From NCBI GenBank assembly GCA_907163375.1, contig CAJQUW010008928.1, positions 62,001-126,000 on the forward strand: a stretch of 64,000 nt of DNA. The letters are read 5' to 3'. A program made the translations under genes and the position numbers. Below, in pieces: positions 1 to 64,000 of this stretch (its first letter is position 1; each line of letters opens with the position of its first letter). The notes below the pieces were generated by a model that saw only the letters and a list, made by a program, of their open reading frames with translations, searched no databases and had not been told where the DNA came from. Source of the stretch: Prostheceraeus crozeri (taxonomy: Eukaryota; Platyhelminthes; Polycladida; Euryleptidae).

Positions 1-480
1 TCGGCGCTTCGCGCCCTCGAAATTCTTTGGATTATAGGGTAAATAAATTTGCATAATCGTTTATATAAATATAGTCGTGCGCGAATTTATTTACGTATCG
101 GCTCGGGGCGCCATAGCTACTGTTAACCCTTCAACCTTAACCTTTGTCTTTAAAATTCGAATTTTGGCGCGAAACTCGATTTTTCAAAATTTAGCGCGAA
201 ATTTTCATTTTTCTATTCAATTCAAACATTTTATGATTTTAAAGTTGAATCATGACTTTGAATAATAGTATATCTAGCAACGCATCATTCGATCATTTCA
301 TATTATTTTGAAAATTGACTTTACTGTTTACATGTAGAAATCTTTCAACACGTTTGATGGCCCTTCCATTTCTAAGGTTAAAAATAAACCAGCTGATCAA
401 TTTCTTGTTTGAGTTATCAGTTTTATTTTACTGCACTAATGAGATGATGTGATGTCACGAAGTCGTTGTTCATGGTACCT
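1..480. other. AT-rich stretch, nothing recognised
   Basis: No convincing ORF, RNA gene or repeat was seen. The terminal repeat of the old Polinton copy would be expected near here, but I could not match it to any sequence on the other side of that copy. Confidence 0.4.
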
Positions 481-492
481 TTGTCAATTTCA

Positions 493-500
493 TATATAAA
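493..500 (+). promoter_or_regulatory. TATA box of a small gene
   Basis: TATATAAA lies 56 bp before the ATG at 557. The spacing fits a start site near 525 and a short leader. The same TATATAA form occurs in two promoters of the younger Polinton. Confidence 0.5.
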
Positions 501-556
501 GAACTTGCGCACATCGGATCTTCACTCATTTTTGAATTATTTAGTGTCCATACGAG

Positions 557-781
557 ATGTCATTCTTCGTTTCTCCACTCTCCGATTCATATTGCATTTC
601 TGAAGTGAAATTTTCATCGTTACTTTATAAGATTTCGGGAGTAGGAACATTATTAAGTTCTTGCTACCAAATAGCTTTAAATACAGGTGCTTGGCTTTTA
701 GGATGTGTCAACCATGTTTTTTCTATTTTTCATCATAAATTGAATCATCAACAAGACACACGAATATACAAGTTTGAATAA
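557..781 (+). CDS. small 74-aa protein with a hydrophobic segment
   Basis: The ORF has a TATA box 56 bp upstream, and its TAA stop lies inside an AATAAA signal (777-782), so a whole compact transcription unit is visible. The protein has a hydrophobic central stretch (about residues 30-58) and a His-rich tail. No family was recognised. The unit lies just outside the old Polinton's coiled-coil gene and could be an accessory gene of that element or an unrelated short gene. Confidence 0.4.
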   Translation: MSFFVSPLSDSYCISEVKFSSLLYKISGVGTLLSSCYQIALNTGAWLLGCVNHVFSIFHHKLNHQQDTRIYKFE

Positions 782-1200
782 AAGTGTACTTGAATCAACA
801 TCTGCATTTTCGCAGCTTGTTTCTCGTTAAAAAGATGCTTAGATATAGATTTCACACTTTTTCAAATATTCAATCTGTCATCTACTAACAGATGTGTAAG
901 ATTCAAGGCTGTTCAATTCAATAAATTTAGCAATCGTTGAAATTTTCAAAATCTCACTTTCATTCTATTATATTTATTTCGAAATTTAATTATGATTAAT
1001 CAGCTATTTTTTGATGTCTTTTTATGAAAAAACCCTTTTCAAATGAATATTTAACTTTCGAATCTCGGTTTCCATTACATCTTTAAATTTTTCTTTTTAA
1101 GATATGTCAAATTCTAAAGTAGTACTTAATGAAGCCTTGAAGATGGTACATAAATGAGTTCTCATTTAATAACAGATTAAATAATAATAAAAGTTTTTTA

Positions 1201-3160
1201 TCCTCCACGGAAATGGTTCGACAAGGAAGCACTGCACGACAGCGTCTAATCTTATACTACTGTGAAACACACCGACTACCTGCTCGACATGCGAACAAGA
1301 GCAGTCATAAAGAGTGCACTTTCAAAAGTGATCGTACGTACCTTTTTGCTTGACCTGCAAAAGGTACGAGAGGAGTAATGACAAGACAAATAGCGACTCG
1401 GCAAAGGCCTTCATTATCAAGCACACTCCCTGTGCTCAAAAAATGGTAGGAAGGGCAGCAACCTTACCTCCAAAGTAGAGAGGAACAAGTTGGAGCGGCT
1501 ATCTGCCAAGGAAAGGTCGACCGAAGGCGTGCTGTCACAGGTGGACGAAAAAGGCCCTCAAGTCTCGCAAATTCATTGATGAGACCTTGAGTGATTTTGA
1601 GGTGAGTGCTGTCAATTCTACATGTCAACTTCAACGGATAACTGGATCATACCGGATAAACAAAGTACTACTTCATTATGTATGAATCAAACATGTCGTA
1701 TAAACATTTCAGGATGCTGATGCCCCCACCGAAAAGTCCAAGGTGCTGGTGCAGAAAAGGCTTATCGTCAAAGTTGTTTCGACCGACGAAAGTCAGTTTC
1801 AAGAAGAAGAAAGTGGTAGAAAACCTACGAAAGGTAAGAAAATAATTTGCGTATTAGTTCTTAATATGAAATTGAATATGAACTTCTATTTTCATGCTTC
1901 CGAGTGTCCAAACGTATCCCAAAGTACCTCGGTTGAATTCGCAGGAAAAAGTCATTTCCAGCCCCGCAAGTGTCATTGCTATACACTTGGATTAAACGCT
2001 TGGATATCAGACAATAATATCTGGAAAATGTATGTATTTTTTAAAAATGTACATGCCTATAATCGAAGTTTATGTATACGTCTATATCTAGTGATAAACA
2101 TATTATCTTATTTTTCGCTGCAGGTTGTACGATCTCTGTCCCTTAAGAAACAACAGCGGAGCTGCACGTCGACGCCGGCGACATGGACATCGATAGAGGA
2201 CAATGAGGAGAGGCCCTACTCCATTCACGAATCATCAGATGATTCCTCCATATCTGAGGATTCCTCTTTATTCAAAGACATCTCAACCACGTCGTCTCAA
2301 ACATCCTCATCCGATGAAGATGATGATTTGGTTGCAAATGTAAGTATCAAGCTTGGATAACTGCATGAGTAGAGAATTTTTCCATTATAATTTGAAAACC
2401 CACTTGATTACAAATTGATGAGTCTGTGATAGATTAATTTATCTTCTAGAATGATTTGGGGCTCTTCAGGAGGGTAGTGGATCCAATCAAAAGACCATAA
2501 TCGAGACGACGGTATGAAAAATTCGCATTTGGATTTTATAAATGTCAAAAAATGTAAATAATTCATAAACAGCAGTTTCTTTCGATTACAGGACTCCGTG
2601 ATGTATGCGTCACAGAAGGAGGTCTCGTTCAGCAACATTCGGACATTCCCGAACTGAAGTGTCCGCCTGCTGATGTTCCCCGTCATCACATTGGCTCCGA
2701 CATACCCTGTGCGTCCTCTCGTCCGCAGTTCCATCCTCTCCAGTGCCTGTGCCTGCCGCAGTTCCTTACTCTTCGGTACCACAACACCTAGCCAAGTCGC
2801 AGCTCCAACAACGCCTGATACAGCTGTAACAGCTCCTCTCACTTCGACTGCCCTTCTCCCAGTACGAGATTACAACGCGGACCTCGACAGAAGAAGACAT
2901 CGAGTTCAAGCTGCGACGCTGCCAGGAGCGCCTACAGCAGGCAGAGGAGCGCGAAAAGAAACTGAAGAAGGAGAACACAGGTTTAATTGTATCGATGAGG
3001 AATCAAATCTCCTATTGGCCTCCCAAGTGTCAAACAGTCATCGACGTGAGAAAGAAACTTTAGTGCACATGGAGTGTGTGAACAGTAGCATGACTAACGC
3101 ATATGGACGACTTCAGCGTCTGCATCCAAAGCTACAACCACTTGAAGCTGCATCATAGTG
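1201..3160 (+). pseudogene. relic of the Polinton Zn-binding/coiled-coil gene
   Basis: The segment at 1213-1335 encodes a YYC...H...H..EC pattern matching the N-terminal region of the intact gene at 33,051. Further exon-like blocks follow with good splice signals: GTGAGT after about 1600, TTTCAG before 1714, GTAAG at 1832, GCAG before 2124, GTAAGT at 2341 and ACAG before 2592. They include an acidic Ser-rich part (2150-2340) and a Glu/Lys/Arg-rich coiled coil (about 2880-2980). Not every exon joins in frame and in-frame stops occur, so I treat it as decayed. The position before the polymerase relic matches the intact element. Confidence 0.55.
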
Positions 3161-3349
3161 GAATAGTGAAATGTGTAAAGCCTCAACTTCTTTTCCTTTC
3201 TCTTTATTTGTTTTGAAAATGAAATTGTCGTAAATTTTATGTTTTCTCTTTATCTCAGATGGGATCATATCTTATTGGCTAGTGATGACGCTGACCTCAT
3301 AAGATTATAGATGTGTATAAGGGATCGCTAATTTACAGTCCTCATCAAT

Positions 3350-6300
3350 AATCATGGTTGTCTGTATTAAGTGTGGAAAATTGTTCACTCTTACAGGCAA
3401 TTTACAGCGTCATGAAAAGTTTGTCAGTGTAGCAAGTGTCCATACAGGACGAGTAGGATAGATAATCTAAAGAGACATAAACTTGTGTGCAATAATAAAC
3501 CGATTGATAGCATAACAGAATCAAATTCAAACAATCAAAATATTTCTACTTCCAAAAACCAACACCAACCAGCGCCTCAACTAATGTACAAAGCTTTATG
3601 CAATACTGCTCTCAATGTGGCAAACCATATAATTCTATAAGTAGATTTCGTCAACATATGAATGTACATAATACAAACAGTGAGATGAATATGCATAATA
3701 ACTATGGAATTATAAGTCTCAGCGAAGGCGCACTGAATGGCCATGCACGTGTGTATGACATCACGCTAACAACACCTACTTTGGGCATAAAAGCATTCCT
3801 AGAAAGCATGCATTCCGTGTTCGGTAATTTATTGTCTGAATTACTTATGAGTGATCAACTGCGTGGTCGTCTAATTGCACAGATTCGTTATGTCCGTGCT
3901 AATCCTCAAGAAGAGGAAACTTTTCTCGCACACTACCTGATCACCCTGAAACTATATTTCTCACTATGATGCTTGGTTTCAGGATCATCTAAATAAGAGA
4001 TGGCTGAAGCATCTAAATAGCCTGATAAATCATACTGAAGCTTTCACAGAAAAGGGTGGCAATTGGATTACAGATGATGTACAAATATAGAGTTCAAAGT
4101 AATAACAAGTCCAATACTGCCAGGTGGACGATCATTTCCTCTACCAGAGAAGCTTAAGAGCTCTAGAGCTGTTATTAATGTCAATTCAAATGCAAGTGAT
4201 TGCTTCTTATATGCAGTTTTATCAATATTACAATACAATGATGTGCCTTATTCAGGGAACGGGATGAAATCACATAATAAGTGGACATCACCTAAATATG
4301 GTAGGCATTTCTACACCAGTATCAATCAAAGATATTCCAAAATCTGAGAAAAATTATGACACTTAAGTTAACATTCACTTTTATGAAAATGAACTCAATA
4401 TGTTCGATACAATAGCAACTTTACTGGTAAGCAAATGGTAAATATTTTGTTAATTCTAAACAATGGAGCAGAACACTACTGTGGAATTCCAAAGCTGTCA
4501 AGATCGTATAGGAAAACGTTAAAAAGGCACAAATACTTCTGTGGAAGATGCACTTATTCACATATTAGACAACACTAGAACGACATTTCCAGTTTTGCAT
4601 TCGCGGAAAAGCACAAATAGAAAAATGCCGACAGACCTTAAGAACTAACAAGTAGCATGGAATAGCAACCGAGTCCTCCTTCGTAATTTATGCAGATATA
4701 GAGTGCTACATTGACAATAAAATAGATAGAACTCGGCAATTGGAGCTTATCATGTCTGGCATAATGCCTTTCTATCGAGATTCGAAACCAAGTATTATCA
4801 TTATCTCTTTGAGGGAGAAAGTTGCAGTCAATTTCTTGCATCACTTAGAAAATGTAAGCCTAAACTTGCATGACAACCAATGTGCAACAACTAGGCAGTC
4901 AATAACACAGACAGCGAATGAAAATACAAACCATGAGAATGCAGAATGTTGCAAACAAATGTAAATATAAATTCACCGATGAAGTCGTAAAAGTTCGTGA
5001 TCACTATCATATCACCGGACGATATAGGCAACATTATGTAGGAAATGCAATCTCCAGCTAAGACTTAATAGAAGGGAGCTCTCCTCAATTCTAAAAACTA
5101 TAACAGCCACATCACTTGCTATTAGCCGATTGGAAGCATGAAATCCAGGAATTGCTGAAAAATATAACTTGATCCGCCAGTGTCCCCGTAAATGAATACA
5201 AAGGGAAACAGCATACAAAAAACTAAAAGGTTTGCAATCCATGAGCACGTAGAGACATAAAGGGTAGAATTTCCACAAGTAAGTGATGATGTTTTCCACC
5301 AGAAGGGAGTGTGTCTTTATTCATACTTCAGAAACTTTAACACGTTGACGGAAGACTGTCTACCACCATTTGAATTCTTTAATTATCTTACTCGTGAGCA
5401 TTGTTCCGATAGTGAATATGAACACGGCAACAAGGCATAGATTGAATATAATTGTAGTACATTTGGTGATTACATGCTGGCATATCTGAAATTGGATGTT
5501 TTTGGCAGACATATTCGAAGTGTTGTCCTGATGAAAGTTGAAAATATGTCCTATATATTTGAACGAGCAATAAGAGGAGGCATGACTTTCATTAACATTC
5601 ACAGAGCACGTGCACGAATTGCCGAATTAGGAAATAAAGCACATAGGAGTCAACATTTGACCTACTTAGATGTTTATAATCTTAATGGTTCTTAACTCTG
5701 CAGATATATACCCCACTCAAATTTCAAATGGTTGAGTGAAAGCGAATTAGACAATTATTTTAATGAAAATATTCAAAGCATGGATGATGATGGTGAAATC
5801 GGCTACATTTTTTATTTAGATTTAGAGTGTCTCGCAGCCATTCATGATGACACAGCCGATTTACCATTAACTCCAGAAATGCAGATTATTGAAAAGAGAA
5901 TGTTTTCACACTATGAAAAATCTCTATGATAAAAAAATACAAAATACACATTATTCTTCTATCGAGAAACTTCTGCTGCGTCAATTTGATAGAGAAAATT
6001 ATGTAATCCACCACTCAATTTTGAAATTTTGCTTGACCATGAGTATGAGAATCAAGAAAGTGGCATAAAATTCACACAAAAGCCTTGGTTAAAAAGATAC
6101 ATTGATATGAACTCTCGAAACATGCCTCAATCAAATACTGACTTCGAAAAGTCATTCTATAAAATGAAAAATAATTATTCTTTCCTTGGTAAAGCAATGG
6201 AAAATGTAACGAGAAGGAAAAAATTCAAACTAGTCAACATAAGATATTTGATGAAGATCTGGTTGGCATGGAAATGTATAAACATTCAACAGTTTCAAAT

Positions 6301-6920
6301 AACTTTATGTAAGTTGGTCAAGTAGTGCTTGACTATAGTAAGTTGGAAATGTATCAATTATATTACATTGATGTAAAAGGATGTCCACTGATAAATAGAA
6401 CGCGGCTTTGTGGAGGTGATAGAGACAGACTCTTCCTATGTCTATACACGTCACCATCTGTCCTTCTGGAGGATATGCTTCCATGTTTCGGTGAAAAGTT
6501 TGACTCTTCAAACCATGGCAGTCATCAACGACCATACATAACTACAAACAGTGAGATTAGGTTGTTTTAAGTATGAGTGTGCTGAAAAGTTGTTTGAGGA
6601 AATGATCTTATTAAATTCGAAAATGTATTCAATGAAATATCTACACTCTACGAATCACACCATCAAGCGTAAAAAAGAAATTCAGAGAGCAGCAGTTGAA
6701 AAATTGAAGCATGAGGACTATAGAAGTGTTTATTATAGTGAGGATGATACAACTGAGGATATGACAATTATAAATTCAAAAAATCACATAGTCAACACAA
6801 AATCATTTAGGAAGCGAGGTCGTTCACTTTGAAAGGATAAGCACTGTTGGGTAGACAAAAATCATTACCATATGGACACTACAGTCTACGACTTCCCCTA
6901 CCTTTGAAGAGAAGGAGATG
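3350..6920 (+). pseudogene. POLB: decayed protein-primed DNA polymerase B of the old Polinton
   Basis: Fragments in all three plus frames follow the intact polymerase (35,697-39,560) in order. They comprise three C2H2-type fingers (3360-3670), the N-terminal domain (3720-3960), the CG(I)PK(L)SR segment (4470-4510), exonuclease pieces (4680-5100), YLKLDVF (5480), a degraded template-primer region, the NYSFLGK motif-B equivalent (6170) and a final block containing LLNSKMYSMK. Motif C reads GDRDRL where the intact copy has GDTDSF, so catalytic residues are lost. The last block ends at TGA 6830-6832, the same codon position as the stop of the intact copy, and recognisable coding similarity continues past it. 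Confidence 0.85.
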
Positions 6921-7248
6921 CCTCCCTGTCACATGTGATATAGAGTAAGTCTAAGTAAATTCAGTAAAATATTCCACTTGTAAGAGATGGCGATTGCTAC
7001 ATCTTCCGACATTTGGCAATACTTATTAATATAGTTATAAATAAAGAAATTAGTTGTTCAGTAAACCGTTCAGTAGGTTCAACAGAGACTGCATCGATGG
7101 CGGTCGGTTAAATAACAGCATCTGAATGCTTTTCACTTTCTGATTGTTGGCCAGACTTGATACTTTACAAAATCAACATTGATATTCATTGTCTAGCCGT
7201 CTGCAGTAAATGTTCAGTGTACTAAAACGAAGTCCAATCAGATCAATT
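6921..7248. other. no gene seen
   Basis: AT-rich sequence between the polymerase relic and a LINE scrap. I see nothing recognisable. Confidence 0.4.
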
Positions 7249-7509
7249 CTAATGATTGTCCCTAATTTCGCTGGCCAGTGTTGTAGACTTTGCTATAAAT
7301 TTCATTTCGGTTGGCTTTAAGCCACACATAATGGCATAGAAATCAGCCTTCGATATGTTTGTCATGAAAGGCATATTCAATTGTCTAATCAATTCATATC
7401 GCGGACATTCAACGATGAAATGAAATAGATCTTCTGTCTTTCCAAGATTGCATGAGGTACAGATTGTTTCATAAAAATGGATCACCCTTAAACATCGCCT
7501 TAACTTCAA
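7249..7509 (-). pseudogene. LINE reverse-transcriptase C-terminal zinc-finger fragment
   Basis: An 86-aa open stretch carries C-x2-C...EDLFHFIVECPRY...R, the zinc-binding element found near the C-terminus of jockey/I-type LINE ORF2 proteins. No RT core lies beside it, so it is a truncated scrap inside the old Polinton. Confidence 0.5.
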
Positions 7510-7969
7510 CTCTGTCTAACTCCGCCAAACTTGAACGAATTTCTCTGAAATTTAGAAGATATGTCAGTTGTGCTTACTAATATCATTGTTGGAGATTTCA
7601 AGCATGAATATTGAGTTGTTTTCCTGTTATAGATAAAAAAGTAGTAGATAATTTGATCTTTATTTAGCAATGTTACACAAAATCATACCTCACTCTTATA
7701 AAATTACATTTGTTTCCTTTGTTATGTAATATGTTGTTCTACAAGCCAAAAGCTATCAAGCAAAACAAAAATAAAGAAAATCGGTCAATCAGCGCCAGTA
7801 TAGCACCATTATTCATCAACAATAATGTAACTGCTACATGTGATTAACTGGACTTCATGCTCCATAGCTTCCTGACTTCGTTGCGGTGGTGTTGGCAGCA
7901 CTCCTGATTGCTTTCAGCTAGAAATCTATCTCTTAACGGTTGAAAACAATACAAAGCACAAATGAACAA

Positions 7970-9115
7970 TAACGAGGTCGCATTCACAAAAGGCAAAGTG
8001 TCAGCCTTGCTAGAACTAGGGTTTTCTTTGCGAGCTACAAGCAAGCGACTAAATGTCTCTTACACAAATGTGCATCGATGACATAATGATGATTTTCGAC
8101 TCTGTCGTAAAGAGGGCTCTGGCCGTCCACGCAAAACATACAAACGTAGAGACCGCCTACTTTTGAGATTTGTTAAAGTTGATCCAAGTCTCTCGTTAAC
8201 TGAGATGGCTGCACTAGTCTCGTCTATTTCTAAGTCCACTATTCGTAGAAGACTTATTGAGTCGAATTTCAAGAGCTGTAAGAGGCCCTCTCAGATCGAA
8301 TTATCAGATCAGCATACAAAAAGACGTCTCAGATGGGCAATGAGTCATTGTCACTGGCGAAATCAATGGGATCGGGTTGTCTGGTCTGATGAGGCATAGT
8401 CCGTCTGAAGGATAGTGATGGTCGATTGAGATTATGGATAAAATCTGATCAGGAAATTCCGAGACATTTACATCGTCCCCGGGTACAAGGTGGTGCGTCT
8501 CTACTGATTTGGGCTGGCATTTGGACCAATGGCCGCTCTGAACTTCACATACAGCAAGGAACCATGAATTCTGAACGCTATGTGAATGTTTTACGAATGA
8601 ACATTGGCCAAATAACAGATCAACTTGGTGATCCATCGACTTGGTTATTTATGGATGATAATGCTACGTGTAACAGGAGTAGTAGAGTCAACTTATGCAA
8701 GTCTCAATTAGGGCTTAAGACATTATCTTGGCCAGCTCGTTCTCCTGATCTGAATCCCATAGAAAATGTATGGAGTATTCTAAAACGTAACGTTCGTCGT
8801 TCACTGCTACCTACAGATGGCGTATCACAACTTACGCCACTGTTAAAAAGAGAGTGGAGAAAGTTGGATCAGTCAAAAATCAACGATATCATCGAATCAA
8901 TGCCTAGACGAATTGGTAATGTCATTGACAATAAGGGTAGGGCCAAAAAATATTAGCTTCTTAAGAGCCGTTACTGTATCATAGCTTATCAGATTATATA
9001 AGGACATTTAAATATATTAGGGACATGAAATAACATGAAAAATGCTTTCTGTATCATACTTATGTTTTATTTAGTCAAATTTTAGGATGATCCACTTTTT
9101 ATGAAACGGACTGTA
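7970..9115 (+). mobile_element. degenerate Tc1-type DNA transposon
   Basis: A broken transposase reading runs from about 7998 (helix-turn-helix part with LLELGFSLRATSKRL and the GSGRPRK hinge) to 8956. The catalytic core has WSDEA at 8388, FMDDNA at 8652 and SPDLNPIENVW at 8746, typical of DD34E Tc1 transposases. There is an in-frame stop after HR near 8080, and a frame change plus stop near 8397 between the first and second Asp. A sequence at 9087-9116 looks like a right terminal repeat, but I could not find its left partner. Confidence 0.8.
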
Positions 9116-9399
9116 GTCTCACTAAAAATTGAACTTTCTGCATCTTTCCGATATGTAGAAATGATTACTAATGAATAGGAAGTCCTATTAAGAATCGAAA
9201 CAAATGGAAATAGATATGTGAAGACATTGCACTCAACATCATTTGTTGGATCATAGACATATTTAGCTTCACGCATACATTAAAATTAAATTAAGACTTT
9301 ACTTTCGGAACATGCCTCATTGCATTGGAACATGGAACTAAGCAACGTGCAAAACGTTTACATAAGATTCTAAAAGAGAAGTATTTCGTCATTCAACAT

Positions 9400-9690
9400 C
9401 AAATGGTGTTCAAAAACACTATTCACTGCCTTCACTGAAAGACTTCGATGACCTGAGTGACAACCATAACACTAGGATGAAGATTCCTGTCGATCACAAG
9501 GTATGGATAAAGTGTGATTCAACAGGCAAACTGTACGTCTGCTCACCAAAGCGAGGTGTTGATTATTGATTGTTTCGTTTCAGTGACGTCACATGGAGAA
9601 ACTTTACAAAGGAGATACTACCACAGATTACTTCATTCATTAGAGATTGAGGACATCGAACAGATGGAAGTTGTAAATCGGATGTTAACT
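9400..9690 (+). pseudogene. remnant of the Polinton PC4-like gene
   Basis: Fragments at 9420-9640 (HKVWIKCDSTGKLYVCSP, then FRFSDVTWRNFTKEILPQI after a stop) align with the VWLQHY...IQIYHS and FSFRKYNWEKYRRYIHRSI segments of the intact gene at 42,996. It lies directly before the TBP-like remnant, as in the intact element. In-frame stops mark it as dead. Confidence 0.5.
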
Positions 9691-9719
9691 AAAAAGTAAA
9701 CTCAATCTACACGAGATCG

Positions 9720-10183
9720 AGAGGAATACACCCAATGGTTACTGATAAAACGCAAATTGAAGCCGACAAAGAGCTTACATCTAGGAAGACCCTCAATGTT
9801 AACATGGAGGATTCAGAGGAAGGATAAATCTGACAGCAAAAATCCTTTTGCTTCTTAATGGAACAATCCAATGTGTTGGAAACGTCATGGATGGTGATCT
9901 CTCATATATACACGTGCCTTGAAAAATGTACTTGGTGATTCATTACCTGATTGGAAAGTGAAGATAATGACCGTGCAATGTGAACTGCACAATCAATGTA
10001 ACTTTCTTTAAGTTAACATCATCATTTCATCTAACTTATGAAATGGAGTTATTTCCAGCAGCTCAATTGACTAACTGGCATCCACATGTTCGTGTATTCC
10101 ATAATGGTAAGATTGTGATAAGCGGTGTTGGAAACATGAATGATGTGCCTCCCATCACACGTGATTTGAAAAATATTTTGTGA
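9720..10183 (+). pseudogene. remnant of the Polinton TBP-like gene
   Basis: The first repeat survives in pieces at about 9770-9890 (GRPSML and LLLNGTIQCVGNVM, parallel to GRPQML and LFPNGTVQILGAL of the intact copy). The second repeat is open at 9980-10,183, with YEMELFPAAQLTNW and VFHNGKIVISGVGN. Frameshifts separate the halves. Its presence here, next to the PC4-like remnant and the capsid relic, shows that the TBP-like gene was part of the ancestral gene set of this Polinton family. Confidence 0.7.
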
Positions 10184-10351
10184 AAACCAAATTGTAGATG
10201 TGTGAACATCAGAAAAAGATCTTGTGGATGTGTGAATACTTATTGAAATATGATCATGCTTTCTTTTCCTTTTAGATCCCAGGATTTGGAAAAGGGAAGC
10301 AAGTCAATTACACATAATATAAAACTTTATTACAAAACTGTTTTGATATAT

Positions 10352-11235
10352 TCAGAGAGAGTAGAGTGCTAGTTTGTCTACATTTATGTGTTGGATATTA
10401 AACGGATGCTTTTCAAAATCACCAATGAATGCCTCATTTTCCGCAGATGTGATATATACCGCTTTTAGCATTGCACGGGGATAAATATTTGGGTAGGCAT
10501 GAGAGGATGATCCCGCACCCATTGTGAAGATTTTCAACGCTCTGTGATTAACTGGATATATTGCATTGTTTTTCCTCAATCCTGTAGCATGCTCGTTGAT
10601 GACTGACGTGTTCATTGTTACTCGCCTTACATTGAGCACGATATTATGTTGCTTTGTAGCTCCAAAAGTCATTAACGCGAACTCAGGATTTGCACGAATA
10701 AATTTTATTTTCATTTTAACCTGATAGATATCTAGATTGACGAAGGAAATCAAGATATTCAGGTATTTTCAAGTAAAATCCCTTGAATCCGCTGTCAATT
10801 TCATTCGTCTTTTTAAACCTGCATTTGAAGTCTCATCAAATTTCCCTTGCTGATCATCATGCCGGTCGGCAATTTGGAAGTGTGACTGCTTAGCTTGCTT
10901 CTGAAATCGCGTCGTTGTATTTATGCATGCTCCATATGGAAATGCTCGATCCCCTCCTTCAATCTGTTTGTCAGTCAATATCAAATACACATCTGAGAAC
11001 AGACCGGCAATAGGAAGATTTGCCAATCTCGTTTAATCCTTCCTTGGTTGAATCAATATTGATACCATTCTTGATTTGTCTTGATTTGTATACACAATTC
11101 TAAATCAATGGATTGACAGTCAATATGATCTTGAAGATTGGCAGGTATATCAAACTGAATAGGCTGTTGGTTACCATCGATACATGTTGTAGGGACTATG
11201 TCTACAACTGCTAAGGAAATTATGTCTGTTTGATG
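10352..11235 (-). pseudogene. decayed Polinton major capsid protein
   Basis: Three minus-strand blocks follow the intact capsid gene (44,728-46,005). The N-terminal QTDIISLAVVD block is at about 11,060-11,230. A middle block at 10,769-11,026 has KQIEGGDRAFPYGA and KFDETSNAG. A third block at 10,352-10,753 has the NPEFAL and HATGLRKNNAIYPVNH segments. Frameshifts separate them and the C-terminal third is missing. Confidence 0.8.
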
Positions 11236-11279
11236 AGGGGTAGACTAGAAGAAGCACAAAGTCGAATTGATACTGTGCA

Positions 11280-11775
11280 TCGTATTAGTTCTACAAATAT
11301 TTTGTCTTCCTTCGTTTTGACCTGTTTCCCGTCGTTGTGGACTTTCGTTTGCACTTTCTTGTTTTCACTCGACGTCTACATTTAAAACGTGCTGCTCTAC
11401 TCGGCTTTTTACTTTTCCTGCGTCTTTGCCAAGCAACTCAATCGAATCCAAATTGCATTGATTTCCTACGTTTCTTCCAAACTGTATGCCTCGTCTTTGC
11501 TATATCATCTAATGCGTCTACGGCAGATTGCTTCGCGCGCATTTTCATAGATTCACCTATATCCTCTCCATGAAGCGGATCAGCTGCAACATTTGCACCA
11601 AAATCTAAAGCCCTGTTTCCAACCCGCTACATGAAAGGCATGCCATACTTCTTTAGCGTTGGGAGAACCATACGTCCTAGTGTACCAAACACATTCTCCA
11701 ACTTGTCGTCTACATTCAACAAACACGGGACAGCCGCTCTGGTATGATGGTCTACTGTAAATGCCTGTCATTATG
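11280..11775 (-). pseudogene. decayed basic core-type protein
   Basis: The N-terminus at 11,690-11,771 reads YSRPSYQSG...RRQVG, matching FYSRPSYVSGGG...RRQRG of the intact 46,008-46,463 gene. The C-terminal basic tail at about 11,330-11,410 contains RRRKSKKPSR and CRRRVKTRKCKRKS. The middle is frame-disrupted. The N-terminal piece is duplicated at 13,149-13,221 by the tandem duplication. Confidence 0.65.
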
Positions 11776-14577
11776 ACTGTGAATAATTACAGATGCCACA
11801 ATAGCGTTAAGTCTTAGTCTCGTGCCCTAGTATGCAGGGTCAAAACAGAAACACTACTACATAACAGTACTACTTCGCCTGTGTCATAATGAATTGATAT
11901 GTCAATTCTATTGATGTAATTTCGGCTGATTGGTAGATGCATTGTGGTAAAAAATTCTCGATTAGTTGTTTCCTCACGGATGAGAGGGGGAATGTGCGCA
12001 GAAGTGGGGCCTCAATGTCGCCAACCTTTGCATATTCAATAATGTCAATAGACGTACAAGTTGCTTATATCCTGCTCTAGTGATGGTGCTGCATCGCCTA
12101 TTGATAGTATCCCAGTATTTTGAGAATCCCAGTATGACCGTTAACACGCAATCGAGCTTGACAAGATAGTTCTTACTTACCTTTAGAACCATGCGCTTTT
12201 TGTGTGGGTCATAGGAAAAGAAATACTCATCTGCATCGAGGCATTCTACAGCAAACTCATTTAACTTTCTACACAATTCAGATGGTATTTTCAAGCTTTC
12301 AATGCTCAAATTAACTCGCTACCAGTTCACTGGAAGTAGACAATTCATCACCCATTATTTCTTCGCTGTGTACGTAGATATCCCATGATACGCTTGTTGA
12401 TGCTTTCACTTTAGAAGAGGACAACTGAACCTCGCATGTATCATTTAATTCTGTCAGCCAAGGTGCGCTTTCAAGGCATTTAAACACCAAAAATTTCAGA
12501 TGCGAATTCGATGACGGCCGACTTTGATCTTTCCGATGACGTCTTTTTTGTAAATATGAGAAATAGTACTTCCTTCTCAGTACCAAAGAACAAAACTCTA
12601 ACCTTTTAATATTCACAAGTCATTTAAGTTTCTGGCACTGATCGTTGAAACTTTCTGGGAACGTCTTCAACATTTCTAATAACTTCAAATTGATTCTTTA
12701 CGCGAATGCTCCTTTTTTGTAATGCATACAATGGTACGATTCTACTTTGAAAATCAGTGACTTTCCTCTTCGAATTCCACCCACGTCCATTGTACCATAA
12801 CCTTGATGAGAACGTTGCTCTGGAATACCCTAAAGTATGACTCAAATCATTACCTAATGAAAGAACATACTTCCCTTGCCTCTACAATTTTGTTGACCCC
12901 TTTATGACTGGTTTAAAGAATTTATTCAAAGTCAGCTTGAAGAGATCGTACATCCGTTGTAAATGCCTTTTGAATTTCTGTCATGTTTTGGACAGATGGT
13001 AGAGATGTTGAAATAGGATTTAAAGATATATGAAGAAAATGGGATGTACCATGCTGACTCCGAAATTTACGAAAAATAATCATCCTTTTCTCGCACTTAA
13101 TGTAATTCAAAAAATAGTTGTTTTTCAGCGAGCTGATATCGTCTACACCAACTTGTCGTCTACATTCAACAAACACGGGACAGCCGCTCTGGTATGATGG
13201 TCTACTGTAAATGCCTGTCATTATGACTGTGAATAATTACAGATGCCACAATAGCGTTAAGTCTTAGTCTCGTGCCCTAGTATGCAGGGTCAAAACAGAA
13301 ACACTACTACATAACAGTACTACTTCGCCTGTGTCATAATGAATTGATATGTCAATTCTATTGATGTAATTTCGGCTGATTGGTAGATGCATTGTGGTAA
13401 AAAATTCTCGATTAGTTGTTTCCTCACGGATGAGAGGGGGAATGTGCGCAGAAGTGGGGCCTCAATGTCGCCAACCTTTGCATATTCAATCATGTCAATA
13501 GACGTACAAGTTGCTTATATCCTGCTCTAGTGATGGTGCTGCATCGCCTATTGATAGTATCCCAGTATTTTGAGAATCCCAGTATGACCGTTAACACGCA
13601 ATCGAGCTTGACAAGATAGTTCTTACTTACCTTTAGAACCATGCGCTTTTTGTGTGGGTCATAGGAAAAGAAATACTCATCTGCATCGAGGCATTCTACA
13701 GCAAACTCATTTAACTTTCTACACAATTCAGATGGTATTTTCAAGCTTTCAATGCTCAAATTAACTCGCTACCAGTTCACTGGAAGTAGACAATTCATCA
13801 CCCATTATTTCTTCGCTGTGTACGTAGATATCCCATGATACGCTTGTTGATGCTTTCACTTTAGAAGAGGACAACTGAACCTCGCATGTATCATTTAATT
13901 CTGTCAGCCAAGGTGCGCTTTCAAGGCATTTAAACACCAAAAATTTCAGATGCGAATTCGATGACGGCCGACTTTGATCTTTCCGATGACGTCTTTTTTG
14001 TAAATATGAGAAATAGTACTTCCTTCTCAGTACCAAAGAAGTACCTTCTCAAAGTGGTACCTTCTCAGTACCACTGATCGTTGAAACTTTCTGGGAACGT
14101 CTTCAACATTTCTAATAACTTCAAATTGATTCTTTACGCGAATGCTCCTTTTTTGTAATGCATACAATGGTACGATTCTACTTTGAAAATCAGTGACTTT
14201 CCTCTTCGAATTCCACCCACGTCCATTGTACCATAACCTTGATGAGAACGTTGCTCTGGAATACCCTAAAGTATGACTCAAATCATTACCTAATGAAAGA
14301 ACATACTTCCCTTGCCTCTACAATTTTGTTGACCCCTTTATGACTGGTTTAAAGAATTTATTCAAAGTCAGCTTGAAGAGATCGTACATCCGTTGTAAAT
14401 GCCTTTTGAATTTCTGTCATGTTTTGGACAGATGGTAGAGATGTTGAAATAGGATTTAAAGATATATGAAGAAAATGGGATGTACCATGCTGACTCCGAA
14501 ATTTACGAAAAATAATCATCCTTTTCTCGCACTTAATGTAATTCAAAAAATAGTTGTTTTTCAGCGAGCTGATATCG
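11698..14577. repeat. 1.45-kb tandem direct duplication
   Basis: Copy 1 is 11,698-13,147 and copy 2 is 13,148 to about 14,577, with an offset of 1450 bp at the left ends. The copies look nearly identical except near 12,590-12,645 against 14,030-14,073, where copy 2 has a short replaced stretch with repeated GTACCTTCTCA-like words. The identity implies a recent event in an otherwise old element, or an assembly duplication. Confidence 0.9.
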
Positions 14578-14620
14578 TTGCAATAAATAATTTCAGCTGG
14601 AATAACTTCATGTGGTCAAT
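11800..14620 (-). pseudogene. decayed Polinton structural-type protein (duplicated)
   Basis: Each duplicate encodes a segment with LTVILGFSKY and, in another frame, a C-terminal part containing VGDIEAPLL and LPISRNYINRIDI. These match the C-terminal half of the intact gene at 41,546-42,960 (DILGF..., VGDVEAPLL, NYIPQIDI). Upstream frames (12,311-12,845 and 13,761-14,281, and 14,358-14,546) carry further parts. Here the gene lies between the basic-protein and integrase relics. In the younger element it lies on the other side of the PC4/TBP genes. Confidence 0.6.
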
Positions 14621-14848
14621 GCAGAGTAATTGGATTAGCGAATTCAATAAAGTATTGAGATGATCTGTTGCCTGGGAATCTCTTGAACTGATGCATATAA
14701 GAAGTCACGTGCTATATTATCTTAAAAGGTACGAGTGTCTCCTACCTCCACATTTTGTAGATCCTGGTGCGTTATCCAGCTATTGAATGGATCAGATAAT
14801 CAGGTTGAACTGGTAATCTATTAAGTCGTACATGATGGAACTAGATTT

Positions 14849-15120
14849 TCAATTTACTTCATCTATAGAAAACTCTTCTTCACTCCAATTTGGTAAATAA
14901 CTCTTATCAAATGTAGACTCAACCTTCGAAATCAGAACTCTATCACCAACCTTTATTTTCTTTTCATTCGAAATATTTTTCGCTTTCGTATCATACAATA
15001 GAAGCCATGCATTCATCGCATTATCTAGTGCAGCATCAATTGATCGCATCTTGTATTTGATCGCATTTGTATTCGATTCTCGATGCACAGAAGTCTTCGA
15101 TCTAAGAGCCTCAAACATAA
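14849..15120 (-). pseudogene. INT: integrase relic, C-terminal part
   Basis: The segment KVGDRVLISKVESTFDKSYLPNW matches the post-catalytic part of the younger element's integrase. A LINE separates it from its N-terminal half at 17,200-17,760. The chromodomain expected toward 14,600 is not recognisable. Confidence 0.75.
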
Positions 15121-17199
15121 ACGTTTCTTTGTCATCTCTTTTCAATATAAACTGTGAAAATATTTTGGATGACCTAGACTTGAATGAACCATATGATCCA
15201 TTTTACAATATATTAAATAACGCTCTCTCTTATTTACCGAAGGATATTGTAAAAAAATCGTTCTTTGATAAGCCGTGGATAACGAAAACCATCAAAGTAA
15301 TGATTAACAAACGCTACAAGGCTTACAGAGCAAAGGATTGGACATTGTTTAGCCATTATAAGGAAAAAAGGTGAAAAGCCATATATATAAAGCCAAATCA
15401 GAATGGAGTAAATCTTTTTTGACTCGACGCTCTTTTTGGAATATTTTTAAAATTGTGAACAAAAATGGTGTTGAAGACAAGGATTGGTTGTCTTAAGTTC
15501 ATCCTAAGCTTCCAATCTCCACAGCTCTAGAGAAAATGAATCATAGTCTTTCCGAAAATTTCGTTGATGAACCTGCTGTTGACTTGCAGATCACTACCTT
15601 TACTGACCCAGAAGCTGCGACTTTCCCTCCCTATCTTGTCGAAAGGTATCTCAAAGGTGTGAAGCCTACGGCATCTTCCGGCCCTGACGGTATACCGCAG
15701 ATTATATGGTCAAAGTTTTCTTCAGCGTTGGCAGTACTCATTATAATCATTTTCAATAAATGCCTCGCTGAGGCGGATGTTCCATTGATATGGAAAACGC
15801 TGACATTTTACCTCTGCCTAAGTAAAATCCCCCAAAATGTGATAATATCCGTCCAATATCTTTATTGCCCATACCTGCTAGCATTTTTGAAAAGCGGCTG
15901 ATGTGTACGTACATTGAAAGATCAATTTATCTCGAGATTTGATTCTAGTCAGTATGGCTATAGACCAGAGTTCGACTACTTGTGCTTTAATAGAAGTTGA
16001 AAACTTTATCACATCTTCTATTCAGGAAAGTCATATCATAGCCTGTCATGTACTGTCTCTAGACTTGTCGAAAGGATTTGACACAGTATCACACGGTCTC
16101 CTTCTGAGCAAGATGATAAGATATGGCTTTGACGATTTCACTGTGAAATTCATTAGTAACTATCTTTCAGAACGGTTTCAGCGTATTCGATGGAACGAGG
16201 ACTGCAGTGATTATATCCCTGCCAAGAGTAGTATTCCCCAAGGTTCTTCTATCGGCCCTTTGACGTTTGGATTTTTCGTGTCTGATTTGACACTTGATGG
16301 CCATGGTGATGTGCTCTTATGCAAATATGCTGATGATATTATTATTGTTGGAAAAATAAAAAATGATTGTACTGATACTCCAGTTTCATCTGCTTTGAGA
16401 AATGTACTTCAATGGATGGATGACAATAAAATGAAAATCAGTTGGCATAAGTGTCAGCAGATGCTCATTTCTCACCGAGACGTAAATCATTTATCACGAA
16501 TAATGATCCCAGGTATTCAAATCGTTGACAAGTTACGCTTCCTTGGTGTAGTGTTGGATGCGAAACTTGATTGGAGTTTTCACATAAGCTTAATTTCAAA
16601 GAAAGCATCATCAAGAATTTTCGTGCTTCGAAGCTTAAGACCTTTTTTATCGACTGTTGATCTTGTGACCATTTACAATAATTGTCTTCGATCTATCCTA
16701 GAGTATGCAGCGCCACTTTTTTTTAGTTTGAAAAAGAAAGATGAGCATGTGTTAGAAAACATACAGCGTAGATGTCACAAAGTGATATGTCGCTCTTCGA
16801 ATTGTCAATGTGTTCATTTTCTTCCTCTATGCTATCATCGTCTGACATTTGGTGTCAAATTGTTTGCTTCTCTTGTTGAAGTCTCAGAGCATCCATTACA
16901 TCACTTAGCTCCTCAAGTATTACAGTATTCTGGAAAGCTTCGCATGCCAGTTAGTACCTTAGCAATGAGAAGGAACTGCTTTATTGTCACAATGATTAGG
17001 CTATTGAATAGTGGTTTTTTGTAATCTAGGTTTTTTTGCGTACTTCCGTCAGCTTTGAAATGTGTCTTATTATTATTGTCTTAATATTCTTTTTGCTTTG
17101 TTATGGTGTATTACGAAATCTTATGTATTGTACCTTGACTTTTAGCCTCACGATTTCCATTATTGAGGCTTTCTGAAATATACGCTTATTATTATTAAT
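15120..17199 (+). mobile_element. jockey/CR1-type LINE nested in the integrase relic
   Basis: Plus-strand blocks give the endonuclease-RT linker (15,130-15,375), an RT N-terminal part with SSGPDGIPQ (15,536-15,901), and a long open RT part (15,939-17,024) with LDLSKGFDTVSHG (motif A), SIPQGSSIGPL (motif B) and KYADDII (motif C). Frame breaks near 15,375, 15,500 and 15,900 make it non-functional but not very old. The 3' end is a short TTA-rich tail (17,180-17,199), typical of this LINE group. The 5' end is truncated, with no complete endonuclease. Integrase coding resumes on the minus strand immediately after it. Confidence 0.85.
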
Positions 17200-17760
17200 A
17201 ATACGATGATGGCTTTCATTGCAATTCTTAACAAATGTCTGCAAGGCTCCTTTTTTGACACTGAACAAATCTACATTAAGACTTTTAAGGAGACTTCGAG
17301 CATGGGAGTCTTGGATTCCCTTCCCTTGATCTGTCTGTATTCTTTGTGGAACACGCCCCTCATCGAAAATACTCTGAGAAGCCGCTTCAACTTATGGTCC
17401 TCGGCTAGATTTCAACGTACGTGCCCAAGCATATCGAGATAAAATATCTATTACGGTAAAGATGTATTTATAGTCGTCATTGTACTGTGATATCTGTTGC
17501 ATGTCAGCCAACTCCACTTGCCATTGACTACCTATATTATAAACAACATATCTTCTTGTTGGACACCGCTTTCCCACATTTTTGTGAAGAGAGTAAGTCG
17601 GTTGACTCCTTAACCACTTCTTGACTTTCTCTAGTCCCACACGCATTGAGCGCCCACTAGCTCTTTTTGGTTTAAGATCATCAAGGTCATGAAGCTCTCG
17701 CTTGACCACCATCGTGGGTGTTTTACTTTTTAATCCATCTTGTAAATTACCATTGTCCAA
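17200..17760 (-). pseudogene. INT: integrase relic, catalytic part
   Basis: WQVELADMQQIS, FTVIDILSRYAWA and, after a stop, a broken IQTDQGKG stretch match the catalytic core of the younger integrase (DLCDV, VIDIFSRYAWA, SDQGKEF). The first catalytic Asp reads LAD in place of LCD. Coding is lost where the LINE enters at about 17,199. Confidence 0.85.
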
Positions 17761-17769
17761 CTCATTGAC

Positions 17770-18126
17770 AGTTGGTCCTCCAAAAATAGTGTGAGGTACA
17801 TTTTGATCAGATAAAATTATCTGTAAATATGTCCACCCCTGTTGAGCACCTGCTTTTCGCCTTACATATCACATATTGTAGAAGGTCATCTATGTGACTC
17901 TAATAATATCACCAGTTGTTTAATTTATTATCTCCCATTTCTCATCGAACTGGACATATGGATCAATGAAGTCAAATTAACGCTCAGTGCGCACCATATC
18001 CTTTTGTGTTAGTTCCTAAAGTTGACTCGTAATTGGTTGATCTATATATTTTTGACTTCCTGTACACTATGTAATGTAGTCAATTTTACATACTCCTCTT
18101 TAGGAATGACAACCATCTTTGAATGC
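17770..18126 (-). pseudogene. relic of the conserved Polinton 232-aa protein
   Basis: The N-terminal MVVIPKEEYVKLT and a later HIDDLLQYVICKAKSR...QNVPHT segment correspond to MIVIPQDEYVQLT and YEDLIQYATRRKRR...HNVPKF of the intact gene at 47,766-48,464. Stops interrupt it. Confidence 0.6.
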
Positions 18127-18318
18127 ATGTTTGAAAATAATAAGGCGACAAAGAACATTGCTTAAAACTAATTGTGAACCGAGAAAACTCATTTATTCAA
18201 CGGAATTAGGTATGATATTAATTCGAAATCGAGGTCGTTCCGGACATCCCTGGGTTAGATCAATAAGTGGATAGTCATGTAGTTTCTTTGTCACAACTTC
18301 ATATATTTTGAAAGTACA

Positions 18319-18640
18319 CTAGGTTGTTGAGGTAATATCTCTATTGAGATGATGCATCTGACTGCTATCTCTTGGATTTTTAAATGTTGCCAAATAATGT
18401 GTATTAAATCTTCTAATTCTTTGCTCTTTCCCTCCGCCGAAGATGTTTTGGGTTATGTAGATAATGAAAGCTTCGCTATGATGTGCAGTTTGAATGTGCA
18501 TTTCAGCTACATCCTTTGAAGATTTGTTTTCACATAATAGATCATCTAATGCAATTAAGTCACCTTCTTTGATATCCTGAGTTATTGGCACCATTGCTTC
18601 ACCTCATAACCTTCCTGGCGAAGTGCAGAATGTAGTTGTG
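18319..18640 (-). pseudogene. ATP: packaging ATPase relic
   Basis: An open 91-residue stretch has DLIALDDLL (Walker B equivalent), FIIYITQNIFGGGKE and NTHYLATFKNPRD, matching the intact ATPase. The Walker A half is not found upstream. Confidence 0.8.
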
Positions 18641-18959
18641 GTTAAAATATTCCATAATACTATTTGACTCATTTAATTTCGTTGTTAAACATTTCATTTC
18701 TATATTGTAGCAATTAATATAGTAATGTAATTTTACCGGACTGACTTAGTCTGGCCACACACATTGTACGATCAGTAAATAGATGAAAATCTGTCATCTT
18801 ATAATTCCATTAACATTGAAGCTCAACACCCGCTAATTGCTTATATTAATTTCATTAATTGCTTTAAAGGCACAAATTAAAACATTTAAGTTTCCTCATC
18901 ACAATTAAGATTATAGCAAGTTTTCAAGTCAGCATCTCGGCACTTCAACTATAATCTAA

Positions 18960-19580
18960 GATTCCCATTTTTGGATTTCCGCCCTCGCTTTTTGCTTTCT
19001 TCTTTCCCATCCTTTGAAGCAGTCTTGTCAATGTTGATTAAGCATTGATCAATTGGTAGTGGTTCATAGACTAGTTGATGAACCTTCATTAGTAAAGATG
19101 ATACTTTACCGGTTGAACCATGCGAGCCAACATTAAGTCCGTTAACGTGCAGTAAGCCGATATAGCGACCCCTTTGGGATACTCACATTTGAAAATGTCA
19201 AATTCAAAAACAGTGCATCGAACTCCGGCAATTCCTTGTAACCAACTCCTTCCTCTAATGCTTTTCTCCAGTGGGTATGAGCACTTTCAGGCAGCTCAAC
19301 ACATTCTTTCGCGGAAGAGTCAATAAATTTAGATATCACCTGTTGCCATTTAGGAAACGTCACTCGCATTTGTTTCGTATTGCTATACCAGGATGTAGAA
19401 ATGCCATTACTATGGAAAAATGGAGCTTGAAGATAAAAGTCATCATCACCATAACTCATGGTTTGAAAGTAAAACGTATTTCCAATCCCTTGCACCTTTC
19501 GTGTCGGACGGACCTTCAGGAGATCTCGCTCAAAAGCGTCACCCTCCTCTCTGATTGTGTACATTTTCTGAGTCATGTTT
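18960..19580 (-). pseudogene. relic of the Polinton 235-aa gene
   Basis: The 144-aa open stretch at 19,142-19,576 and a C-terminal part at 18,960-19,140 (VNGLNVGSHGSTGK...KKRGRKS) align with the intact gene at 51,084-51,859 (VNGLYYGRHKDNK...KRKSKK). This fixes the right-hand part of the old element as collinear with the right part of the young one. Confidence 0.6.
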
Positions 19581-19855
19581 CAACAATGTATTAATTCGGA
19601 GCTTTTCAACCAGCACTGATTATTGGTCACTTGAAAGTGATTAAATAGCATTAAAGCGTCTTCGTTATATGCACCTATATATGACTCATCGATTGAAATG
19701 ACGTGTCAGTTTATGATTCGCTAACGCTATCCAAGCGGACGATTGATTACATCATTAATACTGTTTCCAATATCATTTAACATACTTAGAAACCCACCAC
19801 CACCACGCTGAATTAAGCTTCGCCTTTTGACTGCTTTTTGTCACTGCTTCTAGGA

Positions 19856-20101
19856 CTAGAAAACTTTTTTATGCTGTTCAAAGAGCCTAATTTCAATATC
19901 ATTGCAATGTAGCATGGAGAAATCCTCTATCCATCTACGATCCAAATTATGATTCATAGCATGCTCATCCAGATCCATTAGTCTTTCAATTACGACACCG
20001 GCGTTTATACTTTCATTTAGATTTGTAACACCTTTTATAGCTTCTAACGAATATCCAAGGTCTCTTGCAACAACCCATGACGTTGGGAAACTAGCCATCA
20101 T
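19856..20101 (-). CDS. small ORF with its own TATA box, accessory gene of the old Polinton
   Basis: About 80 codons from an ATG near 20,101. TATAAATA lies on the minus strand at 20,127-20,134, so the start site would sit almost at the ATG. The protein begins MAS, as do two gene products of the younger element, and contains ARDLGYSLEAI followed by a helical-looking stretch that faintly recalls a UBA fold; I cannot confirm that. It has no counterpart in the younger element and is uninterrupted although its neighbours are broken. Confidence 0.35.
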   Translation of the reverse strand: MMASFPTSWVVARDLGYSLEAIKGVTNLNESINAGVVIERLMDLDEHAMNHNLDRRWIEDFSMLHCNDIEIRLFEQHKKVF

Positions 20102-20126
20102 TATTGATGTCATCAAGCATCAAGCG

Positions 20127-20134
20127 TATTTATA
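20127..20134 (-). promoter_or_regulatory. TATA box of the 19.9-kb ORF
   Basis: TATAAATA on the minus strand, 26 bp before the ATG at 20,101. Confidence 0.4.
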
Positions 20135-20139
20135 GCTTA

Positions 20140-21413
20140 ATTTGCTTACGAAAATCAATGTAACAATGGTTACAATGATTACAATGGTTGCAATAGTCAC
20201 AATAGTCGCAATTGAGCAAACTCATTCAAAATCTAACAACGTACGTCTATCGGTTACGTATCCACCAAGTATTTGGAATCAAATAAAAACAGTTCCAACC
20301 TTTTACAAAATAAAAATTCTTGCTCTCAACCCTAGTCGCATTCAAAGCAAATTCATACAAGCTCGGTAATAGACGTTCCGAAACACACTGTTCTCAAACG
20401 AGTGTAACAAAAAACACATGTACCTATCCATTACGATGGAATTCATGCATGTTCCTATTAATATCACAGAATTTACACGTGTACCTATCCCGTGTAGTTA
20501 TCCTGCTCGTAGTAGGGCGCATTTTTCACTACTATTGCCCTTCTATTACTTTGGCAGAGAGATCTAAGAGGAGTTCGGTTGCGTGAAAACACGTGTCGAT
20601 TTCTTGTCCTTGAATGTCTCAAATACACTTAAGGTCCTACTCGCTGGATGATATGCATGTATACGTTCACTAGAGTCACCATACCTCACCCTGGAGCCAC
20701 AGTTACCTTAGGTACGTCACTAGAAGCACCCGATGTTGGGAAGTGTTACCCAAAGTGGCACCAATCCACCAAGTACCAAATAACAGCAGTCGTGCACCTC
20801 CCACAATGGATGCCGGCATACAGGCCTGCAAATTATTTTGATAAGAAGAGGCTATTAAATAAAATATCGCAATCAATACAATTAAGTCTAACATAAAATT
20901 TCTCTACCTTTCGATAAACCGATTTTGCTTCATGTTGGAAATATTAAGTGCAATTCATGCAAACAATTTGATTAACTATTGTTATTATCTCTACGCATTT
21001 CAATTTCAAAAATGAAAAATGTCATCGATGATTAATTCGATGTACTTCGATGGCCCTCAGACAACATGCTCTCATGATAAATTATTTATAAAATATGCAA
21101 GCTTTGACTCGGGAGGGCATGGTTGCACGTCCTTTAGCTACAACATCGCTGTTTCGAACCTGCGATAACCTTATCGATAAGTCAATTTATTTGCATGCAT
21201 ATTTTTTTCGTGGGCCCTATTCGATCTTCTTCCTTGCAGCAGAATCCCGAATGTTTATCAACAGTAAGGTTGTTTAGGTATGTCAGTCGTACTCGGAAGG
21301 GAAGATAATCAATGAAAATAATCAAAATATGGTGCACTAATGCACTAGGCAATAAAGATTGCAATTTAAATAATCATGCTTGCATTAATCTATCACAGTT
21401 GTGGATAACTTAC
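20140..21413. other. no gene seen; short low-complexity patch
   Basis: 20,140-20,215 is an imperfect array of CAATGGTTA/CAATAGTC-like words. The rest shows no supportable feature. The right end of the old Polinton should lie about here, but no terminal repeat could be paired. Confidence 0.35.
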
Positions 21414-21791
21414 TGAAAATGTACATAATCTCCAACACCCAAATCCAGAGTATTCGGTGTGAAATCGTACTCAACAGATGGATAAACTTGCACAATATTG
21501 CCACGTTTACCTCGCACGTTAAGGTTGTGAATAACACCATCGGATACCGACGTTGGCTTTATGAAAAATCCGTGTGAACGATCTTGAAAGACTCTACCGT
21601 ATTGATTTGTGTTGATTGCTAACTGCAATTCCAATTTCTTCCCTGCATTTCCGGCAAAAGGTTGCACAGTAGGATTACCTTTAAACCGATAGCCTCGACT
21701 CGCTGCAATGGAAGTATTTTTGAATCCAAACTTGGAAGCGAAGTCAGCGGGTTTTATACCATCAGCGAATGTGTCCTGTCCATTGTAATCA
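21414..21791 (-). CDS. DD3-3-like protein, downstream exon
   Basis: This exon of the host gene encodes the conserved block with [33 protein letters not shown] and [12 protein letters not shown]...GDYVHFQ, which I recognise as the C-terminal region of DD3-3-type proteins (secreted proteins of Dictyostelium and many invertebrates; function unknown). Acceptor TTTTAG precedes 21,791 and donor GTAAGT follows 21,414. The reading continues the exon at 24,212-24,690. The following exon was not found, so it may lie beyond the old Polinton or outside the window. Confidence 0.75.
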
Positions 21792-24211
21792 CTAAAATAA
21801 AGCAAGAAGAAGTCTATTTAATAATATAAAGGAACTGTAAATAGCATTGGGACAAAATCCTTAGTTTACTTTGGCTCTCTTCGAAGGTTATCGAAGCTTT
21901 TTCTACATCGAAACCCGAATTTCTAGCTAATATCTAATCTTAACTACCGATTTCTTTCTTTCTTTAATGAAATTTACTTTTACCGTATGTGCGCTTAATC
22001 TACGGGATGTACGAGTAGATGTAACTCGTACACAGATTTCCTTTGAAGTTTACTTTTCACATTGATCGAAACCAACTTCTACATGTATCGAGTCTTTGAA
22101 AGTTGAAGCTTTTTTCTGTGTCGAAACCTTTATCTACAAGCAATGACTTGCTTCGGAGTTACTTATTCTTACTAATTCTGAACATGTTTAGTATTCTTGG
22201 AGTAGTACATGCATGTTACAAGATGCTTCAAAAATGTTATGCTATTCCATGTTTTACTTCATAAAAAACGAAACTGCAAGTTGCAATTACACCTACACAC
22301 TGCACAGTTCACACTATTTCAAATTATGACTTACTGAGATGTAAAGAAAGCTAGCATCGTGCATGACCCCGAACCTCATTCTGGATAACATAGATATCAA
22401 AATTTGTTGCTCACACAATCCATAAATTTTCTAATGTTTCCTTTTGATGCATCGATATGTACTTTTTCACAAAATTTTTACGCAGGTTTCTGAAGGGCCC
22501 ATAGACTTCTGGTCAAAAAGGTCATGATACTCAGTTACGATAAAACTGAAACAGAAAAGTTATCAGCATCATCCAAAACCTGTGTTCTATTAAAATTTTA
22601 GCCGGAAAATCAATATTTTCTGACAGTGCGTGGAAGTAGACCTAAATAGGCCCACTTTTACAAGTCGGAGGGTACTGAACTTCCGGATAACCTTTTAAAC
22701 ATAAACATAGGTTTTAGGTGATGCTGATAACATCTGTTATTTGAACTTTAAATTGAGACTTTTCTTAGGACAGATTTATCAAGATCATTTTCAGGCAATT
22801 TCACTTGACATGACACATATATCCGGTGTAACTTATCATTGAAAAATACGCTCAATCACCTGCTAGAAATTCGCCGTAAAGCATTCAGAATTCTACTGTA
22901 TCCTATTTCGCTCCTCAATAAACGATCCACCTTGATAGATATCTGTGTAACCTAGAAGATATGTGATATTTGAATTCATTTCATTTTCCATTTTCATAGT
23001 ACAGACATATAGCAAAAGTAATATTTCCATTTGGCAGCCGTACCCAACCTGACCGTCGTACCAACATAGATGGAACAATCGACGCTAAATGGTACAAGTA
23101 AGTAATAAGCAGCCGCATTATTAGCACATCATTCTGTTTCTGCAATTGGTCATTCTCGGAATGATTTAGCCATCTTATTATTCACCTTCCATGGATTTGA
23201 GCTATGTGTAGAAATTTGGCTTCCACCCTCATTTTACTAGTAGGCCGATGATAAAATTCGAAATAACTGAAATAATTAAAAATGTGTTCCTTTGATTTTT
23301 AGAAGATGATTTTGTTAATTTGACTTTTTTCAAACAGCATGCCGTCATAGAAATAGATTACCACATCAAACATTGACACTGAAATTATTTGCATGATTAG
23401 GTATCAGGTGCTATTGCAAAGCTGAAAATAATACATATCGGAAGTGGACACTGACTTCAAGCGACGTGAATCTGCAAAAGTGTATAACAGTCTGAGATTT
23501 ATTTAGTGTGTGTTGAAGGTCGGTCAGTATAAATGTACATTTCAGAAATATCCGCAGTCTTCGTATCAGTTGCATGCTCATTTTGCTGAAGAGCGGAGAC
23601 CATGAGCGCCAGCCCAAACCCTAGCCGAGTATCATGTCCATAGAAGCATACAGTAGCTTAGTTGTCCACAAGTAGGGTAAACAGAAGGCAAAAGGACAAT
23701 AAACATTTTTAAAATGGTATAAGTCGAAATTTTCATGCTCAACCAGCACTTATGTCAGAGTGATTCGTACTATGTATGTGTTATCCCACATGGTACTTTC
23801 TGCATACATATATTCTCAGACAATTGTTTTTCCTGCGAGCTACCACGGTTCAGAGAATAATCAAAGGTGTTGGTGTCGTTTATGAACTTGGTTGTTATTC
23901 TTTTGAAATGTTCAAGAACACAGCAGTAATGTTATGAATTGACCTGCTTACTAGAAGCAAGTTATCTGGTCATTAATGAAGTTGACAAATTGCCAACATC
24001 CGCTTACAAGTATTACAAGTCAAATATCAGGTCAAATGATTTAGTTTAAATACATGAAAAATTGATTGACAAATTATCTAAGTAGATGCATTTTCATGTA
24101 GTGCAATAAAAAAAAAGTAACCGGTGTTAAAAGTTAGAGCGTCCAAGGTATCCAGCACTGGAATTAATGCGGTTCAAGTTCAGTCTTCAACATAGTGGTA
24201 AATGAAATTAC
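21792..24211 (-). other. intron of the DD3-3-like gene
   Basis: 2.4 kb between the two recognised exons. No further exon or element is supported. A minus-strand stretch near 22,960-23,070 has some coding look but no convincing match. Confidence 0.5.
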
Positions 24212-24690
24212 CTGGTACTGATGTTATAACGGACACGGAGCGCACACAGATGATTCGTGTTTTCTCCTGACGGAATAGTCCAATTGAATGAAGGCATATA
24301 ACCACTGATAGTATTTCCCAATTGATTGTCTCGAGTCCACTGTGGTTCGTGGCACTCAGGAGCTGGTATGCCATGAGGCTTTGATTCAGTCCAAGTGCCG
24401 TTTATTTCTTTTTCGCAAGCAGAACGTGTATTTGGAAGCATTTGATTCTTAGAAATCATTGTCTGGAAAACATCAGTGGGAACCCGACATTCCCAACGTG
24501 ACTTAACGTTTGCACTCTCAGTACGGTAGTATTTACAAAGCTTGGCGTTGTTTGTAAGTATTGCAATGTCTTTCCAAGGAGAAGCGTACCAGTAAGGATA
24601 GTAATCTCGTTCTTCAGGACATTCATATCCGTAACGTGCTCCCAAGCGATTTTGTCTCGTAAATATAGCCCTGTTTCTTCCACGTAGATT
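24212..24690 (-). CDS. DD3-3-like protein, upstream exon
   Basis: Acceptor TTTTTCAG precedes 24,690 and donor GTAATT follows 24,212. It encodes GARYGYECPEERDYYPYWYASPW, a Cys-containing middle part and a closing LRVRYNIST, all characteristic of DD3-3-type proteins. The first exons, including any signal peptide, were not recognised to the right. Confidence 0.8.
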
Positions 24691-25479
24691 CTGAAAAAGA
24701 AAAATAGCTTAATATTTGAACCAGAAATGGAAGACGGTCGCTGGCCTTGATTTCAGGCCGGCTCCCGTTGATCTTGAGCATTGAAATGAAGAAAGTGTTA
24801 TATCATACACATAAATGGACATAACACACGGTTGAGTTTTGCTTTTCGTCAATTGCTATACAGAGCATTGCATTTTTGGTGAGAGCATGCCTATCCTATA
24901 GGCCTCGTTTGAAGTTGATTCCGAAATGGGCGAGCATTCGAGCAATGGTTGCAAATTAAATGCGAACATATTGTTAATCAGTCATGATTACTATCACGTC
25001 AATCACAACAACTTCATACGGACAACCGCATGAGTTATATTGGCACTCCTTCTTTTGATTATGTTAACAACTTCCTAGGTTTGAACTTTTCTTCCCACAA
25101 AGCTGAATTTGATTTATGAGATTGTACTTTGCTAACAATTTCATAAAGAAGACAATCCATAATTTTGCGGAGCTTCATATATTGCACTGCCAGGGAAAAT
25201 ACTATTACTCTGTAATACCACGATTAAAAACAAAAAAGTGTAATTGAAATACAGCCATGAGTACGAGTACCAACATGGCTATCAAAACGCATTAACAGCA
25301 GTTTTCATCAACATTACGTAAGACGCTTACAAATGATACAAAATAGGGCCGCCTCCTGATACAGAACATTGCCCAACAGGCTAATAAAATGTGATTGACA
25401 AGTTAGGTATTTCATGATTCTGAAAATTTCAATTCAATTACACACTGACTGCCCTGACATCGGCCTAGAACTTTAGATA

Positions 25480-25880
25480 TAATTAAACCAGAATCCTGCA
25501 ATTCATCGGCCTCAAAGCGGCCAGTACCCTGCATTAAATAATCTAAAACCGTAAGTATTGTTGGGAAACCATGTACAGAAGATGGTAATTATTACATATG
25601 CTTAAAACATATAAAATAATCACCATCTTCTGTACTTGGTTTCCTGACATCACTCATGAGAAAAATGAATAACCAAGGCCTCTTCAATATTTAAACTGAA
25701 GCCGGGCTAGAACAGGTCAGAACTTTGCACTAAATCAGACCAAGCCGGTCTAGAAAGACCCACCAGAACCCTGCATTAAATTGGCTTGAACCAGGGCTCA
25801 AACTGGTCTAAATCCTAAATCAAATCGATCTGAAGCCGGACTAAAACTGGTTTGAAATGGGACCTATGCCGGCATGATAC
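25480..25880. repeat. degenerate short tandem repeats with a hairpin inside
   Basis: Words such as CCCTGCATTAAAT, GAAGCCGG and ACTGGTCTAAA recur at irregular 30-60 bp spacing from 25,480 to 25,880, giving a decayed tandem array. Confidence 0.5.
25564..25644. repeat. 81-bp imperfect palindrome (hairpin)
   Basis: Arms of about 30 bp (from GGAAACCATGTACAG at 25,564 and ending CTGTACTTGGTTTCC at 25,644) pair with two mismatches by eye, around an AT-rich loop of about 20 nt. It could be a fold-back element or a microRNA-like precursor. Confidence 0.75.
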
Positions 25881-26047
25881 CTGTCTGGCAGTAGATAAAG
25901 ACGCCTGAAGGTTGCTCACTGACTACAAGAAGACGACGGTCGGGAAATCCAAAGCAACTGTTTGCGTGTTGCTGCCAAGGCTGTCACTAAGTACATTAGC
26001 TTCAAACTAATTTTCGTTGCTTCCCAGGTCCGGCCGTGGACGCCTGC

Positions 26048-26335
26048 ATGCTCTTTTTATTGCTGCTCTTACTACTACCAGAAGCCACGTCGAAAGAATC
26101 AAACGTCACTTCAAGCACAGTGAGTATCAAGAATGGCTTGAAACAGTTATCAAAATACATGGATAATATTGAAGAGACAAAAGTCAAAAGCATTAATAGC
26201 ACACATTTAATAGTTTTGTATAATGATGTCAAAGGATTTCATTTTGATGATTCAATACGTAGCGGAATTTACAATAGTCATTGCATGAGCAATAAATTCC
26301 TTGTATATTTTGATTTATCTGAAAGCGATTACTGA
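26048..26335 (+). CDS. possible secreted-protein first exon
   Basis: The ORF begins with a strongly hydrophobic signal-peptide-like N-terminus (MLFLLLLLLLPEATS). A GTGAGT donor at 26,120 would make 26,048-26,119 a first exon. If unspliced it runs to 26,335 (96 aa). No family was recognised and no downstream exon was found. Confidence 0.2.
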   Translation: MLFLLLLLLLPEATSKESNVTSSTVSIKNGLKQLSKYMDNIEETKVKSINSTHLIVLYNDVKGFHFDDSIRSGIYNSHCMSNKFLVYFDLSESDY

Positions 26336-27400
26336 TGCTCCGATTATGCATCTTGCAGGTCAATAATTAAAAATTGTGTCTTCAAGGTTGACATCATCTA
26401 CGATGAATGTACCCGAAGCTTTTTAATTTTGTCTAAATTACACGCGCCCCACCAACTGACCACACACAAAGATTCAATGATGCTTAATACCGAACACAGC
26501 TGCTGTTGCACGTAATACTTCATTTCATATGTTTTGCAAAATCACTTTCATTTCAAAACTGTTTGGAAAATGTTCGATTTCCAATGCCAATGAATAAACA
26601 AATAATCTATTACATCTGTATTCAATCACAAAACGGAAAGCAGAGCAAATAAAAATTTTGGCGTCTGAAAAATGAAACGACAAAAATCACTGATTCGTAT
26701 CTGTAAGCCAGAATCAATGTCCTGTGTCATTGCAAAAAGCGAGTTTCTCAGCTGATCTGAAACGAGGTTCACGGACACTTCGTTTAAATGCGGAAATCTA
26801 ACGGAGGTGTTAAGGTAGAGACCGATTGCGGTACGACCTCAATTCGGTTAAGTATTGTAAGGAAAGCAACATGAGAAGACAGTTTCGAAATGGTGCACTT
26901 CATCGGCAATCACAATTTCAATTTGCATATAAAAAAGATCATAGTAGAGAGACAGCATCATTATTTATGACTGAGTCTTAAAAGCAAACCGTTAAGCTAA
27001 AAGAACTTGTCGGCATAGTTTCCTTAGGTCTATATGCTGCTTTTGATGGCATCAGTCACATCCTGCTCATAAATGCTCACTACTGACTGTGGCTTGAGAC
27101 CCTTGTGATAAAACTTTTCCAATCACATCAGTCAAAAAGAAAAAAATATGTTCGGGTAAATGGAAAGCAAATAGCTTGCCTTTTCCGAATGACCAAACGA
27201 TTACCTCAAGGTTCACAGGGGAGGTTTTTGGAATGGAATGTTTTCCTCAACTTACTTTGACCTACTTCTCATAACTTGTTTGGCGTCATGTCATGTGGCC
27301 AGATTTTCGATCCTTAATGTGACTTATGCTACACAACTTCCAGCACTGAGCTTTCTTTAAAACAAAACCGTTGTTTATTAATTATTACTAATTACGACCT
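26336..27400. other. no gene seen
   Basis: AT-rich sequence ending in a G-run (27,408-27,420). Nothing supportable. Confidence 0.4.
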
Positions 27401-27409
27401 CTTCGGTGG

Positions 27410-29611
27410 GGGGGGGGGGTAGAGGTGGCTGCTACCTCCAAGGTCCGCAGGTGGCGGATAGCGGGACGACCGTCTTTCGATGGTTAGCTGCGATATAAGA
27501 CCTTTAGGTACGAATGAGCAGTCCCTGACCAACCAGCGGCCGAACCCTAGGGTGCACCGGGCTTAGGATGTTAGCTTCTGAAAAGGTTGCATATACCCGT
27601 AAAAGTTCAGTGATGAAGCGATTAAGAGCCGCCTCTAAATAACCTCTGCCATCATACCCCCGGTCAGAAGAGCCCGCTAGCCCAATAAGGCAATCTTCTA
27701 GTGTTGGTGACACGAACAATCACTCTCTTCCAACTTGTCCTGAGCCAGCACGGAGGAGTACGGCTTACAAAACCAACATGAATTATGTCTAACCATCGTA
27801 TTTCGGATCAGAGGGGCTATCTCCGGACCCTCGCCGTTCGATCAGGAGGGAACACCAGCAGCCCCGGACTGGTGTGACAGATGCGACCAGGGGATCACAT
27901 CAGCAGCCTTGGACTAATGTAAAACATGCGACCAGAGGAAATTTAAACTCAAAAATAATCTTCAACATTTGCACTTAACTCAAGGACGATCAATGATCTG
28001 AACTTCCATTCACTAGAAACCATGCTTCACGAACTCAGCACCGCCCAAAGGGATGTAATCGGCTTATCTGAAGCAAAATTTCACGAGAGCAAAATCGAAA
28101 CACACGAAACGACAGGCCAAAACTATTCTCCTTAGGAAATAACGTTACCATGTCAAACGGAGTAGGCTTCCTTGTCAACAAAACGTATCTACCGCTGTTG
28201 GAAAACTACCAGCCAAATTCTGAGACTTGCTTTCCTAACCCTAAAAGGAAAATTCATGAAACTTCATTTCATCCAATGCTACTTCCCAACATCTACTGAC
28301 CCTGATGAAGAAATCACAGCACTTTACGACTACATTCAATTAATCGTTGACAATATCTCATGGAGAGATCAACTTATAATTATGGGCGACTTCAATTGTA
28401 AAGAGGGTCAACTACATACAACCTTCCCATCCATAATAGGCAAATATGCACATGGAACCGGAAATGCAAGAGGCAAATTACTAGCTGAGTTCTGCAGTAA
28501 GAAATGGTCCAGTTATTTCTAATGCATTGTTCAAAAAGAAGAAGCTCTGAACACGAACATCACCTGATAATAGAACCAAGAACCAAATCGAATTCATCCT
28601 CACACGCAAGCCCTCACCACGACAACAACAGCTCGATGGATCTGCCTTAAATACTCCTGACGTATCTAGCCATTGTATGTTACGGGGAAAATTAGATTGA
28701 GCTTTTACTGGCCTAAGAAGCAAATATCAATTTCTCAATATGTTGGTGATTTCCTGAAACAGGATCACGCCAGTGAACAGTTCCAAACAGTTTGAAAAAT
28801 CGCTTCTCGAGTCTACAAGCAGAAACCGAACCTGAAAATATCTTCAATGGTGTGTGTGAAGGAATAAATGATACTGCGAAAGAAACTCTTCCTAGAAGAC
28901 GTCTGAACATTCCCGAGTGGATGTCAAACAAAACAAAAGAAGCAATCGCGAGCAAACATAGAATAACAATAGAGATCGGACCATCTTCAACTCAATATAA
29001 AATTGCCAAAGCAGAATCCAAAAGACTAGTCAAAAAAGACAAACTAAAACAAATCGAAGAAAACATTCAACACCTTAATAATGTGCCCCCATGAACTCTA
29101 CCATGCTGCTTTAAAGAAGCTACAAGCGAAACCAAAATCCACCAGCTGGGGCATAAAGGATGACCATGGTAATATCCTAACCAATAAAGAGGATATTCTC
29201 GAACGTTGGGCAAAGTTCTGCGAAGACCTATATAAAGACCAAGTCACTTCAATATATGTTCAAGATTCGCCATGCGATGACATCAAACCCATCGTAAGAT
29301 GCGAAATCACCCCAGCCATTAGCAAAAATCAAAAAAGGGAAAAGTCCTGGCATTGACAACATCCATTCTGAATTCCTAAAAGCTTGCGGCGAACCAATAG
29401 TCAATGCCCTGCTACCGTTATTTAATGCTATCCTCTCAACGGGCAAAGTGCCTCGAACCTTCAAAGAGGCTCTCATAGTTGTCATTCACAAGACGATCAG
29501 TAGACTAGACTGCAGCAATTATCGCCCTATAAGCCTTTTAAGTCATGTACACAAGTTGTTCATGAAAGTCATAGCCGAACGAGTCAAGAGAGATCTACAT
29601 GCATCCATACC
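27410..29611 (+). mobile_element. RTE-type LINE, 5' part, interrupted by the young Polinton
   Basis: After a GC-richer leader (27,410-27,950, with an approximate 50-bp direct repeat near 27,850-27,940) comes an APE-type endonuclease (about 27,980-28,490, with VIGLSEAKF and IIMGDFNCKEG), a linker (28,790-29,340) and the start of the RT domain (29,340-29,605, with GKSPGIDNIHSEFLKA and NYRPISLLSHVHKLF). Several indels break the ORF. The RT reading stops at 29,611 where the Polinton begins and resumes at 52,838. Confidence 0.85.
29606..29611. repeat. left target-site duplication of the young Polinton (CATACC)
   Basis: CATACC directly precedes the left terminal repeat and recurs at 52,832-52,837 directly after the right one. 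Six bp is the known Polinton target duplication length. Confidence 0.92.
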
Positions 29612-31880
29612 AGTAGTAGTAAGCAAGTGACAAACACTCGACCGGCGCGCCCCCCTCCCCCTCCCCCCCCTCTGGAACGACAGAGGTTGTGGTCTGTCGT
29701 GGTGTGCCGGCCAGGTTGGTTCACGTTCACAACATGTTCGCTGACTCCCCCCCCTCCCCCTCCCCCTCCCCTCGAAAACGACAGTGTGAGACTCGGATGT
29801 GTTGGTCTCGTATGGGTTGACGTGGCCGACCGCCTAGGTTGACGCGGGCGACCGTCTAGGTTGGCGTGGTGGAATGGTGAAACGGACTTTAGATTCGTGA
29901 TCAGCGTAAAATTCCGCATTGGTATGGTGAATTTGAAGTCAATCGGCGAGAAAAAATTTTCAACATTTTTCGAAAAAACGACAGAGTTAGAATTTGGAAC
30001 GTTTTGGTGTGTGGCGCCCAAACGAACCATCGGATGGGAAAACGGAGGCCAGATTCGGATTCAGCGTGAAATTCTGCATCGGTATGGTGAGTTTCAAGTC
30101 AATCGGAGAGAAAAATTTTCGCTGACGTCCCCCCCCCTCTGGACAGCTTGCTTCGATTTTGGCTTCCAGTGGACGGATTTTGTCGTGCGATAGCTCGTTT
30201 GAAAGCTAAGAGTGAGACAAATTCAGTGAAACAATCGGCTTGTTCCTATCTGTCTTCGTTCAAAAGTTAGAGCGGTTACAAGATTTTAGGTCGGAGCTCG
30301 CTCACCTGAAAAAATCCTAAGTGTCAGAGTGGCTTTGTATGGGTAAAATTTTGAAAATTTTCCAAAGTGTGGAATTTCGACCTGCGACCGCCACCAAAAC
30401 ATTTTTCATCAAATTTTGAAATTTCACTGACGTCCCCCCCCCCTCTGGACAGCTTGCTTCGATTTTGGCTTCCAGTGGACGGATTTTGTCGTGCGATAGC
30501 TCGTTTGAAAGCTAAGAGTGAGACAAATTCAGTGAAAGAATCGGCTTGTTCCTATCTGTCTTCGTTTAGATGTGAGACGCCATTTAAGATTTTGGGACAT
30601 TGGCGAAAAACGACAGAGTTAGAATTTGGGACGTTTTGGGCTCTAGCTTCAAAACGAAGCATCGGATGGGAAAACGGATTTCAGATTTGGAATCAGCGTC
30701 AAATTCTTTATCTGTATGGTGAGTTTCAAGTCAATCGGAGAGAAAAAATTTTCAACATTTTTCGAAAAAACGAGTTAGAATTTTTTGCGATGGCTGCCTA
30801 CTGTAGAGCCAAAACGAAGCATCGGATGGGAAAACGGAGGCCAGATTCGGATTCAGCGTCAAATTCTACATGGAAATGGTGTATTTCCAGCTCAATCGGA
30901 GAGAAAAAATTTTCACTGACGTCCCCCCCTCTGGACAGCTTGCTTCGATTTTGGCTTCCAGTGGACGGATTTTGTCGTGCGATAGCTCGTTTGAAAGCTA
31001 AGAGTGAGACAAATTCAGTGAAAGAATCGGCTTGTTCCTATCTGTCTTCGTTTAGATGTGAGACGCCATTTAAGATTTTGGGACATTGGCGAAAAACGAC
31101 AGAGTTAGAATTTGGGACGTTTTGGGCTCTAGCTTCAAAACGAAGCATCGGATGGGAAAACGGATTTCAGATTTGGAATCAGCGTGAAATTCTTTATCTG
31201 TATGGTGAGTTTCAAGTCAATCGGAGAGAAAAAATTTTCAACATTTTTCGAAAAAACGACAGAGTTAGAATTTTTTGCGATGGCTGCCTACTGTAGAGCC
31301 AAAACGAAGCATCGGATGGGAAAACGGAGGCCAGATTCGGATTCAGCGTCAAATTCTACATGGAAATGGTGTATTTCCAGCTCAATCGGAGAGAAAAAAT
31401 TTTCACTGACGTCCCCCCCTCTGGACAGCTTGCTTCCATTTTGGCTTCCAGTGGACGGATTTAGTCATGCCATAGCTCGTTTGAAAGCTAAGAGTGAGAC
31501 AAATTCACTGAAAGAATCGGCTTGTTCCTATCTGTCTTCGTTTAGATGTGAGACACCATTTAAGATTTTGGGACATTGGCGAAAAACGACAGAGTTAGAA
31601 TTTGGGACGTTTTGGGCTCTAGCTTCAAAACGAAGCATCGGATGGGAAAACGGATTTCAGATTTGGAATCAGCGTGAAATTCTTTATCTGTATGGTGAGT
31701 TTCAAGTCAATCGGAGAGAAAAAATTTTCAACATTTTTCGAAAAAACGACAGAGTTAGAATTTTTTGCGATGGCTGCCTACTGTAGAGCCAAAACGAAGC
31801 ATCGGATGGGAAAACGGAGGCCAGATTCGGATTCAGCGTCAAATTCTACATGGAAATGGTGTATTTCCAGCTCAATCGGA
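29612..31880. repeat. left terminal inverted repeat, expanded
   Basis: 29,612 to about 30,245 corresponds in inverted form to the right repeat. It starts AGTAGTAGTAAGC, then C-rich tracts of CCCCCTCCCC type (29,648-29,670 and 29,748-29,771), then short repeats containing GTTGACG and GACCG (29,815-29,865). Beyond this, partial copies of the inner repeat sequence are reiterated to 31,880. Long open frames here are by-products of the reiteration. Confidence 0.85.
30425..31880. repeat. three tandem copies of a ~490-bp unit
   Basis: Units begin with CACTGACGTCCCCCC at 30,425, 30,914 and 31,404 (periods 489 and 490) and are nearly identical. A partial copy starts near 30,121. The right terminal repeat has only one such unit, so the left arm has grown by unequal exchange or replication slippage. 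Confidence 0.9.
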
Positions 31881-31956
31881 GCACTAGAACCAGAGATAGA
31901 CGGGATTTTTAGTGTTTGGATGATGGGTATTACGTCATCAGCTGATCGCCACACAC

Positions 31957-31964
31957 TATATAAG
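31957..31964 (+). promoter_or_regulatory. TATA box of the coiled-coil gene
   Basis: TATATAAG lies 54 bp before a GTAAGT donor at 32,011, giving a short non-coding first exon (about 31,988-32,010). A TTACGTCAT word resembling a CRE/ATF site lies at 31,930. The intron would run 32,011-33,048 (ending CGCTTCAG), with the ATG 2 bp into exon 2. Confidence 0.6.
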
Positions 31965-32469
31965 CTGGGAACCGACGGAGACTTGTCATTCAGACGAGAG
32001 ATTGCCAACGGTAAGTCGTCTCTCTGAGCTCCGATGATAGCTTCGGACATTCCAAATTCCGAGTTTCTGTAAGAGACCGACTTAGAAAATTTCATTGCTG
32101 ATATCAGCTAAGCCGTCAGACTTAGAGGTTAGCCAGGAGATGGCCTTCGTCTCCAGGCCATAAAAGACTCCAAAACTTTAAAGGCTTGTAACTTTGCTTC
32201 TACAAGTCCGTTTGACTTGATTCAAAAAGAGTTCGGTCGCTATTGACCTGCCCTAAGTGATAAACTACTTATAAAATTTCATAAGTAGTGCTAAAAAGTT
32301 GAAAAATTTAAATTAACTATTTTTGGAGGTTTTCTGGGGTTTTCGACCCTGCTGAAGTCAATGAAAGCATTTTTAATGATGTCTGAGCCAGTCTTCTCAT
32401 GCTATAAGCGGCTTTTCACTGAAAGCGAGCAAGACACGGAGAGTTTTGCTGTAATATTCCACTGACAGG

Positions 32470-32690
32470 GTGTTCCTTCGGGACGGCGGACGATGCCGTA
32501 GTGATAAGTGTGGCAAGGGAATGTGTCATATTTGAGACCGTAACCGCTGGGGCAACTCATGTCTCATGTTGGGCATTTGACACAGCTCTCAACGTAGCAC
32601 TTTGAACGCCAATCGGTTGAGTCTTAGCTATCTTGTCATGGGTGGCCTCTAAACATCTCCATTGCAAAACGCTGGTGAATCAAGCACTCT
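32470..32690 (+). ncRNA. conserved non-coding unit A, inside the first intron
   Basis: About 210 bp resemble unit B at 34,410-34,622 in the same order. Shared words are GTTCCT, GGCGG, CCGTAG, CAAGGGAAT, TCTCAACGTAG, CGCCA and CCATTGCA. There is no ORF. A structured RNA is possible; no standard Pol III box pair was seen. The RNA type is a guess. Confidence 0.3.
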
Positions 32691-33050
32691 ACGGCTTGCT
32701 ATCAAGCTGATCAAAGCAATAACTTGGGATGTTTCCTCAAGGTTTTCAAGTATGCTAAGTTCAAATCTGCTATCAGATTTCAAATTTAACTAAGTCTAAG
32801 GCAGCTTTGAGGGGTTAGATCCCAGCTACTGTTCACTACCTTTGACTCGGCGTTGCTGTTACCACTTCGGGGGCAGTGACAATGATGTCTTCAGCTGTAA
32901 ATAGCGGGTATCGGGGAAGATCTCTCACTTCCCTAGTGATCAGTACAAGGCCTTCGGGCTGTCGACGGGATCGAGTGCCACTCACTACACTCAAATCTAT
33001 CATTCCTCACTAAGTGTAAAAATCATTGTTTTCCGTTTTTCGCTTCAGAA

Positions 33051-34223
33051 ATGCCGAAATACAATAATATGAAGACCAGTTTCAAACTGTGTCAATGCCG
33101 GAAGGTATTCCGAGCTGACGCCTTCAAGAAGCACGCTTGTACTAACAAGAAACAGATAGGGATCGCTCGCTACTATTGCGGAGTCCACAAAGTCAGTCGC
33201 TTAAGTGAGCGGCTGGAGGATTGGCACTCACAACACAGCGAGTGTCAAACAGGCGAAGTAGGCGAAGAAGAACGGAGTTCACTCTTCGCCACTGAGCTCC
33301 GTTCTTTGGAGCTACAATCTGCCAACGAGCAAGAACGGAGTTCACTTTTCACCACTGAGGCCACTGAGCTACAATCCGCCATTGAAGCGATTGCCGCTGT
33401 ATCGTCACTTAGTAGCGAGAGCTCGCTGACCAGCAGCGATAGTGAGGAGGAGGAGGGAGAGCTACAGTCGCAACTTATCGAGGACGTCGACCTCGATCGC
33501 GAGACCCCTACAGCCGTAACTGCGAGTGGAATTGCAACACAATGTCGCAATTTTGTCAAGCGCCCGCCGGTGATCGCCGAACGGGATAGACTAAAGAAGG
33601 AGGCGGAGAAGTTGAAGGAGGAGGCCTTCTCATACAAGGCAAAGTATGAGGACCTAAAGAACGTGGCCGGAGAGATGAAGAAGGTGAAGGAGAGATTTAG
33701 CGAGCGGGATGGCGAGTTGGAGCAGGAGAGGCTCAAGACTCTCGAGGGGAAAGCCAGAGAAGAGGCTTTACTAGCAGAGAGGGAAAGTAGGGAGAAGGAG
33801 ATACGAAGGTTGAAGGAGGAAGTGGAGAGACTCCGTGTGCAGATGGCTAAGGTGGTCGAGACGAACCACGAGCTGCACCGTTCGGCGCAGCTGGTGGATC
33901 GCGATCGAAGGTTGCGTTCCAGTTGTCTGCACATCCCTATTAGAAAGGGGAGAGTAGCAGAAACTCCTCTCTTGTACGAGCGTGGAAGAGGGGAGAAATG
34001 CTACTCTCGGGTGAAGAAAGGGGTGGAGTGTCTACACTTCACCTTCGATCATCGTGATCCGATCTCGAATTTCCTTTATGAGGAAGCGTCCGAGAAGATC
34101 TGTAAGTAAAAATGACTAAATTAAAATGTAAGATGATAACTCACTACTTCTTTCTTTACAGACATCCAAGAGAAGCGACCACCCGCCCCGTTGCCGGAGC
34201 CGCAGTCGAAACAGCAAGCCTGA
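33051..34223 (+). CDS. Zn-binding coiled-coil protein, spliced, 370 aa
   Basis: First gene of the element. The leader exon at about 31,988-32,010 and the 1.04-kb intron are followed by ATG 33,051. A 60-bp intron (34,102-34,161, GTAAGT...TTTACAG) joins in frame to a Pro/Gln-rich last exon ending at 34,223. The N-terminus has C-x-C...H-x-C and YYC-x2-H...H-x3-C patterns suggesting two small zinc-binding units. Residues about 60-165 are acidic and Ser-rich, and about 185-285 are a strong Glu/Lys/Arg coiled coil. No known enzyme motif. The old copy has a homologue at the same place. The separate TATA promoter suggests early expression. Confidence 0.8.
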
Positions 34224-34409
34224 GTCCCTACCACACACCCCGAGAACGAACCATCGGCTCTCTTAAGGGCCACCATGGGGCAAGACATGATAGAACCTCC
34301 TCGCGGTTTGCCCTGGGCAGTCTTCGGACTGGCGAATACTATTATTAAGTTGAATCTGCTATCAGTCAACTTGAACGTTGCAAATGAAGTTCGGTGTAAT
34401 ACTTCCTTT

Positions 34410-34622
34410 CGACGGGCGTTCCTGTAAAGGGCGGCGGTGAAACCCGTAGCTATATATACCGCAAGGGAATTCGGCAATGGTCAATCTTGTTAAACCTCTC
34501 TGCGTCATGTTTGCAAGTGATTGCCTCTGTCTCAACGTAGTATGCATTCGCGCCAGGGCGACATTTAGCCAACTGTCGAAGGTTGCCTAAAACTTTCCAT
34601 TGCATACGTTATGAGAACCATG
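34410..34622 (+). ncRNA. conserved non-coding unit B, after the last exon
   Basis: Paralogue of unit A (32,470-32,690), placed just after the coiled-coil gene. It contains CTATATATACC at 34,449, which could serve as a TATA element. No ORF fits. The RNA type is not known, and it could instead be a duplicated regulatory segment. Confidence 0.3.
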
Positions 34623-34626
34623 AGTT

Positions 34627-34827
34627 CTACCTGTCTCTATCAATGAGACGAATTGATGAATGGAATGAAATGGGAGGACACTCACGCGCCACACGCAACA
34701 TAACACACTTCTCTCTTCCGTAGTCTAACAAGCTCTTTACACATGGATCGCAGTCGATTGCTATCCCTGTATCAGAAGTGTAAGCTATCTTAATTTTATC
34801 TAACACTATTTCATCTACCATTATCAT
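34627..34827 (-). CDS. possible 66-aa ORF
   Basis: Small minus-strand ORF in the gap between the coiled-coil and polymerase genes, with no recognisable domain. Together with the next two ORFs it may form a small minus-strand unit sharing the 35.5-kb promoter region. Confidence 0.2.
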   Translation of the reverse strand: MIMVDEIVLDKIKIAYTSDTGIAIDCDPCVKSLLDYGREKCVMLRVARECPPISFHSSIRLIDRDR

Positions 34828-34971
34828 CCATATGAAATGTTATAAGAATTGCAAGTTAAACTAAGTGTGCTACTATTTCGAAATGAAAAAGTATACATGG
34901 TTAAATCATCCACTGAAGCCCCATTCAAGTAAGTCAGTATGAAAGCAAAGATAATATGAAATAAAAATTTA

Positions 34972-35184
34972 TTATGGCATGTATTTCAAAAGGTCTTCAT
35001 CGTCAATATCGTCCCAGAGTCTGGCTTCACATAGATAACAAAAACAGTTCAGTTGCTTTAATCGTTCTTCTACTGCGAGCCTCACTTTATCAATATACTC
35101 CCACTCTGCCATAGTTCGTGGCTGGGAGTTAGGGGTGTACCACTCCCATAATTGGTGGAGGAATTTCGTGCTGGTGATCTCCAT
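34972..35184 (-). CDS. possible ~70-aa ORF (Trp- and Asp-containing)
   Basis: Starts at ATG 35,184. The composition looks coding (LWEWYTPN, CFCYLCEARLWDD). It begins 8 bp after the stop of the 35,192-35,422 ORF, in another frame. The two could be separate overlapping-transcript genes, or one gene broken by a frameshift. No family was recognised. Confidence 0.4.
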   Translation of the reverse strand: MEITSTKFLHQLWEWYTPNSQPRTMAEWEYIDKVRLAVEERLKQLNCFCYLCEARLWDDIDDEDLLKYMP

Positions 35185-35191
35185 CACATCG

Positions 35192-35422
35192 TCAGTATCG
35201 TACTGGAGATACTTTCCACCTCACGCCTGTTAAGTCGGGACACTCCTTCTCACATACACTCTCCTCTTCCTCGTCCGCTGGTAATGATAACTTTCGTATA
35301 TTGTCCAGTCGGTACACCTTCTCCACCTTCGCCTTTCTTGGTGCATTTGGTGTAACGAGCGCCTTTGGTGTTGAGCATGGAGAAGAGAATTTTGTGTTTG
35401 GTGTTGTTGGAGGGCTTGTCAT
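35192..35422 (-). CDS. possible 76-aa Pro/Thr/Ser-rich N-terminal protein
   Basis: ATG 35,422 opens with MTSPPTTP, a low-complexity start like those of the polymerase and 235-aa genes. It is divergent from the polymerase promoter (35,480-35,527), so the CCAAT boxes there could serve both directions. No domain recognised. Confidence 0.4.
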   Translation of the reverse strand: MTSPPTTPNTKFSSPCSTPKALVTPNAPRKAKVEKVYRLDNIRKLSLPADEEEESVCEKECPDLTGVRWKVSPVRY

Positions 35423-35479
35423 GTTGACTGTGAATAATGACTTTGAAATGTTTTCTAATTCTTAAGTATACACAAGCAG

Positions 35480-35527
35480 CCAATCAGAATGAACATCCAA
35501 TGAATGAAGAGAATGAAAGTATATAAG
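35480..35527 (+). promoter_or_regulatory. polymerase promoter: two CCAAT boxes and a TATA box
   Basis: CCAAT at 35,480-35,484 and 35,497-35,501, then TATATAAG at 35,520-35,527. The arrangement (CCAAT, ATCCAATGA, TATA) recurs in mirror position before the 235-aa gene at the other end of the element. Confidence 0.75.
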
Positions 35528-35696
35528 CAAAGTGACATTCATATCATTTCACTCTGTCTTTGAGACGCATAAGTGAACTGTTGTGTAGCGAATTCTGTAT
35601 TTGAGGCGTACAAGTGAACTGCTCTTTAGTGAATTCCAAATTTGAGTGAAGTCTCTATCTTGTTGAAGTATCAAGCTTAAACATAATTTCGTTCAA

Positions 35697-38600
35697 ATGG
35701 TAAGTTGAAAATTTCCTCTCTCATCTCCCTCAAACGTGTGGCTAATAGCATCTTCCTCAATTTCAGGCATCAACTTCATCACCAACACCCTCCCTTCTCG
35801 AGGAAAGTTTAGAGTTGTTGAGTCAAGGTAGGTTGTAACAATACACTGAGACTTGAACAGAGATGAAAGAATGATTTCTCTTTCAGGTGATACCAGTTCC
35901 ATCTCGTGCGAGTCCATATCAACATTGTCGCGGGAATGCGACGATCGGCAATGTGCTGACTGTGGACACATCTTCACGAGGAAGCGTGATCTCATCCGAC
36001 ACATCAAGCGAGGTGTTTGTAGACCTAAGCCGGCATCAATCTCCGAAGGTAGGGATGATTCTGTTAACGATGTCTCCTTTTCTTGCGATTTATGCATTCA
36101 GTCTTTCGAGACACGTTTTGAACTATCTTCGCACAGACTTCAACATACACACACGAACGATACCTACACCAACGGTGCCTCCTCTATCCGACTCACTGAG
36201 GTGTCCATAAATAATTTAGTGAGGAACTACCAGATGGACTCCTCAGAAACCATTGCTAACTTTGAGGAATGGTTTCATCAAAATTCATCATTGATAGAAG
36301 TGCTCTTCAACAATTTAGACAATTTTAGAATGAAGGCGCTCATCTATCTTAAAATAAAATATGTAAAAATCGACCACCATACTGGACAAATAATAGAGAG
36401 GTTGGAGTTTCACATACCCTCCTCTCCTGCAACCGAAGTTGTAGACTGTGAGTCTTGGATAAATTTTCATATCCAAGGGTTAAAATTAAATATAGATAAA
36501 TTTAACGAGCGTGATAGTGGACTCGTTTTTGATGGTATTGAGACCGCCATGATTAAAATCAGTTTATTAGGAAATCATAGTGGTCGAGGCTCCTTTAAAC
36601 TTCCGAAAAATTTAAGAAATAAAGCAGCAGTCATTTCTGTAGATTGCGAATCGCAATGTTTTAAGTATGCCGTCCTCTCCATTCTCCACTATAATGATGT
36701 GCAGAATAGCCGATACCGCAAGAGTAAGTATCAACAGTGGGAGAATGAATTAAACTTCGATGACTGTAATAGTGACGATATGAAAATTAAAGATATAGAA
36801 AAATTTGAAAAATTGAACAACATCAAAATAGTTCTCCATGTTTGGGAAAAGGGATTGAAGGGTGTGCGCTACAACTCGCGTTCGAGTTGTTATGAACGTA
36901 CAGTAAACCTGTTATTAGTAAAACAGGATGATAGTGAGGAATGGCACTACTGCGGTATTCCCAAAATCTCTCGCTTATACCACCACTTAGAAAACTCTAG
37001 TAGAGAGTTATATTACTGCGACAGATGTATTCGCCACTTTAGGAGGAAAACTAAATTTGAAACTCATTACGAATGGTGTAAGCGAGGTAAACTACAAATG
37101 GAGCGCATGCCCAAAGATAAGGAGTTTTCATATAGAGAGAATGGTGATGAACTAAGTCCTCTTCGTGTCATCTATGCTGACATCGAATGTTATATCGATG
37201 ATAACATCCATCGACCAGCAGCCATTTCCTGCTATGAAGTATGGCATGATCACTTTAGGAGTAGGCAAAATAAAATGCGCGTCTGGCAAGGTGAGGATTG
37301 TATTTACCAATTCCTACAATTCCTCGAACAGGCTGTAAAATTTCAACAAAAGTATGATGGTGAACTCTATCGCAGATCATTGCATATGACAGCAGATGAT
37401 CAAGCAAAATTTGATAGTTGCAACGCTTGCCCCAAATGTAGGAAAACATTTGACGATGATAAGATTAAGAAAGTGCGCGACCATGATCACATCACTGGTA
37501 AATTTAGAAACGCACTCTGTTCAAAATGCAATTTTTCACTTAGGATGAAACGGCGTACATTACCCGTCATTTTCCATAATTTCAAGGGCTACGATAGCCA
37601 TATGATAATAAAAGGAGGTTTAGGTCAAATGAAAGAGTGGAAGCTTGATGTAATAGCACAAACGAGAGAGAAGTTTATGGCCATGACAGCAAAAGTGCCT
37701 GTCGATAAAACTAAAGAAAATAAGACGGTCTATTTTGATATAAAATTTTTAGATTCCTACCAATTTATGACTGCATCACTGGCCTCTCTCGTGCAAAATC
37801 TAAAGTCTCTTCCACTAACACAAAATCTTAAGAAACAATATCCAAATCTAACCGATGAAGTCATCACACGGAAAGGAGTCTTTCCATATGCATATTTTGA
37901 TGCGATTAGTAAACTCGGCGAGACTTCTCTTCCGCCCATAGATAAATTTAAAAATGATTTGACCGGCGCAGAATGTAAGACTGAAGATTATGATCATGCA
38001 CAAGATGCATGGATAAAATTTGACTGCCATACATTTGGTGAATATATGATTGCCTACCTTAAGTTAGATGTATTTTTGCTGGCTGATGTATTTCAGGAGT
38101 TTCGACGAGTGGCATTAGAAGAAGATAAGTTAGATCCCGTCCACTTTGTCAGTCTGCCAGCCATGTCATTTAAGTCTGCTTTTAAAATGACTGGTGAGAC
38201 CATTCATCTCTTACAAGATCCAGAGATGTATAATTTATTTCAGCGAGGAATTCGCGGTGGTCTCACATTTGTAAATAAACATAGGTTAAAATCTGAAACA
38301 GTAGGTAATGATCAGACTCATCTTAAGTATTATGACCAAAATAATTTATATGGTAGTTCACTATCCAAACCACTCCCTCACTCTGAGTTTAGCTGGTTAG
38401 ATGATAGTGAAATTCAGCATTTCTCCAACCCTTCTAACATACTAGCAATCCCAGATGAAGGTGATTGGGGATATTATTTTGAGATAGATCTAATCTATCC
38501 AAATAATATTAAACATAAAACCGTAGATTTTCCACTCGCACCCGAATCAGGTGAAGTGAGTAAAGATATGTTTTCCGACTTTATGAAACAATTTCATAAA

Positions 38601-39560
38601 GATTTAGAATCATGCGGTCAACCCGACTATAAGCCTTGCCGCAAACTTTTACTCACCCAGTATGATAAGGAAAACTATCTAGTCCACTTTAGCATCTTAA
38701 AATTTTATTTAGAAATGGGAATGATTTTAAAAAGAGTTCACCGCATTATTAAATTTAGACAGAAAGCCTTCCTCAAACCATATATTGATAGCAACAGCCA
38801 GAAACGTGCACTAGCCCAAAATAACTTTGAAAAAGATTTTTATAAATATAAGAACAACAGTCTATTTGGTAAGACGATGGAGGATGTTAGAAAGCGCGTA
38901 AACTACAAACTAGTTAATGATGATCAAAAGTATCACAAATTGACCTCATCACCTCTATTCATCGATAGAGACATTATCGATGAGGACCTTATAGGTGTTA
39001 AAATGATAAAATCTGAAGTTGAGTTGTGCAAACCCATCTATATTGGTCAAGCTGTACTAGATTACACCAAGCTTGAAATGTATCAACTCTTCTATAAAAT
39101 ACTAAAACCGTGTCCTCTCGTAAAAGAGGTTCGTTTGTTGGGTGGTGACACAGATAGTTTCTTCTTAGGTATTACCACTCAAAAAGATTTAAATTTTAAT
39201 GAAGTAGGAAAATCTTTAGAAAGATATTTTGATACATCAAATTATCCTACTGATCATCCACTATACTCCATCAAAAATAAGGCCAAACTTGGTTGTTTTA
39301 AGGATGAGACAGCAGTGAATGAGATAGCTGAAATGATTCTCCTCCGCCCTAAAATGTATTCTATGAAATTAAAGGATAGTGATGATAGCATTAAGCGCGC
39401 TAAAGGCATATCAAGATCATTGGTCTCTAACATGAAACATAAAAATTTCAAGGGAGCCTATAGAAATAAAAATATAACGTTTGTCAATATGACAATCTTA
39501 AAATCTAAGTCGCATGAGATAAAAACTCATACTTTTAGGAAACGGGCGCTTTCAGCATGA
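35697..39560 (+). CDS. POLB: protein-primed family B DNA polymerase, 1245 aa, three exons
   Basis: Exons are 35,697-35,699 (ATG only), 35,767-35,827 and 35,887-39,560, with GTAAGT/TTTCAG and GTAGGT/TTTCAG introns, all in frame. In order: two zinc fingers (residues ~40-95); an N-terminal domain repeated as a separate gene at 49,844; a conserved Cys/Tyr segment; exonuclease motif DIE (~452); a zinc/HNH-like DHDHITG block (~560); ExoII FHNFKGYDSH (~583); ExoIII YLKLDVF (~744); polymerase motif A DQNNLYG (~836), motif B NNSLFGK (~1008), motif C GDTDSF (~1107) and RPKMYS (~1174). All catalytic residues are present. It ends at TGA 39,558-39,560. Forty further in-frame codons beginning with a DKRCW block suggest an ancestral longer C-terminus. 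AATAAA at 39,966. Confidence 0.95.
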
Positions 39561-39986
39561 GAGGATAAGAGGTGCTGGCTAGAACACAACATATCTCGTC
39601 CACATGGACATCCTGACACAAACATACCACCACCCAAAAGAATTAAACTCACACTACCACATTCAGGAGACGTCTTAGCATAATCATCCTTAACTTAGTA
39701 TTTTGATGTTGATTTCTGTAGATAAACATTGTTGTTTTATGTATCGCATGAGATTGTTTTTTCCTTGTGAATATGTGTCCACATCTGTACATTCCCCATG
39801 TTATGACTTTTCCACTGAAAGACATTTTTCCTATCCCTGTATATTTCCACCCTTCACGAAGTAAAGACTTTTTGTATATAGCAATGTTTATTGAAGTGCG
39901 CTCATGTATATATTTTCAGTGGATGTTGTATAAAGTCTATTGCTTCACATTCATGTACATATTTCAATAAATGTTGTATAAAGACT

Positions 39987-41506
39987 TCACTTTGTTTTCC
40001 GAAACACTAACGTTATGAGGGATTTAGTATCTTTCACGTGGATGCACTCTTGTAAACCATTGGTAATTTTGATAGCAATAGAGGGTATAGTTTGTTTGAC
40101 GACGGGATGATAGAAAATAGATTCAAACATCTTCTCGACTATTCCATATGAAGCGTCTTTATCATGAATGAAATCACGTAAAATGTATTCTTTTTTCTCA
40201 CCAACAGAAATAGGTAGAATCAAATCACTTTGAATGTAAAGGTGCTGTTCATGTTTATCAAGTGTCATTGGTGTTTCTATACCAATCGTATGCGCAGCAG
40301 CAAACACAGTTTGTAGCATTGAAAAACCAAAGAGTTTTTTCAAATTTTTACTCAATTGACATTGAATGTCATCAACCAGTCTCAGAACAACGCGTTGATT
40401 TTCAATTGAAAACGAAATGTGGTGTGTCTTTACATCATATTTACTTTTCATCACATGCTTCAACTTCTGTTGTATATAAGGATTTACTACATGAATGAAG
40501 CTTTCAACTGTATGATATAGACGCGGCATTATATTGATAGCAACTTTAGATTCTTCATAAGACTGGTAAATTTTCTTGATGCGATCGCCATAGATGTCCA
40601 CCCACCATTCATCATTAACTGAATCAGCTTTAGTGTGATATTCATGAGAACCATACACCACACCGCTTCCAATAATAGGTGTATAATGTCTTACAAAATG
40701 ACGCAAGGTTGGAGAGAAATAAACTGTAAGTTTGTCATTATATTTCTGAATAACCAACTTATTTTTGTCCGCCATAATTTTTTCTCCATACTTCTTACCC
40801 ACAGTCTCATTCCATCGTTTTACTAACTCAATAAGTGATAAAGGTTGAACACCACGCTTTTTCAAAATGATGCGTTCTTCGCATTCTACAACATCTTCAT
40901 CAAATATTTTAAATCTATAATGAAATTTGTTGATTCGATTTGAATAAACTTTTTTAACATTTTCAGTAGCAATTGACGTTAGATGTAGTCCATGACCAAA
41001 ACCAAGATGTGGATAGAATTCACTATCCAACCTCAGCGTAAGACCTTTAGTAAAAGAATGAAAGCGGAGGAACTGTCTCCCACTCCAATGATAGATAGTA
41101 AACTCATAAGCTTTCTGATTTTTATTCTTCATGATGGAAGTATTACCACTGTTGAATGCCTTAATAATTTTCTCATTCCCAAATGGCTCATAAGAATCTG
41201 ATTTTATCTGAATCCATTCATAGTTCCACTTTCCATCTGATGTTAAATTGTATGGGAACTGAAATGCATTATTCATCGTTATTCCATCATGGTGCGAGGA
41301 GTCAATATCATTTCTTCCAAATCATTCACATTCTGAATATTGCTATCATAGCAAATACTAGAAACGCCAACCTCCCATTCACCTTCTAAATGCAGTGGCC
41401 GATTTAATTCTACTCGATAGTCTGATGGTTTATTTTTGGGAAATTTATTCATAGAAGCATTACTGGGCAAGTAGATTAGAAACGAGTCCTTATTTTCACT
41501 TTCCAT
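39987..41506 (-). CDS. Polinton structural-type protein 2 (frame break near 41,300)
   Basis: An N-terminal part starting at ATG 41,506 (LPSNASMNKFP..., LEGEWEVGVSSICY) stops at 41,279. The next frame runs 41,276-39,987 (429 aa) with LFGF, an IQSDLI...VGEKKEYILRDF segment and a C-terminal IAIKITNG. Both halves parallel the neighbouring gene at 41,546-42,960, so they are probably one protein of about 510 aa split by one indel, though two separate proteins cannot be excluded. The family is common in animal Polintons as a presumed virion (minor capsid or fibre-like) protein; that role is inference. An ATGCAAA element lies 34 bp before the ATG. Confidence 0.65.
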
Positions 41507-41539
41507 ATTATTCACATTGGAAAAATATATTAGCATACG

Positions 41540-41546
41540 TTTGCAT
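41540..41546 (-). promoter_or_regulatory. ATGCAAA late-promoter candidate (structural gene 2)
   Basis: ATGCAAAC on the minus strand, 34 bp before ATG 41,506, overlapping the end of the upstream gene. Confidence 0.6.
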
Positions 41547-42960
41547 TAACTCTTCATTCGGAAATGGAGTGTGATACTTGTCACAGCATCTTTATGAAAA
41601 GTAATCAACGCACCAGCATCGTCATAAATGGCAATATCAATTTGTGGGATGTAGTTTGATTTCAGCTTGTATAATGCACTTTCTTGAAAGTATGCTCAGA
41701 TAAAATACTGCAGCTCTTTGGCTGGTATGGTATCATTGCTAGCAATGGAGCTTCAACATCTCCCACACGTACATCTTCACCAATATTGGAATATATCTGA
41801 AAATAGTTAATACGACGCGATAGCGACATGTCTGCTCTAGCTTTGGTTACAGTACCACTTTTAAAGATATTTTGATCAAAACCCAAAATGTCCATTAGAG
41901 TTTTATCCATAATTAGTTCAATACCTTTTCCACTTATAGTGAGAGACAAAGTACCTTCTTTTTCAGAAAATGAAATATGTTGGTCATTAATCACTTCATT
42001 TAAATAATCTACAACCAATTTAACCGAAGTAATAATGCGAGGCATCAACACTCTTGTTTCATGTAAGATACCACCTAAAGGCTCTACACACTTTCTGTAT
42101 AAAGATACGGTCCATTCTGTATCAAATTGATTTGACCTTTCACATGGTAAATGTTGCATATCAGATTTTCCATGAACAGCTGCAGAACGATGTCGTAAGA
42201 ACTGATGAAAATCTTTTGAACAAACTAATACTAGATCATCATCATTTAATTTGCTTATTGCAATATGATTAGATGATTTAATATAAGTCAATGTTGCCAC
42301 TTGTTTGCCATCAACTCGAAGGAGATAATTAAATTTCCTCAATAATGTTTCAGGAGTCATGTTTGTCTTTCTTGGCTTAATCACAATCTTCTTCACCAAC
42401 GTCTTCTTCACCAACGTCTTCTCATTTCTTGGAATAAGATCTACATAATAAGCTTCTTCCTCTCGATATATTAACTGTTTATGACCACTTATGTGGTAAT
42501 TAACGTTAAAATTATCATAGCTTGTTAAGGCGCTAGCGAGGTAGCCTAAATCATTTCTTAAACTTGGACTTAAACCAACAATCCAATCTTTCTCAACTAC
42601 ATGATGTACATAATTATAATCATCATTGTGCGGAGTAAATTGGACAATATGTTTACACGCTTTATTCAAGAAATCATATATAAACTTTTTACATGATAAG
42701 AGATCTTTCTTTGGCCACTGTGGAATGTATACTCGGCACCCCTTTTCACATTGATAAGCAGCTGTACGCCTCATATTAATAGTCATCACCTCATGATCAA
42801 AAGTATAGACACAGTTGCTATAAACAAGTTGAGTGACACCCACTTCCCAATTTCCATTTAGCTGTTGTGCATGATCAATGGGAGTAGAAAAGAGTGCGGC
42901 TCGATTACTAGTAAATCTCTTTGTAGCCGCATTGCTAAGCAAAATATGATAAAACGACAT
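41546..42960 (-). CDS. Polinton structural-type protein 1 (C-terminal frameshift)
   Basis: ATG 42,960 opens MSFYHILLSNAATKRF. LNGNWEVGVTQLVY (residues ~40-53) and FQIYSNIGEDVRVGDVEAPLL near the C-terminus are the family's hallmarks. The open frame ends at 41,662, but the family's closing segment (NYIPQIDIAIYDDAG...LHFR) continues in another frame to a stop at 41,546, so one indel lies near 41,675-41,690. Paralogue of structural gene 2. Virion role inferred. The upstream ATGCAAA element is 23 bp from the ATG. Confidence 0.7.
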
Positions 42961-42982
42961 TTTTATATTGCTAATCTGCAAC

Positions 42983-42989
42983 TTTGCAT
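42983..42989 (-). promoter_or_regulatory. ATGCAAA late-promoter candidate (structural gene 1)
   Basis: Minus-strand TTATGCAAAGTTG, 23 bp before ATG 42,960. It sits in the only 35 bp separating this start from the divergent PC4-like gene's ATG at 42,996, so it may act in both directions. Confidence 0.6.
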
Positions 42990-42995
42990 AACATC

Positions 42996-43352
42996 ATGAA
43001 GACTTGGATTTTGGACTCTCTACAATATATCAGAGTTGATCGTGATGGAAACGTACATTTCAAAAATTCTCATGGTCATACATCAAGAGGAATTACATTA
43101 ACATGGCGACAATTTGTCAACCTCAATGATATCATGAGGGATTTGGAATATTTTGAAACATTAAGATTCATCTCCTTGGGTGATCAAGTTTGGCTTCAAC
43201 ATTACAGAAATGAAATTCAAATCTACCATTCTCATTCCGCAAACTGTTTCTCATTTCGCAAATACAATTGGGAGAAGTATAGAAGATATATACATCGCTC
43301 CATCATGACATTTATTCGTCGTGAGTTCATCGCCCTACTATGCAAATCTTAA
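42996..43352 (+). CDS. PC4-like protein A, 118 aa
   Basis: Start chosen at ATG 42,996 (MKTWILDSLQ). The protein shows strands (YIRVDRDGNVHFKN), then RGITLTWRQFVNLNDIMRDL, then a second strand pair (VWLQHYRNEIQIYHS) and CFSFRKYNWEKYRRYIHRSI. The G-ITL-x-WRQF-x-L pattern resembles the end of the PC4/Sub1 single-strand-DNA-binding fold, and the protein could be two half-repeats. The PC4 assignment rests on pattern only. It is clearly paralogous to the next gene and has a remnant in the old element next to the TBP-like gene. Confidence 0.6.
   Translation: MKTWILDSLQYIRVDRDGNVHFKNSHGHTSRGITLTWRQFVNLNDIMRDLEYFETLRFISLGDQVWLQHYRNEIQIYHSHSANCFSFRKYNWEKYRRYIHRSIMTFIRREFIALLCKS
43340..43346 (+). promoter_or_regulatory. 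ATGCAAA late-promoter candidate (PC4-like B / TBP-like unit)
   Basis: ATGCAAAT on the plus strand, ending 29 bp before ATG 43,375, inside the end of the PC4-like A gene. Confidence 0.6.
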
Positions 43353-43374
43353 TCAGACATGACTACCACACATC

Positions 43375-44025
43375 ATGAGTTGGAAATTAGATTCCCTACA
43401 ACGTATTGAAACGGATAATGATCGAAACGTCTATTTCAAAGATTCAACTGGAAATGTGAGAAGAGAGTTTGCTTTATCTTATCGTCATTTTCAATCTCTA
43501 CATCATATCATGAAGGACTTGAAATACTTCTATATGAAAAGACATTCACGTATTGGAAATCGCATCTGGCTGCGCGTCAACAATCGGCGAATTCAACTCT
43601 ATCATTCCCAACTTCATACTAACTTCACATTTCATCAAGGTAGTTGGGAAAAGTATAAAAGGAAGGTACATCGCTCAATTTACTCATTCTTTCATCATGA
43701 AGCGCCATCGCTACACCATCGTCAACATTCTCCGTCGCTTCAGACTCTACACCAAAATCGATCTCACAACATTACACCAACAGCTTCCAAACAGCAAGTA
43801 TTACCCGGGCCGTCCTCAAATGTTAGTGGTGAAGATGAACAATTCACGGAATCTTCAACTCTTCCCAAATGGGACTGTACAGATTCTCGGCGCCCTTTCT
43901 CATTCATCGGCGCAGTCAATGCGCTTAGAGCTACAAAGACTACTACGTCGGATATGGAAGAGGGAGAGGTGTGTGATGTCGAATCTGACTGTGGACAATA
44001 TGGTGATCTCTACTCAATTGAGTGA
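43375..44025 (+). CDS. PC4-like protein B with a C-terminal tail, 216 aa
   Basis: Residues 1-105 align throughout with protein A (WKLDSLQ, REFALSYRHFQSLHHIMKDLKYF, IWLRVNNRRIQLYHS, FTFHQGSWEKYKRKVHRSI). The remaining ~110 residues are low-complexity Ser/Thr/His-rich, then acidic, and overlap the TBP-like gene in another frame for 329 bp. There is no earlier stop, so the tail must be made if the gene is translated. Role inferred: nucleic-acid binding or transcription cofactor. Confidence 0.6.
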   Translation: MSWKLDSLQRIETDNDRNVYFKDSTGNVRREFALSYRHFQSLHHIMKDLKYFYMKRHSRIGNRIWLRVNNRRIQLYHSQLHTNFTFHQGSWEKYKRKVHRSIYSFFHHEAPSLHHRQHSPSLQTLHQNRSHNITPTASKQQVLPGPSSNVSGEDEQFTESSTLPKWDCTDSRRPFSFIGAVNALRATKTTTSDMEEGEVCDVESDCGQYGDLYSIE

Positions 44026-44242
44026 CAGTCTATCATTTTTGAAGATTCGTACCAGCAGTTACAGTTTGTGTTATGAACCCGAACTTTTTCCTGCAGCTCT
44101 CATTAGTTGTTGGTTACCTGTGCATGTGGCAATCTTTCATAATAGTAAAGTGATCATTACTGGACTAAAATCTCATGTACAAGCAAATATGATCCTAGAC
44201 TATCTCATTGAGTATGTACGTACCCAGCGGATTGTAAAATAA
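43697..44242 (+). CDS. TATA-binding-protein-like protein, complete two-repeat core, 181 aa
   Basis: The length equals the conserved TBP core. Repeat 1 (residues ~6-87) has YTIVNILRRF, KIDLTTL, NSKYYPGR and LFPNGTVQILGA. Repeat 2 (~97-175) has NMVISTQL, SSYSLCYEPELFPAALI and VAIFHNSKVIITGLKS, the latter almost superposable on the TBP YEPELFPGLI and IF.SGKVVLTG signatures. Three of the four DNA-kinking Phe positions are kept (F56, F131, F147). The fourth, in the PKRF segment, is Pro40. Start ATG 43,697 lies inside the PC4-like B gene, so translation needs leaky scanning, reinitiation or its own mRNA. The TAA stop lies within AATAAA (44,238-44,243). A remnant in the old copy shows it is ancestral. 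Likely role: directing transcription of the element's own promoters (inference). Confidence 0.85.
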   Translation: MKRHRYTIVNILRRFRLYTKIDLTTLHQQLPNSKYYPGRPQMLVVKMNNSRNLQLFPNGTVQILGALSHSSAQSMRLELQRLLRRIWKRERCVMSNLTVDNMVISTQLSDSLSFLKIRTSSYSLCYEPELFPAALISCWLPVHVAIFHNSKVIITGLKSHVQANMILDYLIEYVRTQRIVK

Positions 44243-44243
44243 A
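44238..44243 (+). terminator. polyadenylation signal overlapping the TBP-like stop
   Basis: AATAAA contains the TAA stop at 44,240-44,242. A convergent minus-strand AATAAA for the protease unit is at 44,268-44,273. Confidence 0.7.
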
Positions 44244-44267
44244 AAACAATTTTTCCAACATGATGTT

Positions 44268-44273
44268 TTTATT
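44268..44273 (-). terminator. polyadenylation signal of the capsid/protease unit
   Basis: AATAAA on the minus strand, 25 bp after the probable true end of the protease reading at 44,298. Confidence 0.65.
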
Positions 44274-44297
44274 TCAAATCATGATAGAACTTACAAA

Positions 44298-44728
44298 TCA
44301 TTTTTCATTAGAGGATGGATTACATGAAAAGTTTTGAATAACAGATGCAAATCGAGATACATGTAAACGTCTTAAGATGAAGTACAGTACAAAAGCACCA
44401 CACGTTGATGAAGTGGATGTTGTAGTATGCGTTCATTTCGCTGATATTGACGCGTATGTTTTCTCAACCACTGCTGTGTTGGTATATTTGGAGGTTGAGC
44501 AAGAGAGTCAAATAGTTCACCACGTCGGTCTTCTCCAATAAAGATCGCTTTCCAATGCTCACCGCCTAAATTCTGTGAATGAGTGTTTAGCACAATAAAG
44601 ATGGGATAGTGATTTACTGCAGGTGGTAAGGTATCGAGTGAATAGACATTATCGAAAGCTTTCAACGTCGCTTCGTCTGCATTACGCTGCACTTTAGTCT
44701 TAATATCGTCAGCAGTCAACCAACTCAT
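44298..44728 (-). CDS. PRO: adenain-type cysteine protease (frameshifted before the catalytic Cys)
   Basis: ATG 44,728 shares its A with the capsid gene's TAA stop. His58 lies in GGEHW and Asp74 in ELFDSLAQPP, as in adenovirus-type proteases that mature virions. The open frame ends at 44,372 without the active-site Cys. The TCGAF motif with that Cys and the following helix lie in another frame and run to 44,298, so a single indel lies between about 44,406 and 44,440. No protease was found in the old copy, where TBP-like and capsid relics are only about 170 bp apart. Confidence 0.85.
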
Positions 44729-46005
44729 TAACGATTATACTGAAGAATCACGTCACGATACTTTGTAATTTCAATATTTGAATCGAAGACTGCATAAATT
44801 AATACATTGATCGTCTCAGGTAGTGTTCTTTTGAATGTCAAATCCAAACGAATATTATGAGGCACGTTCGCTTGACGATAGGGTGCACTAATATCGCTGT
44901 CAGCAGTCAAATCAAATGCATAAATAGTATATCCACTCTTAAACTCTTTCATAGTCAGTCCGTTGGTGTCATCCGTATTGTAAAAGCCAAAGACATCCAT
45001 AAAATCAACATAACTGCGCATAAATTGATCCGAAGCAAAATCTGGTTTGTAGGGTGGACCAGGATGACTCACACCATTAACACGTAAAGCAATTTCACTT
45101 AACTGATTGTGTTTAAAATTGAAAGGATTCTTCTTTATATTACCATTAAATGCATCATTTTCAACCATTGCCACCATGAGGAGCTTCGGTGCTTCCGATG
45201 GAAAGAGGCCATCTTTCATGAAACTCTTTTGATCTTTCGGAATTGTAAAGGCGAGAAGCTTTGTATGCTGAATGGGGTAAATGGCATTTTGGCGGTTAAG
45301 GCCTTCAGCATGCCCTCTGATGACACTTGGATTCGGTACTACTCGACGAATGTAAAGTGCAATATCTTCCACATGAATTCTAAAATTGTCAACTTTAGCA
45401 AATGCATTCAGCGCAAATTCAGGCTTATTCAATGTCAGCTTGAGTCGCATGCTGGTATTACACAGTAAAAACTTTGACTGTCTAAAGAAGTCTAAATTCA
45501 GCGGACCATATAGCTGACATACTTTACTATCTTTAATCATAGCAGATCGCTTTACAAAGCCACTGTTTGTTTCAACATCAAATTTTCCTGCTTCATCTCT
45601 GTACCATCCCATGGCTTCCATATGACTTTTTTGTGCTGCTGGATGAAACTGTGATACATGATTGAAATATGATTTATAGGGATAATCGCTTTGACCACCT
45701 TCCACCTGCTGCTCTCCAATCGTTAGAGAAACATCACGAAGTAATGTAGTCAATGGTAAATTGTTCAGTCCAACTTTATGTGCATCGTCAATAGCAGTTC
45801 CATCTGCTTGCTGAATTCTAAACCTCAAATCAAGCATCGCATAACTCAAATCTATGTAGTCATCACTACCACCAGGAATAACAAATTCAATGGGGCCAGC
45901 ATTCTCAGCTGTTCGAGGATGATAATCTACAATACTTGAACTAAGAATATCTGTCTGTATGGCTTGTTGATCGAACAAACAAAAACCGGAAGTTTTACAC
46001 TCCAT
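44728..46005 (-). CDS. major capsid protein, 425 aa
   Basis: Full-length reading of the Polinton capsid family (double jelly-roll fold by family knowledge). It has GPIEFVIPGGSDDYIDLS (~37-54), TIGEQQVEGGQSDYPYKSY (~94-112), KFDVETNSGF (~140) and ALYIRRVVPNPSVIRGH (~221-237), ending FDSNIEITKYRDVILQYN. It starts 2 bp after the stop of the basic-protein gene and its stop overlaps the protease ATG, so these three genes form one tight block. No frameshift seen. Confidence 0.9.
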   Translation of the reverse strand: MECKTSGFCLFDQQAIQTDILSSSIVDYHPRTAENAGPIEFVIPGGSDDYIDLSYAMLDLRFRIQQADGTAIDDAHKVGLNNLPLTTLLRDVSLTIGEQQVEGGQSDYPYKSYFNHVSQFHPAAQKSHMEAMGWYRDEAGKFDVETNSGFVKRSAMIKDSKVCQLYGPLNLDFFRQSKFLLCNTSMRLKLTLNKPEFALNAFAKVDNFRIHVEDIALYIRRVVPNPSVIRGHAEGLNRQNAIYPIQHTKLLAFTIPKDQKSFMKDGLFPSEAPKLLMVAMVENDAFNGNIKKNPFNFKHNQLSEIALRVNGVSHPGPPYKPDFASDQFMRSYVDFMDVFGFYNTDDTNGLTMKEFKSGYTIYAFDLTADSDISAPYRQANVPHNIRLDLTFKRTLPETINVLIYAVFDSNIEITKYRDVILQYNR

Positions 46006-46007
46006 GA

Positions 46008-46463
46008 TTAGAAGTTATAGCAGCGTCGTCGTTTAGCGCCTGATGAATGATTAGAGCCTCTACGACGTTTGCGTGAATACCTTTTGACTGAAGATCGCAC
46101 CTTACCAGCTCCGCGATGTTTCCTCCTTCCTTTATTCATTCGTTTAGGTGATTTCTTTCCTTGAGTAACACCAGCAAAGGTCTGCTTCAATGTTTTTAAA
46201 CCGCGTTCCTTCCCACGATTCAACAAACTGCTCTTAAAACTTCTACCTCTGGAAAGATCACTAGCAACATCACCAGCAAAGCCAACGGCATTACTTAAAA
46301 CATTTCGTTTTAAAGATCTACCGACATTGGATATGAGAGGTGCTACAACAGATTTCAGTGCACCAAGTATGCTACCTCCACGTTGGCGGCGAGCGCCGAT
46401 GTAAATTTGTCCTCCACCACTTACATAGGAGGGTCGTGAATAAAATGAGGCAGTTGGATTCAT
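46008..46463 (-). CDS. basic core/minor capsid-type protein, 151 aa
   Basis: A short N-terminus (FYSRPSYVSGGG) is followed by RRQRGGSILGALKSVVAPLI, a possible amphipathic helix, and by a very basic C-terminus rich in Lys and Arg (KRYSRKRRRG). The layout recalls adenovirus core and pVI-type proteins; homology is not claimed. First gene of the basic-capsid-protease block, with ATGCAAA 32 bp upstream. Confidence 0.7.
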   Translation of the reverse strand: MNPTASFYSRPSYVSGGGQIYIGARRQRGGSILGALKSVVAPLISNVGRSLKRNVLSNAVGFAGDVASDLSRGRSFKSSLLNRGKERGLKTLKQTFAGVTQGKKSPKRMNKGRRKHRGAGKVRSSVKRYSRKRRRGSNHSSGAKRRRCYNF

Positions 46464-46494
46464 AGCTCAAACCCTAAACATTGTTAGTTACAAC

Positions 46495-46501
46495 TTTGCA
46501 T
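46495..46501 (-). promoter_or_regulatory. ATGCAAA late-promoter candidate (core/capsid/protease block)
   Basis: Minus-strand ATGCAAAGTTGTAA, 32 bp before ATG 46,463 and only 4 bp past the integrase stop at 46,505. Confidence 0.65.
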
Positions 46502-46504
46502 GAA

Positions 46505-47591
46505 TCACTGTCGATCACTTAGATGAAAGATGTCGGCACGACGCATCCAAGAGTTCATACTTGAAGGATAACCAGTCCATTTAACAAGACACCATTCTTC
46601 ACCTTGCCGTTTTTTACATCGAATGATTTTCTCTACCAAATATGTTTCACTTTCAGTGACTACCTCAATCTCATCGCGTAAAAGCTACCCTCAATTTCTT
46701 CATTATCGTAATCTTTCAACTTGTAGGTGGTCGGAGAGTCTTTTTGATTAATCCTTGATACTGTAAATACCTCCTCTGTCCAATTCGGAAGGTACCCTTT
46801 AGCAAAAACACTTTTCACTTTTGAGATACGAACTTTATCGCCAAATTCACATCACTTTTCACATGAGTGCGTTTACGTTGGAATGATTCGCGCACTTTAT
46901 CTACATTGTCAGCATTTACATCTACTGGTCTGAGTCCAATAGAACGATGGATAGAGTGATTGTAGGCATGGAGTGTATCTTGTAGAACCTTTGTCCAATT
47001 TTGTGTCAAGTTGGCAGTAAAATGTCGCCACAAGCGATTTTTTAATGTGCGATTAAAACGTTCAACGAGTGCAGCTTTATAAGCGCTCTTTACACTAAAC
47101 AACTCAATGTCATGCCTCTCAAATAATCTTGTCACATGCTGATTTTCAAACTCTTTTCCTTGATCACTCTGAATTCTTTTTGGAATCCGACCTTCTCGAA
47201 AAATTGTTTGGAATGCTTTTGCTACTCCTTTCCCTTCTTTAGTTTTTAAAGGTTGAGCCCACGCATAACGCGAGAAAATATCAATGACGGTTAAAATAAA
47301 ATTATTGCCCGAGTTATGTTTTGAAATGGAGGCAACATCACACAAATCTGCTTGCCACTGTTCATCGATGTCATGAACAATATAATGGAGGGTGCGGTAC
47401 TTCTTTTTCGCTTGTTTGTGGAGTGTATAGGTAGCCTGACCCTTTAACCATCGTTTCACTTGTGATTGTGGAAGACCACTCGCTTTTGATAATTTCTTGA
47501 TAGATGCAAATCCTGCCGGATGTTTTACATCATAATAGATTGACTTCAAGCGTTCAGTCGATGACGGCTGACTCTTTTTCCTCCTTCTCAT
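46505..47591 (-). CDS. INT: retroviral-type integrase with C-terminal chromodomain (two frameshifts)
   Basis: Start taken at the ATG at 47,591 (MRRRKKSQP). A helix-turn-helix-like part (SQVKRWLKGQ) precedes the rve core with Asp82 (LCDV), Asp143 (SDQGKEF) and Glu177 (VERFNRTL), a spacing of 33 residues. The open frame ends at 46,815. In the next frame the linker GDKVRISKVKSVFAKGYLPNW continues, and after a second shift near 46,680 comes a chromodomain (YLVEKIIR, CLVKWTGYPSSMNSW) ending at 46,505. The catalytic core is whole, but the targeting tail is out of frame in this copy. It acts in the nucleus to insert the element. Confidence 0.9.
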
Positions 47592-47769
47592 CTTTTTGTT
47601 TTCTTGCCTTTCTACATTTACAACAACTGCAGCATTTAGCTTTAGCGGTTTTGCGATCGTGTTCACATTGCTTAGGGGTTTCATTATGAGAGCTGGCGCA
47701 GCAAGTGCAAGTGACAACGACATTCACCTCTGGCGGCTCATTACATGGCAAGCAACACATCTGCTTCAT
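47554..47769 (-). CDS. Cys-rich small protein, 71 aa
   Basis: Twelve Cys in 71 residues, many as CC or CxCC (CCLPC, CTCC, CCSCCKC), then a charged tail. Its ATG overlaps the preceding gene's stop as ATGA, and its end overlaps the integrase start by 38 bp in another frame. Metal binding is likely; no family recognised. It could be an accidental frame, but the ATGA junction argues for use. Confidence 0.45.
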   Translation of the reverse strand: MKQMCCLPCNEPPEVNVVVTCTCCASSHNETPKQCEHDRKTAKAKCCSCCKCRKARKQKDEKEEKESAVID

Positions 47770-48464
47770 ATTAATAGTCTGAGAACATGTATTTTCCTAG
47801 GAGGAGCTGTTTTACGTTTTCCTTTTACCAGTTTTAGTGGCGATGTAGATCTACGTCGAGTTCTTCCTCTTGTTTGCTTAGTGAGTGTGGGAGGGGATGT
47901 AGCAGGTGACGTCTTAAACCAATTTGTTGGCATTTTCATCGCCTGAAGCATTGGAGTAGTAGCCACTGTTGAATCAAGTTCTTTCAATGTCTCATTATTT
48001 AAAGCAAATTTTGGCACATTATGCTTTTTCAATAGTTTAAGAAAGTATGACCAACCAGGTGGAACATAGCCCTGACGGCGCTTTCTACGTGTCGCATACT
48101 GAATCAAGTCTTCATAACGTGAAGCATCAATCACTTTATTTTCATCTGTAATGATTTCTCCTCTATCATTTACATTGAGATGGGGCTCAATACTATTGAA
48201 AAGAGATATGGCATGTGCGCGAGATGCTAAAGGTGTAGCAGTCGATACAGAGTCACGCATCTTATTCTTCAAGTTTTTCAATTGCTCAACAGTTTCCGAT
48301 TGTAATAATACAGCACGATGTGGATCTTTGATGTGAACATTTTGCTGATAATCTATTTCTTTCCTATACATTTGATTTGCAAGAGGTTGCTTTACTTGCT
48401 GCATGGCAGTCAATTGTACATATTCATCCTGAGGAATAACAATCATGCAAGAATAAGAACTCAT
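47766..48464 (-). CDS. conserved Polinton protein of unknown function, 232 aa
   Basis: The N-terminal MIVIPQDEYVQL and the middle YEDLIQYATRRKRRQGYVPPGW...NVPKF blocks are also found in the old copy. The C-terminus is a basic Ser/Thr/Pro-rich tail (RGRTRRRS). Its ATG overlaps the ATPase stop as ATGA, which suggests coupled translation or one transcript. No enzymatic motif. Confidence 0.75.
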   Translation of the reverse strand: MSSYSCMIVIPQDEYVQLTAMQQVKQPLANQMYRKEIDYQQNVHIKDPHRAVLLQSETVEQLKNLKNKMRDSVSTATPLASRAHAISLFNSIEPHLNVNDRGEIITDENKVIDASRYEDLIQYATRRKRRQGYVPPGWSYFLKLLKKHNVPKFALNNETLKELDSTVATTPMLQAMKMPTNWFKTSPATSPPTLTKQTRGRTRRRSTSPLKLVKGKRKTAPPRKIHVLRLLI

Positions 48465-49078
48465 AGTTTGTAGATAATCATGGGAGTTTTCAAAATATCA
48501 CTTCGAAATCTAAATTCTTCCGGACACTCTTGCGTAAAGTCAATGAATAAGTAACCGTATGGTTTTTCAGTAGCTGCTTGAAAAATTTCAATTAAGGCTT
48601 TTGATCCTCTGGGTGCAACTTGTCGCGCTAAAATTTCAAATTGACTTTTATCTCGCGGATTCTTGAAAATAGCATAATAGTGTGTATTCAGGTTTCGTGT
48701 ACGAGCTTCTTTTCCATCAGGAAACAAATTTTGTGTAATATAGATGATAAAACACCTTTTATGGTGTGCTGCGCGAGTGAACATATCTGTAACATCTTTT
48801 GAATTCTTACTTTCTTTTAATAAATCATCCAATACAACAACATCATTAGACTGAAGTTTATCCACTGGAATAATTCCTTCATGTCGAATAAAGTTGCGAC
48901 TTTGCAATTCCTGAAACAGCGACGGTTGATAAATACCATAACACCAAATCACTCGATTGATAGGTTCCTTAAACAACTCCCTTCTTTTATCCAATAAATT
49001 CAGCGTGAAAACAGTTTTACCTGCATGAGATGGACCTGATACAGTCAGAACTTTATCACATTGAAGTCTGAAATCCAT
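48461..49078 (-). CDS. ATP: FtsK/HerA-type genome-packaging ATPase, 205 aa
   Basis: Start placed at ATG 49,078 (MDFRLQ), because a longer reading from 49,126 would run through the ATGCAAA element. Walker A GPSHAGKT is at residues 15-22, Walker B VVVLDD at 80-85, and a polar sensor-like YITQN follows about 45 residues later. Intact, at the usual family length. It pumps the genome into capsids in related viruses. A relic is at 18,319. Confidence 0.92.
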   Translation of the reverse strand: MDFRLQCDKVLTVSGPSHAGKTVFTLNLLDKRRELFKEPINRVIWCYGIYQPSLFQELQSRNFIRHEGIIPVDKLQSNDVVVLDDLLKESKNSKDVTDMFTRAAHHKRCFIIYITQNLFPDGKEARTRNLNTHYYAIFKNPRDKSQFEILARQVAPRGSKALIEIFQAATEKPYGYLFIDFTQECPEEFRFRSDILKTPMIIYKL

Positions 49079-49100
49079 TTTATTACTTTGAGACTCAACA

Positions 49101-49107
49101 TTTGCAT
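49101..49107 (-). promoter_or_regulatory. ATGCAAA late-promoter candidate (ATPase/232-aa/Cys-rich/integrase unit)
   Basis: Minus-strand ATGCAAAT, 23 bp before ATG 49,078. Confidence 0.65.
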
Positions 49108-49109
49108 AA

Positions 49110-49466
49110 TTAACGCTTAGAGCCAAAGATATTTCCCAATAGGTTGCCCACGGCAGGAGCTATCATTGGAAGTATTGCTGAAAGGAAACCGCCCTTTTGT
49201 GTTAGAGTTTTCCTCTTTCTTTGAAGGGCGACTTTAGGATTGGAGATGAAACGCAATTTCGTAGCATATCGCTTAAGTAACTTTCGTTGTTTTGGCGCTA
49301 ATTTCTTCGTCCTCAACTTCCTCACATGAGAAATAATTTCACAAATGAATTTATCGTTAGCATGTCGTATAGCATTGTATCGCTGATTTGCTTTCATTCG
49401 TCGGAGAGCTTGAATGGCTGAAGAAAACTTTTGACTTTTACGTTTCGTCATTTTACGTTTCGCCAT
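49110..49466 (-). CDS. basic virion-type protein with hydrophobic C-terminus, 118 aa
   Basis: Lys/Arg-rich body (residues 1-88), then QKGGFLSAILPMIAPAVGN, a hydrophobic or amphipathic C-terminal segment. This layout is common in Polintons beside the ATPase. The QKGG before the helix parallels QRGG in the 151-aa core protein. Minor capsid or membrane-active role is inference. ATGCAAA lies 40 bp upstream. Confidence 0.65.
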   Translation of the reverse strand: MAKRKMTKRKSQKFSSAIQALRRMKANQRYNAIRHANDKFICEIISHVRKLRTKKLAPKQRKLLKRYATKLRFISNPKVALQRKRKTLTQKGGFLSAILPMIAPAVGNLLGNIFGSKR

Positions 49467-49505
49467 TTTCCGTGTTAGTCTTTTCTAAAACCTATCTTTA
49501 CCACA

Positions 49506-49512
49506 TTTGCAT
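49506..49512 (-). promoter_or_regulatory. ATGCAAA late-promoter candidate (118-aa gene)
   Basis: Minus-strand ATGCAAATG, 40 bp before ATG 49,466. Confidence 0.6.
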
Positions 49513-49517
49513 AGGTA

Positions 49518-49847
49518 CTAACTATTGCGACATAAGTGACACTCGAAATGAGCAATATCACAGTGGTTACATTGGCAAAGTTGAATGCAATTACGTATGA
49601 AACAGCGTTGACAAAAAGCATGCTTACATCTCTTGAAGATGCGCTTTTCATTTCCATCCTTTAGCTTACATACATCGCAACACATAGTTTCACCGTTACT
49701 GATGTCTATAGCAAGTCTTTTTGAAGATATGAATTTGCTAGCCTTTTCTAAATAATAGACGCATGTACAGAAGGAATATACTTCGAGAGTGAGCAGGCAT
49801 AGCTCGAAAACCAGTTGTGCTACAATCAAGTACCACTGCGTTTTCAA
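49518..49847 (-). CDS. membrane-anchored C3HC4 RING protein, 109 aa
   Basis: A hydrophobic segment at residues 5-33 precedes a complete C3HC4 spacing: C57-x2-C60-x13-C74-x-H76-x2-C79-x2-C82-x20-C103-x2-C106. RING domains usually act as ubiquitin ligases; here, at a host membrane, it could target host or element proteins (inference). Its ATG overlaps the upstream gene's stop as ATGA. Confidence 0.7.
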   Translation of the reverse strand: MKTQWYLIVAQLVFELCLLTLEVYSFCTCVYYLEKASKFISSKRLAIDISNGETMCCDVCKLKDGNEKRIFKRCKHAFCQRCFIRNCIQLCQCNHCDIAHFECHLCRNS

Positions 49848-50254
49848 TTTTTCTTTATGGAAAGTTGAATGTGAATATCTGAAATCGCTTCAATCACTAG
49901 ACTGCTACCATGATGGTTAAATGCGTTAAGACGTTCAGCAATTTTTATCATATGTCTTTTAAAAAATTCTTGGGGGTGATCTACCACTTCCATTGAATAA
50001 GAAGCAAAATGGAAAGAGCGACTTTCCACCTCTTCCTTTCCAAAATGACTAAACTTAATTTTCGCAACTAATCGCGCCATGATAATGCTATCAGAGAATG
50101 TATTCATTAACTCTAGAAATAGAGTGCTAGCATCATCAACCACTGCTTCGATGTCGGTCTCATCTTTATGAAATTTTATCACATAATCTTGAACAGCTCC
50201 TTTTAAACTTTGCCTATGAAAACGTAATGTTCCGCAGTCGTTTGAGAAAGACAT
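49844..50254 (-). CDS. stand-alone copy of the polymerase N-terminal domain, 136 aa
   Basis: ARLVAKIKFSHFG...SRSFHFAS...EFFKRHMIKIAERLNAFNHHGSSLVIEAISDIHIQLS follows residues ~125-250 of this element's polymerase (ALIYLKIKYVKID...RLEFHIPS...SWINFHIQGLKLNIDKF...SGLVFDGIETAMIKIS) without large gaps. The domain lacks catalytic motifs. It may bind the same partner as the polymerase N-terminus or act as a decoy or regulator. Duplication within the element is the simplest origin. Confidence 0.65.
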   Translation of the reverse strand: MSFSNDCGTLRFHRQSLKGAVQDYVIKFHKDETDIEAVVDDASTLFLELMNTFSDSIIMARLVAKIKFSHFGKEEVESRSFHFASYSMEVVDHPQEFFKRHMIKIAERLNAFNHHGSSLVIEAISDIHIQLSIKKN

Positions 50255-50341
50255 GATCGCCCTTTATCTAACCCATCCATTGCATGAAAACAACAACTCT
50301 TCTCATAGTAACATTTATTGAATAACGGTAACAAGCATGCA

Positions 50342-50872
50342 TTATAAATCAATGGTTTGAAAGAGATAAAATAGATACAGCTGGTAACTATCATACAGCG
50401 AGCAATGATAACCATACAGGACTTTGGCAGTGTTGAGGTAAGGAGGAAAGAAGCATTGGTTATGAACGTAGCTACTACAACGAACAGACAAAATAGGAAC
50501 ACACAAATCCTTAAAACGTTTCGTGACTTCATGATAATGTTGATTCACTCTAGTATCCCAAGGTGGGAGCAAAATATCATCAATGATTAGATTGGGAAAT
50601 ACTTTCCTCTCCTTACCAGGATTATTACAAAAGATGCGTATAACATTGAAAGCAGCTAACCATCGTTTAAAGTCAATAAGAAGAGCACTCTCACAAGAAA
50701 AGCCATAGTCTTGCAAATATTTCAGATTAAGTCCATGAATGTGTTTTCTCGCCCATTGATCAACATTGGGATCGCAGTTGGCATGTTGATGATAGACACT
50801 AACAATCTGATATGTCCAATTGTTCATAGCAATAGCACTGAGCTCCTGTACAGGTTCACCCTCACAATCCAT
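50342..50872 (-). CDS. DEDDh-type (DnaQ/TREX-like) 3'-5' exonuclease candidate, 176 aa
   Basis: Begins MDCEGEPVQELS, giving a DxE first motif (Asp2, Glu4). Near the C-terminus HCSLYDSY matches the H-x4-D third motif of DEDDh exonucleases. Between them, RKHIHGLN, DFKRWL, NNPGKE and IIDDILLPPWDTR are conserved-looking, but I could not assign the second-motif Asp with certainty. Possible roles are proofreading, end processing or degradation of cytosolic DNA that would alert the host (inference). An overlapping hydrophobic frame at 50,203-50,532 is probably a shadow. Confidence 0.55.
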   Translation of the reverse strand: MDCEGEPVQELSAIAMNNWTYQIVSVYHQHANCDPNVDQWARKHIHGLNLKYLQDYGFSCESALLIDFKRWLAAFNVIRIFCNNPGKERKVFPNLIIDDILLPPWDTRVNQHYHEVTKRFKDLCVPILSVRCSSYVHNQCFFPPYLNTAKVLYGYHCSLYDSYQLYLFYLFQTIDL

Positions 50873-50923
50873 AAAAATGATGATAGAAGCCTCAAACGGA
50901 AATTACACATCTAAGGAAGCGTT

Positions 50924-51124
50924 CTATAACATATTACAAAATGAAGAATTACATCGATGCTTTTCACGACAAAATACACAAATGATATGATGGCAACGAA
51001 GAAGTAAAATGTATCTAATAAGACCACGTCTACGACACTCAAAGCACATAAGCGAATTGTCATAGGGTAGAGTTAGGAAAGGGCTAGTAATTCTCCTTCT
51101 TTGATTTGCGTTTTGATGTAGCAT
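50924..51124 (-). CDS. short RING-like zinc protein, ~66 aa
   Basis: From ATG 51,124: C27-x2-C30-x13-C44-x-H46-x2-C49-x2-C52-x5-C58-x4-C63, the same first-half spacing as the membrane RING at 49.5 kb but with a shortened last loop. It overlaps the end of the 235-aa gene by about 40 bp in another frame. The start is uncertain. Confidence 0.5.
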   Translation of the reverse strand: MLHQNANQRRRITSPFLTLPYDNSLMCFECRRRGLIRYILLLRCHHIICVFCREKHRCNSSFCNML

Positions 51125-51859
51125 TCTTCTCCGACTTGCGCTTCGTACCACTGCTCTTAAGGATTTGATCAATTATGTCGTCCACGTTGGGTGGTTTTGG
51201 AATATATAGGATGGATTCCATATGCATGGAGAGAGAGGCTATTTTATTATCCTTGTGTCGACCATAATATAGCCCATTCACTTTGAAAAGGATATCCCAA
51301 GTACCTTCTCCGAGCTCATCACATCTGATGGCTATTGATTGATCTCCCTCCTTCTTATAGTAAGTACACCAATGTGATACCGGTAGGCAAATGTGATTAC
51401 CATCCCAAATCTTTCTATAGGGAGTATCCTTGTCATCTCTAGCCTTCCACTCTTGAGCAAGAGGAGTAGGAATGTCCATATTTAATGTCACATACTCCTC
51501 AATAATATCAAGTTGGTGGCGAATGTACGGACTCACGGGGATCAGTATGTAGTCCCCATACTGATTGCGCATTATCTTGACATCCGTGGAAGGGAGCATT
51601 CCCGTTTGGAGTACTACGCTATGATCGTCATAACGCAAGACTTGTTTAAATTTACGCTGTAGCGGTGTAGGATTATGTACCTTGGTTGTTTCTTCCACTG
51701 GCCTCAGTTGTAGATGATCTGACCGTAGCGAACCTTGTAACGTTTGACCGCCATTTTGTCCTACTAGTGCAGCAGATGGAGTAGATGCCTGAAAATGAAA
51801 AAAGATTGTATTAAGTTTACGTTCAAGGGAGGAGAGGGAGGAAAGTAGCGACTTACCAT
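51084..51859 (-). CDS. spliced Polinton protein of unknown function, 235 aa
   Basis: Exon 1 contributes only ATG (51,857-51,859). The intron 51,789-51,856 (GTAAGT...TTTTCAG) is followed by GCATCTACTCC and an open frame to 51,084. Residues ~50-190 align with the relic at 18,960-19,580. The C-terminus is Lys/Ser-rich (KRKSEKNATSKRKSKK), like a nuclear localisation tail. No known domain. The ATG-only exon and GCATC acceptor context copy those of the polymerase gene. Its own CCAAT/TATA promoter suggests early expression. Confidence 0.75.
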
Positions 51860-51956
51860 TTTAGTTGGATAATAGAACAGGGAACTAGAGAGAGAAAATG
51901 TGCGTCCGTCACTCGTATGATTCAACGATGGAATGATTCTCACTGTGGAAGGCTCG

Positions 51957-52005
51957 CTATTTATACAGAAATGCTTGATTCTCATTGGATGATGATCCTC
52001 ATTGG
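51957..52005 (-). promoter_or_regulatory. early promoter of the right end: two CCAAT boxes and a TATA box
   Basis: On the minus strand, CCAAT at 52,005-52,001 and 51,988-51,984 precede TATAAATAG at 51,965-51,957. The layout mirrors the polymerase promoter at 35,480-35,527. Confidence 0.75.
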
Positions 52006-52018
52006 ACAATAACATCAA

Positions 52019-52831
52019 GCTGATTCCAAATCTGGCCTCCGTTTTCCAATCCGATGCTTCGTTTTGAAGCTAGAGTCCAAAACGTCCCAAATTCTAACTC
52101 TGTCGTTTTTCGCCAATGTCCCAAAATCTTAAATGGCGTCTCACATCTAAACGAAGACAGATAGGAACAAGCCGATTCTTTCAGTGAATTTGTCTCACTC
52201 TTAGCTTTCAAACGAGCTATCGCACGACAAAATCCGTCCACTGGAAGCCAAAATCGAAGCAAGCTTTCCAGAGGGGGGGGGGAGGTCAGCAAAATTTTTT
52301 CTCTCCGATTGACTTGAAACTCACCATTCAGATAGAGAATTTCACGCTGAATCCGAATCTGGCCTCCGTTTTCCCATCCGATGCTTCGTTTGGGCGCCAC
52401 ACACCAAAACGTCCCAAATTCTAACTCTGTCGTTTTTTCGAAAAATGTTGAAAATTTTTTCTCGCCGATTGACTTCAAATTCACCATACCGATGCGGAAT
52501 TTTACGCTGATCACGAATCTAAAGTCCGTTTCACCATTCCATCACGCCAACCTAGACGGTCGCCCACGTCAACCTAGACGGTCGCCCGCGTCAACCTAGG
52601 CGGTCGGCCACGTCAACCCATACGAGACCAACACATCCGAGTCTCACACTCTGTCGTTTTCGAGGGGGGGGGAGGGGGAGGGGGGGGAGTCAGCGAACAT
52701 GTTGTGAACGTGAACCAACCTGGCCGGCACACCACGACAGACCACAACCTCTGTCGTTCCAGAGGGGGGGGAGGGGGAGGGGGAGGGGGAGGGGGGCGCG
52801 CCGGTCGAGTGTTTGTCACTTGCTTACTACT
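52019..52831. repeat. right terminal inverted repeat, ~0.81 kb
   Basis: Inverted counterpart of the left repeat, ending GCTTACTACT at 52,831. It contains one copy of the inner unit, short repeats with GTCAACC and GGTCG (52,553-52,618) and G-rich tracts (52,663-52,688 and 52,762-52,796). It is far shorter than the left arm, which has three extra inner units. Confidence 0.92.
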
Positions 52832-52837
52832 CATACC
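52832..52837. repeat. right target-site duplication (CATACC)
   Basis: Matches 29,606-29,611 exactly. Confidence 0.92.
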
Positions 52838-53990
52838 AAAAACACAAGCTGCCTATCAACCAGGAAGAGGAACTATCGAGCAAATATTTGCCTTACAACA
52901 GCTAATTGAGAAATCCATCGAATTCAATAGTCCAGTACATACAGCATTCACAGATTTTGCAAAAGCATTTGACAGCATTAAACTCCCTAGCCTGTGGAAC
53001 CTACTCGACAAAACCAAAATAAATAAGAAATACATTAATCTTCTGAATTCAACGTATGGAAACTCGAAAGCCTTCATCTAAACAGACACCGGAACATCAC
53101 GACATGTAGATATCCACAAAGGTGTAAAACAATGAGATGTTTTGTCTGGCATCCCGTTTTGCTTTGTAATTGCAGCCCTAATCAAATAAACCGAGAGTGA
53201 ATGTCAATCTGGCTACCCAATGGGCGGAAGCCTACTCTCAAATCAAAGTTATTCCAACGATATTACTGCCCTCAGTAACTCACGCTTTGACCTGCAACGC
53301 TTTTTTAGACGTCTTAGTTAAACATGCAGCAGAAGTTGGACTTCTTGTCAATGCATCCAAAGCGAAGTGTATGACAACAGAAAATCTTAATTCCACACTT
53401 CACCTGAACATCTACGGAAAAACAATCGAAGACGTCTCAGAATTCACCTTTCTTGGACTAGGATGTGCTGCCTTCCATAAAAACAAAGCAATACTCACAT
53501 CCAAGCGAATCTCTTGCGACCTCAAGTCAAAACTTCTTACCACCTACATCATGCCCGTTGTTTTGTGCGGCTTAGAATGCATCAACTGGACTTCAGTAAC
53601 TCTCAAGAAACTAACAACCTTCCAAATTTATGATGAGACTCATGACCAACCACAGATTATCAGATCACACACGAATTGAAACTCTCATAAGAATCACCAA
53701 ACTCACACCTATTACATCTACAGTGAAAAGCAAAGTACTAAAACTTTATGGCCACATTAAAAGAACAACCCTGGGAGTAAGCTGAATCTGCTTCGAGGGC
53801 ATGGTGAACGGGAAGAGAAGTAGAGGACGACCAACAAGAAGATGGCGTGACAATGTTTACGAATGGACGGGCCTGGACCTCACAAAACTAAACGCCGCAG
53901 TGAAAGGCCGAGGGATCTGGAGACGGATCTCATTCATTGGTGAGCAATCTGCCGCAGGCGGAGACAGCGGACATTGATGATGACGACCTT
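52838..53990 (+). mobile_element. RTE-type LINE, 3' part
   Basis: Continues the RT domain cut at 29,611: QAAYQPGRGTIEQIFALQQL, then AFTDFAKAFDSI (motif A). Later frames carry FTFLGLG and a C-terminal RPTRRWRDNVYEW. Multiple stops and indels. It ends with a short TGATGA-like tail near 53,975, as in other RTE elements. Confidence 0.85.
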
Positions 53991-54048
53991 TCCGTGTTCA
54001 CTTATCGGTATGGTGTTCAGGTAGATGTCTATGTTTACGATATAATTA

Positions 54049-54903
54049 CAGTGGACTCTCGATATAAGAATCACATTGGGAAATTATGTTTTGATTCTTA
54101 TAACAAGATTATTCTTATAATGAGAGTTTTTATTTTATGAGCACTCATGCCTGTTATTTATAGCAATGATGATAGACACATCCGTATTAGTAATCAGTAT
54201 AGATAAATGCTTGCGTAACTATCAAATAAGATGTTTCTTTGTGGTTCCTATTACCCTAATTATACTTTCATACTTCAACAAAACAAGATGACAATAGGTT
54301 CTTTTTCAGTTCAGCTTCAACTTCGTCTAAAAAAGTCATATCTTGCTTTGGGGAAGGCTCTCATTGGTTCGTTTTAGGATTACTTCTCCTATCTTCCTAA
54401 GGGCTGAGATGGGATATAGTCATCTCCACGTCGTGTCATGAATTCTGATGATGTGTTCGGATGACGCAGATTGTCAATTGTAATTGATGGGTATAGTAGG
54501 ATAACAGTTGGTGGGGATTTCAGTGGATTTCATCTTCTCAAGTTTAATCGTGACATCTTGACGGTTTTTCTGACGTCCATTGGCAAATATAATCAATAAA
54601 AAGTAGGACTGCGCCATTGGTGAGTATTTCAGCCAATGACAGTTTAAGTGTCATTCACTGATTCTTATTACGAAAATGTGTCCTTGTTTATTCTTATAAC
54701 GAGTGCAAAATACATAGTATTTCATACTAATTTGTTGAATAACTATTTAGACATTGATTCTTATAACGAAAGTGACATGATCATTATTCTTATAACGAGC
54801 GGAAAACTTAAAACGTTGTATAGAAACGTTTCGGGAAAATGGATTTGATTCTAATAACGAGTTTATTCTTATAGCAAGTGATTCTTAAAACGAGAGTTCA
54901 CTG
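54049..54903. mobile_element. pogo/Tigger-like non-autonomous element (MITE), 855 bp
   Basis: The ends CAGTGGACTCTCGATATAAG (left) and CAGTGAACTCTCGTTTTAAG (right, inverted) pair with few mismatches and are flanked by TA at 54,047-54,048 and 54,904-54,905. The motif ATTCTTATAACGA, part of the terminal repeat, recurs about eight times inside, mainly at 54,660-54,890. No transposase. Confidence 0.85.
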
Positions 54904-55049
54904 TACCTATATGAGTTGTTGGTTCGACTGAGGTTCAGAGGAAAATAGCTGCATTATGCCACTGATAATGAAGTGGTTCGGTGAGAATCAATTAGCACTT
55001 GTAATGTAATAATGCAACATAATACAGGTATGATACGTAATATAATTAA

Positions 55050-55900
55050 TTATGCACTTGACATTAGCAAGTGTCAGCTTCTTGGTTTAGGAAACACCTC
55101 CGATGATCTCATCATACGAATACATGATTCAGATATCCTTACTGAAGGAATGCTTTCACTCCGATCCTTGGAGTTGCTATTGATCAAAGGTTTCAGTATG
55201 GTAAGCATGTGAAAGCCTTTTCTCACAATCTGACTGGAAACTTTGTGGCATCACTAGTATAAGACGTTGGATAAACAAAGACATTCTATAGTAAACTCAT
55301 CCAAACTTGCATCATGCCTCATTTTGCGCAGGCATCTGCTCTTTTTATTTTTGCATCAGCTTTAGTTATAAAATGATTAAACTGCATGTTTGGGAAGTGC
55401 ATGGAACATACCCTTAGAGATAGCAAAAGTCCCTATTTGCTAATATTCATTCGGAACTGGATACCCGAATTTTGATTGAAAGAAGACCTTGCATATTGTT
55501 TCGCTTTATGAAATCAATAAAAATTCAATGAAACCAATTGAGGAAAGAGGAATAGAGCTCTTTCTGAGTGACAATCAATTGTGTATGGACTACTCACTAG
55601 CATCTATGGTGAGTTTATCCAATGTTGCATCCTCAAGGTCCCATCGTAATGCGTTTCATCAAACGAAATGGAATGCCAAGTCAACATTCGGGAAGAAAGC
55701 ATGGTTCTCGTTTTTTGAATAAGATCCCGAAACTGTCCGATGCAGTGGATCCAGGTCGAGTGCAGTAATTGATGCCATCAGTACTTACAGCAGGAGTCTG
55801 GCATTTCATGTTTATGACTTTATGACTTATGATTATTTACTTACTATATTACTATTATTTATTTACTTTATGACTTACTTCACTTTTATTATTTTCTTTA
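55050..55900 (+). pseudogene. old jockey/CR1-type LINE fragment
   Basis: A broken reading (SKCQLLGLGN..., LGVAIDQRFQYGKHVKAFSHNL...) matches the post-catalytic RT region of the LINE at 15.1-17.2 kb (KCQQMLIS..., LGVVLDAKLDWSFHISLIS). Many stops; 5' truncated. Confidence 0.55.
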
Positions 55901-57414
55901 TTGCACATGCAGTCAGATGCAATTTGTTACCATGAACAAAGATCTTCTATTCTATACAAAGATGGAAATCTAAGTTAGATTGAAACATAAAAATGAATTT
56001 CTTTCTATGACTTATCTTTTTCACATATCTTTCAAGACATATCATTACCTATTCAGTATTTTGTAAGCCACTATGTGTGGGACACCGCTCGTCTGGGTTT
56101 GAGTGTTCAGGTTAGGGGTCGAAACACAACTAGACGAGTACCTGCTGATGACTGACGGACAGCAGTATTATGCTTTAATTCCCTTAATCGGTAGCTGAAG
56201 TAGTGGTCGATGTATTGTATTTCAAAAGAACAAATGAACAAATGATGGATTCCATGAAGCATTATAGGCGGATTAAGAAACTGGCGAAAACAAATTCAAG
56301 TGAAGAAATAGTAAACATTCTAAACATTCTACTCATTCCATGAGTAGTCTTAGGTATAGCGTGAAGTTTGATTGCTTTCGGTGTAGTAGAGTGTCATTGT
56401 AGTTCTATTGTCTACCTCCATTATCTACTTTCCACTTGTCCACTATCATTACCATTATCCACCATGTGAAATCTCACATATAGTGCAGCATTGGTTCACT
56501 TGTAATCGATGTAGAACTATCATTGTAGTTCTATGTTTTACCTCCACTTTTCCGTTTTTGTCCATCGGTTTCTTGTTGTTTTATAATATCCACATTTAAT
56601 TTCCTTAACCTATGGTGACCATTGTGCCATTGTATTTTCCACTATCAGCATCTGTAGTCGGTACAGTATATTAGACGTCTGCTTTGAAAGTGTATGCGGC
56701 AGTGTTTGGAATCTTATGGTATTAGCACAGTAACAGTAAGTATGAGTAGTGTTACAAGTCAGGATTTCCATTTTTACCAGATATTGGGCCAAAGCTGATC
56801 AATTTTAATTCCTTGCCACGAGAAAGCTCAATTGAGTTCTTTTAAGAACTGATTCATTCAATGGCTACAGTAACATTGCAATTGCACACTTGCGGATTGG
56901 AGAACGCCATCAGTCCTCATTAGGACTACTTCAATTAATAATTTAAATTAGCAAGCATTATATTCTATTATAAATGGCTACTGGGATGACTTTCATCATC
57001 GTATGAGAATTATGTACCACTAGAACGACAGAAACACAATTAGGGGGAAAATCAGAAAAACAAATAATTCAGATCAAATTGATTGTTTGAGAGCTGAAGT
57101 GGTTGAAAAATCTGGAAAAACACAGAGGAGAGATCTAAATACGCAGAATATGTAAATTAACAAGATATAGTGGATCTAAAGGATGCGGAAATCCGAAAGA
57201 TTTCCGGAAATGCTATTCTTGGGAATGTGGAAATGCTTTATTTACACATTTTTTTATTATCCCAGGGAATTCCCGGGATCCATGGAATGTAAAAAGTTTC
57301 ATGCGATGAGGCAATGATTACCAGATGCTGCAGTATATTTTTTGTGCTTATCAAAAGTTATTAAAAAATTTCATGACAATAAGATATCATATGGATGATT
57401 GTGCCGGATTCATT
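55901..57414. other. no gene seen
   Basis: Sequence without a supportable gene or repeat. A few pyrimidine-rich CCA/TTA patches occur at 56,400-56,600. Confidence 0.4.
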
Positions 57415-57429
57415 AAGTCTAGAGAGTAA
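57415..57429. repeat. target-site duplication of the SINE (left)
   Basis: AAGTCTAGAGAGTAA, repeated exactly at 57,637-57,651. Confidence 0.9.
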
Positions 57430-57636
57430 ATGATGATGAAGCTTTTACGTCACTACTCCCCATACTTGGGGCTTGGACGGTGCTGACATAGTCAGACTTA
57501 TGGAGCGTTGTAGCAATTTTAGTCCGGATGCCCTTCCTGCCGACTTCCAATGACACCTTCGGGGCTCGACCTCAGGACCAAAAGATCGCTAGGCCAAGCA
57601 CTTAACCACTGTGCCACGGAGACCACAGAGTCTTCA
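57430..57636 (-). mobile_element. tRNA-derived SINE, ~207 bp
   Basis: Read on the minus strand, the head (57,636 leftward) has TGGCACAGTGGTTAAGTGC, a good Pol III A box, and GAGGTCGAGCCCC, a near-consensus B box about 45 bp further on. The tail ends with CATCATCAT. A 15-bp perfect target-site duplication flanks it, so the insertion is young. Confidence 0.85.
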
Positions 57637-57651
57637 AAGTCTAGAGAGTAA
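57637..57651. repeat. target-site duplication of the SINE (right)
   Basis: Same 15 bp as 57,415-57,429. Confidence 0.9.
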
Positions 57652-58512
57652 GGTAATTTATTCATAGGGAACATTTGATTCAAAACTCAATTAATTCTTT
57701 TCCTTAAAAACCGAAGAAATTCACCATGTTTTATTGTTGATGAAACATCTAAGTGAGCCAGAATCAATAAACCAAAATTGAGCACAGCACCGGTAGATAA
57801 GATAAGATTTTTTATTGTAAAGAAATATGCATTCAAAGAAGTGAAACACAAGATTAACGCAGGTCATGGCCAGCATGGCACTTATAGACGAGCGGCACTT
57901 TACAAACATCGAAAAAGAAACAGTCACAACACGGAGTCGATGTCTACATTCGCCAAATTGAACTTGAACGACTTGATGGACGGAGCACGAGTACATTCTG
58001 TTGGCAAGGTAAGATGAATAGCCTAAGTGAAAAAACGCCGCAAGCATACCGTGTTCACCTAATAGAGTAGCACTTCTCTTTAAGAAGTAAATTTTCATAC
58101 GGTTTTGGTTAGACGTGCAGTATTGTACAGTCTTGTACATTCTAGAATTCTGTTTCCGAGTTCTCTATATACCGAAAATACTTAAATAATGCTTCTTTCT
58201 TCGGGGCTCCCAATCAATTTTCGCGAACTTCGCATGCATCTATTTAAAAAAAATTGTGAAATTAACCGGTTTGACTTTTTCAAGAAAAATGAGAGTCCTT
58301 GTCTACCTTTTAAGGTTATCTAAAACTACAGTTATTCAGCAAAACAGTACATATCAACCCCACTCATTCATACTGGTGTAAATAAGAAGACGATCAGGAA
58401 AACAAAAGTAGTTCAACAATGCTTTGTTCAGTTCTCTGCCCATTATTTTATGCATTACACAACATCGAAATTAGATTAAACACAACATTTAAATCAAATT
58501 ATGCACAACTTA

Positions 58513-58580
58513 AAGTTTGAAGGAAGAACGTCTTCGGATACTATGTACATAGCATCCGAAGACGTTCTTCTTTCAAACTT
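58513..58580. repeat. 68-bp near-perfect palindrome flanked by TA
   Basis: The arms (AAGTTTGAAGGAAGAACG... and its complement ending CAAACTT) meet with almost no loop (ATGTACAT centre). Two mismatches by eye. TA on each side fits a snap-back mini-element. Confidence 0.85.
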
Positions 58581-58590
58581 TATAATGGAA

Positions 58591-58625
58591 CCGCGTACGC
58601 GGAGAACTCGGCCTCTGGGCCGAGT
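58591..58625. repeat. two further palindromes
   Basis: CCGCGTACGCGG (58,591-58,602) is a perfect 12-bp palindrome. ACTCGGCC-TCTG-GGCCGAGT (58,606-58,625) is a perfect 8-bp stem with a 4-nt loop. Both follow the 68-bp palindrome within 30 bp and are unusually GC-rich for the region. Confidence 0.85.
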
Positions 58626-58639
58626 CAACATGAACAACT

Positions 58640-61600
58640 TGCTCATTTGCTTTTATTACACAAAACTCAGATCAATAGACCTAAATCAAGTCAATTTTAT
58701 TCAAGAAATGAAATGGAAATTACAAAATTTTAGCGACATCAATGAATTTCTAGACACAACTTTTTCGAAAGACATTCCTTAAATACATTTGATCGATTGC
58801 GCATTAGTAAATTAGCATCATTCATATTGCTGTAACGCAGCAGTGAACTTTGTACGTGATCATTAAGTTAAGACTACCGAATGATGCATACCAATTGCAC
58901 AACAGGTTCCATTGTGCGGATGATCTGATCATGACATCATTTCACTTTAGACTAAATTTAGTTGAAGTGCACTGTTAATGATATGCACATAATTGTCAAG
59001 TAAACAACTGTACAATGGCTACCACATTTCCGATTTATAGGATCTTGGCTAGAAATAGAATATGACTCACATTTTGCATGTGGTCTATTCATAATGTTAT
59101 CAGATGCAGTGATAAGGCAAATGCGAGTAGGTTATGTATATTCTATATTTGACAGATAAATGGGAGATGATAACATGCCGTAAGTTAATTTGTTGATGTT
59201 AATGAGTATTTTAATTACATCAGATTACATTGTAGTGGCACCGTTGGTTTGTCAAACATATCTGACAATTAGGCGATATTATGTTAATGGTTTTCAGTAC
59301 TGGAGAAAAAAATCAGTAAATATCGATGCGCACCGAATGTCCAGTAAATCCGCAATGCAGATTTTTCAAAGTCTGACCTGACAGAAAAGATGAAAGTCAT
59401 ACCTCTAGAAGTCTGACGAAAAGCTTATATTGGCTTAACAAGTTGGACATCTCACTCAGTAAATTCAACATCCGCATGTTTTGCTGAACAGGGTTGGACG
59501 ACTCTCCCAATCTTCGGATGGGTATCTATTTTTTGGCATCTTGATGTTGCATTCTCGCTGCTTCTCATTATCGGTATCGTTTACATAAAATGCCTCCTAT
59601 ACTTTCTAACTGAATAAGAGCGCAACAGGCTCAGTTGCAGTTGATTAACATCTGTGAAGATGCTGTCGTTAAAAAGGTGAACACATTACGCAGTCATCGC
59701 GGCATTACTTGCGTCGAGAAAATGAAAAGTTAAGTAGGAGTAATGTAAACGCATAAGCTAAATTAGCTGGTTTTATACCCAATTGAATTTGAAATCATAC
59801 TCACATTCATTACTAATGGAGCATGCAGAACATTAGAATGGCATGATGCTTCCCTTTTCCTCTTCCACATTGCATTAATGAGTGGGATGAAGCTGAATCA
59901 CTATAGCAAATTAGATTCAGTCTTTGGACAATGCGGAGCAGACGATTTTGGTCATTATCGGGTTAGCCTTTTCAAAAGGAAAGAAAACAACTCGATTTCT
60001 TTCCCTTTGCCAAGCTTAACGCGAAAATTTAGGAGTTGCTTTAACATCTCTTGGACCAAGTCATTATATATAATAGCTAGGAGTACACCGAATAATTATT
60101 TTGATATTCGGCCGAATGCCGAAGATTCGGCTATTACAGCCTGAATAGCTATACTGTTCAAATTACCTGATTATAACGTTTAATACAAGTAATTCTGAAC
60201 CGTAGTGCTAAAACGATCAATGTCCATCTTTGCGATTTTAAGCATTTTACATACTGTTTACATGAGCTGCATATTCTCTGTGATTTTTAATCTGCCAATG
60301 TCCAATGAAGTCCCACTCATCGCAGTGCAAAAATGACTCCTGTCTAATCCACAGTCCAATCGCGTATGGTCCTATATAAACTTAGTTTGCACTTTGAAGC
60401 ATCAAAACCGCTTACAAGCAATTGCTTAATGTGCATGCACATTCTCAATTTCTCATATGTCTAGCCACAAAAATACATTGAGGTGGAATAAACCTCAACA
60501 TGCTAGTATGAATAATGCTTGAGTACCGCGGAATCATGGGGCAAGACACAACGATTCTTTTTCCTTCCTCTCCGGCACCAGCAGACAACTGTCATGCTAG
60601 AGATATACAAGGTGAGCCAAGCAGCACGTCTAACGATCATGTGCGGTTACAGATAGAAAAATAATCGATAAATCTCCATCAGATTCGAAAATATTCAACC
60701 CACCCCGTGGCTCTGTTTATGATGCGACCCCTTCATGCTCGTAGTTCATGGGATGTGATATGCAAGACCTATGTTCAGAAACTCTTCGTGTATTCCTCAC
60801 AAGTACTGGTTCAAGAGGTCAGACTGCACCAATGCGGTTCCACAACACCGTACATGACCAGACTGGACACGAGAGAGCGTTCTCGGCGCCGCAGCTCTGC
60901 TTACAATAAAAATGCATGATTATTTGAATTATGTGTTTGAAGTCCATAGAAGGTTACGGCTTGTCTCGGATTGGTACGAGATAAAATATGCTGGCTTCAG
61001 CTAAGAATTCTCGAGCCGCGCATCATCTCCACTTCATGCTGCAACAGGAAAGAAATCAACAAAACTCTGCCACGTCGGTGCCAAAAAATTGGTGCAATTT
61101 CCTTCGAGGATCAAGGAATCCACAGGAGACCGATAACACAAGTGATTGAGATGCCTCAAAAATACTCAAAGAATTCTAAACGTCTCTTTAAGGGTCCTCT
61201 TGCAAAATGGATGCCGAACGTCGAAGGAGATGCAATACACTAGTTGAAGGTTAGACAGCTAAAATATAGTGTGATGAAGCAGGAGTGTTCACTTATCGAA
61301 AATCATTTGATCCTGAGTCAACGTCACCGATTTGCGAAGAAAATAGAAAGGGAACGTGCGTCGTGGCACCTCATACCACTGCATCATGAACAAAACATGT
61401 GTCTCATAGGTCCTATCAGATCTTCTCGACCTCAGTCATTATATTCCATGCTCATATCAGTTTTTTTAGAAAATGTGATCCCTGGAGACGTAAATGAGGA
61501 TGAAGAAATTGATCACGTCAATCAAAAACTGCGAATTTTGATATGACATGATCCAATGGTGACGATCTGTACTTTGCATTGAATAGATTCTTCTATGGAC

Positions 61601-63507
61601 ATCATCAAGAAAAACGACCGAAAATATATGAACATGTATTTTTAAGTCTGCTCTAAATTTAAGGACATTTTGCACATGCTAGAACAATCAATAATAATTA
61701 TTTCATTTAACATTTTGTTTTGCATTTCGGTTAGTATTATTTGTGAAGAAATCTTGCGGTAAAAATCTGTGTCATAAAGAAAATATTTGTTACATAATCA
61801 TGCAGCACTTCGAACAAATTTGCAGTGTTGCCTGGCAAAATAAGTAATGTAATCCTGCAGAATAATACAAAATATACAATTTTTGGAACGGCATTGATAT
61901 TGGTAGCGAAAATAAAGGAAATGAGATTATGGCATAACAATAGATCAATGTATTTCATACACTTACAAAAGCGTAAGTAATTTCAATACCTGATCGGCTG
62001 TGAAAAGACCGTAATTTCGTTTTCTGACGAAGCATTGTGAATAATATTCATTGTCCTCATGCATTCCATATCGAATGTCCGTTTTGCAATCGGAGTTTCG
62101 GCAATCCGAATTCTTGCGGGGAATCCGACTGAAAATTAAATTCCAACATCACAGATCTGAGCGAGAGATAACTGAATTGCACGCATTGTAGAGAAATGGG
62201 TAGATTACGTTATGGGGTAAATTATCAATTTGGAATGCGACTGTCGGAAATGTGTAAATGCAGAAAATTTTCATTGTTGGTAATTTGCTATAGCACGTCT
62301 GTCAATACTGCTGATAAATTGATAAATGCTATTCTATCTCCGGCCTAAATACCTGGATACAGTGCGCGATTTCGTAACTGGAGAGAGTTAAGCTATAACA
62401 GAGATGGATTCCTTTGTGCCTGTCTGGGTTAGTCTAGAGGTGATCTCAGCCATTGTATACAGTGGCAGCAAAAGTATACGTCTCCCGTTGGCTAACATGA
62501 TTGGCCAAGCACGCGGAGTGCATGAAACAACTTATTTAGAGAGCATGTGAGCTTCGATTGTCACATAGATGACTAACATCTGCCAAGTGAAAAGTACATA
62601 TATTTGACTCAATTCTCCTCCATGACAAATTCGTCAAACGGAGGTATTGTTCACATCGTTTAACTCCTCTCGATCTAAATTTACTGACCGTGCACAATCG
62701 TGTAATGTGGTATCAATGCTTTAGTTTATCAGAATCCAGACTTAAATTCGCATTGCACTCAATGGAAAATTGATTTTCTTGCCCCCCCGAGATTAGCCGT
62801 GACCATTAGTACTGAGGGATGTCATCTCTGGACCCCAACACACAGACAGGGCAATTCATCTCTGCGCAAACTATTAAGGTTAACATGTTAATAGCCCGAT
62901 AAAGTGACGTATAAATTCTCAAAACATCAATGATTGTTTTTCATTTTTGATTTTTGCATGTATTACAAATCTGATATTAGTTTTGTATCAACGTGAAATG
63001 TTTCCACAAATTTGAAGATTTGAATCTCAAGTGCTCAAATTTCGATAATTCATAAAGCAATGGAATTGAGACATAAATTGATTAAAAACAATAGACTGTA
63101 AGTACCAATATTAGGTAAAGTGGAAATCACGTATTTCTGCCGAAATTCAGATTCTGCGGTAACTTCTACGAGCATTGCACGAGACTCCCGCGAAGAGATG
63201 AGATGACGATTGAGGGGCTCATGTAATAACGTATGGTGCGCAACCAAACTGGGATGGTTCCACTGCTCGTGGAACACCAATTTTAAAAGGCAGTAGTAGG
63301 CATAAAATTCCCTTATTCTGTACTTTTAAGCGCACATAATAGACCGGGAGCCCAGTAGGGTTTTAATCAGCAATTCGCGCCCGAAAGGTTTGAGGCGCGG
63401 AATTCATGTGACGTGGCGTGCTATTGCCGGAAAGTCGATTCTTAAGTTCCAGCTATCCTGGAACAATCGGTGGGGATCCCCCGAAGGACCCCCAAAAACC
63501 GAATCTA
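58640..63507. other. no recognisable gene
   Basis: Several short open frames (for example 59,878-60,144, 60,971-61,243 and 61,244-61,546, all +) show no family signature, splice pattern or shared context. I cannot support them as genes. Host intergenic or intronic sequence is the default. Confidence 0.4.
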
Positions 63508-64000
63508 ATTAGCAGTTTGAGCCCATCCAAAAATGCCACAGATTTTGATAGCTATGGATGTTCCTATTACAAAGATGCAACTCAAGAAAATTTTATTTCC
63601 TGGAATGGTCAATTAAGAAGGTCATTAATTAACCCTAATTAGTGACTTTAATTAGCAATTTGAGCCCATTCAAAAATTCCACAGATTTTGATGGCTATGG
63701 ATGTCCCTATTACAAAGATGCAACTCAAGAAAATTTTATCTCCTGGAATGGTCACTTAAGAAGGTCATTAATTAACCCTAATTAGTGACTTTAATTAGCA
63801 ATTTGAGCTCATCCAAAAATGCTACAGATTGTGATTGCTATGGATGTCCCTATTACAAAAATGCAACTCAAGAAAATTTTATCTCCTGGAATGGTCACTC
63901 AAGAAGGTCATTAATTAACCCTAATTAGTGACTTTAATTAGCAATTTGAGCCCATCCAAAAATGCTACAGATTGTGATTGCTATGGATGTCCCTATTACA
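63508..64000. repeat. 143-bp satellite array
   Basis: Units begin ATTAGCA at 63,508, 63,651, 63,794 and 63,937, an exact 143-bp period, with a few substitutions per unit. Each contains a TTAATTAACCCTAATTAG-type AT-rich part. The array continues past the window end. Confidence 0.95.

Follow-up and report, generated by a model that had tools for sequence, protein, structure and literature searches.

The window, a stretch of 64,000 nucleotides from the polyclad flatworm Prostheceraeus crozeri, contains a whole Polinton whose features are collected in Table 1. The element is bounded by terminal inverted repeats (about 29.6-31.9 and 52.0-52.8 kb) and by a 6-bp target duplication, CATACC, at 29606-29611 and 52832-52837, with the ends and the duplication as read by us. 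Its size, inverted repeats, 6-bp duplications and rve integrase are shared with Polintons/Mavericks and adintoviruses, and so, putatively, are its PolB-like, protease-like, ATPase-like and capsid-type genes. A 490-bp tandem repeat in three copies lies in the left terminal repeat region (30422-31881) and was not reported at the right repeat.

Table 1. Features of the Polinton and of an older copy, in positions of the window.
Feature	Position	Strand	Basis or remark
Decayed TBP gene of older, lineage-B-like copy	9646..10186	+	Homology search
Whole Polinton, 23.2 kb	29612..52831		Terminal inverted repeats, target duplication
PolB-like ORF, 1229 aa	35871..39560	+	Polymerase motifs by eye only; endonuclease VII domain
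ORF85	41279-41536	-	ATGCAAA box before start
ATGCAAA box before ORF85	41540..41546	-	10 bp before first ATG, 40 bp before likely start Met11
ORF432	41662-42960	-	ATGCAAA box 29 bp before start
ATGCAAA box before ORF432	42983..42989	-	29 bp
118-aa gene (ORF 42996), paralogue of ORF 43375, beside TBP	42996..43352	+	Sequence comparison
ATGCAAA before ORF 43375, inside end of ORF 42996	43340..43346	+	Probably only codons
216-aa ORF (ORF 43375)	43375..44025	+	Last 329 nt overlap TBP gene in another frame
TATAAAAG	43654..43661	+	43 bp before TBP ATG; only copy in element
TBP-like gene, two TBP lobes	43697..44242	+	ORF, Pfam, PDB matches, residue alignment, 61 homologues
Cysteine-protease-like gene	44372..44728	-	Adenain-like by eye
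ORF425, probable capsid protein	44728..46005	-	No family match
ORF151, virion-type gene	46008..46463	-	By position
ATGCAAA box before ORF151	46495..46501	-	38 bp
Integrase, rve domain	46815..47723	-	Pfam E 6.9e-11
Packaging ATPase-like gene	48461..49078	-	Weak, below-cut-off Pox_A32 match, E 0.022
ATGCAAA box before ATPase-like gene	49101..49107	-	29 bp
pX-like basic protein	49110..49466	-	Weak, below-cut-off Adeno_PX match, E 0.0024
ATGCAAA box before pX-like gene	49506..49512	-	46 bp

The labels protease, capsid and virion-type are putative and based on weak matches and position. The lineage-B homologue of the protease-like gene (lineages are described below) gives a weak, below-cut-off Peptidase_C48 match (E 0.017), ORF425 is presumed to be the capsid protein, and ORF151 is the first gene of a tandem cluster that also includes ORF425 and the protease-like gene. 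An endonuclease VII domain (PF02945) and weak matches to C2H2 zinc fingers were found on the PolB-like ORF, which has no Pfam polymerase match. For the ORF pair 42996/43375, a PC4-like fold suspected by eye was set aside as unproven (hhalign probability 1.4%, no convincing PDB match). Over 329 nt of the TBP gene (43697-44025), ORF 43375 is read in a different frame without a stop, and its product has 216 aa, or 217 aa in the S3 copy L046. Synonymous and nonsynonymous TBP changes are both lower inside this overlap than in the rest of the gene in 3/3 pairs (e.g., synonymous 0.21 vs. 0.30), a pattern that may point to a dual-coding stretch.

The ORF at 43697-44242 is open from ATG to TAA and encodes 181 aa without introns. 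TBP is the sole Pfam family on the product (PF00352, 71.6 bits vs. a gathering score of 22.9, E 4.9e-20), matching as two stretches on one chain and thereby giving two lobes, and the alignment to PDB TBPs runs end to end. A phmmer search of PDB with the sequence alone (E cut-off 10) gave 35 distinct chains, all of the TBP type (best E 5.3e-12), and the family profile (E cut-off 0.001) likewise gave 35 (best 1.1e-24). Every chain is named TBP, TFIID or TBP fusion, apart from one 'ECU04_1440 protein', which also aligns as TBP. The product shares 26% identity over 157 aa with the human TBP core, and hhalign of the family against that core reached a probability of 97.9% over 164 columns. Protein database searching identified 61 homologues (from ena, lgn and jgi sources, the longest contig being 24.7 kb), all with PF00352 and none named, so that 62/62 family rows match PF00352 at E <= 0.001. 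The nearest homologue of the TBP (82%) and the nearest foreign homologue of ORF 42996 (80%) are probably neighbours, since the longest contig is 1771 bp for both; no relative of the element was confirmed among IMG/VR and GTDB contigs. The initial annotation had described a complete TBP-like gene carried by a Polinton, with three of the four intercalating Phe present and one replaced by Pro, and had proposed a Pfam TBP profile as a check; the significant two-stretch match inside 29612-52831 and the residue alignment bear this out.

Residues were compared with human, microsporidian and archaeal TBP and across the 62-row family alignment, in Arabidopsis numbering. In TBP, the C-lobe sits on the 5' half of the box. 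Most C-lobe DNA contacts are nearly fixed across the family (Asn117 in 62 rows, Val119 in 62, Phe148 in 61, Phe165 in 62 and Thr173 in 61), as are Pro149 (61-62/62) and the TFIIB-contact glutamates (Glu144 61/62, Glu146 62/62), and the YEPELFP stirrup is present; position Val171 is non-canonical, with Ile in 44 rows, Met in 12 and Val in only 4 of 62. In the N-lobe, Phe57 is Pro in 58/62 (3 gaps, 1 Gln), leaving three of the four intercalating Phe, Val80 is Gln in 62/62, Thr82 is Leu in 56/62 (Met 4, Phe 2) and Val29 is Met in 38 or His in 11 of the 62 rows, while Phe74 (62/62) and Asn27 (50/62, 12 gaps) are conserved. The basic N-lobe helix is mostly unconserved. By this alignment, the residue change is mostly one-sided, with the N-lobe altered and the C-lobe largely canonical. 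Cellular TBPs (PF00352; eukaryotic and archaeal) thus share with the Polinton protein the two lobes, the length, most C-lobe DNA contacts, the stirrup and both TFIIB glutamates, whereas the Polinton protein differs in its low identity to human TBP, its N-lobe substitutions at Phe57, Val80 and Thr82, its basic helix and its transposon-borne location.

The gene is repeated throughout the host assembly (2.05 Gb, 14165 contigs), in which at least 150 rows listed among 11899 candidates carry a 100% identical, stop-free TBP. The COX1 of the host, translated with genetic code 5, has a tentatively bivalve-like appearance. Eight of the copies with the identical TBP, chosen for that identity, show base differences of 1.1-1.6% from the window across 3.1-3.5 kb. 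The homologue P0046 as query also gave at least 150 rows, with in-frame stops in 14 of those listed; 30 copies fetched in this way have a TBP 80-88% identical to that of the window and were sorted by eye into two subfamilies, S2 and S3. The TBP gene is under purifying selection, with a dN/dS of 0.13-0.26 in 10/10 pairs of five copies.

Two more distant lineages were also recovered. In lineage C (L040-L042), the TBP is intact at 179 aa and 42-44% identical to that of the window, PF00352 was found in 2/2 of the TBPs scanned, the PolB pieces are mostly 53-67% identical and lie in several frames, the gene order is different from the window element, and inverted repeats were found between the flanks in 2/3. 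The lineage-C pieces examined, which contain small gaps, gave no match to the capsid, integrase or ATPase proteins of the window. One of them (L042:7280-8878) holds a 532-aa transposase ORF (PF13843 DDE_Tnp_1_7, E 3.9e-67), which we take to be of the piggyBac type. Lineage B is represented by one copy, C375, with an intact 189-aa TBP (31% identical, PF00352 E 4.6e-14) that is less canonical by eye, as the C-lobe Asn and Val are both Thr. The neighbours of this TBP are homologues of the protease-like gene, of ORF425 and of ORF151 (ORF160 in this copy), and a small upstream ORF is related to ORF 42996; the copy is partly decayed, with a stop in the ORF425 homologue. A second lineage-B piece, L062, contains protease-like and ORF425 pieces only, ORF425 being in two frames, and does not reach the TBP.

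An older Polinton copy within the window itself resembles lineage B, its ATPase piece being about 79% identical to intact relatives. Its TBP remnant, which had been placed at 9,720-10,183, is real: with the window TBP as query only 9995-10129 was matched (E 2e-10), and with a related-lineage TBP the match extended over 9646-10186 (E 1e-32), adjoining a decayed ORF425 homologue at 10364-11280. The old copy also includes a duplication (11698-14371), seen as two pairs of identical 300-bp segments at a spacing of 1.44-1.45 kb, and a reverse transcriptase ORF (15939-17024; RVT_1, E 6e-24). From the intact ORFs in diverged lineages (80-88%, 42-44% and 31% identity) and the dN/dS values, the TBP is an old, selected component of these Polintons, in agreement with the earlier suggestion of an ancestral gene instead of a one-off capture.

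The promoters of the element were approached by ranking all 6-, 7- and 8-mers of 29651-52783 by the share of their sites lying at most 50 bp upstream of a same-strand ATG ORF, with ORF thresholds of 60 aa or more and also of 100 and 118. The top-ranked k-mers were ATGCAA, ATGCAAA and TATGCAAA. ATGCAAA was first of 13154 7-mers, with 6/8 sites before ORFs of at least 60 aa (binomial 6.3e-7 uncorrected, about 0.008 after multiplying by the 13154 7-mers) and 5/8 sites before ORFs of 100 aa or more; it is not enriched in the window as a whole (22 observed vs. 22.15 expected). As this ranking was made on the same sequence in which the motif had initially been seen, the comparison with relatives is the more independent test. 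The five boxes of interest precede ORF85, ORF432, ORF151 and the ATPase-like and pX-like genes. ORF85 probably starts at Met11, because its first ATG is replaced by GTG in one relative and the start of the lineage-B homologue is close to the corresponding position; the box-to-start distances are then 40, 29, 38, 29 and 46 bp, which is where a TATA box would lie if the leader were very short. Immediately before the box, ORF432, the ATPase-like gene and the pX-like gene have T, ORF151 has C (its relatives have T) and ORF85 has A.

Among relatives, in two diverged subfamilies, ATGCAAA is kept at the five virion-type genes in 18/19 compared rows, in which L043 and L056 are one copy counted twice (ORF85 2/2, ORF432 3/3, ORF151 3/3, ATPase 6/6 including that copy, pX 4/5), while the flanks show 1-16 changes per 50-59 positions, with few at ORF85 and at the ATPase of S3. 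Outside these genes, the site at 43340 is kept in 1/3 relatives and that at 44345 in 0/3; the eighth site, at 47504 in the integrase gene, was left out of the comparison. A promoter role of the 43340 site for ORF 43375 was rejected, as the site is lost in 2/3 relatives and is explained by codons. In the lineage-B copy, ATGCAAA precedes the ATPase, ORF525 and ORF160 in 0/3 cases, although the TBP is present; by eye, TAAGCAAA and TAAGCTAA occur there at a similar distance. The exact motif was also not found at lineage-C ORF starts or before the ATPase or ORF425 of the old copy, which is decayed. The exact box is therefore documented for subfamilies S1-S3 only, and as it is missing from the lineage-B copy examined and from lineage-C ORF starts, either the role of the TBP would be wider or box and TBP would co-evolve.

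The motif matches ATGCAAAT, the octamer of POU-domain proteins. ATGCAAA could accordingly be the site of a host factor, e.g., a POU-domain protein, that drives the virion-type genes, with the Polinton TBP supplementing host TBP at unchanged specificity; the largely canonical C-lobe and the lineage-B copy that has a TBP but no motif both speak for this. We consider this unlikely, since N-lobe changes fixed family-wide are unexpected for a plain supplement and the motif lies at TATA-box distance from the start codons.

The TBP gene itself is preceded by a different box, TATAAAAG, from which TATGCAAA differs at bases 4, 5 and 8. The GC step of TATGCAAA could be accommodated by the altered N-lobe contacts. 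TATAAAAG is kept before the TBP in 12/13 S2/S3 copies examined (it is absent in one S3 copy), most S2/S3 copies have a second one upstream, and a host-type TATA box precedes the TBP gene in S1, S2, S3 and C and is absent in B. The box overlaps codons of ORF 43375 for a conserved WEKYKR stretch; it was rejected as proof of early control because it also codes for these residues, and it is taken as weak support. The presence of this box in S1, S2, S3 and C, though not B, also speaks against a general role of the TBP in initiating transcription of every element gene, including those for replication, in a setting where host TBP is unavailable and ATGCAAA is one of several targets. Such a role would explain why the TBP is kept where only PolB-like and accessory genes were found, but by eye no shared box precedes PolB and the accessory ORFs, and we regard it as improbable.

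Some elements (L040-L042, L048-L053), about 17 and 20 kb in size, have long inverted repeats as well as PolB-like and TBP genes; they gave no capsid, integrase or ATPase match, and are possibly capsid-less Polinton relatives with an intact TBP and PolB in broken frames. The retention of the TBP in elements without a detected capsid gene, together with the intact TFIIB face and the mostly unconserved basic helix, would suit a TBP that interferes with host transcription, by competing for TFIIB or promoters, and so favors the element without selecting promoters. This too has a low probability in our judgment, as most C-lobe DNA contacts and one N-lobe Phe are (nearly) invariant, suggesting that DNA binding is needed, and the kept motif at the virion-type genes would be left unexplained.

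The best-supported reading, to which we assign slightly less than an even chance, is a promoter-selecting TBP that would borrow host TFIIB and RNA polymerase II and read altered boxes at virion genes. These Polintons would pass on an element-specific TBP as one of their core components. The C-lobe of this protein would still fit host TFIIB, allowing the use of host RNA polymerase II, and its re-specified N-lobe would bind altered boxes, namely ATGCAAA in this subfamily group, 29-46 bp before virion-type start codons. Host TBP could make the Polinton TBP first from the TATAAAAG box of its gene, which has the same spacing, and the Polinton TBP could then turn on the virion set, giving a presumed early/late order. 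The link between the TBP and the motif is one that we infer from sequence. A more specific version seems somewhat less likely: the element may have its own promoter system in which the conserved lobe borrows host TFIIB and polymerase II, the N-lobe Gln, Leu and Pro fit the GC step of TATGCAAA, and the boxes drift with the N-lobe between lineages. The initial proposal that the TBP lets the element choose its promoters is supported indirectly, by the family-wide change of N-lobe contacts and by a motif at the TATA position that is kept while its flanks changed; the 0/3 count in the lineage-B copy and the retention of the TBP where no capsid gene was found stand against it.

Comparable systems exist in viruses. 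The TBP-like proteins of beta/gamma-herpesviruses (KSHV ORF24, EBV BcRF1) combine a virus-type TBP with an altered TATA-like box before virion genes, the arrangement proposed here, and ORF24, with its TATTWAA late promoters (PMC12529657), is a precedent. According to that paper, ORF24 has all four Phe and a C-terminal domain that binds DNA, lacks the TFIIB glutamates and acts within a complex of six viral factors, whereas the Polinton protein consists of the TBP core alone and has the TFIIB glutamates and three of the four Phe. PMC7221094 identifies Glu144/Glu146 as TFIIB contacts and the basic N-lobe helix as a binding face for regulators; it reports one TFIIB glutamate conserved in about 40% of giant-virus/poxvirus TBPs, and a TFIIB-like protein in almost all viruses with a TBP, with none in poxviruses. 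In contrast, the Polinton TBP keeps both glutamates, and no TFIIB match was found among the ORFs of the element that were scanned. Mirusviruses, large viruses of the HK97 type, have a TBP in 59% of genomes (PMC10132985). A TBP is also described for mirus-like elements of Cymbomonas, in a source that does not place one in Polintons. The words TATA and TBP are absent from the Polinton/adintovirus papers PMC8097293, PMC11071296 and PMC11071308, and in PMC12220804 and PMC13037468 'tata' occurs only inside an author name. In agreement with the view that a TBP is undescribed for Polintons, none was found among the matches listed for Polinton/Maverick, adintovirus or virophage together with TBP/TATA, in a search that covered few subscription papers.

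To our knowledge, TBP is close to invariant in cells; viral TBPs are known from herpesviruses, giant viruses, poxviruses and mirusviruses, and Polintons are proposed ancestors of many eukaryotic DNA viruses. A selected Polinton TBP that is altered family-wide offers a direct test of how such an element could turn on its capsid genes. It also serves as a natural experiment on TBP specificity, with far more change in one half of the protein than in the other. If the more specific version, with a promoter system of the element's own, is true, these Polintons would possess a viral initiation switch made of a single bare TBP core.
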